In this document: positions 1 to 64,000 of the stretch, piece by piece
Position numbering within the stretch: position 1 is the stretch's first letter
How the letters are laid out: the number at the start of each line of letters is the position of its first letter
NCBI GenBank assembly: GCA_030248195.1
Contig: JASAND010018129.1
Span: forward strand, 62,001 to 126,000
Origin: Trissonchulus latispiculum
Taxonomy: Eukaryota > Nematoda > Enoplea > Enoplida > Ironidae
DNA: 64,000 bases
Direction of reading: 5' to 3'
The notes under the pieces: model-generated
What the model was told of the DNA's origin: nothing
What the model saw: only the letters and a program-made list of their open reading frames with translations
The model's database searches: none
Position numbers and translations under genes: made by a program

Positions 1-2136
1 AATCTCTTATCTGATAATAACACTTTCCTAAAGCAGATGTCATAATTTAGTTATCATGCTTCACTTTTACAAAGTATTTTCGGACGTTTCATAATTCAAG
101 GTCGCAAAACAGTGTTTGCTGATTAATAATAAGTGAAGAAAGAGAGGACAGAAGAAATCGAATGACAAACGTGGATTGTTTTTCATCAAATAGCAAAAGA
201 AGAAAGGCATAAGAGAAAGACTTAAGGTTCATCAAGGCACTGGCGTGTATCAATGATCGTTAACAATTTCAGTACAGTTAACAGTATACATCATGATTAA
301 AGCTTACAAGCGATGCTGTATCGTTGCGAAATGACGCTGATGACGCAAGTCGATGAGCATGCGAAACTCTGATGAGGTATTTTGCACGTCTGCAGAGCAA
401 TCTAAAATCACCTTTAGCAAAGGACTAAGCCTATGTCGGTTCGTCGTAATCTCTAGCTAACCCAGCTATCCATCCTTAATTGGTCGGTGAATGGGTATCA
501 CTGAGGTGGGAAGGTAGCAGGAGTCTGTGTGCTGACGTAATGCCTGATGAAGGGCTGCCCTCCTTCCACAGATGTTAACAACGTTTCAGTTGTCACTCTT
601 AGCTTCGGGCTGAGAATCCGGGCTAAGCACCGGTACCCTATAAGCACCGGGAGTACTTTACCTTACCTTATACTTTGTCATAATATACACCGCTGAAATT
701 GTAATATATACACCGCTTGCAAATTCTGATTTGCGATAAACTTTTCTAAGGATTAAGCTTTCCAAATAAAAATGTATATACATATATAATTTTTATATAT
801 ATATATATATATATAACAATTATATCATCTGAACGAAAGAACTCAGTTTTAACTAAAGCAAAAACGGCAAACACACAAAACTGAAGCAAACCTGCATAAA
901 ACTCAAAAACAGCTGAGTTTTATTGCAGAAGCTTTTCCAGAACAAATTGTAAATCTAATAAATGGGAAAGCTAATGCTGAACTTCAAAGACTCATTTTAT
1001 TTTAATGTGAAGTTCTGTGCAATAATAAACAATGAGGACTAATTCCAACCGAAAGAAATTGGTTTAGTAAACGTTATTTATCCCTCAGTAGATTTGAAAC
1101 TCATGTTGTGTCCAACCAACGCTCCTTTTTACATCACATTGCGAGTAATGAACGAAAAATGAAGCCTCATTTCTGCATAGTGCACGGACAAAAAGGAGGA
1201 AGCACTATATTTCACAGATTAGCACAGTGTGATCTAAACCCTCCTCCAAGTTTCAAGCCAGGGTCAACTTCTGGCATGCTCCAGAAAAAGTTTGCAAGTC
1301 ACAGTTAACCTCATAAAATTTCGGCATGTTTTACAAGTTACAAGTATTTGCAGCACAGGATGTAAATGTAGAATGTAATGTAGACGTAAATAATTGAAGT
1401 GAACTGAAGCGTAGGGAAAATCGCACCCTCGGCTTTCCAGTCAATGGAACCAATCGGGTAGCCCAGATCAAAGCTTGATGCCGATCAACACGTACTAATG
1501 TGTATGGTATTAGTATAATTAACGTGTCATCCAGACATTAATAGCAGCAGTTCCAAGGCCTTAAGAAGCTGGCTTAGGCAACTGTTGTTGCGAGCAACGA
1601 CTCGTAACTTACGATATCTTCAGTATGTACGCTTGATTAAGCCTAAAGTGTCAGTTAATCAGACGGCCGAGACAAGTCTGTTGAAAATTTGTGTGTAAGA
1701 TATGACCCAAGTTTACGTAGTTACGTAAAAAACAGAAACTTGCGTACGTAAGTATTATACAGAGGAGTTTGGAGCACCGTGCCTTTTGACACTCCAGGCT
1801 CTAGATATGAGATGCAAACCCATACAGTGATGTAGACCACTCTTAAAGATTTTGACTCAGGACATGGAAGGTAAGCGGACAACGTCGTTGATCCCGGGAG
1901 GAATCTTCCGTCGGAAACTCAGGATAAGGATAAGCTCATGGATAACTGATTAAGGGTTCCTTAACGTGCACTACGTTCGCAACAAGGCAGCCATAGCACC
2001 TCATCCGACCGGCGGAGCATGAGTCTTGAGTCCTACTCCTAAGTTTCTTGCTCAAGGAAACAATGCAGCCTCATTGCGACTAAGTCCGCAAAGCAAAAAG
2101 AAAGCATGGGTCGATCTGAAGCTCAAAGCCTAAAGG

Positions 2137-2316
2137 TGCATTCATAGTCGCGAACGCGTAGAGACGTGCGTCGAAGCCACTGATTGTAGCATGCAGTTTT
2201 AACCGTTCAAAACTACCACTGTAACATATTCATGCTCAAGAACGCATGCAGACGGTCAGATACACGCTTCGACAAGCGTCTAAGCGCGTCTGCTTCCGGC
2301 AAGAACTATGAATGCA
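2137..2316. repeat. Short inverted repeat, MITE-like
   Basis: The ends are inverted copies of TGCATTCATAGT (2137-2148 and 2305-2316). A looser inverted match continues inward around the GCGTCGAAGC-type sequence. At about 180 bp with inverted ends it looks like a small nonautonomous DNA transposon. I could not find a matching target duplication, so the exact ends are uncertain. Confidence 0.45.
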
Positions 2317-3966
2317 GCTCGGCTGACATACTTCCAACTGATTTGATCATATAGAAATAGAACAACCATCAAATCAAATATGTTAGACTTTGCCAGAGTG
2401 ATCAATCAAACTGAACATTTGCTGCTTCGACAACTTTAAGTTTAATGCAATGTAACTGCTAAATTTTTCAGACACCAAGACCAAACTAAGGCAGGAGTTT
2501 TTGGAACGTCAAGAGTTGATGTTCGATCACGGAAATATTCTTGTGGGTGGATACTTTAAATGCAGTCTGCTACTGAATTTTGTAAGTTAACCTCTTGAGG
2601 AAATTTCAGCTCGTAGTGATGTGCAATTTCTGTGCCTATGTAAATTGAAAAATCATTCAACGGAAAACCGATAACAGCGATGTGTTATGAGGGTAATTTT
2701 TCTTTGGTGTATCGTATTCTACCTAAGACGACTTAACTATATATTTTAACAAAATAAGAGCAATTTCAATGAGGAAATCCTAAGTCAATTTCCGTATGGA
2801 AGACAAATTTGAAATACGTACATATTCTCCCACTTAGTGTCTAAAAATTGTGTAGACTTCTTTTCTACCAGATTACCCAACGTTTATTCCAGTTCTTCCT
2901 CAACTCCATTACATAAATCCGAAAAGCAATGCGAATTGTAAGTATGTTTGGACAAAAAAATCGGTGATCCAGATATAAACTCTTAGTGCAAATAAAAGCC
3001 TATGTTAAAAAACTAAGTTATATAATCTGTCAAAGACTTGAGCTCCGATCACTTGCCCCGGTACATTTCATTATATATGTCCTTTACTTGGTACCCCCAC
3101 AAAACAAGTGAAAACAGAACTGAAGGGAATAAATTTTTAACTGTTTGCATACGTATCCCGTTACATCCCATTTCTCATAATGAACCACAAAGAAAATAAT
3201 GTACGCAGGGGTTTCTTTCGGTTAGCTCATGTAAGAGATGGCATAACCAACCAAACACAGTTTCCCAAGAAGATGCTAATAAGAGGTTTAGCTGCATATT
3301 TGCGACTGCATATTAAGTTTTTTGGTCAGTCCAAAAGTAAATCAGAACTAAAGGCAAGCTTAAGCATGAATTGAACTGGCAAGCTAACCCGTCAACTAGT
3401 CATGCACTCAGTTAACTAGTTTCAAAGACAAAATGCGTCATATATATATCGAGTTGGTTAATGGTTAGTCTCTAACTTCGATAGCTAAAATATATACTAG
3501 TACAGCTAGATATATTATACTAGTTACAGTGAGTACTAATCAGCATATATACACTTTGACAAGTAATAGCTGACTACGTAAATTAAACCAATTAGTTAAT
3601 TAAACGCGCAATAAAAAATATATTCTACGTCACTACTCAAAAATCAAAGCTAAAATAATGAGATCCTGTGGTCTTATATAATAAATATAAGTATATACTT
3701 ATAAAGAGAAAGACATAAATGATGATTTTGATTATGATTTTTAGGCAACCGAAACAAATTTTTAAGTTTAGATTTTCTTTCACCTTAATTGTCACTAGAT
3801 TTATCCAAATGCCTAGCAAGGGATCGCGTCCAAATTCTTTGCGATAGGGAACGGACATTAATTTCCACCCACCAATGTGGAAAAACTAAAAATTTGAAAA
3901 AGAATTTCAAAAATTTATTCTTGAAAAACATTGGCCTCTATACTTATGTATTTTGAGAATAATAAC

Positions 3967-3967
<1 letters not shown>

Positions 3968-3998
<31 letters not shown>

Positions 3999-3999
3999 C
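3968..3999. repeat. AAT microsatellite
   Basis: About ten tandem AAT/TAA trinucleotides. Nothing else recognisable is attached to it. Confidence 0.85.
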
Positions 4000-5369
4000 A
4001 TCATAATGAGCACATCGAATGATAACTTTAAGTAGTGGCTATGTGATTTCCATTTTCCAACGCGAGCAAACTGACAAAATAAAAAGGGTTAATGGATGTA
4101 GTGGTTAAATTATAGACAGAATAAACAATTGGGCAGAAGAAAACCTTCAGCATGAAGCTGAAACAGGAACCACAGCACTAATGAAATACCATCTTTAGTA
4201 AAAAACCTGTTATATATTATCGAAATTAACCTAATCAATCGCAATTTACTTACTCAATTGAATGTTGATTCCGGCCAAAAATTCTCCTTGTTGAGAAATG
4301 AACTAGCTTGGAGTCCATTCAATGCCAGCGCCCATAAACCACAAACCCTGGTTTAACAACGGTATCTCTAAAATTGCAGTTGTATTTGAGAATGTACTTC
4401 CAGATTACACTGCATCCAGCAACTAACACAAAGCTATTATTTAGTCGCCCGCAAGAAACACCTTAAAATGGAAATGAGAGTGCTTCGGAAAATATTTAGC
4501 AACAGCTTAGCACAAAGATACCAGAGAGCTCAGAAATTGCAATTGTTGAATCTGTCAATTCATAAACAGCTTAATGAATGAATACAAATATATACTGCCA
4601 AGTGTTGTACCCAGCCGGGAAATTATTTTACTGTGCTTAGCCTGATCAGTTGAGAAACCCCGGTGTTAGCGGCAAGGTCTGCCGGTACAGCATTGACTTG
4701 AATTCTAGTCCGAGCATATCGGTCTGAACGTGATTTGGGCCTAACCCTGTAGCCACCGCAGGACCTTTGATTCAAACTTCCAGTATGGGGCTTGAGCTTC
4801 GATAGATCTTTTGCTTTGAGCCCTGGGATCCCGACCCCGCCCCGGATCCTCCGTGGAACCCAAGGAACCATCCCTTGGTCTATGTGGGAACCGATGCAGT
4901 TATGAGCAAGAGTCCTGGCCAAATCATCCATCTCTCCCAGCGAAGACCCTGAGAACCCAACGTGATGATATAAGAAAAAGTATTTGGACATATCCGGCTA
5001 TCTGTTACCTATTTCCGGAGCTATGTCAATTATTTTGATAGGGCATCTTGTAATACTGCATTGAATGAAACACATAAAAATGTTCATACATGATTGTTGC
5101 CAATAATCCAATTATTAGGCAATACATAGATATCGTAACATAAACTATATGAGTAGTGCATGCCACCTCTACCAGACTCAATTCTCACACCCGCGGCTCA
5201 TCAGTGGAGGAGTGTGGAATTCAGTTTTTTAAAATACTTTTACAAAATCCCCCAAAAATATATACCAAAATTAGTTTCGCCGCCGGTCGCCTCAAACTAG
5301 TGAAAGTTAATTGACACATAAACATGAAACAAGAACTGTGTGACAACATAAAAACCTAAACAAAAACCT

Positions 5370-5768
5370 CTATTTAGAAATGTGTATCCAAGAATTTAAT
5401 GGCGAAATGTCTAAAAGGTTATTAAAATTGTTGTGTTTACATGACTTCAAAAAGTAGCGTTTTAAGCTACGTGTTTTATAATTCTTTTGTTTAAGCTTCA
5501 GATACACTTCTCTGGAAATTTTTAAAAAATCATCAGAATTGCTACACAAATTTGAAATTCTAATAATTTCATTAGCAAAAACGTTGTAACAGCAGAATTT
5601 GGAAATATTGCTGTCTATTTCTGGCAAACTAACAGCGTTGAACGAGAAAAATTTTCTTTTATCAAAAACCGAAGTTATAAATTTTCCATTTTCTATGTTA
5701 ATTTTTATATCTAGAACGTCTGCTAGTGAAAAATGATCATTTACTAAGTTCAGTTCTAGATCCGCTGG
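5370..5768 (-). pseudogene. Reverse-transcriptase C-terminal remnant
   Basis: A minus-strand open frame reads a segment of about 130 residues with the order LDIKINIENGKF, FDKRKFFSFNAVSLP, DSNIS, then a helical stretch with NEIIRISNLCS and LKISREVYLKLKQ. This order recalls the segment after the palm domain in a family of animal retroelement reverse transcriptases (a strand ending in YDKRDxFxF, then S/GNIP, then IRxARxCS). The YxDD palm itself is absent, so this is a truncated remnant. At its upstream end it runs into an RNase H remnant on the other strand, so the junction is composite. The exact retroelement clade is uncertain. Confidence 0.4.
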
Positions 5769-5789
5769 ATAAATGAGTCTCCAAAGTTC

Positions 5790-7200
5790 TAAGAAAATTC
5801 CGCCATCATTAATAACCATATGCACGGATGGATCAGCAACAGGCGGAACCTCAGACGGCGGAGCTGGTGTGGTAACCAAAACTTACTACGGACTAACGGC
5901 CTACCTATACAAGCCGATTAAAAGGTCTGCTCTACCTAACAGATCAGAGCAGAAATGGTGGCTATCCAAAGAGCACTCTCCTGGTGTGAGAAGAAATATC
6001 TACTTCGTAGTACGGTTGTATTGATGCGGCCTCAAAAGTTTTGATTTGATTCAGTTCGATTTTCGCCTCTGAAAAGCCATCAGATTTGATTCAGTTCGAT
6101 TTTCTGCACCCGAAAAATGAATTGATTTGATTCAGTTCGAGTTTCGCCTCTGAAAAGCCATCAGATTTGATTCAGTTCGATTTTCTGCACCCGAAAAATG
6201 AATTGATTTGATTCAGTTCGACTTTCAATTTGAAAGTTTTGATTTTGATGCGGTTTTCACCAAAACAGAATTTTGATGTGACTTTTGATTTTTCAAATTA
6301 GCGTTTTCGAAAATATTACATAATTTAAACCAACCTAATTCATAATCACCAGAGGTTGTTGTAGTGAGAACATAAAAATTTCAGGACTTGTTTTGAGAAC
6401 CTAAAATTTTCATTTTATCATAATATTAAATGCCCATTGCTGCCGTAGAGAATCTTAATATAATTTAGACTTGATGGCTTTAACGAAATCCTTGCATGCT
6501 AATCATAATCAAAGTTAGAGCTAATGTAAAAATAATGATCTAACAGTCTCTCGAAACGAAGGCTACATAAAGCAATAAACTTATTCCAGTTTTTTAATTT
6601 AAGATTTTGCTGGTATCTCTGCCGTGAGCACGGCCCTAGTGAACAGTACAAACAAACCTTAAATGTACCTAATAATAGGTTCAACAGTACTCGAAAGATG
6701 CAGGTATGAAAAAGTATTTTTCCATCGTGCATATGTATGAGACTAAGTGAAAACACTTAGCATATATTCTGCTGAATCAAAACCGCATCAACATCAAAAT
6801 TACTGATTCATGGGCAAAAGTTTTGATTTGATTCAGTTCGATTTGGCTTCTGAAAATTCAGTTAGATTTGTTTCAGTTCAATTTTTTGCTGTGAAATATT
6901 AAATGGTTTGATTCAGTTCGATTAATCAAAAATCGTCGCATCAAAACACTTTTGATTCGATTCAAAACAACCGTACTTCGTAGCTCCTGTCGAGTCCCGG
7001 CTCTTATTTGAAACCGACAGCCAGTACGTGCGTCTGTGCCTCAGCAACAGCATATCTGATCCAATTTGGAAAAATCCGAAATCTGCTAGATTAAATCAAT
7101 ATGTCGGTCGCTTTCCAGTGGGTTCCTGCACATTCAGGAATCTGGGGCAACGAAAATGCTACTAAACTGCCCAAGGCGAGCAGCAAGCCGCCTCAGGGCC
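5790..7200 (+). pseudogene. RNase H remnant of a non-LTR element, split by a hAT-like insertion
   Basis: Before the insertion the plus strand reads an RNase H start, ICTDGSATGG, followed by GGAGVV. After it, a short frame reads FQWVPAHSGIWGNENATK, the usual last catalytic block of retroelement RNase H (WVPxHxGIxGNE). The middle of the domain is carried by other frames, so indels are present as well as the 965-bp element at 6011-6975. The sequence differs from the RNase H of the LINE at 10.9 kb. It is a dead fragment with no intact polymerase nearby. Confidence 0.6.
6011..6975. mobile_element. hAT-like nonautonomous element, 965 bp
   Basis: The element starts TACGGTTGTATTGATGCGGC and ends in an inverted relative, CAACCGTA. 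The 8-bp duplication CTTCGTAG flanks it perfectly (6003-6010 and 6976-6983), which is the hAT signature. The interior is built from degenerate repeats of GATTTGATTCAGTTCGATTT spaced about 60 bp apart at the left end and again, more diverged, at the right end. I found no transposase, so it would depend on a partner element. It sits inside an RNase H remnant and is therefore younger than that copy. Confidence 0.85.
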
Positions 7201-7502
7201 AGAAACCGGTAGACAGTCATCCATCCGCAGTCTCATCAACCGCAGAACCCGAGAAAGCGGGCGCAATGGCCTCTCGCACCCCGCGTATTCCAAGCAAACT
7301 CAAATTAACTAACCAATTAACAAAACAATGACCAATTTATTAACAACTGAAATGCTTTAATCTTAAACAAATATCATAAACAACAAACTGACTAAATACA
7401 TAATTATGAATATAATGGAAACAAGATAGGTATAACAATAGTATAAATAAATCAAACCGTACAAAAACGTTAAATTAGGGACAGATATACAAGAAAGGAC
7501 AG

Positions 7503-9592
7503 TAGTGATGTGGATCGGATCGACCGATCCGGGGTCGGATCGGATCGACAAATTTTCGGATCGGATCGGCCGGATCGGTTTGATTTTTCCGGATCGCCGA
7601 TCCGGCAAACGAGGCAAATTTTGAAAATTTGTACCAATTTTTTACAAAATTGCAAAAATAAGATTTTGAAACCTTTTCGGAGTTTTGTTCAAATGTTGAA
7701 TTTTCTGTTCTTAATGTTTTTGCTTTATGTTCTCTCCCAGGATAAATAAATTTTTATACATATATATAAAAAGAGTCAATGCTCCTAATATTTCCTGCTA
7801 ATTAATTGTTGGACAGTCTGTTCCGCTTTTTAAATTCCGTACCGCTGACCGCTGAGAGTGACTTATTCTGGTATGAATTCTGGTATAAGTTCTCAACTAA
7901 AAGGAACGTTGTCTGAAATTGGAAGGAAAATGTTTCGCCAAAGTGCATTTGCTGAGAAGTGGACTGGAAAGCCTACAAAATCCGCCGGACGCACTTTTCT
8001 ATATGCTATTGTATTGTGCGACCAAAACTGTGTGCGCAAACTTTGGTCGTTTATTGCGAACTTATGCCTTGAGAGCATATTTTTCAGAATCGTCCTGTAC
8101 GGGAGATTTAGAACAACCTGCATGCCGGGATTGAATCACGGAAAATATTTAATATTTAATATTAATTATTTAATTTGTTAAAAATATTTAATTTCTCCAA
8201 AATTTTACAACATTCAAAATTTTGTATCCGTGATCAAATAGAGATGTTCCAGGTGCACGTTTTTGCACTTGCATTTGAATGATAGGGTATTATTTTGTAA
8301 AAGCTAATTAGGGATGCACCGGGGCCTGGCCCCGGCCCCAAAATTTTCAAATTTTCGAAAGTCAAAAAGTGTTACAAATAGTTTGTTTTCCGGCTGATAT
8401 GAATGAAAACAACGATAGTAACGTTTGTATATGAAAAATTATTGCAAAATTTAAATTTTCAAGAAAATTTTTGAAAATTTTCGATTTGGACCCCCAATTT
8501 CTAGGCCCCGGCCCCGGCCCCGGTAGTGGCGGCCCCGGTGCATCTCTAAAGCTAATCATGAGCTGGAACCAACACCTGAAAATGTTCCAATTTCTCGAGT
8601 TCACTATTCATGGATAGAAGTGTTTGTGAATCTCGGGAACAGGGGTCATTTCTAGGATCTAGTTGTATTTGTATTACAAAGGTTGTTCTGCTCATCAAGG
8701 CCTTTCGAATCAAGTCCCATGGCTTGTTGGTGATGGAAAACACTTAAATCCGGAAAAATCTTGTTTTCGTGAATTTGGGAATCGAGTGCATTTTGGGGAA
8801 TGATTGTATTAAACGTGTTCAGATTGTCGAGAGCTTTTAAATAATAACCATATTGGAAGCATTACAATATTTACAATTTGAAAACCCGAAACTTGGGTAT
8901 TCTTTGGTTGAAAAGGTTGTATAAGTGCAACAATATGACGCGGCACCAGATCTATTTGATCACGAAAAAAAGTAAATCTTCAATGTGCATAAATCTTAGC
9001 AAACCGTTGTATATTTTAGATTATCCGTACATAAAACCGTTTTATATAATAAAATTATATAATATATATATTATATATTATATAATATAATTTCTGTATA
9101 TTTTCGATGTGGTCTCCATTTCTGTACAATGTTAAAACATACATTGCTTGCTTATAAATACGACTAAAGTTTGTACGCACATTTTTTGGACTTACACGCT
9201 AGTTTCTTCAATTTTATCTTATCCTTGTATAGTTCTGTCACACTGTATTTTGTGTAGTTCCCACTAGATCTTAAACACCCAAAACAAAACAAATCGTTAT
9301 TTTTCAAAGTGACCACACATCATTCTGCAGCTGCAGTTTCTGAGACGGACTTTCAGAATTATTCAATATGATTCAGGTGAGAAGTCTGACGAAGAGTTTT
9401 GCAGTATAAGGGGAAATCGGAAAATATAGCAATTTAAGTGTCTACAATTGAAAATCAACATTATGGTCGGATCGGATCGGATCGGTCCGATCCGGGGCTG
9501 GATCGGATCGGATCGGATCGGATCGCCGGCCATTTGCCGGATCGGATCGGTAGTTGATTTTGGCTGCCGATACGATCCGATCCACATCACTA
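7503..9592. mobile_element. hAT-like element with GGATC-rich ends, 2.09 kb
   Basis: The left end TAGTGATGTGGATCGGATCG and the right end are inverted copies, and the 8-bp duplication AAGGACAG flanks them perfectly (7495-7502 and 9593-9600). Both ends continue into irregular arrays of GGATCGGATC (about 7510-7610 and 9465-9590). The interior is AT-rich. No open frame shows a hAT transposase motif, and an open frame near 7858-8181 is unrecognised. A second, smaller hAT-like element is nested at 8309-8548. This is probably a decayed or internally replaced copy. Confidence 0.88.
8309..8548. mobile_element. Nested hAT-like MITE, 240 bp
   Basis: The termini are inverted copies of TAGGGATGCACCGGGGCC (the right copy reads TAGAGATGCACC), followed by GGCCCC repeats. 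The perfect 8-bp duplication AAGCTAAT flanks it (8301-8308 and 8549-8556). It lies inside the 2.09-kb hAT-like element, so it inserted later. It has no coding capacity. Confidence 0.88.
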
Positions 9593-9600
9593 AAGGACAG

Positions 9601-10906
9601 ACAATACATAAACTCAACCACATTGAAAATACTATTTTCAAGAAGTTACAAAAATCTTAAGCTAACGGTCCACGCCCATGTTAACTGCCCATCAATAATA
9701 GCATGGATCCGAGGACTGTTTTGACTCTGCATTGTTCTAATAAGTATGCAACAAGAGTTAACAATATTCAGCTCGTGGACACGGACTAATATAAAGTGAA
9801 ATGCAACCACGATTGAGCCAATACAAATCCAGTAGCTGAAGCCAAAAAATTGAAACCCTTAATTATCCGTTTACTCCTTTCAACTTACAGCTGGCCAACA
9901 AAGCTTCGTAGGCGAGATGGTAATACAGTCTCAACACTCAACACCCCAAAACCATTTAAGAACGTTTGCAGTTACAAAAAAACTTGACAAATAAATAAAT
10001 CAAACCGATACATTAAAGTCATCAAAGACCAGCCGATAAAAGTCCAGGCACCAGATCAAATATACAACTATTACTTTTACCCGTTAAACGTCATCAGTTA
10101 AACATGAAGCGATAAAAAGAAAAACGTTAGCGTGAATCGAGATAATAAACGTTTGAAACTAAATATTCCATACAAATAAACATAAACCAGGAAGTGATAA
10201 AAATATTATTAGCAAATAGTAGAATAGAAGGCAAGAGGAAAGATGGCCCCCAAAATCAAAATCATCATAGTATATATTTACAGCAAATACAAGACAATAT
10301 GCATACATAAATGAAAGCTTATTAAATTTAAGTACAAAAATTTCCTCAGTGACTTAATTGCAGAAAACCAACATTCATTCGAAACACTAGCACTCTCTTA
10401 TTTTCCTCGATGAAACCATACAGTCACGATGAAAGTTCCGATACACGCACTTCTCTGAAACCAACTGATGTTACTTAAAATCATCATTAACTAGCATTGT
10501 TAGTTGATGAGGTATGAAACTGAACAACCAAATCCTCGTGACAAGAAACTGAAATATCTGAAATGGCACGTCGACATGAGCGACCGAAACCCAAAATCTA
10601 AACAGAAAACAGACAGTATAATTATACTAAAACAAACAACACATAATTGAAAAATAGTCGTCAAAATTTGTTGAGGTCTATTTTGTGAGTGTCAGCAATC
10701 GAACAGAAATTAATTTAAAAATTAAACAGAAATTAAAAGGAAAAGAAAAGCAACCCGAACCCTACCCTCCTTCCGACAGCCTGAGATTTTTAGTAGATCA
10801 TTGAAAAAGAATTGTTGTAAAAGAAAGGAGTAATGTAAGAAAAAGGAACAATGGAAAAGGCATGGCAACACTGCGACCATCCTACAACCTCTTACCATTA
10901 CAAGCA
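9601..10906. other. Unannotated AT-rich stretch
   Basis: This stretch is AT-rich and without a convincing open frame, repeat boundary or RNA gene. The only structure I note is the target-site copy of the LINE at its right end. Confidence 0.5.
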
Positions 10907-10923
10907 ATGAAGTGCCGGTATCT

Positions 10924-11420
10924 GTGCCGAGGCCAAACAGAAGCTACGCCTACTATGGAGACCAGCCGATACCGAGCAAAGATAACGTCACCTTCCTGGG
11001 CGTGACATTCAACCGTTTGCTCAACTTCGGCTCCCACGTATCCCGGCTGAAGACCAAATCGGCCGGACAGATCAAAGTCCTGTCTGCCTTGTCTGGCACT
11101 GACTAGGGACTATCAAAGGAGGATCTGTGGTCAGTTTACATCACCTTTGTGCGATTTGCCCTTGAGTACTATGCCAGCGTCTGGGGGCCTTTATCCGCGC
11201 CCACCCACCTCCAGACAGCCGAGAAAATCCAAAACAGAGCCTGTAGAATTATATCAGGCTGCTATGGATCTTCCCCTACTGAGGCGTTCCAGCTGGAGGC
11301 TGGAGTCATTCCTTTCCGGAACCAAGTAACCTATCTCTCTGCCAAAGCTTATGAAAGGAGTCTACGCCTACCGCAACAGAGCTCCGGTATCAAACGATCC
11401 ACCAGAAACCCGCCAGCCAA
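10924..11420 (+). pseudogene. LINE reverse-transcriptase thumb fragment
   Basis: The frame carries NVTFLGVTFNRLLNFGSHVS, typical of the region just after the palm domain in Jockey/I-type LINE polymerases, then an in-frame stop near 11104. A second frame continues with RFALEYYASVWGPLS and the QNRACRIISG..EAFQLEAGVIP block that normally precedes RNase H. The first residues of the open frame come from the flanking target duplication, not from the LINE. The catalytic palm was never copied in, so the product cannot function. Confidence 0.8.
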
Positions 11421-11426
11421 CGCCAA

Positions 11427-12065
11427 TTGAAATCTCAACCTTGCTGGCGATCGACGGTTGCTGAGTTTGTGGACTCAACCTGCCTAACGGGATGTCAGCG
11501 AGAAAGCATAAACCTACTCCCGCCAATGCCCCCTTGGAACCTGCGAACGGTTGTAACGGCGGATGCTTCACTCGCCACCCGCTGCCCAAAGTTACTTCTT
11601 CCAGACCAGAGGAAGCAGACGACAATGGAAACCCCTCGCAGTCTGCCTGTTCCCACGATTGAACTGTGGACCGACGGTTCCGCTAAATCTGGAACAGAAA
11701 GAGGCGGCAGTGGAATCTACGTAATCGACAATAGAACCGGTAGACGGACTCATTTATCACTCGCAGCTGGAAAGGTATGCTCCAGCTACAGGGCTGAATT
11801 ATACGCAATCTCCCGTGGCCTGAGGTGGCTCCGTCAAAATCACAAGCTAAACGACTGCCCGCCAATAAGAATTCTCAGCGACTCACTATCGGCGATTGAG
11901 CGTCTATCCGGCGGTCCACCGACAAAGATGATCCAACTGGAATGGGAAATCTGGGAGCAACTTGATCTCCTAGCGCTGTCTGGAATCCGAGTGGAAGCCT
12001 TTTGGGTTCCCAGTCACTGTGGAATCCATGGCAACCAGCGGCTGACAGACTTGCAAAAACGGTAG
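11427..12065 (+). pseudogene. LINE RNase H domain
   Basis: Within the 212-residue frame, residues of about 78-205 form a nearly complete retroelement RNase H domain, the enzyme that degrades the RNA strand of an RNA-DNA hybrid. The acidic catalytic residues are visible as D83 in LWTDGS, E124 in YRAELYAI and D152 in ILSDSLSAI, and the WVPSHCGIHGN block carries the histidine. The frame stops soon after (LQKR), short of the usual C terminus, which is found in another frame downstream. The first 75 or so residues are read from other LINE sequence in a shifted frame and are probably not native. Confidence 0.8.
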
Positions 12066-12229
12066 GAAACTACCCCAAGAAGCCGTTGCCATTGATATTC
12101 CGACCGCGGCGGCGGTTCTGAGAAGAAGATCGGCAGAATCCTGGCGAGAACAACTTGTGCACTGAAGAACTAAAACTATTTTCGAAGATCGTGGTCCCGT
12201 TCCACCTGAGCTGGAATCTGGCCTTTCGA

Positions 12230-12498
12230 AAAGGCAAAGGATCATCCTGTCGCGTCTACGTACCGGAAAAAGCCAGCTACTGGCCCAATACCGTAACCAA
12301 ATCGACCCCATCGGCTGTCCGTCGGCCCTATGCCCTGATTGCCTAACTGAAGACAAGACACTTGAACACCTAATTTTGACTTGCCCTCAAAAGGAACCTA
12401 TCCGGCAGAGGCTCCTGAACTGTTCTGATGGTCTGGCTGTCCTATGGAAGAACCCTTCCGGGGTCCTGGGTTTCCTTGGGGGTACCGGGCGTATCTAG
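12230..12498 (+). pseudogene. LINE ORF2 C-terminal Cys/His segment
   Basis: One plus-strand frame reads LSRLRTGKSQLLAQY, then ALCPDCLTEDKTLEHLILTC, and ends with TAG near 12496. The C-x2-C...H...C spacing with the preceding RLRTG is usual for the C terminus of Jockey/R1/I-type LINE ORF2 proteins. It lies about 165 bp beyond the RNase H stop in a different frame, so the original reading frame has been broken at least twice. Its presence shows that the 3' end of the LINE is intact. Confidence 0.8.
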
Positions 12499-12565
12499 CC
12501 CGGCAATATGGTTTCCTGAACCGAATGCCCACAAGGATGATGATGATGATGAAGTGCCGGTATCT

Positions 12566-15500
12566 CCCAGAATTTAACCGTCGTTGCTACAGTACAGCCC
12601 CGAATGTATGTATAACGATTTTAGCCAACAAAAAACAGAATTACAACAAACGCAGAAGACAATGGCCCTACACTGATCATTACAGTAAAGTAAGCAAGCA
12701 CAAAAAATGTTGGATGAAAGTTGTTCGTACCGAAGACAGGTCCTCCTGAGATAGAGGGGGTTGAGACAGCGTTTTTTCCACATTGGGAGGAGGATCAGAC
12801 AAGAGGCACCATTGGAGACGCTTGGTGGTCTGGACGATTGCTGGATTTGAGGGCAACTGATTGATGGATTGGCTGCAGTAATAGATTGACATAATAGTTA
12901 AGATAATATATAATAGATTAGCATAAACAATATACAGAAAATCTCTTATGAACCCAGTGAGATGCGCTATAGCCATATTTCGGGTTTCCCTTTGTGGTCT
13001 GGCTTGCAAAGAGACGTGTGCTGCGTGTGGAGGTGGAAGCTAGACGTATGGATATGTATACTCTGATTTCCACCAAGAAAGAAGAAGAAGAAGAAGATGC
13101 GCAAGTAATGAAGACTGATTTGATATTAGAGATTGCATTTTAAAGCCTGTAAAAGAAAACTTGCAACGGCCTGAAGAAATGAGAACCTCCTCAGACTCTG
13201 CGCTTTGAACCTGAGAAACGCTGTTACAGATCGATTTCGAAATCCCATCTTTTGTCTAATTGTTCAGAACGTCAATTATGCTATTAATTAGTGTGTGTTA
13301 AAATAAGCCAAATCCGTGAATATCAGTTCTGCAACATCAATGAATGAGACAACCGCAAAAAAAGTGCGGCAACAGGTATAGCTTTTCCGTACTTGTATTT
13401 TCTAGCACGATCCATGTACTCTTGAGACTCGATAGCATGACCATCCACGGCACTCACGTCAATCACACTGCTAAAGTATGTAGAAAGTATAATAAATTAA
13501 TTAACAAACTCAAAAATCAAATCCAACAGCATAGATTATACTCGCATAATAATATGCTAAGTTGCTATTTAAGAATTGTTCAGGAGCAGTTTGAAGCCAC
13601 TTGGGTCATCACAAAATAAATATATAATAACTATGGGGACAAAATCAGGAAAAAACCGGAAAACTAGTTATAGTTACAGGCCACTCCAACATCAATGTTA
13701 ACTAGAGGGTTGGGTTTTTCCGAAAAAATTATTGCGGGATAAACTAGGTTTTTCCGGTTTTTCTCCAGTATTTCCTCTTTGTCGATATCCCCAAAAAGGC
13801 TTCAAATTGCTTCTGAAGTGCCAAAAGGCAATGAATTTTGATGAATCAATGTTTTTAACGTATTGGTATTTTACGCGATGAACTATGAATACAGGCCTAG
13901 AAAATGTTGAGAATTTTTTGGAATTTTGGAAATTTTCGAACTACTCCCATTCCCAATTTTACCTAATTTTTCGAAAATATTTCAACTTATCGAAATCAAG
14001 TTTTTTTACGAAGGCAGCGGAAAATTCAAAAAAGGAAGTCGTTTTATCCGGTAGTTTTTCCTGGTGCCCATCCCAGAAGTGAACAAGAAAAACTGAAATT
14101 CAAACTGCACACTAAGCAAATACGGAATTTTTTCTAATTAAAATCATTGTGGATACCCTCCAACGCTTGTTTTCCTCACTGGATGAGTACATTTTAGTTC
14201 TCATACTTAGTTAGTTACTAAGTTACCTATGTACATTATAAATCTGCGGACGTTAAAACGTACTGACCTCTTATTTCCAGGTTACTTAAAAATCAGCTTC
14301 TAGAGTTTCAGTTAGCCCTTGCTTCGACCACCAGACAAAATTTAAGCATTTCTCCAAAGTCGACTGGCTACGCTGCTACTTGCTAGCAAATACAGTATAC
14401 TGTACAATAATAAAAATGCTCCGATGGAGCATGAAAAAAACAATATCAGTGACACTAGGGTTTAAGAGCACAGAGGACTAGGTTTTAAAACGTTAAGTTA
14501 ATATGGGAGGGAGGGGCGGTTGTAAATGACAAGAGGACTAGGTTAAAAGCGCACTAATATGGACCAGCTTTGCTGAACCGGCCGGCCGCCTGCACGATCC
14601 TGGACAGAAATCGAAAATCGCCCTCGTTAAGACATATAAGTAAACCCTTCCGTAGATCATTATGCAACAAACCGCGTCTCTCTAGCGTCTTCCCTGAGTC
14701 CTGTAGCTTTGACAAAAAAATTTGGTAATTTTTGGCCATTTTACCCCCAAGTCCACTTTTGGCCGGCCGGGCCGCGCATCGAACAAATATCAGAAAGGAT
14801 CACTCTCGGGGTAAATATATACGTTCAGAAAAACCAAAAGTTAACTGCTGAAAATGTCCAGATCGTTCTATTCCAACACTCCGACAGAAAATTGCATTTT
14901 TGCAAGAGTGACTTACATGTAAAAAACAAACGGACCTAACTTGTCCGGAAGAGCATTTTTTCAAAGTTGGAAATTTTGACCAAAACCTTTTTGCGACTTG
15001 TAGTACTCGTCGTGTAGATTCCAATGATACCAAAATTGTCTAGTTTCGTTGAGTAGTTTCGTAGTTGAGTGTCTCGAACGGGTCTCCAAGGGCCGCGCTG
15101 AGCCTTTTACACTCATATTAGAGGAGCGCTCTATAATAAGAAATCGAATGTTATTATTACTTGGCAGTCCTTTGAAGCAAACGATTTAATATTGCTTGTT
15201 CATCGTGTTCTGATGATCCGCTTCCAGAGACCTCACCATTGCCGCTAAAACAATGTTTTAGCAATAAATTTTACAGTCGTATTGAAGTGTAGCACTATGA
15301 AAAGCTCTGCCTCTAAAGATAGGACAATCCGAAGATGAATCGATACGTTTGCATGATTTATTGACTGACACGATATAGCAATTTCTTAGTAATAAGAGAT
15401 GTAGATTGGAAATTCCCATCCAAAACGCACAAACCCAAATTATGGGTAGAAGCAGCCCGAACAAATACGACAGCTCCTCCTATACAATTTAAGCGAAATA

Positions 15501-16220
15501 ACGTAAATGACATCTACAAAAGCGAAAACAAGGATATGGTTGCTAAGCGCACAAAATCAATCCAAGGATTTTTCTTGGGGATGAAATGGGAAGGGCTTCT
15601 CCCCCCCCCAAAGTCCGAGGTGCTAGGAAATCGGGAGGATGTTTCTAAAAATATGCTAAGTAAGGTTTTCCTAGCATACACTTTAAAACTTGGTTAATAA
15701 AATAACAAAAATAGGTTAGTGGTCAACAAGACAAAAATATCCGGCTAAGCCTTTTGAAGCATTTGGCATTCTGAGCAAGTCGATCCGTCTCCCCAGAACC
15801 CAAAAGTGCCCGAAAAAATATATAGGTGTTTGAACTTTGAGGGTAAATTTTCAAAACATTTTCCAGCTTGGCCGGAATTTTAGGCCCTCTTTTAACATTT
15901 TTGGCTAACCTTTGAAGCGAGCCGCTTTCTGGGGAGTGCCCACACAAGTCTGGGCACCAATCTCCGGGGAGGTGGCGAAACGTTTTTCGAAAAAAGCGCT
16001 GAAAATAGCTATTTTTGCTGCTGAGCTAAATTCATACAATGAAAATACGATCACCATTTTTTTACCAGCAAAAATTCAATTTTCATTTTTATGAAAGTTG
16101 TTTCATTAGTGCGAAAGGAATAATGATGCGCTTTTTGAAAAGCACAAAAATTTTCGGCATGTGCGCACTTTTTGACAGCGGCAAAAAGACAACTAATTAT
16201 TGTACGTATATCCCTATTCT
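12566..16220. other. AT-rich region without recognised gene
   Basis: I recognise no coding region. A short stretch near 12985-13020 (CCCTTTGTGGTC..CTTGC..GACGTGTGCTG) recurs at 44445-44475. A GAA run at 13068-13098 follows, so it may be the 3' end of another retroelement. FseI-like GGCCGGCC patches occur near 14578 and 14763 without a visible element boundary. Confidence 0.45.
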
Positions 16221-16221
16221 A

Positions 16222-16246
16222 GGTAGTGCGCTGACGCGCACTACCT
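16222..16246. repeat. Perfect short hairpin
   Basis: GGTAGTGCGC and its exact inverse GCGCACTACC are separated by TGAC. It may be the core of a decayed element. No flanking gene explains it as a terminator. Confidence 0.6.
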
Positions 16247-17299
16247 GATAACTAAAATAAATAGTCATTCAAATTGAATTATTCCTGCTTCTCAATTTCC
16301 AAAAAATTCCTTACAAGTTTTCAAATTAGAACTTTCTAGGCGAGAAAGCTTTCTTTTCCTAAAGCTACTGCCGTATTTATACCAGACGTTTTCCCCGTGA
16401 TCACACAAAATCCACATTTTAATCTATAAAATATACAGCGTAATCAGGCAGCAAGCCACAAAATCAGTCAGGCACAGCTTCACAGGAGGAAGGGTTTTGG
16501 GGCATCCCAACCTAAATTTTCTACCCCCTTTCCCCACAATTGACTCACCTTCCCCCAACTTTCGGCTATCCCTCCCTGATCCGCCCCCAGCCCTTTTTGT
16601 ACCCAATCTAATTTTCCAAAAATGGTCATTTTTCAAAAACTTATACAAAAACAAAAACTTAGCGCAAAATCGCTTTAAACTCGTGTAAAAACGCCTAAAA
16701 CTATAAAACAAGACTTGTTTTAAAGAAAATAGCATTGAAATGTAGAACATTTTGTTTTTTAGGCTATTTTTTGGATTTTCTGAGGTCCGACTTTGGGGAA
16801 GGGGGTTCCCGGGGTACCCCGCCCTTACCACCTTAGTCAACCACCAACATTAAGTACATATATAAGAAGTAAGACCGAAGCAAGAAAGATACACATTACA
16901 CAGAACGTACTATGAAGTGCGTTTGCTTGCTCTTGTAGACTGGCCATTTGCCAAAAGTCGGCTTCGCTCTCCTGCTTCGTCGTCCTAAACAATAATATAT
17001 GCAATACAAGTACAATAAAGGTAACAATTCAGAAAACATAAGATACATAATATGTATATAAGCTAATCATTTCAAAACACCAGGCTAGAAATTTCAAATT
17101 TTTATATACCTCAAAATAACATGGTCGACTGCGAAATTCTAAATAATCCGGGTATCCGCTTAGATTTAAGACAAAACAAAAAGTGGAACTAAATTAAATC
17201 TGAGATTTAGATTAAGCACTTAGACCGTCAGCTTTTCTTGACATTTGGTATTAATGTTTGTATCATAGGGGTAGCGGTATGAGTGAAAATGGTTGAATG

Positions 17300-17863
17300 A
17301 CCGTGTAAAACAAGGCTGCGCAGAAGCTAGATCCTGCGCAGATTATGTGCGCAAAAAATTGTACGTGTCGAGTTTAGTATATTTGCCAAGTTTCATCCCC
17401 GTACCACTTTCCGTTAAAAAGTTGCGCCAAAAATCGCTTACGAGAGTGCTGTTTTTTTCGGTTCTCCGCTTTGACGTCTGGTAAGGGGGTTTTGTAGCTT
17501 TAATAACTACAGATACAAAAATTTTCGCCTATGAAAACCATATATGTTCTTGGAGTACGCAACAAAAATAAGCCGATAGGGTAGTTTTTATATCTCCCAG
17601 AGCCGGAAAAAATTTTTGGCTGAGTATGGCTGAATAGGACACATATCAGGTCGTTCAGTTGTTATATGATTTTTCTGCCGGGCGCGTAATGTTTGAGTAC
17701 TGACCTGACAAAGTTGGTGAATTCTGGGTCCAACTTTGAACTTAGTTTTTTCGCTTATTTTGCGACCTGGAAGGCTCAAATCTTGCATACAAAGGTTTTT
17801 GCGGAGGGAGAATCGATTCCCGCTATCAATTTTTCTGCCCGACTGACCCAAGTTGCTGGGCAT
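17300..17863 (+). repeat. Dispersed repeat, inverted relative of 24.05-24.75 kb
   Basis: Two blocks match the complement of the 24-kb region. The CTGCGCA-rich stretch near 17310-17420 matches 24600-24730, and the block around 17716-17860, with TTTGAACTTAGTTTTTTCGC, matches 24050-24215. The repeat is interrupted at 17864 by a separate insertion and resumes at 18281 with a copy of the 163-bp unit seen at 23.7-24.1 kb. No protein is recognised in either copy. It is probably a noncoding transposon family. Confidence 0.65.
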
Positions 17864-18280
17864 CATAGGTTAACGCGGGGGGGTCTGGGGGGGGTCCAAG
17901 CCCCCCCCCCCCCAACCCGGACAAGGTACAAGCCCTATCGCCGTCGGGGACAAGGGGTAACAAAAAATGGCCAAGGGGTAACCAAAAATAGCCGTAAAAA
18001 ATTAGTTCTTGCAGTAAAATTTCAAAAAATTTCCGGCTTCGCCGGAACTTTTTAGTTAGAATGTCTAATTTTTCGTTAAAATTGAGCAAAATTTTGAATT
18101 TTTGTCCAAAAATGGACGATTTTTAGCAAATTTTGATAAAATTAGCGTTAATTTTTCGAAAAAGTTTTCATATTTATTCTTGAGGTACAAGCCCCCCTGA
18201 AAATTTTAGTTCGAGGTACAAGCCCCCTCAAATTTTTTGGGGACAAGCCCCCCCCAGAACCCGACACTATGTTAATGTAT
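17864..18280. mobile_element. 417-bp element with 9-bp target duplication
   Basis: A perfect 9-bp duplication, GCTGGGCAT, flanks it (17855-17863 and 18281-18289), and removing it rejoins the dispersed repeat on both sides. The ends are imperfect inverted repeats: the left begins CATAGGTTAAC then a G-run and TCTGGGG, and the complement of the right reads ATACATTAACATAG then TCTGGGGGG. A 9-bp duplication fits Mutator-like elements, or a hAT element with one extra matching base. It has no coding capacity. Confidence 0.75.
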
Positions 18281-18345
18281 GCTGGGCATGGTTCCACTTT
18301 GCCGTCTGGAGGGTCATCTCGGCAACCGCTACCTGGAGGTCCATA

Positions 18346-18533
18346 CTAGCAGGGGCGTATCCAGGGGGGTGGTCCAGGGGGTCCGGACCCACCCCTTTTT
18401 GAGCCCTGACCCCCCCCTCATCTTCAGTGGCAGGTGATCATTTATCACTAAACTATTGAAAAGCAAATAAAAATAGAAATTTCGCGCCTGCGGCGCGATT
18501 AGTGTGTTAATTTACATTATTCTGAACTTAAAC

Positions 18534-18564
<31 letters not shown>

Positions 18565-20457
18565 AAATCAAAATTCAAACATTTATTGGAACAGGTTATT
18601 TTATTTCAAATTCAGAAATACTGAGTCATAAACGTTTCAGCCTACATTTAAAGCAGGACATTCAGTATAGGTTTTTTTGTCAAAAATAGCGAAAGAATGA
18701 CCAAGCGAAAATGTGGAAGTAGCACCAAATTTAAAAAAGAATGTAAAATTTCTATTATGTTTTAACAGTGATTTTTTAAAAAATTTCTCAGATTTTGGGG
18801 GCTGCCGCCCCCAATCCCCCGCTCTGTATATATTGTCTTTATAATTTATGTTAAGCTTCGACAAAGTTTGAATAGTCAATCAGTATTAAGCCGTACGTAT
18901 ATAGATTACGAGACTTCATGCTATATACATCCTTCAATTGAATTTTTGATGCACGTTTCTCATACCATTTTCACTGAAAAGTTTTTGAAAACTTTTTCTT
19001 CGGATTTTTTCGGCATGCGCGCTACCGATCCGTGCATGCCAGTATTTAAGAACTTTTATCGCGTAAATGCTAAAAACTACTAGGGATAGATCTGGATGGC
19101 AGTCCCGTCATCGCGATTTGAAGGTAAGAAAAGTAAACAGGAAAAAACAGAAAAAGGCATATATATCCACAAAATTTCACGAGTGCGTATACATACGTAT
19201 TTATATTTCCAACGTTTTCACCAAATTTTCTCATAGAAAAAGTCTAAAATGTCATTCAATTTTAGCAAAAATTTCTTATTTTGCCCTCAAAAAGTGTTAA
19301 TTTTTAAAACATTTTTGTTTCTGCAAAATGAAAGAAATTAAAGATTTGAAAACCGATTTCATCTAAAAAACAAAAACTTTCTTCAACTTCTGGGGGATCT
19401 GCCCCCCAGCAGTGTTTTTTTGCTCGGACACTTTTGCGCTCTTCTGCGCACTGCCCCAAAATTTTTTGCGCAAATTGCTAAAAAAGTGGGCATAGCAGGA
19501 AAAATGCGATAATTTAGCATAAAATTGTTGTTTTGTATTTATTAGTAATTACCTGACTTTACTACAACTTTCAGAGCTGTAGCAGGTAATATATAGGATG
19601 CCAGAACTTAATGAGGATTTGTTAATTTGTTTTCTGTATGTATGTATGTATGTATATATACGTATATTTAGCGAAATTATGAAAACTATTGGCAATGTTT
19701 AAGTTATTTGCAAGCTAAGATTCCTCACTGCTTTTAATAAAAAACAAAAATGAATGCTGGTTTGAAATTTCATTGAAAATTACGTAGTTTCAGAAAATGA
19801 TTCAAGGTTCCGATCTTTGACTTTTCCATGATTGAATTTTCAGGGCTCAGCCCTATTTTTTTAATTTTTAAATGCTTTTTTAAAGCGTCGGTGGGTAAGA
19901 AAGCACTGATAGACACTAACGTGTGTAACTCCCCAAAAACTATACAAAAAAATAAATTATCTTAACATGAATATATATGTAATGCGAGTTGCATATAATA
20001 TATACAAACTAGATTAGCTCATACATTAGGCCACGGGTGTTTGTATATTAATGTTAGCATGTTTAGTGAGTTTTACATAGGTCACAACTTAGCGTTATAG
20101 CAGCTGTATAAAAGGAAGTACGGGGGTCTGGAGGCGGAGCCCCCAGGAAAAACCAAGAGATTTTTGTGAAATTGAGAGCCAGAAGCAATTATCCTGAGCA
20201 CCTAGAACAACTAATTTTCAGTAATTTTCTCTGTATTCCGCTGGAGGAAGTGCGCACGCGTGCGCACAAGCCCAAAATTTTTTGCTCATTTCAAAATAAA
20301 AGTGTGTCATTGCGCACTTTTTTGAGCAAAAAAACACTGCCCCCCAGACCCCCAAATGGTATTCTGTTAATCCGAATATTGTTAATCCTCAGTAATGTTA
20401 CATACATAATAGGCACTCATATTTGTAAGTGCGTATATACGTGAGTTAGAATATGTA
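18346..20457. other. Repeat-derived region with recurring G/C hairpins
   Basis: I see no gene. Short GC hairpins of the type GGGGGCTGCCGCCCCC recur at about 18797-18815, 19389-19413, 20120-20150 and 20335-20356. The segments near 19389-19490 and 20240-20360 are inverted relatives, sharing the CAGTGTTTTTTTGCTC and CCCAAAATTTTTTGC blocks. A TATG microsatellite lies at about 19637-19652. All look like debris of nonautonomous elements. Confidence 0.5.
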
Positions 20458-21554
20458 TAGAGGTCGGGGAAAAAAAACCAAGGTAGTCACTTTTTGGACT
20501 CTGCAGAACTACCCAGTGGAGCAATCCGGCTACAAATTATTTTCTTATCAAGCCCTGTCTAGACTGTCATTTTGGTATATAAATCGCCTCTCTAGGTCCT
20601 GTCGTTAATTAGTAATTAACGGTTAATTGCCGGGGTAAAAACCAATGGCGGGAAAAAACCAACCGGTGGGAAAAAAACCAACCCCAGATTCGGTGGGTAA
20701 CTCAGATTAGCGATTTTATGCATGCGGCAGGTAAAATCGGCGTCGCTGACTTCATATCTGCAGTTATTTTTGCGATATTCCTCATAATAAGTGAGAAAAT
20801 CAAACATCAAAATTTGCAGCATCAACTGGCTAGGTTTCATCAAATTTGCCAGTTTCTATGTTAAAATGCAAAAATTTGTAAATCTTTCGAAATTCGATGA
20901 AATAAATTAAAATAAACGTTGTTTCAGTGTTTTTTCGCGTATTTCTTTGTCCCAGAGTACTTTTTGGCCGCTTTAGCTGAGCCAAACAGCCGATCCGCCG
21001 AAATGAGGTTTTTACCGGCTAGCACAAAATTGCCAAGTCCAAATGCAATTTTGAGCTGTTCACGTGAAAGAACGCATTAAACTTGCTATGTGGATGACTT
21101 TTGAGCAACTAAGAACCATTTTTGGGAGTTTGGCAGCAAAAGCAAAAATTGGTTTTTTTTCCCACCCCTTGGTTTTTTTTTCCCATTTTGTAAAAATTCT
21201 GCTGGCAGCTTGCCAAGCGTCGCAGGAAGGCGAGACCGACATTTTTGGAAAGAGCACATGTTGTTCTCATAGAAACTATTAAAAGTTATTATCTAACTGC
21301 TATGGAAAATTTTTTACAGGCCTTCAAAAATAGGCAAATTTTGAATTTTTGGGGGGTCAAAAATGCCAAAATTTTCAAAATGTCACAAAATGTTCAAAAG
21401 TGGTCCGATTTAGCTCAAATTTGGTGTGGTAGGTGGGATGGGCCCTACCAACTTGCATGCAAAATTTGAGCCCGCTAGCTCATCCCCATCGCCCAAACGG
21501 GGGGTTGGTTTTTTTCCCCACCACTTGCGGGTTGGTTTTTTTCCCCGACCTCTA
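20458..21554. mobile_element. 1.1-kb TIR element, probable TA target
   Basis: The ends are inverted copies of TAGAGGTCGGGGAAAAAAACC. They are flanked by TA on both sides, giving an outer inverted match GTATAGAGGTCGGGG. The motif GGTTGGTTTTTTTCCC and its complement recur several times inside. No open frame resembles a transposase. The TA flank suggests a Tc1/mariner- or PIF-like MITE, but with only two bases the class is uncertain. Confidence 0.65.
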
Positions 21555-21794
21555 TACTTGCGGGACAGTGTTAATTATGAAGCAACACACGCCAACACAC
21601 AGGAGGGTGAGTTATGTGCTTCGCGTGCGCAGTTTATTGTTGAACTGAACTGAATAAAAAGAGTTCAGTTGGGTGGTCCTGGGGGGAGGAGGATAAAAAA
21701 TTTTTGGCCCCCCTTTAGGCGGTGGTCTACTTGGCCTTAACTTTGGTATAGGGGTGGTGGTCTTCGTTCGCTGTGGGGACTTTGCTATATATAC

Positions 21795-22607
21795 AACAAG
21801 AAATAAAAATGCTCCTAAAGAGCAAAGAAAGGAATATGAGTCAACATGGAACATGTAAAATGCTAAATATTGTCGGTTGTAAATTAAGAATAAGACAAGC
21901 ATGTAAAATGCTAATATGAGTCTGGTGAGGTTGGAAAGTGCAGAAGACAAGTTTGTACACGCACCAATATGAGTGCATGCCAAATAGACTCATATTGGCA
22001 TTATTAGTATTCTGAAGGCAAGTGGTTGCGAATTTCGGTTATATATCACTCACTTAATGTCAGCAAGACGAGACAGGGTAGTTTTAGGGTGGATGACAGG
22101 ATGCTCCACAGGTTACGCACGTATATACGTATATTGTCACGAAAGTTATCAGATTTAACTGTAAATCTCTGAATACATGAGTTATGCAAACGCTTATTAA
22201 AAATGTTATAAATATCCGTCCGTCGGCGCATTGTTGACTAACAGCGGTTTAACAGTTTCCTAAGGAGAAAAGTTGACAATGTTGACCATGGTTGGGATAT
22301 CCATGTGACGTCAATAACGCTACTTATTCGTCTTAACCTGCGTAGAAATATATCCGTTAGAATTCCGCAATGGATGCATGCATTATTGTTTCTTGAAGGC
22401 ATGCCAATATGAGTCTATTTGGCATGCACTCATATTGGTGCGTGTACAAACTTGTCTTCTGCACTTTCCAACCTCACCAGACTCATATTAGCATTTTACA
22501 TGCTTGTCTTATTCTTAATTTACAACCGACAATATTTAGCATTTTACATGTTCCATGTTGACTCATATTCCTTTCTTTGCTCTTTAGGAGCATTTTTATT
22601 TCTTGTT
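21795..22607. mobile_element. Foldback element with 206-bp arms
   Basis: The segments 21795-22000 and 22402-22607 appear to be identical inverted copies, starting AACAAGAAATAAAAATGCTC. About 400 bp of unrelated AT-rich sequence lies between them. Each arm can be read as the same short open frame, but this is a by-product of the duplication. The near-identity of the arms suggests recent insertion or gene conversion. I could not define the target duplication. Confidence 0.75.
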
Positions 22608-22692
22608 TATCCACTTTTTACATGTCGTTGACATAAAAGCGTTAAAGAATCATTAAGCATTATATACGTATGCATTAAATAGCACAGCACAG

Positions 22693-23690
22693 CACAGCAC
22701 TCTACAGCCACTTTGAGCATGCACTTTTATGAGAAAAGTTGCTCAGCTCGCTTAGGGCTTTCATTTGGTACCAAATTTGACCACTTTTGAAAAATTTTAT
22801 TTTTGACCCAAAATCGCCTAAGTCCCACCCCACCCCACCACAGCACTCTACAGCCACTTTGAGCATGCAGTTCTATGACAAAAGTTGCTCAGCTCGCTTA
22901 GGGCTTTCATTTGGTACCAAATTTGACCACTTTTGAAAATTTTCATTTTCGACCCAAAATCGCCTAAGTCCCCACCCCACCCCACCACAGCACTCTACAG
23001 CCACTTTGAGCATGCAGTTCTATGACAAAAGTTGCTCAGCTCGCTTAGGGCTTTCATTTGGTACCAAATTTGACCACTTCTGAAAATTTTCATTTTCGAC
23101 CCAAAATCGCCTAAGTCCCCACCCCACCCCACCACAGCACTCTACAGCCACTTTGAGCATGCAGTTCAATGACAAAAGTTGCTCAGCTCGCTTAGCGCTT
23201 TCATTTGATACCAAATTTGACCACTTTTAAAAATTTTCATTTTCGACCCAAAATCGCCTAAGTCCCCACCCCACCCCACCACAGCTCTCTACAGCCACTT
23301 TGAGCATGCAGTTCTATGACAAAAGTTGCTCAGCTCGCTTAGGGCTTTCATTTGGTACCAAATTTGACCACTTTTGAAAAATTTTATTTTTGACCCAAAA
23401 TCGCCTAAGTCCACACCCCACCCCACCACAGCACTCTACAGCCACTTTGAGCATGCAGTTCTATGACAAAAGTTGCTCAGCTCGCTTAGGGCTTTCATTT
23501 GGTACCAAATTTGACCACTTTTGAAAAATTTTATTTTTGACCCAAAATCGCCTAAGTCCACACCCCACCCCACCACAGCACTCTACAGCCACTTTGAGCA
23601 TGCAGTTCTATGACAAAAGTTGCTCAGCTCGCTTAGCGCTTTCATTTGATACCAAATTTGACCACTTTTGAAAATTTTCATTTTTGACCA
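22693..23690. repeat. Satellite array, about 147-bp unit, seven copies
   Basis: Units start at about 22693, 22839, 22986, 23132, 23278, 23425 and 23572 with CACAGCACTCTACAGCCACT. Each contains TTGAGCATGCAGTTCTATGA, GCTTTCATTTGGTACC and a CCACCCCACCCCACC tail. Copies differ by a few substitutions (for example GGTACC against GATACC). The last unit breaks off into the 163-bp repeat. No coding role is visible. Confidence 0.92.
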
Positions 23691-23710
23691 CATGACCTCC
23701 CACCTACATG

Positions 23711-24150
23711 ACCCTCCAGATGGCAAAGTGGAACCAGCACAGCAAGATGGGTGGGTCCGACGGCAAAAGAGATGCCAGGAATGAGCTGGGCGCACCAGAA
23801 AACCCCTATAGACAAAGTTTTGAGAGGCTAAGTACAGTCCTACATGGTATTCCTGGAAGTCGGTACTGACCGGACCCTCCAGACGGCAATTTGGAACCAG
23901 CCCAGCAAGATGGGTGGGTCGGACGGCAAAACGGAGACCGGGAATGAGCTGGGCGCACCAGAAAACCCCTATAGACAAAGTTTTGAGAGGCCAAGTAAAG
24001 CCTACTATGTACCTCCCGGAAGTGGTTACCGACCTGACCCCTGAGACGGTCAAGTGGAACCAGCCCAGCAAATTGGGTGAATCGGGCAGCAAAACTGATG
24101 GCGGGAATGGATTCTCCGTCCCCAAAAACCTTTATATGCACGATTTGAAA
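23711..24150. repeat. 163-bp tandem repeat, about 2.7 copies
   Basis: Units start near 23711, 23874 and 24037 with ACCCTCCAGACGGCAA. They share GGAACCAGCCCAGCAAGATG and CCTATAGACAAAGTTTTGAG. A single related unit lies inverted near 18281-18345 next to the sister dispersed repeat, so the tandem expansion happened in this copy only. Open frames across it are repeats of one another, not evidence for a gene. Confidence 0.85.
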
Positions 24151-25150
24151 AGTCTATCTTGAAAAATAAGCGAAAAAACTAAGTTCAAAGTCGGACCCAA
24201 CATTCACCAACTTTGGCGGGCCACTGTGGCGCTGTGGCGCAACATATCAAAAATCCGACTTCAAACGTCATAATCCGGATATATGTCCTTATCAACCATA
24301 TATAACTTGTCTGGTTTGTATTTGCACAAAGAGCTGGAAAGAAGCTAATCCCAGGCATACTTTTGGCCATTTCGACGTTCTGAGCCGACTTTGTGGCGCC
24401 ACTGTGGCGCTGCGGCGCACTGTGGCGCGGCGGCGACCACATATATCGAAAGTCAGTAACCTATATATATTGATGATATACCACAATAGGTGTCATCCCT
24501 TCGCTACATTCTGTGAAAGAGGCTACAAAATGGTGACATACGAGGGTAAAACGGAGACACCGGAAAAAAAACATCGCCGGCATAACTGCCGGCGGGTGTA
24601 ACTTTTTACGGTAAGTGCTACGGGGATGAAATTTTCCAATTATACTAAACTCGACACGGACTTTCTTTTGCGCACAAAATTTGCGCAGGATCTGCGCAGG
24701 AATCTGCGCAGCCTCTGCGCAGCGCCTCTGAAGGCTGTCATTGGGGCGTTTTGACTCATATTATAGGGGTCGCTACCGGGGCGGAAGCAACAAAATTGCT
24801 TGCTGATTTCTAGAAATAAGTGGGGGGAAATAGAGATGTTGGAGCTGTGTTGTAGGTTGAAGATTTGTAGGGCGGGGGGTAGGGGGGGGGGGGTTAAGGG
24901 AGGGGCCTAGGGGTTGGGTGGGTGGTAGGGGGGGTTAAGCTGTGGGGGGGGTTTTTTGAAATTTTGGGAATTGGAGTCTAATAAGTTGTACGTGTTCTTC
25001 TTCTTCTTCGTTGTGCACTGAGTTATTTGTGACTAATAGTGGGAGTGGGGCGTGGGCCGGAGGGGGTCGGGGCTACGGCCCTGGTCCTGGCGGGGGTGGC
25101 CTTTGGGTGATGCGTGGGGTCGGCGTTGTTTTTTTTGTGAATAATAAATG

Positions 25151-25182
<32 letters not shown>

Positions 25183-25479
25183 TAAAATAAAATAAAGCGG
25201 AGGAGCGCACTGCGTGGTGTGAGGTAAAGAAAAAGTGGCGTTGCACTGCTCTTTGAGGTGTGGTGTGACTTGCGAAGTAAACTGGCGGTGGGCGGGTGTA
25301 GTTTCACCTGGGAGTGGATACCCCCGTCACCCCCAAATTTAGAGAATATTTTTACATATATATACCCTCCCCCAACTTTTGGCTACCCCCAAGCCCGCCC
25401 CAGCGAGTTTTGACCCAAAACGTTAGCTAAACTTGCCTGAAAAATAGTCATTTTGTGAAAAATGGGTGCGGGTTGGAGC
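24151..25479. other. Repeat-derived GC-rich region
   Basis: The left part (to about 24750) is the inverted relative of 17.3-17.9 kb, with runs such as GTGGCGCCACTGTGGCGC and CTGCGCAG repeats. The rest is G-rich low-complexity DNA with a TA microsatellite near 25149-25172. No gene was recognised. Confidence 0.5.
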
Positions 25480-25979
25480 CAGTGGCGGATCCAGGGGGAG
25501 GGCCCGGCCCCCCCCTTTGCGATTTGGGCCACTCCCTTTAAGATTCTGGCCCCCCGTCCTAAGTTTTCTTACGGGGGCTATGGCGCCGTTACTTGGGGCT
25601 ATGGGACTATTCCTATGGGGTCGCCACGCGCGGCCATCCGCGCACGCCGTCGGCGTGGTTCTCGTTTGGCACCTTTGACAAAATTCTTTTCGCCAAGGCC
25701 AAAGCAGTTTTAAACCGCGCAAACCGAAAAATTCAATCTGAACATGACATATTGCGAAAAGACTGGACAGACAAAATTGGTTTTATTGATCTCAACAGGA
25801 GTTATAGAACGTTGCATTAGTAGCAGTAGTTCTAAAATCGGGAATCACAACTTAGAACTATCTCTGTACACTGTCGAAAGACGTTTAAAGATCTCAGTGT
25901 TAGCATTCGCAATTCTAGCGTTATCCTGAACCCTTTGAGCTGGGGCCACTCCCTTTACAAAATCCTGGATCCGCCACTG
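25480..25979. mobile_element. hAT-like MITE, 500 bp
   Basis: The ends are perfect inverted copies of CAGTGGCGGATCCAG, a typical hAT terminus. The flanks GTTGGAGC (25472-25479) and GTTGGGGC (25980-25987) form an 8-bp duplication with one difference. A second inner inverted match, GGGCCACTCCCTTTA, lies near both ends. The interior shows no transposase. Confidence 0.85.
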
Positions 25980-26204
25980 GTTGGGGCATAGGTGCGTTGG
26001 GGGGGTTTACAATGTTTTGGCAACATCTGCCAGAAAGTCGGCGTTTTGACGATTCCCCCCTCGAAATTTGCAAACGCCATACGTACGCAAATGTTTTAAA
26101 GCTTTTAGCCATAAATTAGAAATTTATAAATATATAGTTCTAAAAATTAGCGTTAAATTTTAAAATTCTCTTACGTTCGCTGCAAAAAATTTGAAATCAA
26201 AAAC

Positions 26205-26340
26205 AGACTTTTCGCTGACACCCCACCCGAAAATTTTTACCCCACTTTTTTATTTTTCGCTGACACCCCCCCTCAAAAATTTTTACCCCACTTTTTAGTT
26301 TTCGCTGACCCCCCCCTCGAAAATTTTTACCCCCCATTTT
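26205..26340. repeat. Short tandem repeat, about 45-bp unit
   Basis: Three consecutive units of the type TTTTCGCTGACACCCC followed by CGAAAATTTTTACCCC, each ending in an A/T run. It lies within MITE debris. Confidence 0.65.
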
Positions 26341-27650
26341 CATGACCTCATCTTTATTTACCTCACAAATGTGTGAAGTTTTCGACTTTTGACTGGAAAA
26401 CTGATTTTTCGCCAAACAATCCCCCCAAACATAGGTTTGTTCGGGGGGGGGACCCCTCTCCCCAAATCGGCCTTCGGCCGATCCTCCCCTAACAATTTTC
26501 AACCCCCTACCTGAATTTTTGCAAATTTTTAGCCAAAAATTCTAAATTTTTAGAAAATCAGCGAAAAATTACTAAAATTCGCTTAGTTACCTTAAAAATC
26601 GCTAAAAATACCTGAAAATTGAAAAATTATCAGTTTTGTAAAGAAAAACCGATTTTTTGCCGACCCCTCCCCTCGAAAATTTGTCGCCCCTCCCCCCTTT
26701 TTGCCAAACCCCCACCCCCACTTTTTTCGCCAGCCACACCTATGCCCCAAACTCCAGAACCTCCCTTTTTCGCCAGACCCCCCCATGAAGCCCCCCCCAT
26801 AAAAAATTGCCAAGGGAAAACCAGTCACTGCCTAACTACTTTTACCGAACCCCCTCAACCTATGGGTTGGAGTGGCGCACCCAGAGTTTTCTGACAGGGG
26901 GGGCGGCACCAATGTTGAAATTTTACTTTTTAAATTTAGTTATTTCTACACATGTTTTACACGCTTTGATAACAAGCATGTAGTATATAATTGGTTTCAT
27001 TGACGGAGGTAGTTAGATAGAATCAGTCATTCCTAGAAATGTAAACGCAGGGGTCTGGGGGGCGCAGTCCCCCCAGAAGTTGAAAATTTTTTGCATTCTA
27101 GACATGATAGCAGTATTTTCTGACCACTTTTTGCTGTTTCAAAGGATCATAGTTGTCTTCTGACTGGCTCCCTGGTTTTACCAGATAAGGTATTTAACTC
27201 AAACTGATATATTACATTTTACTAAAACTAAACAACGCAACGTAGCTATGATAAAAATAGGAAGAAGCGGGAGTCTGGGGGCGGCGACCCCCAGCTAATA
27301 TATAGCTAGAGCTCTTTTTAAAGATCTACACCAGTTTTAAAATTTTCAGAGCCATTTTGTGATTAGCGGAAGCAAAATTTGACTGACTGAAAGCATTTGT
27401 GTGTGCATTTCTTAAATTGCATTAATGTAAAAAAGAGTACCCTGTGGCAGCGCCGGGGGGGGGGGCGGTGCGGGGCGGTGAAAAATCGGTTTTTCGCTAA
27501 AAAAACTAAAAAATTTTCTTAATTTCCAGCAATTTTTAGCGATTTTTAATTGTAAGGTAATCAAGCGAATTTTAGCAATTTGTCACTTGATTTTTTGATA
27601 ATTTTCGAGTTTTCATCTAAATTTGCAAAAATTCAGGTAAGTTGGCACTT

Positions 27651-28267
27651 ATTTAGATGGGGGGGGGATTTTTTCGCCTTGGTCCCCCCTTACGGTTCGA
27701 AAAAAATTTTTGCCTCCGATTTGGCTGAGAAGTTACCCCTTAGGGTAAATCGAGGTCGCTGATTTCAAAAATCGAATCGAGAGATCTCATCCGATCGATC
27801 GATCGATCAGTAGAACGGATCAAAATTTTTTGTCACCAATTTTCGCGAAAAGTTGCCCCTAGGGTAATTCGGGGGCGCTGATTCCGAATCTGCAGTCGAA
27901 ATTTCATAAAAATCAATCGTTCGCCCGCAAAAATAGATTTTCATCGATTTTTCAAAAATTCGATAATAACTCGATTTTGGCAGCTCGGACCGAAATTTCG
28001 ACTGCAGATTCGGAATCAGCGCCCCCGAATTAACCTAGGGGGCGACTTTTCGCGAACATTGGTGACAAAAAAGTTTTGATCGATTTTGATCGATCGATTC
28101 TACCGATCGCTCCATTGATCCGATCGATCTCTCGATTCGATTTTTGAAATCAGCGACCTCGATTTACCCTAAGGGCAACTTCTCAGCCAAATCGGAGACA
28201 AAAAATTTTTTCGAACCATAAGGGGGGACCCAAGGCGAAAAAAAACGCCTCCCCCCCCCATCTAAAT
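27651..28267. mobile_element. Foldback element with about 255-275-bp arms
   Basis: 27651-27905 and 27992-28267 are imperfect inverted copies, both carrying ATTTAGATGGGGG, CGCCTTGG.TCCCCCCTTA, GATCGATCGAT runs and CGGGGGCGCTGATTCCGAATC. The loop is about 85 bp. The outer flanks belong to the G-run MITE family that fills 26-30 kb, so this may be a palindromic member of that family or an insertion into one. No gene is present. Confidence 0.8.
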
Positions 28268-28365
28268 ATATAAGAGCTGAAAGTTTAGGGGAGGTCGGCC
28301 GAAGGCCGATTTGGTGGCCCATTTGGACTCCTCCATTAGGGGGAGCGGTCCACCCACCCATCAAT

Positions 28366-28607
28366 CATAGGTGTGGCTGGGCAAAAAATCGGGGGGGGGG
28401 GCTTCCGCCGGAGGGGGGGGGGGGGTCCGCCAAATTTCCCAAAAAACCCCTAAATTTTCGATTTTTTTGCCATTTTTGGCCACTTTTTGGCCAAAAATCG
28501 GGGGGGCCTAGCTAAAGTCTGAAAAATCTGGGGGGGGGGGTCGCGAAAATTTGTCAATTTGGTGGGGGGGTCCCCCCCCCCCCCCCCCCCCCCCTAACAC
28601 ACCTATG
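28366..28607. mobile_element. CATAGGTGTG-end MITE, copy 1
   Basis: It begins CATAGGTGTGGCTGG and ends in the inverse CACACCTATG, with long G- and C-runs inside. The flanks do not form a clear 8-bp duplication because another copy abuts six bases away. Membership rests on the shared ends with the copies at 28856 and 29604. Confidence 0.6.
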
Positions 28608-28612
28608 CCCCC

Positions 28613-28832
28613 CATAGGTGTGGCTGAGCAAAACTCTGCGGGGGTTCCGTGGTTTCGACGGAGGAGGGTGGGAGGACCCCCTCTAAATTTTCGATTTTAT
28701 GCCATTTTTGGCCACTTTTGGCCAAAAATCTGGGGGGGGGTAGCAAAAATCTGAAAATCTGGGGGGGGGTCGCCAAAATTTGTCTTTTGGGTGGCGGGGG
28801 GCCCCCACCCCCCCCCCCCCAACACACCTAGG
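28613..28832. mobile_element. CATAGGTGTG-end MITE, copy 2
   Basis: Same family, in the same orientation as copy 1, beginning CATAGGTGTGGCTGAGC and ending AACACACCTAGG, where one base of the terminus has changed. The interior carries the GCCATTTTTGGCCAC block seen in copy 1. Confidence 0.55.
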
Positions 28833-28855
28833 CGGCCCCACCCACCCCCCACCAC

Positions 28856-29302
28856 CATAGGTGTGGCTGGCGAAAAAAGTGGGGGTGGGGGTTTGAAAAA
28901 AAGTAGGGTGGGGGGTTTGGCAAAAAAGGGGGAGGGGTCGAGAAAAAGTCGAATTGCGGGGAAGGGTAAGGAAAATTTTCGAGGGGGGGGGGTCGCTAAA
29001 AATTGGTTTTTCGCTTAAAAAACTGAAAATTTTTCTCAATTTTCCGCAATTTTTAGGGATTTCTAAGGTAATAAGGCGAATTTCAGCAATTTTTCGCTAA
29101 TTTTTTGAAAATTTTAGATTTTTTTGGCTAAAAACTTGCAAAAATGTATATAGGTAGGGGGTTGAAAATTTTTAGGGGGGGGGGGTCGGCCGAAGGCCGA
29201 TTTGGGGGGAGGGATAGAAAAAATTTTTAGGGGGGAGGGTCTGTGACCCATCCATTTTTTTGGGAGGGGTCCCCCCCACCCCCCCCCCCTAACACACCTC
29301 TG
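28856..29302. mobile_element. CATAGGTGTG-end MITE, copy 3, 447 bp
   Basis: It begins CATAGGTGTGGCTGGCG and ends AACACACCTCTG. The flanks CCCACCAC (28848-28855) and CCAACCAC (29303-29310) match at seven of eight bases, supporting a hAT-type insertion. It contains the hairpin TCGGCCGAAGGCCGA, which also occurs near 26467 and 28295 in related copies. Confidence 0.7.
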
Positions 29303-29603
29303 CCAACCACACCTAGCTAAATTTGGATGAAAAATAGTCATTTTTGAAAAAATTTTCTCAAATTTTGGCTTTGATGCTCTTTGAAATGGTGTGAAAACGC
29401 CTAAAACGTCAAAAGCAAGCCTTACTTTGAAGGAAAAAGTTTTAAAAATCAGAAAATTTTTCATCTTTTGGTCATTGTTTGAAATTTCTGAGGTCCACAA
29501 TCTGGGTGGCTTGGGGGGGAGTGGGGACCCCCATCATCACATTTCGGGAGTCGACCACCAAAGTTCCAAGATTTATATACACCACACCCACTCCACTCCC
29601 GAG

Positions 29604-29839
29604 CATAGGTGTGTTACGGGGGGGGGGTGGGGGGGGGGGCCGGGGACCCCCACCAAAATGACAAATTTTGGCGACCCCCCCCCCAAAATCTGGTCCCCAG
29701 ATTTTCGGATTTTTGCTACCCCCCCCCCCCCGATTTTTGGCCAAAACGTGGCCAAAAATGCATAAAATCGAAAATTTAGGGGGGTAACCCCACCCTCCGT
29801 CGGAACCCCCCCCAGATTTTTTGGCCAGCCACACCTATG
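29604..29839. mobile_element. CATAGGTGTG-end MITE, copy 4, 236 bp
   Basis: It begins CATAGGTGTGTTACGGGG and ends GCCAGCCACACCTATG. The 8-bp duplication CTCCCGAG is perfect (29596-29603 and 29840-29847). This is the copy that best defines the family as hAT-like. Confidence 0.88.
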
Positions 29840-29891
29840 CTCCCGAGACCCAAAGCCAAAGTTCCAGGGAAACTATATATATACGTATACA

Positions 29892-30638
29892 CATAGGTGT
29901 AATTGGGGGGGGGGGGTTGGGGGGGTTACCCCCCCCAGCCATTTTTTCAGCCCCCCCCCCAGAAATTTGTGGGGGCCCCCTTGGCAAAAGTTTTAGGACG
30001 GGCGGGAAGGAAACAGATAACTAATTTTATGGGGGGTTAACGAAGGGAACAAGGGTCACACATTGACCCTCCAGAAACCAGTCCCCCCCCCCCCAACATT
30101 TTTTGGGAATTTTGTGTCAAAATAATCGCACTCAAATATCGAAATACGAATAACGATCCGCCACGGATAACCCCCCCAGCCAGAATTGGGGGGGGGGGGG
30201 GGGGGGGGGGGTAGTCGCGCCGAAGGCGCGAAAATTGGGCACAAATTGGGCATTTTTAGGGCAAATTTTGTAAAATTTTTCAAAAAAGTCCAAATTTTTG
30301 GCTTCACTTGTTTATTATCGCGAGAAATACACGTTTATAACGGTTTTATGGTCTTCTAGACTCAATATAGACCTTATTCTGGACTCAGAAACATGTTGGC
30401 AATAAAGTTTTCGAGTTTAAAAACACTGTCTAATGTTAAAATTACTTAATGATTTCATGTTTTTCGGCATTAGCAATGGCTGAAAATGCGATTTTTGACA
30501 TAAAAATAGAAAAAATTTTTTGGGGAAGGTTTGGGGGGGGGTCGTGGGGGGGGGTTTGGGGGGGGTCTAAAAAGGGCCCCCCCCCCCAAAATTCCGGGGG
30601 AGGGGGCCCCCCCAACCCAAATCCCCGTTACACCTATG
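29892..30638. mobile_element. CATAGGTGT-end hAT-like element, 747 bp
   Basis: It begins CATAGGTGTAATTGGGG and ends CCCCGTTACACCTATG, with the perfect 8-bp duplication CGTATACA (29884-29891 and 30639-30646). The right duplication is followed immediately by the terminal TGTCG of the Ginger-like transposon. This element therefore hit the sequence just outside that transposon's left end. It contains G/C homopolymer tracts and no transposase. Confidence 0.88.
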
Positions 30639-31559
30639 CGTATACATGTCGTAGGTAAACGCCCTATACCGGAAAATTGCCAATTTCCCTAAGACTTGCT
30701 AGGGAAAATGCAAACGACCAGTTTCTCTGGAGAATGCGGTTATAGCCGGTTTCTCTGCAGGGAAAAGTCTAACAGTGCAGACTATATATATTTATTTTAC
30801 AGTACGTATTACAAGACGCATGTGTAATGAATTGAGTAATTACTTTGGCTCCTCAAAGTCGTGTTTCGAATTGACCTTACAACCTTTGACCTTTGAGTTA
30901 ATTAACTATATATACCATTGCATGGTTACGTTTAAATTTTGTACAGTTGTCTTGAAATAACACTATAATAATCCTCTATTTTTGGTACTTTCTGGTATTT
31001 TACGTGTATAATCTAATAGTATGTGATGTTGTTAGTGCATAGGTTTTGAATAGAATCTTTTAATTTAAATTTTTAAAGCTAGTTATTTAATTTACTTCTT
31101 TTTTCAATTTTTCACTTGCAAACGAATAAATTTCGTTGCTTTATAATATCATAACAATGACAAACGACATTGTAGAATCCTTTAAAAATTATCAATTATG
31201 TAAACTGTGAATTATAAATCAGTTAAACACTTGCATCCGTAAATTATTATTAATTGTATAAAAAAATTATCCTACGTTATCATAATTTTGTTGGTGCACA
31301 CAAGTAAATTTTGAATCCTTTAAATTTTAATAAACTTAAATCAAAATGAATCTAAATAAATTATGTGAAAATTATACAGATTAATTACGTAAAATTTACT
31401 ACTTTCAATTTGTTTGTTTTTGAAGTTTGCAGAATGGATTTTTACGAAGATCTGAAGTTAAATAAGAAATACGATTTCCCATCCGCATCCACATTTGAGC
31501 TAATGATTCACACTTTGAAGCTTAAACCTGGCGAAAAGAGCGACAAAGTCGCTGCTTAA

Positions 31560-32480
31560 GGGGGCGCTTGCATTATCGGGATTATAGATATAAACTTTAG
31601 ACCGATAGCTCAATTTTAAAGAAATCCCAACAAAACTTGCTTTGGTTGGCGGGGCATCTTTTGACAAAATTTCGGCAACGGAGACCACGTGCTTGGATAG
31701 CTACCGGCATGGCTGAAAATTTCGAAATTTTATTCAAGCTACAAACGACAACGTCAAATGCACTAGGTGAAAGAGCATAAAAATCCCGTTACAACGATGT
31801 GCATATCTCTCCTGTACATGGTTGCAATCAAAAGTTACAGGCGGTTGAATATATAACAAAGTTAGGTATACCATTCCCAACGCGAATGCCAATATAAAAA
31901 CAAATCGTTCGGAAATGAATTCAACAGGGCTTTTCACGTTACTTTTGTGTTGGATTTGTTTATTATTTTATAAAATACACAGTGCGACTAATATTAAAAG
32001 CATAATATTTGCGAAAAACTGAAGTGATTAGTGCGAAAACTTTCATTTTGATTTTCTCATAAATGCTGCGACGAAACTCGCTTAGATTTTGCATGAACGT
32101 TTATTTGACGGGTACGCAGGGGCAATTATTTTAGGTTTTGTTTAAATCGTATATTCCGTGAGATATTGACTTTCAAAGTTTTTGAATATTCATAAAATAC
32201 TCAAAACTGCATAAATCGAAAAACTGAAAAAATTGCCCCTGCGTTATGTTCATTTACGCATTTGTGCCACATTTGAGCTAATTTCATTCAGCCGTTAATG
32301 AGTGACAGCGTTTTGAAAATTTCAGCTTATCCCTCTTGTGTAAGTCGCAAGCCAAGCACTGGATTGTTCAAATTCTCCATATTGTTAGCATTTAGCACAA
32401 GCTACCTATGCTGAAAGTTTGAAATAGGTTCGTTGGAAAATAAACTCAGGAGAACCGTTCCCGGTAATGCAAGCGCCCCC
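31560..32480. mobile_element. TTAA-target MITE, 921 bp, piggyBac-like
   Basis: It is flanked by TTAA on both sides (31556-31559 and 32481-32484). The ends are inverted copies of GGGGGCGCTTGCATTATCGG with one difference. TTAA duplication is the signature of piggyBac elements. It has no transposase. It sits inside the first coding exon of the Ginger-type gene. Part of its interior (about 32100-32400) recurs inverted at about 43800-44075. Confidence 0.85.
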
Positions 32481-32595
32481 TTAAGAAAAAAAGCGGATCA
32501 AGGATTCCTTTGTTATTCCACTTTCCGATGGCACCGAGATTATCCAGTCCCAGCTTACGAAGAAACCGCTGCTGTGCAGGGAAAGTGCGATGCTG

Positions 32596-33144
32596 GTAAG
32601 TCTAAGTAATTATTATCATCTTCGATGTAGCTCATTTTCGAATACATGATTCAGTGTAATTAGGAATTCACCGGGGTCTAAGCTTGGGACTAATTTTATT
32701 TACCGAAATTTTGCAATTTGAACGAGCAAAGGTAATGTAAACAACAAATTTCTCACAAGTTTGAATTAAGTTGAAATTTTTCGAAAATTCGGGGTTTCGA
32801 ATGCCCAAAAGTGCAGTGGGAACCGAAAATAAATATGCTATTAAATATACGTATTATTGCTGATTAGTAATGTTCACTGAGCAAAATTTCAGCTCCGGTT
32901 GAGCAAACCCACGTAAACAACATTCTCCCCTTCCAAACATCGCCCCTCCCCCAAAAATGGCCCCGCCCAAAACAGTGGGTGCCCATCTTGGTCCCAAAAC
33001 CAAATTTTGCGCTAAAAAATCACCAGAAGACCATAGTTACAACTGTTTATTTTTGCACTAAAAATTTTTCAGTGAATATTTTCGGACTTTTAGTGGTGCA
33101 CGGCTTCCTTAATTTCTTTCTTTCTTATGTAATTTTGTTTTTAG
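32596..33144 (+). other. Probable intron of the Ginger-type gene
   Basis: It begins GTAAGTCTAAG and ends TTTTGTTTTTAG. The flanking reading frames join in phase between the LCRESAML segment and the ILQQHHDNSGH zinc-binding segment. Stops fill the interval in the coding frame. Confidence 0.7.
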
Positions 33145-33858
33145 ATCCTCCAACAGCACCACGACAATTCTGGACATCCTGGACGGGATACTGTGATCAG
33201 AACTATTCATGACACCTACCACAACATCCCCCACGTCGTTGTATCCAAATATCTCAAACTCTGCAGCATCTGTAACTCACGTGCGGCTATCCCAAAGCCA
33301 GTTGCAGGAAAGACCATTCTCTCGAAAGGAGTCAGGCCGACTTAATCGATCTGAAGAATACTCCAGACGGGCGTCAAAAATGGATTCTTCAGGTGAAAGA
33401 TCATTTCTCCAAGTTTATTTGGACTTTCCCTTTGGAGACCAAAGAATGTAAACCCGTATCAGATCACATTCGCGCCATCTTTCTTTCATTTGGCCCTTGT
33501 CGGATCTTGCAGACGGATAATGGTGCTGAGTTTCGAGGGCACCATTTGACCGACATGCTTAAAGAATTTCCTACTGTTCGCTTATGCCATTCCAGACCCC
33601 TCCATCCTCAGTCTCAGGGTTTGATTGAAAGAGCAAACCACACTTTGGAAGACCGCATTGGTGCATGGATTCAACAAAACGGAAGTACCGACGGTTGGTC
33701 ACGCGCCCTAGCCAAGCTAACCTTTGACATCAACCGTTCCTACTGTCGTGTCACTGGCACCACGCCTTTTGAGATTATGTTCGGCAGAAAAGCGAGAGAT
33801 CCTGCAGCTCCTGTCATTGATGACCAACTGGCCAACGAAGACAATACTGAGGCATCAT

Positions 33859-34020
33859 TTAAAGAGGCAGAAGAGGAAGAAGAAAAGGAAAAAGAAGAAG
33901 ACGAAGAAGAAAAGGAAGAAGAAGAAGAAAAGGAAGAAGAAGAAGAAAATGAAGAGTAAAAAGAAAAAGAAGAAGAAGACGAAAAAGAAAAAGAAGGAAT
34001 GGAAAAAGAACAAGAAGAGA
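33859..34020 (+). repeat. GAA-rich low-complexity tract
   Basis: Purine-only GAA/AAAGAA repeats inside the integrase gene encode a long Glu/Lys stretch. An in-frame TAA at 33957 splits the otherwise continuous frame here. Such tracts mutate easily, so the stop may be recent or a sequencing error. Confidence 0.85.
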
Positions 34021-35231
34021 AGGAAAATGAAGATCAGCATCCCAGTGGGCAGCCTTGGTTGCTATACATGCGAAATCCTCCAGCTGTCATCGCCCTAGGA
34101 ATAAGGTGCCAGCAACTTTCTGTCCATGGTTCTCCTGTGAAGCAGGATGAAATTCCTTTCCAGGTGCTTCATGTCCTCACTGACCATCCGCCGTCCTGTG
34201 GGCCGTTCGATGAGCCGATCACCAGTGGTTCCTTTGTCAAATGTAAACAGCAAGAAGCCACTAGTAAGCTTGGCAACACCATTGAATCGGTAAAGAATAG
34301 AATCCCTGCCTTCCTACGGTACCTTCACGATCGAGACAGTCAAGGAAGACAATATCTTGCAAAGAGAAAATCGACACCTCATTCCAATATTACTGTGGGT
34401 AGCAGTGTTGCCGTGAAGATTCCTCGTGTTGACAGGTCCAATGTGGATCAGAAAAATTTGGTCGCTAAGGTTGTCGAAAGAAAATGTGATATCGTGAGAC
34501 TTCAGACTGGAGCAGGTGTAATTGAAAGTGGTTTTCATGTTGATAATTGTTATCCTTGTAGCAGCGTTCAGGTTTATCCTAATGCTGCCGAAGCGTCCAC
34601 TGTATCAGTTGTAACTGCGTTTCGCAGCGTAACCAGTTATAGCAAAGCAGGTTGTGTGTGTAATTGCAAGGGCGGGTGTTCTACCAAATTGTGTAAATGT
34701 ATGAAGAATGGTGCAAGTTGCAATAGCAAATGTCATAAGGGTATTACTTGTAAAAATAAGTGTTGATTAGATTTATAACAGTATAATGTTCGTTGTATTT
34801 ATGTAGTGAATCGGTTGCAGACGTAACATTACAATGATTGATTAAACGTTGAAATTTTCAATAAACCATTTGAATTTGAACGATTAGAATTTGTCAGTAG
34901 GTAAGCTTTGATTTGGGTAATAACAAGAGTTATTTAAACAAACATTAATGCGCAGATGTAAACATTGTTCACAGCTTTTCAAAATATTTACAGAAACCAC
35001 CGTTTGAGTTTTTCCTGCAGTGAAACTGGCTATAACTGCTTTCCCTGCAGAGAAACTGGCTATAACCGCATTCTCCAGAGAAACTGGTCGTTTGCATTTT
35101 CCCTAGCAAGTCTTAAGGAAATTGGCAATTTTCCGGTATAGGGCGTTTACCTACGACATATATATGTTGGGGGAGGCTCCAGTTTTGTTTGGGGCATAGG
35201 TCTAGGTGTAACGGGGATTTGGGCTGGGAGG

Positions 35232-35649
35232 CATAGATGTGTTTGGGGGGGGGGTGGGAGGACCCCTCCCCCCAAATGGAGGGGTCGCCAACCCCCACCC
35301 TAAAAATTTTTTCCTACCCCTCCCCCCAAATCGATTGTTTCAGACCCCTCCGGCCCTCCCCCCTAAAAATTTTCAAACCCCCACCTAAATTTTTGAAAAT
35401 TTTTAGCTAAAAATTCGAAATTTTTCCAAAGAATTCCAAAAATTAGCGAAAAATTGCTAGAATTCGCTTATTTAAGCTAAAAATCGTCAAAGTTTTTCAA
35501 TTTTTTAACGAAGATTATTTTCGAAATTTTTCTTACCCCTCCCCCCAAATCGACTTTTTGCAACCCCCCCTCCCCCTTTTTTTGCCAAACCCCCCTCCCT
35601 ACTTTTTTTTGAACCCCCACCCCCACTTTTTTCGCCAGCCACACCTATG
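35232..35649. mobile_element. CATAGRTGTG-end MITE, copy right of the Ginger element
   Basis: It starts CATAGATGTGTTTGGGG and ends GCCAGCCACACCTATG, matching the family at 28-30 kb. The flanks CTGGGAGG and TTGGGGGG agree at six of eight bases. A partial end of another copy (CATAGGTCTAGGTGTAAC) lies just left, at 35195. Confidence 0.6.
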
Positions 35650-38600
35650 TTGGGGGGACCCCCCTTCCCCGGAATTTTGGGGGGAGGGCGGGGCCCTTTT
35701 TAGCCCCCCCCCATGGCAAATTTTCAAGTTTTCAAAATATAGCCAAATTTTAGATCAAATTGAAACTCTCGATGCCCTGAACATTTTAGCTTCTTGCACC
35801 AAGTCTCTACAATGCAGTATGAGAAAGCTAGAGCGTGTTAAAGTTTTAGTAAATAGCAGTCGGAATGAGCTTGATCATATCGTTCAGGCAGCCTTGTACT
35901 TGCTAGCTACTTCGCGTATCATTGTCGCTGGCTACTTGTTATACAGCAATAACTATCCCCAAATAGATGCTTTAATTTGATGTATTGGTTGGGCCGTAGT
36001 CCTTTGTCATCCTATGCGTACACGGTTTTGAACCCTCAGAGAGGTATACTGGTGCAAATACTGAATTGTACAAATTCAAATTCTGCACTTTGTAATCAAG
36101 TGGCTAAGATTAGGCTCCAATTTCTTTCCAATAGAATTCCGTTCCGTTTCGGTCTAACAAGACACTAGCTCTGGGTGACAACCACTTCAAAGCACGGAAG
36201 ATCGGCACGTTTATCTGGAAGATAAACTTAGGCACTGGACTCTCAGAAGGTGATGTGACCAAAACTGAGAATTCCTTGCGTCTTGATTGGTGTCTTGATC
36301 GTGAGTCCGTTTGATAGGGGTAGGGCTTCTGTGATATCCTTAGCAAGCAGGGTCGACACTTGCTTTCCAGAGGGTACGTCGGTTCAGTAGCAATGAACTC
36401 TGCTGAATAGATCTTGATTGACAAATCAAGATCCCGAATCTGGGGTGAAGTCTTTGTAGGGTCCAAGGGGACAGATTAAGTCACTTACTTGTTCAGGGGT
36501 CGTATCCGGCTCTAATCTCTTGATCAGGATTAAGTGCCTTAGTTCAAGGGTCTGACTACAAGGCACTGCAGTTTATTAATTATAGCAATAATGATAATAA
36601 CAGAGTAATAATGATAATGCGTACAGGGGTCAAACAAGCTGTGAACAGGGCGACGTGAGGTATAAACAATAAATAAGATTACAATTCAAATAGTGCAGGC
36701 AAACAGGTTACAGTTTGCCAGAGTTGCCAGTCTCACTTTTACCCAAACTAATTGTTATTGATAGGGACAAGGTTTTGACTCTTTAACTCAGATCAGCTAC
36801 TTCTTTCTTTCTTCCTTTTGTCGTCAACTAACTAATTGCTTAATCCTATCACTAAACTCTACTGTGCGATCCCTATATGCTTGTGCTCGTGCTTTAGATT
36901 AAAACTCTTTGTCCATCCTCCTTACCAAGGACAATATAAACTAATAACAAGATCATAAAAAAAATTAAATTAACTAGTTAAAAGGGTTAGTAGTACAAGA
37001 TTCCGGTCTATGGGTGAGCTCGAAATGCCAGTAACAATAACACTTTCGGATGCTGTTCGATCACCTCGGGGGACAATACAAGGGTCGGTCCGGTTGGAGG
37101 TTTCCTGGAATACTGTTATGGGTGTTAGTACAGGTTTCTAATTTAATCTCTTCTTTAAATCTTCTACTTCCGACGACTGCTAACAAATTGGGTGACCTAA
37201 GCCAGAGACAGGGGGATAACAACCCCCAATTTGGTAAGAAAAGACGAAGTGATAAAACTCATTTTTGAACAGAATTGATAAGAGTTAATTTAGTACGATT
37301 AAAGATTCAGATTTCCAATAACAAGCATATCACAGGTTCTAGGTCCCACAATTGATCCGGTGCAATGTTCCAGACTGTCTCTGCCTTATCTATCTATCCA
37401 GAATACTCAGCTGACAATGTACCTTCCAGAATCTGATTCCAAACGAGCAAAGTTCAATACAAATTCCCAAATCACTGTGTCCTACTTCCGGACGAATAAT
37501 CTCACTAAGTACAGATCGTTACTAAATCGATACTTCGGTCCAATTTGACTGAGATTCAGGCAACAGGTTGAGCAGGACAGTACTTCTCCGCACCTCAATC
37601 AAATGGGTTAAAACCCATTAGTACAAATTATAGGTGCGGGATTCAAACCCAGCAACCATTACTCACATTTTTGTCTTTCTGAACATGTATTAGACTTTAA
37701 CCTTGAGTTTACTGCGAAAAACTTGATATTTTGGTGAAAATACCACAGTTTTAACTATTTCAGTAATATCACAGCCTTAGAGGTTAATTTTGGGGTAAAA
37801 AACCATTTTTCGGACAATTTCTTGCACTATTGGGCAAGAAACTGTAGTTTTCACCTCGATTTCATCTTGCATAACTTGCTTCTGCACAGTTCAACTCAGA
37901 AACGTTGAATTGGGACTTTCATAAACCTTTTTGAACCAGACAGATATTTATTTGTCTTAAAACGCGTAATGTTAATTTGTTTAGGCGTAATCGAATCTAG
38001 GACCTTTCGTTTTCCAGGTCCGAACGAGGAAGGTGACAACTTCCTGCTTGTAACAGACATTAATTAATTAGAAAAGAGTTATCACGCCGATTTGATAAAA
38101 ATACGGTAGTCAGGTTTAGAACCTCCAATTTCCTGAGTCCTAAATGGGGAATGTAACAACTTCCCGCTTCAAGGAGTATCGGCCTTTGGAAACTGATTAA
38201 ATTAAAGAACTTTGTTAATTTCGCATTCATTGGAAGATGGTTCCAGTAACTATTCATAATACCTGCGCAACTGATTGCTATCTTATTTATTTCAGGTACA
38301 TTGTTGATTACTATTTAATGTCAGTTAAAACTACTGTTTTGCTGTTATTCATTATTGCCATTTGTGAACAGTCATTGTAAACCAAGTTTGTAAGTTATCA
38401 GCTGAGCAAGGTTGATCTTTTACTCTTGCCAAACATTGTATAACAGAATTTCGCTAGGTTTGCTTTTAAACACAGGTACTGACATGAGATGGTGTCAGAC
38501 CGTCCTTGCGGTCATTATTACTAACGAAACTTGACACCAATTTCGAACTAAAAGAGACGACATCGGTCATTATTATGAACGAAATATATGTTGAATATGG

Positions 38601-39818
38601 TTAATTTGACCAAAAATAGCAATAACAGTGTGTATTGATCTCAAACTAAAAGAAACGATACTAACAACTAAGGACTACCTCCATTATTGATCTTACGTAC
38701 TATTCTTACAAATTTTGTGCGAAATTGTGAAACTAATAGTTTTTGAGCAGACAATGTATTAATTTTGCACAAAAATTCAATTGCTGAAGAGATTTCCTTC
38801 ATGCGATTAGTCCGCACTCTTAACAAAGAGTGGCCTACGCGGACGAATCGAGGGCATCTCTTTTCAGACCGATAAAAACCTAATATTGGATCCCCGTGAC
38901 CCTAGATCCACAGTCTAAACCTCATTTGCATATTTGCCATTCAGGACCTAAACCTAGATTACCCACCTAGTCATGCACTCGCAGGCTTCCAGATGTGCTT
39001 ACAAGGTTTATCCGCTAAAACTACGTTATCTGGCATTATTTTCCTGCGTACTACGTGAATCTTGGTGTAATTTCGGTGTTTCACATATGCCATAAGTACA
39101 GTCAGTTATCCCACGTTTACACTGTCACCTTCCTAATTATTATTATCAGTTGTACCTCAGAAACTTGCAACAATCACATATACACTACCACATCACAGAT
39201 AACCTATGTAATACTTAATTACATAATCCTATTTCTTAGCTAAACAAAGTTCATACAGCACATTAACACATATTGATATTGCCAATTAAGGACTATTTAT
39301 ACCAAACTTACACAACACTTATGCGGACACTTAAACCGTCAACTAAAAACAGTTATGCTACATTCATACCACATTTGTGCTTCATTCAGACTAGAATACA
39401 CCCATACTAACCTCGAATATATTTACTTACATGAACCACAAATATACTTTTTTTCCTGCTTGCTACCTGAGCATTACTCATTCCTGGCAGAGCTCACAAC
39501 CCTCGTCAGACAGAAGGAGTCTACGTGAGTTACCCCCATACAAACGAAGTTGCAGGAACTATCATACACACAGTTATTCGTACAAACACACACTCAAATA
39601 TACGATTTCTTAACTAACTACTGCCTAACTTTCCTAACTACAAACGTAATTATAAGAATAATTCTAACAAAACCTAATTCTAAATATACTAACTATTCTG
39701 ACGTCCTAGCTATTGTTTCAACCAAATCTAAATAATATTAACTGCTACTTTACAAAAATTTAGGTTGCGATTATGGTGCGAGTTTTAGGGTTTTACATCT
39801 CGGCTTATAGCGCAGAAC

Positions 39819-40160
39819 TTTGAGAAATTTGTAATATTTTGGAGTAAAAGTTTGAAGTTTCAGAAAGCCACGTGAGTAATGATTGCTAAGCAATCATTAC
39901 AAAACCAAAACTACTAACAATAATTAAACCAACTACTGGGGAGGCCGGTCATTCCCCCTGGAAACGCTTGATAATTAATAATTAAAAGGTTTGAGAAATT
40001 TGTAATATTTTGGAGTAAAAGTTTGAAGTTTCAGAAAGCCACGTGAGTAATGATTGCTAAGCAATCATTACAAAACCAAAACTACTAACAATAATTAAAC
40101 CAACTACTGGGGAGGCCGGTCATTCCCCCTGGAAACGCTTGACAATTAATAATTAAAAGG
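39819..40160. repeat. 171-bp tandem duplication in block A
   Basis: 39819-39989 is repeated at 39990-40160 with about one base different. Block B has the matching sequence once, so the duplication is recent and specific to A. Each copy carries the palindrome GTAATGATTGCT-A-AGCAATCATTAC. Confidence 0.92.
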
Positions 40161-40304
40161 TTGACTAGTTGTTTTTAAAAGCTGATTTAAAGTTAGTTTC
40201 ACTTTTAGAACGCCTATTAATTTAGACACCGACCTGACGCTGAAATAAAACAAAATACAGACAATGATTTTTGAGGCTTGACAAAGCCGTGGCGCAACAA
40301 TATG

Positions 40305-40327
40305 GCCGGCAACTCCTAGTTGCCGGC
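40305..40327. promoter_or_regulatory. Conserved perfect hairpin, block A
   Basis: GCCGGCAACT and AGTTGCCGGC form a 10-bp stem with a CCT loop. The same 23 bases are present at 49703-49725 in block B while the flanks have diverged. Confidence 0.7.
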
Positions 40328-41038
40328 TGTGGGGCATACATTCCTATTACTAACTTAATATTCTAGGGTCGTAGCAAAGGGACCCTCTAACTCAAACTTA
40401 GGGAGTGGGTCCCCACTTATTAATTCCGAAATCTACTTTGAAACCCCAAATTACTGGCCAAACGGGCCTTACAAAAAGAGTAAAAATTGCTGGTCATTGC
40501 TTGATCGAAAAGAACGAATGAAAATAGTAAGAATAAATGAAATAAAGAAGGGGGAGGTCAACAAACCTCGATAGTAAGAGGGTGTCGGGTATAAAAACAG
40601 AAAAACAAAAGTAGGGACAATTCTCAAGACCTCCATCGAACAGGAGGGGTTTACATGAGCTGCCCCATTATTAAAATAATAAAATAATAAGTATAAGGAT
40701 TTTAAATTAAAAGAACTGAAAAATGGCTCAAAGGCCCACGCATGCTAGAGAAATAATTACTGGACTTGGGCCCAAAATACTGATAAAAACGGGGCTCGGC
40801 GGCCCAAAAAGATGCTTGAAAAAATGGCCCATTGGCCTCGTAAAAACATAGAAATTGGCCCAAAGGCCTCAAAAATCACACTATAAAAATGGCCAAAAAG
40901 GCCTCAATATGTATAGAACATGGCCAAAATGGCCGGTAAATCCTAGGCTTCTTTTCTTCCTGGTTGTGATTTCTGGCCGAGTATAACAAACCCATATGGC
41001 CCTAAATGGTGAGTGTTCGTTGTTGTTTTCTCAATTTC

Positions 41039-41062
41039 TTTTCTGGCCCGAAGGCCAGAAAA
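41039..41062. promoter_or_regulatory. Conserved hairpin with variable loop, block A
   Basis: The arms TTTTCTGGCC and GGCCAGAAAA surround the loop CGAA. The block B counterpart (50356-50381) has identical arms and a different loop, AGTGTG. This pattern is expected if pairing matters. Confidence 0.7.
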
Positions 41063-41205
41063 GTCCTAATTTTGGCCTAACCAGGGAGAGTGCGCTTGAT
41101 TCCCCATGCAATGACAATTGCACTGGAGAACGCACTATAAGGGAGGGGTGAAGCAACCGCTCTCGGTTGCACTCAAACGAACACTGATTAGAATAAAAAT
41201 TTTGG

Positions 41206-41250
41206 GACCGAGCTGACAGTTTTGCTGACAGCTCGGTGACAGGTCATTAG
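41206..41250. promoter_or_regulatory. 45-bp near-invariant element, block A
   Basis: It starts GACCGAGCTGACAG, contains the inverted pair CCGAGCTG/CAGCTCGG and matches 50533-50577 in block B throughout its 45 bases. On the minus strand the start-like sequence TCAGTGTTCGTTT lies just beyond it at about 41187 (50515 in B). It may therefore be a core-promoter-proximal or leader element. Confidence 0.65.
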
Positions 41251-41292
41251 TGAGTTCGGGGGCGGACTTTTGCTTTGACTTTAAGGCAAAGC

Positions 41293-41320
41293 TTCTAGAA
41301 GGTTCTAGAACTTTCTAGAA
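41293..41320. promoter_or_regulatory. Heat-shock element array, block A
   Basis: Three TTCTAGAA units spaced exactly 10 bp apart give six alternating GAA/TTC modules, each two bases apart. This is the consensus site for trimeric heat-shock factor (nTTCnnGAAnnTTC). The orientation is symmetric. About 105-135 bp away on the minus strand is the initiator-like TCAGTG at about 41187. Block B has the same array. Confidence 0.8.
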
Positions 41321-43387
41321 ACTTGCCACCTTTATCACTTGGGCCGCAGCGGCGGGCTGAGCCAGCTGGCCACTGAGGGTCAAAATTAAAGAGATTTTAA
41401 AATTATTGCCCTCCAACTGGCCCTTTTTTTATATATTTCGGGTCCTGAATTTTAGCAAAATTTTGCTAAACTTTCTTTAACACATAAACGCAACCAAAGG
41501 GACAATTTTATGAAATTTTAGAACTTTAACTAATTGTTGTGCAAATTACATAATTTTCAAGGAATTATAAATTACATAATTATATGATACCTACGTACGT
41601 ACACCCATCTACCTACTTTTTGTTGTGATTTTATTATTAATAAAGGGCAACGGCCCCCTTCTTGTCATGACTTGGGCTGAAACTACGTTAAATTTCATTT
41701 CCCTTCTTGTTGGCTTTGTCTTCGGCCAGAAGTTCAAGGGGAAGACAACTGTTGGACCCTAGAAGAAAGAGGCCCAACAGAATGGAGAGAAGAAAAGAGG
41801 AAAAAAGGTTTGACTTAAGTCTAACCAAAACAAAAACCTTTTTGGAACGCTCCTTTTGGAGTGTTAAGATTACGAAACGAAGACGTAATCTTGTTAAAAG
41901 ACATTTTTACTTATAACTTTCTTAATTTTGGGAGTTGAAAAGTCGGGTTTGGATTTTTGGAATCAGTATCAAATTCCCCTTTCATATGAGCCCAAGTCAT
42001 GTTTCGGACCAAAATTACGAAATTTCACTAAATATTAGTTAATTAACACTAATTATCACTAGTAAAGCCTATCTAATTACGTACTTAGCTATTTAATAGA
42101 TTTGAACCATCTTCCAATATTTGTTATCTTTGGTGCAATTCTGCGTTTTATGGGCAATTTTACGACTAATTTTCGACCTGCTAGATACATAAACTCCATA
42201 TTATTGGTTGATGTTTTTTCTGCTAATTCATGTTCAGTCAATAGTAAACGCATAAGGTGGTGAAAAGTTCATTCTTGATTCCGTTTATGAGTGACAACTC
42301 ATTGATATGCTGAAGATTGGTCAAAATGTCAATATTTCTCTTCGTGGGGAGTAACAACTCACTAATTTTCTTTAAGATTTATCAAGATACTACCGTTTAA
42401 GGTCGAGTGGAGTGACAACTTCGGTTATCAGGGGATTGGTGACCGAATTTACCCTTCTTACACTACTTCTAGAGTAATATTGTTAGTAGATTAAACATTA
42501 CTTAAATCGAATTACACTTAGAACCATAATTAAAACTAGGATTTCTGCCCTAATTGAGTGCAAACCTCGGACCCTATCTAAGATTTTCCCTTAATTTTGA
42601 GTACTAGACAACTCTGGCTTGGCAACACAGAACAATTTATACAATTAATGCTTGGACATCATTAAATAGCTATATTCCATGTTGATGACGGTTGATCTTC
42701 TTCACAAATTCATGGCATAAGAGTTCATCTTCGCTGATTTACTAATTTTAACCATTTTTCGACCATTTTAACAGATTTTAGCCTTAGGCTTTACTAATTC
42801 CATTACAACTTGTTTCTTTTAAGGTTGTGATTCCTTTTGGGCACATATTTTTGGTTGGCGGCGTAAATGAAGATGAAATTTGACGAAACTTTCCGAAATA
42901 AGTTCTTTTAGCGTTCTAACACCCTCTGCTCAATCCCGATTCAAAAATTCGAGATTTCCGGTTAGAGTGGTTTTTCCCAATTTCTGAACGTTTGGCAGCT
43001 GCTATACAGTTATGACTTCATTCGACAGAACTCAATGAGCTTCACATTTTTGCTTTTTAAAGCAAGTTTCTATCGTTTTCTCTAACGTGAGATATAGCCA
43101 ATTTTCTTGTTTTGGCGTAGAAAACTTGTCATTTTTGCAGAAATCAGATAATCCAACATTTCTTGAACTACGCAAGCCGTAAAATCAAACTAAGGGCGTC
43201 GATCCGAAGGTCTCACAGGGTCAAATTATCCGACGCATGATCGTCTTCCAACTGCTATCCTGTAGACTGCTATCATAAAAATGTAGTTTTTGCAAAAACA
43301 CGACCAATTTTTTCCAAAGATTGTGGAGCATTCACCATGCAAGCTGGAGGGCTGCTACTGAACACCTGTGTTCTGCACAAATATACC

Positions 43388-43544
43388 CAGGGACGATTTT
43401 TAGTTGCCCCGATTGCTGCTTTCTAGCTATAGTAATCGCTTGACAAATTTGGAAAAAGTAGGCAAAATACAGGTTACGCACACATTTCAGCTTATTTCTC
43501 TATAACGAAGAGCGATTTCACAATAACTAAAAAATCGTCCCCAG
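43388..43544. repeat. Short inverted-repeat element
   Basis: The left end CCAGGGACGATTTTTAGTT and the right end AACTAAAAAATCGTCCCCAG are inverted relatives about 157 bp apart. Probably a small MITE. No target duplication was found. Confidence 0.5.
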
Positions 43545-43799
43545 CTATTTGATGGTGGAATCGAATGATATGGCCGATGCCTCTCGAAAAAATTTCCTTG
43601 AGTCTGCAAAAATTCTGGAAAATTATACTTCTTCTAAAATGTGTTAATAATATTTTAGAAAAGCATCATTAGTTTCGTGGCATGCATTAAAAAGAGAAAA
43701 TGCCAAGCTACATTTTGATATAGAAATGGCTTCTTAACTCCAAGTAGTGAATGAGTAATAATGGTGCAAACTTTATGTGACGAAATTGAATCACCACCT

Positions 43800-44075
43800 T
43801 TAAATGCTCTCAATATATAGAATTTGAATAATCCGTGATTGGCTTGCGACTTACATAACAGGGATAAACTGAAATTTTCAAAACGGTGTCACTCATTAAC
43901 AGCTGAGTGAAATTAGCTCAAATTGTGTACAAATGTGTAAAACCTAGCGCAGGGGAAATTTATTCAGTTTTTTATTTATGCAGTTTTCAGTGAATATTTG
44001 AAAACTTTAAAAGTCAATATCTCACTGAATATACGATTTAAACAAAAACTGAAAAAAAATTACCCCTGCATACTG
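43800..44075 (-). repeat. Inverted partial copy of the TTAA MITE interior
   Basis: The complement matches about 32100-32400, including GGCTTGCGACTTACA, GTCACTCATTAACAGCTGA and a TTACCCCTGC end. The terminal GGGGGCGC is not seen, so this is a fragment or a related longer element. Confidence 0.65.
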
Positions 44076-47000
44076 CTTATAGTGAGACCGAACTTAAAGA
44101 ACTAAGAAGCTATAGTCCGTATACCGCTCCTCGGTCTTGCTAGATTGTGAACGGGTTCCATTCTGACCCGTTTGCTTGGTTGACGTGCGTGCAGTGACTA
44201 GTGGAGCTATTAAATAAGCTCATTAGGTTAGGATAGGATAGGATTGATTGAGCGTGAGAACGGTTCAGATTTTCAGGGTTTAGCAGTGAACTACAACTGA
44301 TACTGAGCTGCGGGTGCAGTAAAACATATGAACTGTCCCCTTTCCCTTTCTGTTTCTATCTTTGGTCATGTCGGAGCTAGATACCTCTTGTCCTTAAATT
44401 ATGCTCCCGAGCGGGTGGACCCATTTTATTGCCCATTTTGGACTTCCCTTTGTGGTCCGCCTTGCTAAGACGTGTGCTGGACGAGGACGTGGACGCCGCT
44501 AACGACGACGACGAACTGTCCCCTAGATTACTGTTTTTGGGAAGCATTAGAGAACCAAACGCAGGCACCCTACGGCGGACCGTTAGGCTCGAGTTGACCA
44601 ACACCAGGCTAGCTTTATTTGGTTATGAGAATATCTTCATCATTTCGCGTCTACCACTGTGTAGCAAGAAAAGTTGCGCACTTTATATGCCAAAGTCTCA
44701 GTTATTTCGTTACTCTTATGACGAGGCTGGACGATAAACAGTTCTTCTGGCTCTGGGGAACTACCTGTGTCAAAATGTGTAATGAACTGAGTGAGATTAG
44801 AATGGAAAAACTTGACCAATTTAATTTGATTTCGAAAGTGGGGTCACTTAGGTTGAAAGTTCACTTACACGGAAGGTTAGCGCGTTTGCCTAAGGTAGAC
44901 AAACTTATGTACCAGATTCCCGAAAGGTGGTTTTCCAAAATCGGGGATCTCTACAGCTAACCTGTTAGGGGTACTATTGTGAGTTCGTTTAGTTCAGAGG
45001 GGTTCGGCACTATCCAATCGCACCAGGAGTATGGATAGGATCGCTTTGACGCAACAGGTTAAAACTAAGATCAGACAATTAGTCTTCGACTTGAGATAAA
45101 GATCCAACTTAATTGGATCTGAGCAAATTACCTTTATTATTATCCCTGGGAGATCTCACCTGGATCTCTTTTCAGCAGCTGAAATGTAGACTAACAATTG
45201 CACGCAACAAGGTTAATTTATTATCCAAGATTGAGATGATTACAATTAAAGGGACAGAATGGTTTCAAGACAATTATTAACAGCAAATAGAATTACAGTA
45301 TTCACAGGATTACGGGTTACTCAATTTACCAGAGTTGCCAGCCCTTGGTTGGGAAGGGTTATTTTTGGGGATGAGAGATTACCAAAATATAACTTAACCA
45401 GATTAAGGTCTGACCGGTCAATGACTAATTTAAGACTAATTATTAGTCCTCTTCTTCAGGTATTATGACTGGGCACGTTAGGTGTGTTGCGTGACGTGTT
45501 TAAACTCAAATATACTCTCTCTCTATTAGTCTTTTACAGAGAAACTACAACACAGGTTCAATGTAACAGATAATTAGCTAAAATTAACAGAGTGTCGGAT
45601 ATTACAATTCCGGTCTATGGAGTTGGGTGATCCCGTCAGGTTACACCTGCAACCTCACGAGTGGTTAGGGAAGTTTGGATAGTAAACAGTAAAAGGGGTC
45701 GGACCAGGCGGGGTGATACCGGGAGATGGCTTCAAGTATAGTTATAAGTTAAATTAAAAGGGCTTTAAATTAAGTTTCTTCACTAGATCCTCTTCCTTGG
45801 ATTTATTTCTATCCACTTATAGTGGTCTAAACCAGAGACAGGGCAGGAACACCGGTTCCTGAATAGGATAGGATAGAGGTGATCTTCTGACACATTTTTA
45901 GGCAAAGTTTAAAGATAAGTTTTAGGCTGACGTCGAAAGTAACTGATGTTTTAGGTTAGTAACTACAGATGAACAGTTCAGTTGATTTTGGCGGTTTTCC
46001 CAGTATAGATCAGGTTGTCGGATCAAGTGTCTCTGCCTCAGACTACTATCTTCAGAATTCCAATCTCAATGTACCTTCTAAAGTACTGAACTACGCCAAC
46101 GGAAATCAGGTCAAATCAATCAATCTATCAATCAATACTGGATCAGGCTACTAAATCACAGGCTCCGGTCAATCTCAATAGTGTTCCACTGGATCAGGCT
46201 CCACTGACAATGATCTGGCAGGACAGGATCACGGCGAACCTGAATCAAATGGGTTAAAACCCATTAGTTCAGAATACAAGTGCGGGAATCAAACCCAGCA
46301 ACTATTACTCACTTTTAAGGCTTTCAAAGACGAAAATTGAGGCTTTGGTTAATTCTGGTTAAGATTTTATTAAAAACTGGAATTAGTGTACTTTGACCAC
46401 TTTTGCAAGACAAAAAATGTGACTAATTATGCGCTGTTAGCTTAAAATAGATAGATTTCGCCGAATATGAGTTTTTGGGGCGATTTCCTGCATTGAGATG
46501 CCGGAAATCGCCGATTCAACATATATTCTTTGCAATCATATTCGGTCTGCGCATAATTAGATTTTAGGCGTAAGATTCGCGACAGGAAAGCACCTGTTTC
46601 CTGTATAACAAGTTTACAAAGGTAGAAACGTGTACTCGCAGGATTATTTCTTTTAAGCTTATTAGAAGATGGTTTCATTGTAATCTTTAATTCTTACGTA
46701 ATTACACAGTATTAATATCCTAACTAACTATTATTTATGTGATTTTAGGTTTATTTGATGCTTACGTAAAGATATTCACCATGTGTGCCATTAAATCCCA
46801 TAATTGCTTGCTTGCATTGATTAACGAGTATAATTTGATGCTTACAGTCAGATTTGGCTAGTATTTTCGATAGAAAACGTTTACTCTTTTGGAGTTACTT
46901 GTCTGAGCTGTAGAAACGATATACTTTGCAAAAATACAAACTACAGCCAGATTAGTTGTCCTGTTAATGAGAACAAGTGAGGGCAAGAATAATAACTTCA

Positions 47001-47401
47001 ACATAATTCTTGCAATTTGGTTAAAGCTGACTTTTGCCTTTTATGCTAAAGGCTAACAAAACGTATGAGTTATTTTGTGATGCACTGCGAGGATTACTAG
47101 CTCGAGATGGATCTACTGGCACAGATCTAGCTAATGAACACATATAATTAATACGAGACAATGGACAGACCTAACTAATTTATGTTACAGATTTTGGGAC
47201 AAAATTCGGCTCTAAACAGATAAAACAGACCAGCACGAAGTCCTTTATTTGCGATTCGTCCACTCCCTTCTTGCGGGTATACCTAGTACGTGGACGAATC
47301 GAGGACCACCTGGTAATACCAGCTTATCCTGGGGATCCCCGTGACCCTGGTCTAGATTAACTACCTAATTTGCATATTACCTCGATATCGAAATAGGTAC
47401 T

Positions 47402-47596
47402 CATTCACACTGTTTATCACACTCATATCCCTCAGATCCGCAAGCATTCACAACAAACACACATTTATACATATTCACAACCGAAAGGAAGATAAAGGGG
47501 GGGGGGGGGTTTGGGGGGCATTCACACTGTTTATCACACTCATATCCCTCAGATCCGCAAGCATTCACAACAAACACACATTTATACATATTCACA
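47402..47596. repeat. 78-bp direct duplication around a G12 tract
   Basis: 47402-47479 and 47519-47596 are identical copies starting CATTCACACTGTTTATCAC. They are separated by 39 bp that include a run of twelve G. It could be a slippage product or a tandem duplication cut short. Confidence 0.85.
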
Positions 47597-49058
47597 CCAA
47601 TTTCCTGCCTTTTTTTCCTGTACTGCCACACCCCGGTTGCTTTCGCGAGGAGGGGTAACGCCAAACCAAATTTGCTCAGGGTCCACGGTTTGGCGTTGAA
47701 TAATTGCATAAGCAATTACCCGAGGCGGCGGCAAAGCTACTGCCGGAGCAGAAGTAATCACAATACTTCGATCGCATCATGACCACCCGTCAGCTCCATT
47801 CAAGGGGTTTCCCCCCTGGACGGCCAACTCCTTGAAAAACTCGGATAACAACCATACAACTATTGGGGGGGGGAACTATTGGCACAGCCGTACCAAGCCT
47901 ATCATAGATGGTTGACTGTTATCAGCTGACAACAGATCCAGTTTGATTAAAGTTGTATACAGTTTCAAACAATTTTTAAAAGAATTTTCTTTTATCAGAC
48001 CCTTAGGATCCAAAGTTCCGTGATTGCGGCCGACATGAATGCAGAGGGTACATTCTCCCCTCTGGTCAGCCTGAGGTGCGAGTTTGCGTCATAAACTGAA
48101 TCCATTTAAGATTCAGGTTTAATTTCAAATTAAATAAAAAGACAAACTAAGTTATTATTACTTTGGTTTGATTCTTACCACTCGCCTGGTAACCCCTGGC
48201 GAGTAAGGGGGGATGAAATCCTAACTTGGAAAAAGCAGTATTTCCGTATCCCATTTCAGTCAGGATGTGTTGTCTTTGTTGTTCCTGTTTTGTTGTTCCT
48301 GCTTTTGTTGTTGTTGTTGTCGTTGATCTGAGTTTGTAGACAAGTGAGACCTCTAATCCAAAGGATTTGCTTAGATCGCTTCATGGTGGGATCATCCGCT
48401 CCCTCTCCGCTGATCGGGAAGCTCCATCTCCACTATTTCCCGACCTACAGCTGCCTTCTTGGGTAAGGCTTTGGAAGGTACAGTCGTTACCAGTTGTCCC
48501 CAAACTAAGATGAAGTGGGTTTGAAAGAAATTTAAAATTGTTCCATAAATTGATAAAAATTTCCAATTTCCTGCCTAATACAGGAATCCTAAGACAAACT
48601 TCACAAGGTTGGTCTCATGCACCTGATGAGGACCGGTGAGCTATCACATGTCAAGGTAATCCAGTGCAACTGACATTCCGAACTGTTTAGGATACTATCT
48701 TTAATTAGTATAAGATTTACCACACTTTACCGTTTGACAATTATTGGTAGAGCATACTACAACTTGTTGGGCCTTGGAATCCCTGGATTATCCCAATGTG
48801 CCTAGCTATATTTTTCAACAATCATTCATTCGACTAACATTCATACTGATTTGACAATTCTCACAACCCCTACCGTACAAGGGGAGTTTCCGTGAGTTGC
48901 CACCACAATTATACGAAAACATTCATTCCGCATACATGCAATTCAGAACATTCTACAGCCATTCAACCAGACATCCTTGAAACTTGGTTAATTTCGGAAC
49001 CTCACGCTCCATGAGGAGTTTACCCGAATAACCACCTTAGGTACTTTTTGGGGACACA

Positions 49059-49210
49059 TTCACACATTAATTTTGCAACACATTCACGCTTCAATTGTAC
49101 TAAACATTCACACTTCAGGCTTACAAAACATTCACACCTCAGACTTACAAAGCATTCACACTTTGGACTCACAAAACATTCACACTCCAATTGTACAGAA
49201 CATTCATACT
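49059..49210. repeat. Minisatellite, about 24-bp unit
   Basis: Six or seven imperfect copies of the type ACATTCACACTTCAGGCTTACAAA occur in tandem. The same ACATTCACA core appears near 47.4 kb. Confidence 0.75.
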
Positions 49211-50405
49211 AATAACTATCTAGCTACTTAGACTAACTAATGAATTAAACTTAGGCTCATTTGTGTAAGAACTTTGTAAACTTTGGACTTTGTTGTGCGC
49301 GACTTTTACAGCTTTGCAATTCCTCAGAATTGCCTATAAAAGAAATTTTATGGGAAAAAGTTTAAATTTTACAAGTTTGGAAAAAGGTTTGACTTGAACT
49401 TTGATGAAAGCCAGTGAGTAATAATTGCTAAGCAATTATTACTAACAACAAAGAACAGTTAAGTAAACTAAATACACAATTAATTAAAACTACGGAAAGT
49501 GAGGAATCCGGCCATTCCTCTTGAAAGACTGCTTGATAATTAATTAAATTAAACATAAAACAACTCAAGTTTTAGGAATTAGCTTTTAAAACATCCTATA
49601 CTTTTTTAATACCTAGCGATTTAATGCCGACCTAACGCTAAAAATAAAACATAATACTGACAGTATAATTTTTTTGTGCAATATGGCGTTTTTGAGAACA
49701 TGGCCGGCAACTCCTAGTTGCCGGCTGTAGGGAGTTACTTTTTCTTAACTAGCTTAGTAATTTTAGAGCCGTAATTAAGGGGCTCTCGAACTAAGAATTA
49801 GGGGTTTGGGGTCCCACTCATAATCCCATGAAAACTACGAAAAATAACCCCAAAAGTGACAAATAAAGAGAATAGTTTGACCATAAAGGCCTACTAATTT
49901 TTAGGCCAAAAGGCCGTGGCTTGGTAAATGAAAAAGGGATTAAAACGAGAAAGTAAAAGAAGAGAAAAGTGGGCATGCTTCAAGACCTCCATCGCACAGG
50001 AGGGGTTTACATGAGCTGCCCCTTGATTTTTGGAATAACTTAAATAATAAAATAAAAGGTAAAATAAACCTGGCCCGGAGGCCCAACATGCTATGGAAAT
50101 AAAGAATGGCCTTGGGCCCAAAAAATGGCTATAAAATCGGGGCTCGCTGGCCCAAAAACTTCATAAAAACTGGCCATGAAGGCCCAAAAATACCATAAAA
50201 AATAAGGCCTAAAGGCCGAAAAATACAATATGAAAAATTGGCCAAAGGCCACTATAAAAATTCCTAATTATTTTTATCCTAGGCAGAAATTATGAGCCGG
50301 GCATAAGAAACCCATAGGCTCCTCAAGTTGGAGTGTTCGTGCTTTGTCTCAACCCTTTTCTGGCCAGTGTGGGCCAGAAAAGTCCTAGGTGCATCCTATG
50401 GGGAA

Positions 50406-50459
50406 GTGTGTGTTACTATATTCCCGTACCACACCAGTGGTCCGAGAAGTAACACACAC
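50406..50459. promoter_or_regulatory. Long hairpin in block B, shape-conserved with A
   Basis: GTGTGTGTTACT pairs perfectly with AGTAACACACAC, with an inner ACCAC/GTGGT stem. At the same position block A (41089-41136) has AGTGCG/CGCACT outside and TGCAAT/ATTGCA inside. The sequence is not conserved, but the two-stem shape is. Confidence 0.6.
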
Positions 50460-50618
50460 GGGGATGGGGGACTAAAATTCAGGCCGCTCTCGGCCACTGC
50501 TAAACGAACACTGACTAACTTAAAATTTTGGGGACCGAGCTGACAGTTTTGCTGACAGCTCGGTGACAGGTCATTAGCGAACTGGGGGCGGAATTTCTCT
50601 TTTATTTTAGCCTAAAGC

Positions 50619-50646
50619 TTCTAGAAAGTTCTAGAACTTTCTAGAA
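50619..50646. promoter_or_regulatory. Heat-shock element array, block B
   Basis: TTCTAGAA occurs at 50619, 50629 and 50639, again giving six alternating modules with perfect 10-bp phasing. Only the two-base spacers differ from block A (AG/CT here, GG/CT there). Confidence 0.8.
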
Positions 50647-52554
50647 GCTTGCTATCTTTTGCACAGGGCCAGCAGCGGCTGGTTGAGCCAGCTGGGCCAT
50701 TAAGAGCTGAAATTAATGAGATTTGCGAATTATTGCCCCCCAACTGACCCTTTTTTGATGGATTTTCGATGCTGAAATTCTGCAAAACTTTGCAAAATTT
50801 TGGTTAACATGTAAACGTAACCAAAGGGGAAATAACATGAATTTTGGCATTTGTTTCTAACTTTTACGCAATCTACGTAAGTGCTAAAGACTTAAAGCGA
50901 AAACCTTGATTTTCTACAAGTTTAGCTAGCCATAACCGACTAATTTTCATAATAATTTTAATTGTGGGGAATTAATTAAGCCCCCTCTGAAGTTTACCTA
51001 TGTGTTAAATTTGTGTCCTCTTTTCTTTTCTTGAGGCGAACTTTTGTTGTCCTCCTCTTGTTGGACTAGGCCCAACAAAAGTTCACCTGAGGACAGCCTA
51101 GCGTACGTAGGAAGAGATGAAAGAAAGAGGGAACAGCAGCGCACCTGGCTGCCTTGTAGTCTGGGAGGTAGACAACCTCCCAGACAAAGAAAGGAGAAAG
51201 GAAAGGAGGAAAGAAAGTTAGTATAAAGGTTTTTTAGAAGTCCCCTTTTTGGACTTTCCTTTTAAGCAAAGTAAGATTAGGAAATAAAGGCTAATCTTGC
51301 TAAAACATTTTTGCTTATAACTCACTCAATTTTGGGAGTTAAAACGTGGGGATTGCATTTTTGGAAAGGGGAGAAATTTCTCTGTCATATGAGCCTAAGT
51401 TGTATCACAGACCAAAAATACATTTCTTACGTAATATTTAGCTAATTAACATAAATTAAACCTAATTAACACTAGTTAACATGATTAATAACAATTTAAA
51501 ATCCTAAAACATTGTAAAACACGAATTATTGCAAATTAACGCACTGAGGTACTTATTACTTCTAGTTTCTTACGTATAACCTAATTATGTGATTATTTGG
51601 TCAAACCATCTTCCAATATATGTTATCAGACACTAAAAAGGCTTTTAAAACACTGCTGACAAAGATTAGTGTATTCTTTTCGGCTAGAAATGTTGAGTTC
51701 CTTATCATGGTAATTATAAATTTCGCTTTCACGCCAACACTAGGATTTCTAGAGTTTTACGATTCTTCCGTTCTTATTAACCTCTAGCAATGGAAGGGTA
51801 AAGTGACCGCACCCGGGCCACTGAGGGAAAGGACACCTGTCCTTTCAGAAAGGGGAATTGTGGAATTGACCTTATTGTTATGATTTTTATCACTCCACGT
51901 GTAATAGTTCATTATTTGGACTGATTGATCCTAACTAAGCTTGTAAGTGCCCTTCTCTTGTGTTAATGCTGGAGTAACGTTAGGCCTTTCTTCTAGTATT
52001 AGTGAAAAAATGCTTATTTGGGACTGGCAACTCTGATTTCAACAGTTATACAACGACAATTAATTATGGCTTGGACACAATAACAAACTAAAGCTTAACA
52101 TCGATAAGATCTGTTAGATTTCGTTTCCTGTAGAAACCTCTTTTGGGATGGTGACCAATTAGAAACTAACTTTTTAACCACTTTTGAGCACAAGATCTAA
52201 GTCATTCCATTACAACCTCCACAAGAAAAATGGGTGGGATTTCTGCTAGGGGGAATAAACCAAAATGTTAACCCATTTCTTTCCAAAATGTTATCAATTA
52301 CACATCATAACAATTATCTATCACTTCTAATCAATGACTACTAACAATAGCTCTATATAACAGTTCTTCTAATAATCAAGATTAAGACCAATAAAGAGTA
52401 TTTTACATGTGCTGTGTTTCGTGCTTGACATATATCCCAGTTCATATCATTATTCCTTTTGTAGTACACTAGCCTCCTAGGGCTTACCAGTCACAGTTCG
52501 TTATATTATCTGCTCTACATATTAAATTCTAACTTCTACTTCTTCTCTTTCTTG

Positions 52555-52712
52555 CAGGTGGGGTCGATCTACTATGGATCCGTTCCGCAACCACCATAAC
52601 CTTCAAAATGTAAACTAATTTGCATATTCCTTTCAGGTGGGGTCGATCTACTATGGATCCGTTCCGCAACCACCATAATCCTCAAGACGTATACTAATTT
52701 GCATAATTTTTT
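52555..52712. repeat. 79-bp tandem duplication with octamer-like sites
   Basis: Two copies start CAGGTGGGGTCGATCTACTA (52555 and 52634) and run into CTAATTTGCATA. The sequence ATTTGCATA also occurs near 38923 in block A and near 47369 in block B. Confidence 0.85.
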
Positions 52713-53995
52713 AGTTCAGTTTTGCACTGAACACACCTGGTTCAGTGTCAGCGGGGGACTTGGGTTCATAAGCGCACCTGGCTTATATTTCAGCATGGGA
52801 ATTCATAAGCGCACCCGGCTTATAGTACAGCATTTATTAGGGGTCGGCCTTCAATGGGCCCGTACCTCCCTAATCTCGTCTCCTTTTCTAGATATCAATA
52901 TGAAAACTGAAATATTGGTTATCCATTTACTATTCCCGTCTCACGTCATTACAATTCATTCCAGCAATACAAAGACCATCTCCTCATTCAATACTAAATT
53001 CATATTATTATCGACCGTTACAGTATAAAAATAAGCCACGGGACTGTCTCAAAATGACTCATCATAAAGATTCCTCATTCTTTTTAACTCATCAATTTTC
53101 ATATCTCGGGATAACCAATAGGGCACAATACAGATATAACAGTTACAAACATTCAGCTAAATATTTCCTGATTAGCATATTAAAGTTTGATTCCACTCAT
53201 TCAAGCTTTCACGATTAACTTTGAAATAAGCATCGAACTTCCCCGTTTTAACGTTCTCGAATTATTAACAACTACACTATCAGCAATTATTCAAATTCGT
53301 TTTTTAAACTGTCACAAGCACATAATCATTAAATATAATTAATTAATACAACAGACACTCATTATGAACATTCTGATGATTTGTACAGCAATACAATTAA
53401 AACGTTATTAATACCAATATAACACAACAGAATAACATAGCATATGAAATTACTGAATGACAGATTCAACAAACACAACAAACTAACCAGATTTCTGAAT
53501 AAAATGCAACAGCTAAGGTTCTGAACTGGAAATTACTAGACACGTTATCCTTGCCATATGATTTTTATAACATTCCCTCTTTAGCCAACCTTCTCCCTCT
53601 TCACACAATACTCACACAAGATTCCAAATACTACAACCACAATTAATATTACAACTACAATTCTAAACCCAAACAATATTATAATGACCAATATAATGAT
53701 ACAATTAGCTATGCTTTACAAGATACTGCAATTATTTCTAAATCTTTCGTCATGGTCATGAAACTTTCTGTACAAATAACCGCATACTATTTTTGGTTCT
53801 TTTTGAGTTATTAGATACTAACAATTACTTAGTTACTTACAAAACTTCACAGTTACTACATATACAGCAAAATACACTTCACTATTTTTTGTTTTATATG
53901 CATATCAGATTTTTTTTGAATTTTTTCACGAAATAGTACCTTTTTTGTTATCTTTTGAACATTTTTAACTACAACTCTCTATTATATAGTTAGAT
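52713..53995. other. AT-rich 3' flank of the minus-strand genes
   Basis: I see no gene. It is very AT-rich, without a clear polyadenylation signal or polypurine tract that I would defend. If block B is a 3' LTR, a polypurine tract should lie near 52215-52260 on the minus strand. The purine content there is only moderate. Confidence 0.45.
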
Positions 53996-55288
53996 CTAAC
54001 TGCTCCAGCGAGGGGGAGTGTAATCTTCCTCCTCATAGTAGAAGGGCTCAGGGGACTCTGTGAGCCAACGCAAATAGTCTTCCATTTGTTCCTCCAAGGT
54101 GGGAGGATCGCATTCTGCGCAAGCGCAAGGGAGGGTATCTGGTGGGACGTTGGTCGGTTCTGGCTCCCTTTCAGGTTCGTTGGCTCTGCAAAGGAGCCGC
54201 AATTCTTCGAGCTGACGCCAGTACTCTCTGGCTGGAATGATTTCGGCCTCCAGACAGCTGCGTAGAGCTTGAATCTCCCTAATGATGTAGTTGGGGATGT
54301 CATGGCGCCAATCATCAGGAACCAGAGGAGGTGCCATTCCAGGTGGGGGTAGTGGATCCAGACTGTCTACCACGGATTCCGGGAGGGACTCAGATTCAGG
54401 GAGGGATTCGGTTTCGGATGCAGGTGTGATTTCTTCAACATCTTGCTCTTCTTCTTCCCAATCCTCCTCGACAGAAAAGTCCTGGTTTGGGAACTTGGGG
54501 GGTGAAATGGGAGGATAGGGGCGGGTCTCATTCAGCATCGTAGGGTAGTTGGGCTCCGGCCCAAAGGGCGGTGGAGGGTAATAGGGTTGTGGGTTTGGAA
54601 TATCCGGGTTGTTGACTATCTGCAGAATTTCCTTTCGCAGATTCTCCAAAGAGACAGCGTAGAGGGCTCTATCACCCGGAGTATCATCTACCTTATAAGT
54701 GTTGAGTGAGAAAATGCGGAAGGCGGCTTGAATATGATCCTGAACGGTCGTGTCAGGATGGATACTGACAGCGTTGTCTGTATCAATCTGAGCCTTTCTG
54801 AGCCGCAAGCCAGTATCGCCGAATTTGGTCTTGTATCCCGGGTATTGTGTGGCAACGGGATATTTATCTTCTTTGGGGAACATTTCCAGGAGACGTTCTG
54901 CTCTATATGTCTTCGGTTCATGATGAGGGTGGTCGTTTAGGCTCTTCAGGACAGTGTAGGAACCCAGCCAATGAGGCACTTTTACTGGACAACGGGTCGC
55001 GGCCTGCTTCTGGCCTGGTTTTGCGAATGGAACTCCGCATTGAGGACAGATTGCCTGGCCATCTGATGAGGGTGTACAGGTTGTGGGCCTGTAACCAAGA
55101 TACGGTTGGGCAATTGGGGGATTTGGCATCGCAGAGGGAACTGGAGCTCTGTGTCGGATGGCTGGTGAAGGATCCGTTGAGATAGAATATATGCCCCATT
55201 CCATCAGGGCTTCTCTGACACGGTTCCGTTGGGGCGGTTCTGTGGGGTCATAGGTATTGGCATATGGGGTTGTTTTCTTTATTTTCCA
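53996..55288 (-). CDS. Pro/Glu-rich protein with a Cys pair, unknown
   Basis: A long open frame of about 430 residues ends at 53996. A strong 3' splice-site-like TTTTCTACTTTCAG precedes 55288 in transcription order, and no good ATG starts the frame. It is therefore probably a downstream exon, with a fallback start at the Met in ALMEWGIYS. The visible parts are a zinc-ribbon-like CPQCGVPF followed by a C about 20 residues later, a middle segment with SLENLRKEILQIVNN, then a Pro-rich and strongly acidic region (EEDWEEEEQDVEE, repeated ESESLPES), a helical stretch and a final Cys cluster (LPCACAECDPP). I do not recognise the family. Low sequence complexity and acidity suggest a structural or regulatory rather than enzymatic role. 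Confidence 0.65.
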   Translation of the reverse strand, partial: WKIKKTTPYANTYDPTEPPQRNRVREALMEWGIYSISTDPSPAIRHRAPVPSAMPNPPIAQPYLGYRPTTCTPSSDGQAICPQCGVPFAKPGQKQAATRCPVKVPHWLGSYTVLKSLNDHPHHEPKTYRAERLLEMFPKEDKYPVATQYPGYKTKFGDTGLRLRKAQIDTDNAVSIHPDTTVQDHIQAAFRIFSLNTYKVDDTPGDRALYAVSLENLRKEILQIVNNPDIPNPQPYYPPPPFGPEPNYPTMLNETRPYPPISPPKFPNQDFSVEEDWEEEEQDVEEITPASETESLPESESLPESVVDSLDPLPPPGMAPPLVPDDWRHDIPNYIIREIQALRSCLEAEIIPAREYWRQLEELRLLCRANEPEREPEPTNVPPDTLPCACAECDPPTLEEQMEDYLRWLTESPEPFYYEEEDYTPPRWSS

Positions 55289-55594
55289 TCTGAAAGTAGA
55301 AAACACTAATGCCACAGATTAATGAATTCTAGCATGGAATTTGTGTATGTTATGCAGTCTAGCCTGACGTACCCAGTCGAGGTCTATTAGACGCATGATT
55401 TTTGCGAGTGGGAAATAGGAGCAGTTAGAGAATTGAACTCCTCAAAAATGTATCATTTTCAAAATTAACTAGAAGAAATAGTTATTAGATACATGTCCCA
55501 TATACAATATACAAACAGGCAAGACAAATATCTGTACACAACAATTTCAACTATAACAAAAAGAATAATATATATCACAGCCTTAGACAACAGT
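55289..55594 (-). other. Gap between the two 3' genes, possible intron
   Basis: About 300 bp separate the NADAR stop codon from the acceptor-like site at 55289. It is AT-rich with no open frame. It could be an intron that joins an upstream exon to the 53996-55288 frame. Confidence 0.4.
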
Positions 55595-57055
55595 TCAACG
55601 GCGTCTGGGCCTCTTCGAGGGCGGTCCATGGAATCGGGGGCGATCATGCAGGGATAGGGGCATTAGAGATGGGACAGAGGGTGACCGCTTCTTCGGAGAG
55701 GAGTGAGGTTCCTTCCTCTTTGGGGGATCAGGGACCTTTCTCTGGGACTCCTTGGGCTTTGAAGAGCCATAGGGTTTGGTATCTGGATGGCGGGGCCGGT
55801 AGATGGGGGAATCCTTGTGAGGCCGTTTACTGAGGTAAACGGACAAGGGGACTCGCTTCAGGGAGGTGGCCGTCCAAGACTGAAGAAGCCTCTGGTTAAA
55901 ACAGAGGGGAAGGGCATAAGTGTGCCCGGTAGGGATGGCCACGGGATCCTGGGGCCGGAAGTGGGTGCCGTCATCACGGAATGTGTAGCATCCCCACACC
56001 AATCCGGCCCAGGCAGGATCTTTCTTCATGGTCTTCACCGGGTCGACTGAATCCGGAACATACACCAATGTTGGCAAGGCCCGGATCATGGGCACCGACT
56101 CCATATAGGGTGGAATATCCTTGAACTCCTGGTGGAGTCGCATGGCCTCGTCCCTGTAGAGGTCGTTGGGACATTTGTGGATGGTAGTGTCGATTTCTGG
56201 TACCACCACAATTCTGGTAAGCAGGGGGGAACGGATGGCCAGAGCCACCCGCAGACAGCGGACAGGGGTGGCCTTCGTGATAGGGAACGTCAGCGGTTCT
56301 GACGTTCCGGCAATTTCTCTGAGAAGGGCCAGGACCTGGGGATTTTGGAGGGCGCATCCTCCAATCACGGCCACACGAGGGCGCACGGTATAGATACCTT
56401 CAGCGTCCTTCAAATAGACCCTGAAGAATTCCAACAACTGGCTAAGCATATTGGCGGCCTGATGGGAGGCACAGTGATCAGAAGCCTCCTGATCGAGGGT
56501 CTTCTTAGACACCTCCAATTCTCTGAGGCGAAGGTCTAGGAGTTCCTGGTGGATACCCCAGAAGCGATTTCTGGTGGCCTCCATGAGGCGACTGTCTCTG
56601 GTCGCCAACAGTTCTTCCTTGAATTGGGGGAGGGAAAACTTGGCAAAGAGGACTGCACCCATAACGAGGGTTTTGAATGGGTAGTGGTAATTTGGATTCA
56701 TGAGGAGGCGGCTGAGCTGCACATCCGCATTGGCCATCTGTTTGGCCTCCAGGGGTTCACGGATCTTAAGGATCTTGTAGGCGGTGGAGAATGATCCTGT
56801 AAGGAAGGCAAGAATCGCCTGATATAGGTTTTCCGCCGTGAAGGCGGCCTTGTTCCAATGACGGATCATAATGGGGTCGCCCTTGGCATCGCGACCTTCA
56901 ACTCTGGCGAAGTTGGACAACTTCTGGTATTCAGTGGCATTACTCCTAAAGTAGATGTAATGCCCAGGGCTATCAGGATGGTATGGGAGTTGGAATAGGG
57001 ACAACCTTCTCAATTGTTCAAGGGAATTCTGGTGAATCACGTTGATGTTGTTCAT
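55595..57055 (-). CDS. NADAR-domain protein (YbiA-like)
   Basis: This is a 486-residue open frame. The ATG follows a splice-acceptor-like TTCTTTTGCATTCTAG with no base between, so the mRNA is probably cis- or trans-spliced right at the start codon. Residues of about 33-168 match the NADAR fold: IYFRSN..., LSNFA, TAENLYQA (Glu75 in the usual catalytic position), PLEAKQMA, LVMGAVLFAKF and LLATRDSRLMEATRNRFWGI. Known NADAR proteins hydrolyse ADP-ribose links, including ADP-ribosyl-guanine in nucleic acid. Residues of about 225-330 (VAVIGGCALQNPQ...VVVPEID) form a separate, unrecognised alpha/beta-like region. The C-terminal 80 residues are basic and Pro-rich (SKRPRRR) and may act in the nucleus or bind RNA. 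A role in reversing host ADP-ribosylation is inference. Confidence 0.75.
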   Translation of the reverse strand: MNNINVIHQNSLEQLRRLSLFQLPYHPDSPGHYIYFRSNATEYQKLSNFARVEGRDAKGDPIMIRHWNKAAFTAENLYQAILAFLTGSFSTAYKILKIREPLEAKQMANADVQLSRLLMNPNYHYPFKTLVMGAVLFAKFSLPQFKEELLATRDSRLMEATRNRFWGIHQELLDLRLRELEVSKKTLDQEASDHCASHQAANMLSQLLEFFRVYLKDAEGIYTVRPRVAVIGGCALQNPQVLALLREIAGTSEPLTFPITKATPVRCLRVALAIRSPLLTRIVVVPEIDTTIHKCPNDLYRDEAMRLHQEFKDIPPYMESVPMIRALPTLVYVPDSVDPVKTMKKDPAWAGLVWGCYTFRDDGTHFRPQDPVAIPTGHTYALPLCFNQRLLQSWTATSLKRVPLSVYLSKRPHKDSPIYRPRHPDTKPYGSSKPKESQRKVPDPPKRKEPHSSPKKRSPSVPSLMPLSLHDRPRFHGPPSKRPRRR

Positions 57056-57904
57056 CTAGAATGCAAAAGAATACATAGGAACAATTGTCGAACCATAACA
57101 ATCATTCCTCTACTTGCGACATTGGGCACATTAAGAAATACCTATTTCTTAACGGAGAATCAAGCTATGAAGTGCCACAGACTTTAGCTTATTAAGAAAT
57201 ACCAATTTCTTAGTTTGATTTAGTAACTAACACAGGGATCATTTACAAGTGCTGGCAGTAAACCCAGGAATCGTGTATGTGTAATTACAGTATAAATATA
57301 CATTTATAGTAATTAATATAACAGAGTAACATTATAAAACATCTAATTAGACATACTAGACAATAAGATCAAGAATGAAAGTACAGCATTTACATAATTA
57401 ACACTTGTGTGAGACGGGAAGGAAGGGCATGGCTTACTATTGGCAACTCTGGTTTACACTTCTTGACTAGACTTACTCACAAATGCATGCACATACAATA
57501 ATTATTTATACTCCTTTAACACATTTCATATTTTTAAAACTTCATTAAATCTTCCAAACCAAACTTTACACGAAATGACCAAATTCTAAACTATTAGTTC
57601 ATATTTTTATGTTATTTTTCTTAATTATATATCTTTTTATATGATTTTCCTGTTATCATGTGGGGGATGATAATCGGAGATTTATACACAAACAATTTTG
57701 TTTTATTTTTGGTGTTTAGTGGTTAATTTTGAGATTATTAATTTTTAAATTTAAAATAGACTTTTGTTTAGTGGATGAATTATTTAAGATAGGTAGTTTC
57801 TCATAGTATATGCTAAATAGACTGAAAACTGAACTACACTTCCAATTATCATCCTCGGGGAGAGAGCTGACTCCCCAGTTTAAACATATTTAAGATGGTT
57901 AGTG
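57056..57904 (-). other. Intergenic spacer with paired palindromes
   Basis: About 850 bp without an open frame. It contains TTAAGAAATA/TATTTCTTAA with a CC loop at 57131-57152 and a sister TAAGAAAT/ATTTCTTA at about 57194-57213. The phrase GGCAACTCTGG near 57440 is also found in blocks A and B (42611, 52025), so some of the spacer may be shared with the long repeats. Confidence 0.5.
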
Positions 57905-60900
57905 CTAGTATTCTGGGGAAGCAGGTTCTTCTGGCTCCAGCGACCAAGGGGCTCCGGACCTATTACGAATTCGCTCTCGAACTTGTGGGGCTGATTGTGG
58001 GTCGGCTGTTCGTCCCTCTAAATAATGTTGTGTTGTTGATGAGTCCCTGGAGGAATATCTAGAACCTTCACGTGGGATTGAGTAATCCAGGGGCATATGA
58101 GCATCTTCCTCATTAAAGTATCCTCCTCCAAATCCGGGAGGTACATTTATTCCACATTCAGTAGCTCGACGCCTGTGACTTCTTTGTTCTGTAGTAGGGG
58201 TTGTTTGCGGGACTCGGGGTTGATCAGCCGTGGATTGTGCAGCATAGTTAGGGAGTGGTGCTTGTTGTTTCTCTCTTGGTAAATACCGTTCTCCTATCAA
58301 TGCAGATTGGTACAGATCATACAAACTCTTGGCCTTATCTGGATACATTTCTGTTCGATCACGCACTTCATGTCTTAACCCGGCAATAAAAAGCAAACTG
58401 AGGTAGGTGTCGACAGATTTTGCAGTCATTCGTTCGGGATACACTTGCCCGGCATAAGCAAGCAACCGTTCGTAGAAACTATCCACTGATTCGTTTTCCC
58501 TTTGTGCAATTGTACTCAGCAATTCTCTCCAAGCACGAAAATCTGCGGGAGATTGAGTCGTCCTGTCGGCCAGTTTCGGTGTTACTGTTCTGGCAGGAGT
58601 TGTCTGAACCTCTGACGCGGAAGCTCTCATCCGGGTTGAAGGGCCTGGTTTATCTTTATAGAGATCCTCTTCAACTGAGAGAGCCAATAGATACAATTCA
58701 TCTAGTCGACCAGTAGAAATAGGCATTTGAAGGCGTATATCCCTTTGTAGTCCAATGATGAAGATTCTTCCTAGGCTGATCATGATTGATTCTGAATTAA
58801 TGTAATCACCATAGACACTATCCGCATAGTCACGAACTCTATGGTAATACTGCTTTATGGTTTCTGATTCACCCTGCTTAACCGGGGGTGAGGAAGTCGT
58901 TGATGGATGCGCTTTAGAAGGCCGCGGGGAGCGTGCTCTCGCTCCTTGGGAAGCTTCTGTCTTGACATCCGGCATATGACGTGATTGGGTAGTTGGAGCC
59001 ATAATTTTTCTTCTAAGATCCCTTGAGATCATTTCAGATACTCGATGTGTTGTTGTTAAGGGGATGGAGTATGCTGCGGGTGGAGGGGTAAGGTGTATCT
59101 TCAACTGTTTTGTAGAAAGGCAAAGTTCAAAGGAACCACTGAACTTAGCCAGAACATCAATTCCCAATAGCATCGCCTGAGGTAGGTGAGGGCTAACTAA
59201 AATAGCATGAGGGATCGGTGGGTGGTTGGGACACCCTGGGAAGGAGATAGCTGTTTCGAGTTTCTTTGTAATATTCAATTGATGTCCGGTGGCTGAGGAG
59301 CTCTGTCGTGGACGTTCTAGATTCGTCAGGGGAAAATTGTGCCTCTGAGCTATTTCTTCGGACATCACGGTAATACTGGCTCCTGTATCAAGAACAGCTT
59401 CAATTGTAATTCCTTGAATAGATATGTCGATACAGGGTATGGGAAGGATTGTGGGTGTACCTCTAGGTGTATAGTCGACTTCATCCATCAGGCACCAGAT
59501 CCTGTCTCTCCTGCCGGTGGATGAATCTCTGGATCGATTACCTTGATACGGCGGGGGAGTAACGGCTCGAGCTCCAGCTCTTCCAATATCTGGACTTGCA
59601 GCGCGCAATGGCGGACTTTCTCGTTCATATGAGCTTGCTCTATATTGGTGTAGCTGGTGAAATGGTTCATTTCTTAGTTGTTCTTCTTCTGGTGCAGACA
59701 ATAATGGTCTTCTAGGTCTGATAGGGTTAGGGTATCCAGATTCTGGGGAGTAGGGTGGATAGGGTGGTAGTGGTTCCAGAGGAATGTCTTCGAATCTTAG
59801 CTGTCCTCTTCCAGGAGGATGAGCATAGGATCGAGGCCTAGCTCCTTTGGCCCTGCCTTCTGTGACAGCGTGTATTGGATGTAATGGTCCTCCAAGCAGA
59901 GGTGACCGGCTACGCAATTCGGATGGGCTTGAGCTGTCAGGAGGTGACGTTGGAGGTGAGGTTGGAGTTCTTTGAGTTCCTGTTCCCAATCTACTCAGTC
60001 TTTGTCCTAATCCGAAACATGATCCACGTATCCGTTGGAGAAGATTTTCCCTGAATTCACTCATACACGGGGAAAACCAAATGGTAACAATCACTCCCAC
60101 CACAATCAGGATAAGAATGATTATGAAACCAGTCCAAAAGTTCATGTTGAGAGGGTGGATGACGAGCGGTGCAGTGCGGTGATGTTTTTCCAGCAATTTC
60201 TTCACGGCTTTGTTTTCATATTCTGCTCGTTCTAGATCAGTGAATTGGATAGGCACTATGCCCAAATCGGGGGATTCGAAGGGGACTTTATAGGTAATGA
60301 GGGGCGCTGAGTATTGTACCACCTCTATTGCGCTGGTTAGGACCAGATCACCAACTATAATATGATTGTAGGATCCATGCTCTATCCATATTACACCATT
60401 ACTGGGTACTGCGATTGTTTCCCCACGTGATACATGTTGTAATTGTGGAGTTTGAGTCAGCATGATTTCGGAATGACTGGTTCTGATTAATACACCAGCT
60501 GGTGTGGAGGCAAAATCTGTATCGGGAGTTAGAACTTTCACCATCATCTGTTGCCTACAGTTTGCGGAATCAATAGGAGTGGCTGAAACGATAGCTTTGA
60601 GGCAAGCTGATTGGGGTGTTGAAATCAACGATTCCGGTCCACAAACCCATAGTCCCGGTGATGATCGGCACTCTTCAAGCTTAATTTCAGAGAATTCGGA
60701 ATTACGATGATTAACCTCGTGTCTGACGAAGCGCGGAACTGGGGCCTTCATCTGAGCATGATTTGAGGGATCATTATATCCAACATTGCTGACCTCGTAA
60801 ATGGGTGCCACATCCTCTCGTGTGGGAGTGGGTATTTCCATAATAAATCCGAAAAGTAGTTTTCTGATATCCATTCGTACAGGATAGATCTTCCCAAATC

Positions 60901-61430
60901 TATAAATCAAGCTAGGTTCGTCCCTCAAGATTGTTTGGTTAAGTTGAGCGTGTCCATTCACTATGTCACGGATGATTTTGTAGTTGATAAGACTAGGAGA
61001 AATCCGTCCGTCCAATCCAGCGGTCATGACGCTATCAATACTGTGCTTAAGGGAATGCTCGAAGTTGGACACAATTAATGAATACTGCACCTGAGTACTC
61101 ATGGTCAAGGCTTCACATCGTGCAGAATTGATCAACCCAACTAATTCTTGTACGGAGTAATGCATGAAAGAGTAAATTTGTTCATTCGCCTCAACTAACT
61201 TCTCCAAGGCTTCGTTATGAGCGATTACCTGTTCATCCAGTTTTTGGGTGGCTTCAATGACAGCATTGACCTTATCTTTTACGGATCCCAAATTAACAGT
61301 ATTGGATATGGCCATACCAAGTCCAACTATACCAATAATGGAACCGACGGCTCGCCTATTTCTCTGAAGAGGGAGTTTGGATTGGACATGTTGGAATCCA
61401 GTATCTGCGTAAAGCGTTGTATTCTTGATA
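57905..61430 (-). CDS. Env-like fusion subunit fused to retropepsin and capsid-like domains
   Basis: An unusually long single frame, open from at least 61430 to the stop at 57905; the first Met at 61315 is not a likely start. In order: a basic furin-like site and glycine-rich hydrophobic segment; a heptad-rich helix (residues about 10-60 from Met61315); a Cys-containing ectodomain (to about 390); a transmembrane helix (about 393-414); a Pro-rich tail; an aspartic protease with VLDTGASITVM (about 641-651) and LLGIDVLAKF (about 716-725); then two capsid C-domain-like repeats, about 815-887 (ESETIKQYYHRV..FIIGLQRDIR) and 920-1012 (ENESVDSFYERL..FIAGLRHEVR). Layout up to the membrane helix matches class I fusion glycoproteins. 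Protease and capsid downstream of Env is the reverse of retroviral order. No reverse transcriptase is in this frame. Confidence 0.75.
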
Positions 61431-64000
61431 TTTAGGTTGCGAGGTGTTACACAGGATAGGACTTTTGTCGCAGATTATCTTCATTATGGACGAGTAGTAT
61501 CTAGTGTTGAGTATTCCACCATACATCTCATGATATTCTTCTGTTACGTTCCTAATCAGTCCAGTTAGATGTGGTTCATGAGGGCAGTCAGCAAGTAGTT
61601 CGTTCGCTCGATTCCGAGGGGTGTCGCATTTCTCACACTGATCCCGAAGGCTTTCTGGAACTGAAGAGGGCTCTCCTCCACAGAGGGAGCAGAAAAATAC
61701 CCAAGCTTGCATCTTCTTAAGTTGTGGAGGTTTGGGCACCTTCATGTGAATCAGGATTGGAACATATTCTGTTTTAGTGTAGGTTGCCATTAATCCTTTA
61801 GGAGATAGGGCTAATCCCCATTTGGTGGATACCATGGTGTTCATCGCTTTAGCCTTTTGAGTGAGGTAGTCTTCATTTTCCTGTGCTTGGATACAGGGAA
61901 CCAACATGGCTATCATCAGGCCAAAGGCAATCCACATTACTAGGATGCGAAAAGGTAGTGAAGTTGAACCCTTCACTTTATTAGGTGGCTTAGACATTGG
62001 GGATTCGTTATGTTCATTCTCGGGGGGAGATAGATCCATCTTTTCCCTTTTGGATAGTCGTACGGTCGTGGGGACAGAACTTGACCTAGGATTATTCTTG
62101 CGGGTCGGTGTAGGAGTTCTTCTTTTGGGCACTATCGGGGGATCGGTTGTTTTCCTGACGGGATGAAGGGCTTCCATTCGGGCTCGAGCGAGCAAGAATT
62201 GCTGGTATGATTCCCAACATCGTTCCCTTTCTCTCTTCATCTGCCGTATACGACGTTCTTCTTTTTGGGCGCGCTTTCTCTCTTTACTTCGAACATCTTT
62301 CAAGAGTCTACGGAGAAACTTGATATCTTGGGGGCAGAGGTCAGATTCAGGAATATGAATTTCTCCAATCGCTTTCTTTATTTTCTTGATAACCTTCTTC
62401 CTTTTCTTCTTACTCTTCCTATTCTTTCTAGTCTTTATGACAGTAGGCTCGACAGCATTTAAGTTCACTCGGACTTCTCGAGTTCGGAGCTTCTTTGTAG
62501 CATTATCCAATTCCTCATCTGTATCTTCTGACATTTCTGAGCTGGATGTATCTGTTGGGCTATCCATGAGATCATTCTGGATCAGTTTTCCTTGGAATAG
62601 GCCAAAGGTCTTATTTTGGAGAGAGGGATCAATGTTTTCTTTGTTATCGTCCGTTAGGCCCAACGTCAAGGGAATAGGGGGATTTAATAAGTTTTCGACC
62701 CATAGATCGAGTCTTCCGGCATGGGGAGATTCTTCAGGGGCTTCCAATATGTCACTGTCAAGGCAGCAGTAGAATTCCTCATCAGAAACTGATCTTTCCA
62801 ATCTCTTCAATATCCGTCTGCTGACTTCATAGATGGCATCCTGATCAATAGGCTTAAACTTACTTTTCCCTGGGTATTTGATGAGATCGGTGATTTGATA
62901 TTCCAACTGAGGAGGAGATGAGGCTCCGCCCTGGACCATGAAGATACTAGGGTCTAGGACTCGCAGGAGCTCTTCTTCGGTGAGCATTTCTCCAAATCTG
63001 TCCAGAACTCTTCGAGCAAATTTCACAACTGGGCCCATCTCGACAGGGGTAGGTTCCGGCTGATGTTCTTGTTTTGATTGAGGGATGTCAGAGTTCTGAA
63101 TCCGTGATATCCGGTCTTGTTCCATCTGACTCCGGTCATCTTGCTTCTTTTGTTCCATCAATTCCTTTTCAGAAACCAAGGGAGCATGTAACAAATCCAT
63201 TGCCATACTACCATGCGCAAGTACCTTCCGTGCACTTTGCATCACTGTAGGCATATCAATGTCAGAATTTGGCTTAGGACCAATAGGTGCTGGGTTAGGA
63301 TAAAGAGAGATGATTCCATTCTCCTGATGACTGAGAATAGGCCCAACCTGAGGAGTGGGGGACAGCCCAAGTTGTATTCTGAATTCTCGTACTGCTTCTC
63401 CCAAACCAATGGCCAAAACATCTGAGGGAGGAACTGACTGAAACCTGGGGGCAGGATAGGTTTGAGCAAAATCATGACATCGAGGACTTCTTCGCAATCC
63501 TCGTCCACGTCCTAATGACCGTCCTCGTGCTTGGTTCCTTGACCGTTCCACATCATAAGGTCCAGGGAACCTTCTAGTTGGAAGCTGAGTCACTTGGATT
63601 GGCTCATTGATTGATTGCTCCGGAGAATTTTCCTTTTCCGTGTTTCCCTCAGTGGGGGAGGAGGTGGAGGATGAATCCTGTGAAAGCCTCTGTTTCACAT
63701 GGGAAGGATAGCCATACTCTATGGTCTGAGGTTCTTCCAATCGGTGAGTGCGAGGATAGGTGACAGACATTGGCTTCTGATACATAGGCAGGGAGTAAAG
63801 TTCACGATCCAGTTTTTCAGTCTCAGGATCCACTGATTCCTTCTCCGCATTCAAAGTATAGGTGGATTTCTCCTTTGGTTGTTCAATCTTCACATAAGGA
63901 GGGATAGAGAAATATTGTCCTCCCAAATCCTTGATTTCTTGTTCCAGTTGTAGAATCTGGGTGGGAAAACTAGAACTCTCAGGCGGAAAATAGGCAGTTT
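61356..64000 (-). CDS. Unknown basic/coiled-coil region leading into Env-like surface subunit (5' partial)
   Basis: The frame is open to the window edge, so the true start lies beyond 64000; the codon at 63926 is TTG. From there: a low-complexity N part, an RG-rich stretch (ARGRSLGRGRGLRR, about 133-147), three related helical repeats (QSARKVLAHG at 231, KFARRVLDRFG at 302, EVSRRILKRLE at 367), a strongly basic segment (KSKKKRKKVIKKIKKA) and a charged coiled coil. A hydrophobic signal-like helix follows (about 658-681), then a Cys-rich secreted domain with two N-glycosylation sequons (NVT, NTS). It ends at TAG 61356 overlapping the next frame by at least 75 bp; the subunit on the other side of the cleavage site is read in that other frame. 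The two are therefore linked by frameshifting, splicing, or a mutation. Confidence 0.65.
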   Translation of the reverse strand, partial: TAYFPPESSSFPTQILQLEQEIKDLGGQYFSIPPYVKIEQPKEKSTYTLNAEKESVDPETEKLDRELYSLPMYQKPMSVTYPRTHRLEEPQTIEYGYPSHVKQRLSQDSSSTSSPTEGNTEKENSPEQSINEPIQVTQLPTRRFPGPYDVERSRNQARGRSLGRGRGLRRSPRCHDFAQTYPAPRFQSVPPSDVLAIGLGEAVREFRIQLGLSPTPQVGPILSHQENGIISLYPNPAPIGPKPNSDIDMPTVMQSARKVLAHGSMAMDLLHAPLVSEKELMEQKKQDDRSQMEQDRISRIQNSDIPQSKQEHQPEPTPVEMGPVVKFARRVLDRFGEMLTEEELLRVLDPSIFMVQGGASSPPQLEYQITDLIKYPGKSKFKPIDQDAIYEVSRRILKRLERSVSDEEFYCCLDSDILEAPEESPHAGRLDLWVENLLNPPIPLTLGLTDDNKENIDPSLQNKTFGLFQGKLIQNDLMDSPTDTSSSEMSEDTDEELDNATKKLRTREVRVNLNAVEPTVIKTRKNRKSKKKRKKVIKKIKKAIGEIHIPESDLCPQDIKFLRRLLKDVRSKERKRAQKEERRIRQMKRERERCWESYQQFLLARARMEALHPVRKTTDPPIVPKRRTPTPTRKNNPRSSSVPTTVRLSKREKMDLSPPENEHNESPMSKPPNKVKGSTSLPFRILVMWIAFGLMIAMLVPCIQAQENEDYLTQKAKAMNTMVSTKWGLALSPKGLMATYTKTEYVPILIHMKVPKPPQLKKMQAWVFFCSLCGGEPSSVPESLRDQCEKCDTPRNRANELLADCPHEPHLTGLIRNVTEEYHEMYGGILNTRYYSSIMKIICDKSPILCNTSQPKYQEYNALRRYWIPTCPIQTPSSEK

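What the first reader, a model, noticed from the sequence alone, without database searches (positions are those of the whole stretch)
57905..61430. One reading frame in the order Env, protease, capsid
The sequence shows a fusion-type transmembrane subunit, then a DTGAS retropepsin with its LLGxDxL partner motif, then two capsid C-domain-like repeats, with no stop between them. Retroviruses and LTR retroelements place Gag and protease before the polymerase and Env last. A continuous frame of more than 1100 codons implies the arrangement has been maintained. It could be a circularly permuted element, a virus-like lineage that moved Gag behind Env, or an extra Gag-protease module added to a giant retroelement.
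Basis: partly seen in the sequence, partly recalled or inferred. Interest (0 to 1): 0.88.

Follow-up and report, generated by a model that had tools for sequence, protein, structure and literature searches.

The report
Giant retroelement with capsid-for-polymerase swap
A giant virus-like parasite in this genome exists in two matched forms, one carrying its copying enzymes and one carrying two extra capsid pieces in the same place, which suggests that the two forms travel and work together.

Summary
Window 57905-61474 (-) is one open frame: a paramyxovirus-F-like fusion subunit, a DTGAS/LLGxDxL retropepsin, and two capsid C-terminal-domain (CA-CTD) repeats.

It is not a permuted genome. It lies inside one giant LTR element (LTRs 5.1 and 7.4 kb, 4-bp duplication CATT, 1.3% substitutions between LTRs). 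The ordinary Gag sits upstream and runs in frame towards Env. Env between Gag and protease is the published Burro-type order. New is that RT, RNase H and integrase are absent and a PR-CA-CA cassette stands in their place.

It is a family: 29 other loci carry nearly the whole frame at 65-93% identity, and 21 have 2490-2573-codon frames (Gag checked in 6 of 6 sampled). Both repeats are under purifying selection. The same backbones occur with polymerase: C6651 is 86-91% identical in the long DNA matches on both sides and differs from PR to the stop codon. A second pair (C18944/C6111) breaks at the corresponding place before PR. PR trees sort by form; NADAR trees pair the twins.

Best reading: a pol-less form mobilised by its pol-bearing twin. 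The extra capsid domains, closest to another element's Gag, probably act in particle assembly; that role is inferred.

The parts
44778..52214 (-). 3' LTR of the element (TGTAATGG...TTCATTACA), with two long stretches absent from the 5' LTR (about 45157-46804 and 47480-48562); followed by the 3' copy of the 4-bp target duplication CATT. The 5' LTR lies right of the window at L009 6626-1523.
   Evidence: blastn of L009 against the window; LTR ends and CATT read; 59 substitutions in 4517 aligned bases
53996..55318 (-). ORF-D, 440 codons stop to stop, no known domain; shared with the pol-bearing twin and partly with other pol-less copies
   Evidence: 91% aa to the C6651 twin; partial matches in 3 of 3 other pol-less copies examined
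55595..57055 (-). ORF-C, 486 aa, NADAR domain; accessory gene found in both forms
   Evidence: Pfam NADAR E 1e-8 over cut-off; 95% aa to the C6651 twin; 49-63% in 3 of 3 other pol-less copies examined
57905..59507 (-). The PR-CA-CA cassette: from just before the protease to the stop codon; the part not shared with the pol-bearing twin C6651, which has PR-RT-RNase H-integrase here
   Evidence: blastn junctions: 90.5% identity up to 59507, resuming at 57868, 36 nt past the stop, at 86.4% over 4980 columns
58274..58552 (-). R2, second CA C-terminal-domain repeat
58655..58888 (-). R1, first CA C-terminal-domain repeat
59051..59431 (-). Retropepsin (DTGAS, LLGIDVL) of the cassette's own protease group
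   Evidence: Pfam; PR tree; motifs
59495..60064 (-). Pro-rich cytoplasmic tail / linker between the membrane anchor and the protease
   Evidence: 94% aa to the C6651 twin
60065..61354 (-). Class I fusion (F-like) transmembrane subunit: fusion-peptide-like stretch after RNRR, heptad-like region, ectodomain, membrane anchor (the anchor, heptads and cleavage site read by eye)
   Evidence: PDB sequence match to F proteins; 98 F-like candidates scored in the genome
61359..63998 (-). ORF-A: in-frame continuation of Gag (Gag proper is at L009 1516-2; boundary codon is sense), then a long low-complexity region, then a signal-peptide-like stretch and Cys-bearing surface region (about 61359-61928, named from its place; no family match). 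In this copy it is in another frame than the F subunit; in other copies one frame runs through.
   Evidence: open frames in other copies

Best explanation
The frame is the 3' part of a Gag-Env-PR-CA-CA polyprotein of a pol-less form ('CA2 form') of a giant, Burro-organised gypsy-like LTR element. Backbones of this family also exist in a pol-bearing form in which the stretch from protease to stop codon is PR-RT-RNase H-integrase. Shown: anatomy, LTRs with target duplication, family, purifying selection, cassette exchange, and for the closest twin a shared PBS-like site, leader, LTR end, Gag start, Env, NADAR and ORF-D. Inferred, very likely: the pol-less RNA is packaged, reverse transcribed and integrated by enzymes of the pol-bearing twin, and co-packaging with template switching exchanges cassettes between backbones. 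Inferred, moderately likely: the pol-less form supplies Gag, Env and protease without Pol, and after processing its tandem CA C-terminal domains bind a capsid lattice and tune particle assembly.
For: One LTR pair with TG...CA ends and CATT duplication encloses everything; the LTRs differ by 1.3% substitutions, so the element moved although no RT was found in it. 29 other near-full-length copies of the frame at 65-93% identity, 0 of 29 with a stop inside; 73 of 150 scored rows, window included, carry the double repeat nearly complete. In 6 of 6 CA2 copies sampled, Gag lies upstream in the frame of F, 86-98% identical. dN/dS: R1 0.10, R2 0.06, linkers 0.34 and 0.58; PR 0.07, F end 0.03. Window/C6651: LTR end and leader 87.7% DNA, Gag N-part 97% aa, PR 51% aa, F 97% aa, NADAR 95% aa. 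Synonymous divergence is 0.43 in the F end but 2.25 in PR, so the contrast is not selection on F. Second pair C18944/C6111: 95-96% DNA before the break, PR 65.6%, 96.6% from NADAR on. Trees: PR splits by form, 100/100; NADAR pairs CA2 with pol twins, 100/100 twice. A PBS-like motif is shared with five pol-bearing elements and with C6651 and C17124.
Against: No expression, particle or mobilisation data. One genome only, so the pairing is not tested across species. RT was sequence-checked in 3 of the 9 long-frame F relatives. The 3' junction was seen in one pair only; in the second pair the fetched piece of C6111 begins inside NADAR. R1 and R2 have no significant PDB match and none over a Pfam cut-off (R2 alone), and the structure model failed. 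The F-end tree is only partly mixed: 4 changes against a shuffled mean of 5.9, 40 of 500 shuffles as low, and its twin forks (91/89, 88/93) stay below the tool's star. The window copy itself is frame-broken between the surface and F regions. R1 and R2 are nearer to a foreign Gag than to the own one, so binding to the own lattice is not assured.
Confidence: 0.72

Rival explanations
1. The CA-CA module is a trans-dominant inhibitor, like the Ty1 p22/p18 fragment: free CA C-terminal domains block particle assembly of the own family or of a rival element. The pol-less form would then be an interfering parasite or a superinfection brake, not a structural helper.
For: Only the C-terminal domain was kept, twice, without the N-terminal domain; both copies are under strong selection. 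Both repeats score better against the Gag of a different element (R1 42%) than against the own Gag (R1 22.5%). Ty1 p18m, a Gag fragment, dimerises and is suggested to block assembly (PMC8458377 abstract).
Against: The module is fused in frame to Gag, Env and a protease; PR and the F end of CA2 forms are also under strong selection, which a pure inhibitor would not need.
Confidence: 0.3
2. Plain deletion derivatives: Pol was lost, copies spread passively with helper enzymes, and the CA-like stretch is an incidental filler.
For: Pol-less LTR derivatives are known; for instance the EAV-HP insertion in blue-egg chickens lacks pol and parts of gag and env (PMC3554524, passage).
Against: R1 and R2 dN/dS 0.06-0.10 against 0.34-0.58 in the linkers beside them; the cassette's own protease group at 100/100; 21 open frames of 2490-2573 codons.
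Confidence: 0.05
3. The first reader's circular permutation, or Gag relocated behind Env.
For: The order Env-PR-CA inside the window.
Against: A Gag with zinc knuckle lies upstream next to the PBS-like site; the trailing repeats lack the CA N-terminal domain and knuckle; three pol-bearing relatives have Pol at this place.
Confidence: 0.01
4. Chance fusion of two different elements, or an assembly artefact, at this locus.
For: Genome in 21732 contigs, rich in retroelements.
Against: Same frame in 29 other loci. Of six further CA2 loci sampled, 6 have PR before CA2, 5 have the tail before PR, and 4 have F before the tail, one of them in short pieces; the other two stretches end before F.
Confidence: 0.01

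Closest known systems
Burro giant gypsy-like LTR elements of planarians (PMC6431247; passages and section 7 read)
   Same: Giant LTR element, Gag with zinc knuckle first, F-like Env in frame before PR, then RT-RNase H-integrase in the pol-bearing form
   Different: The window form has no RT, RNase H or integrase but PR-CA-CA; NADAR ORF; no BIR, BCL2, MATH or dUTPase match in the pieces scanned. No Burro sequence was available to compare.
Ty1 p22/p18 restriction factor (PMC8458377, abstract and section list; PMC4599808, search listing)
   Same: A capsid C-terminal fragment encoded by the element itself
   Different: Ty1 makes it from a sub-genomic transcript started inside its own GAG; here it is a separate, tandem, divergent copy fused behind the protease in place of Pol
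Pol-less non-autonomous LTR elements: EAV-HP insertion (PMC3554524, passage); TR-GAG (search listing only); BARE-2, LARD (recalled)
   Same: LTRs and structural genes without Pol, presumably mobilised in trans
   Different: As far as I saw or recall, none has an added, selected capsid cassette exactly where Pol stands in a matched twin
NADAR-bearing retroelements: Ectocarpus Gypsy lineage and oyster Tx1 LINEs (PMC12477816, passages)
   Same: A NADAR domain carried by a retroelement
   Different: [quoted passage not shown] here it is a separate ORF downstream of the polyprotein
Paramyxovirus-type F proteins, and by recalled knowledge baculovirus F and errantivirus Env
   Same: Class I fusion subunit with cleavage-like site and fusion-peptide-like stretch; sequence match E 9.1e-4
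   Different: Part of a Gag-Env-PR polyprotein

Membership tests
LTR retroelement | Paired LTRs with target-site duplication | tested here: met
LTR retroelement | Primer-binding site after the 5' LTR | tested here: met
   PBS-like TGGAGCCCCC(A/G)GTGAGGA(T/C) in the window element and seven pol-bearing loci; the matching tRNA gene was not sought
Autonomous gypsy-like element | RT, RNase H and integrase | tested here: not met
   Pfam scan of the four long window ORFs and the Gag piece; tblastn of the window, L009 and L010 with L017 Pol pieces finds only a fragment at 33321-33812 outside the element
Burro-type element | Gag, Env and PR in that order in one frame | tested here: met
   21 other copies have 2490-2573-codon frames with F and CA2; Gag found in the same frame in 6 of 6 of these sampled. 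The window copy's frame is broken between the surface and F regions
Burro-type element | Pol (RT-RNase H-integrase) after PR | tested here: not met
   Not in the window form. Met in pol-bearing relatives: RT-RNase H piece and start of integrase in L043, L045, L046 by tblastn, Pfam RT, RNase H and integrase in L017
Burro-type element | dUTPase, BIR, BCL2 or MATH domains | tested here: not met
   No such Pfam match in the pieces scanned
Burro-type element | Sequence kinship with planarian Burro Pol | not testable with these tools
   No Burro sequence in the collections at hand
Retroviral-type CA C-terminal domain (R1, R2) | Homology to Gag CA C-terminal part, including the major-homology-region pattern | tested here: met
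   name of the motif recalled
Retroviral-type CA C-terminal domain (R1, R2) | Fold | tested here: inconclusive
   Single-sequence model pLDDT 39, nine helices, no strand
Ty1 p22-like inhibitor | Lowers particle assembly in trans | not testable with these tools
   Bench assay needed

The most novel reading that the evidence does not exclude
A two-genome retroelement: a polymerase segment (Gag-Env-PR-Pol) and a structural segment (Gag-Env-PR-CA-CA) that share termini, leader, Gag, Env and accessory genes, are co-packaged, recombine, and have both been kept by selection. The structural segment solves the Gag:Pol stoichiometry problem of an element whose Gag, Env and Pol are one frame, and the tandem capsid domains, taken from another element's Gag, are a dedicated assembly factor.
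Probability: 0.3. Interest if true: 0.93.

Novelty: new variant of a known kind. Interest (0 to 1): 0.78.

Why it matters
LTR elements without Pol are usually read as decaying parasites. Here the pol-less form has its own protease group and a selected capsid module, and it sits opposite a matched pol-bearing form in two backbones examined. That makes directly testable whether a retroelement can divide its genome between two co-packaged forms, how a single-frame Gag-Env-Pol element keeps Gag in excess over Pol, and whether captured capsid domains act as assembly factors or as weapons against rival elements.

Tried and rejected
Circular permutation and Gag-behind-Env: rejected, since Gag is upstream. 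Chance fusion: rejected by other copies. Duplication of the own Gag as the source of the repeats: less likely, since other elements' Gags score higher for both (R1 151 and 125 against 65; R2 101 and 88 against 59). RNA-level explanations of the frame change between ORF-A and ORF-B: not pursued, because other copies are open through it.

Led nowhere: protein searches of ORF-B and of the NADAR ORF, no hit; PDB searches of the C-terminal piece and of the NADAR ORF, none; PDB profiles of R1 (one chance-level row) and R2 (none); the Gag profile reached PNMA2 capsid only at E 0.035; single-sequence structure model; scan of viral contigs with the R2 alignment, 49 pattern matches, 0 confirmed. A paper search for pol-less gag-env LTR elements gave one fungal transposon survey, not read. 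The listing for Burro with nematode (43 papers, 10 listed) showed no title on such elements; why those papers hold the word was not checked. That the CA-for-Pol cassette is unreported rests in an open-access library only. Host: the neighbouring SLC6 gene has its best full-coverage match in the nematode Plectus sambesii (55%); the species was not identified.

Limits on counts: genome searches score only part of their candidates (150 of 12472, 39 of 2067, 150 of 455, 98 of 935), so copy numbers are lower bounds. dN/dS means leave out pairs with saturated synonymous sites: of 36 pairs, R1 kept 21, R2 15, PR-R1 linker 34, R1-R2 linker 35, C-end 33, PR of CA2 forms 21, F end of CA2 forms 15; against the window the pairs lost for R1 and R2 are the four divergent copies. 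Of eight RT-bearing contigs fetched, five match Gag and F; the other three (C18640, C19071, C632) do not and were left out of the trees. The trees hold 17 elements chosen by me (9 CA2, 8 pol); NADAR 11 of these.
Full report
What is in the sequence. Read by eye, its N-terminal 470 residues carry an RNRR cleavage-like site, a fusion-peptide-like stretch, a heptad-like region, a long ectodomain and a membrane anchor. By sequence they match viral fusion glycoproteins F in the PDB: 12 of 16 rows listed at E up to 10, the best (8fmy) at 9.1e-4 and the only one under 0.001. A Pro-rich tail follows, then a retropepsin (gag-asp_proteas E 1.2e-9, RVP 1.1e-4), then two repeats, R1 (58655-58888) and R2 (58274-58552).

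Are the repeats capsid-like? Pfam alone does not say so (Retrotrans_gag E 0.27 and 0.019, below the cut-off). The Gag of the same element lies just outside the window (L009 1516-2, Retrotrans_gag 2.1e-8, zinc knuckle 1.4e-4). R1-R2, R1-Gag and R2-Gag local alignment scores of 91, 65 and 59 exceeded all of 2000 shuffles each. Profiles of nine R1s, nine R2s and six Gags match with E 1.7e-10 (R1-R2), 1.6e-8 (R1-Gag) and 5.1e-7 (R2-Gag). All three alignments hold an invariant Q-x3-E-x7-R, the major homology region as I recall it. The repeats cover the C-terminal part of capsid only. The nearest relative found outside the family is the Gag of another element of this genome, C13017: R1 42% identity, E 3e-17, with a CCHC knuckle visible in the translation. 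R1 is 22.5% identical to its own Gag over 71 columns, and both repeats score higher with C13017 and C11812 than with the own Gag or the four other giant-type Gags compared. A structure model without an alignment was useless (pLDDT 39).

One element, not two. L009 6626-1523 (right of the window) and window 52214-44778 are the two LTRs. They begin TGTAATGG, end TTCATTACA, are flanked by CATT, and differ by 59 substitutions in 4517 aligned bases, unevenly spread, besides long indels. After the 5' LTR come a PBS-like motif and Gag, which runs on in frame (boundary codon AAA) into ORF-A (61359-63998), whose end is a signal-peptide-like stretch and a Cys-bearing surface region. In this copy the surface region and the F subunit are in different frames, so the copy is broken there; other copies are open through it. 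After ORF-B come a NADAR ORF (55595-57055) and ORF-D (53996-55318). No RT, RNase H or integrase was found in the element: tblastn with Pol pieces of a relative found only an integrase-like fragment at 33321-33812, outside it.

A family. Searching the 734-Mb genome with ORF-B gave 42 rows, 39 of 2067 candidates being scored. By my count 29 loci besides the window carry it nearly whole (query start at or before 23, end at or after 1133) at 65-93% identity, none with a stop inside. 20 of these, and one more locus seen (C5733), lie in frames of 2490-2573 codons. In 6 of 6 of the 21 sampled, Gag (86-98% identical over 200 residues) lies 3.8-3.9 kb upstream in the frame of F. With the double repeat, 73 of 150 scored rows, window included, span it nearly whole; two of the 73 hold stops. 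No frame in that list exceeds 2573 codons, whereas RT-bearing frames run to 3708 and F-bearing frames to 3841. In 3 of 3 other copies examined downstream, a NADAR ORF and at least part of ORF-D follow, and the Pol pieces find nothing. In six further loci sampled, 6 have PR before CA2, 5 the tail before PR, 4 F before the tail (one in short pieces; the other two stretches end before F); some are frame-broken.

Selection. Over nine copies (36 pairs, saturated pairs left out), dN/dS is 0.10 in R1, 0.06 in R2, 0.34 in the PR-R1 linker, 0.58 in the R1-R2 linker and 0.23 in the C-terminal end. It is 0.07 in PR and 0.03 in the F end of CA2 forms. The repeats have therefore been kept for a function.

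The twin. Of eight RT-bearing contigs fetched, five carry Gag, surface region, F and PR like the window's, in that order ahead of RT, with a NADAR ORF behind; the other three do not match Gag or F. In L017 Pfam shows RT, RNase H, integrase and an OTU domain. Among F relatives, nine loci with 3787-3841-codon frames have F 86-97% identical to the window's; none of the nine is in the CA2 list. I checked three by sequence: all have the RT-RNase H piece and the start of integrase after PR, and no CA2 match. C6651 is the closest: LTR end plus leader 87.7% DNA, Gag N-terminal 145 residues 97%, tail 94%, NADAR 95%, ORF-D 91%, and 4980 alignment columns behind the frame at 86.4%. Only the last kilobase or so of its LTR was compared. 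Identity of 90.5% stops at window 59507, just before PR, and resumes at 57868, 36 nt after the stop. In between the window has PR-CA-CA and C6651 has PR-Pol; the two PRs are 51% identical. A second pair, C18944 (CA2) and C6111 (pol), has 95-96% DNA identity up to the corresponding place, 65.6% in part of PR, and 96.6% over 3471 columns from inside NADAR onward; its 3' junction was not fetched.

Trees. With nine CA2 and eight pol elements, PR splits by form along one branch (100/100; 0 of 500 shuffles as clean), with DTGAS or DTGAT in CA2 forms and DTGAN in pol forms. The F-end tree mixes forms (window with C6651 91/89, C18944 with C6111 88/93, neither starred), though not wholly at random (40 of 500 shuffles as low). 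NADAR (11 elements) pairs window with C6651 and C18944 with C6111 at 100/100 each. Synonymous divergence between window and C6651 is 0.43 in the F end and 2.25 in PR, so the contrast reflects history, not constraint. This fits one origin of the PR-CA-CA cassette among the sampled elements, now in different backbones, two of which are also known with Pol.

How it most likely works. The window copy was inserted with a target duplication although no Pol was found in it, so RT and integrase came from elsewhere; the twin, with the same leader, PBS-like site and LTR end, is the obvious source. Co-packaging of the two RNAs and template switching would explain the shuffled cassettes. That is inference, but a strong one. 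What CA2 does is less certain: it may add to or tune the capsid of mixed particles, or block assembly as is suggested for the Ty1 fragment p18m (PMC8458377, abstract). Its closeness to a foreign Gag leaves open that the target is a rival element.

Known and new. Env in frame between Gag and Pol was described for planarian Burro elements as a first case (PMC6431247, section 7). NADAR in retroelements is known from Ectocarpus and oyster (PMC12477816, passages). Pol-less LTR elements are known. I found no report of a selected capsid cassette that stands in for Pol in matched twins (searches; open-access library only).

Noticed in passing
window 33276-33956 (+): Integrase-like fragment of another retroelement (tblastn 25% to an L017 integrase piece, E 2.9e-10).
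   Followed up: no
window 39825-42055: A diverged LTR-like copy (68-76% identity in pieces) beside the 3' LTR of the element.
   Followed up: no
L009 6084-6595; window 45157-46804 and 47480-48562: A hairpin-bearing stretch of about 512 bp in the 5' LTR and two long stretches in the 3' LTR that the other LTR lacks. The C6651 LTR (L044) matches the window 3' LTR across part of the first of these, so that one may be partly a loss from the 5' LTR.
   Followed up: partly
L009 7299-10000 (+): SLC6 glycine-transporter-like gene starting under 1 kb from the 5' LTR; best full-coverage match in the nematode Plectus sambesii (55%).
   Followed up: partly
L017:3117-5198 (-): OTU-like cysteine protease domain behind integrase at the end of a pol-bearing frame (E 1.1e-6); whether the closest twins have it was not checked.
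   Followed up: no
G000:C4648 22187-24253 and 39356-41421: Eight CA2 matches in two opposed blocks on one contig, possibly an array of capsid repeats.
   Followed up: no
window 22693-23689: 147-bp tandem array, 6.8 copies, 96% matches.
   Followed up: no
L058 and L059: Gags of other elements (open frames of 614 and 745 codons) score higher with R1 and R2 than the element's own Gag does.
   Followed up: partly
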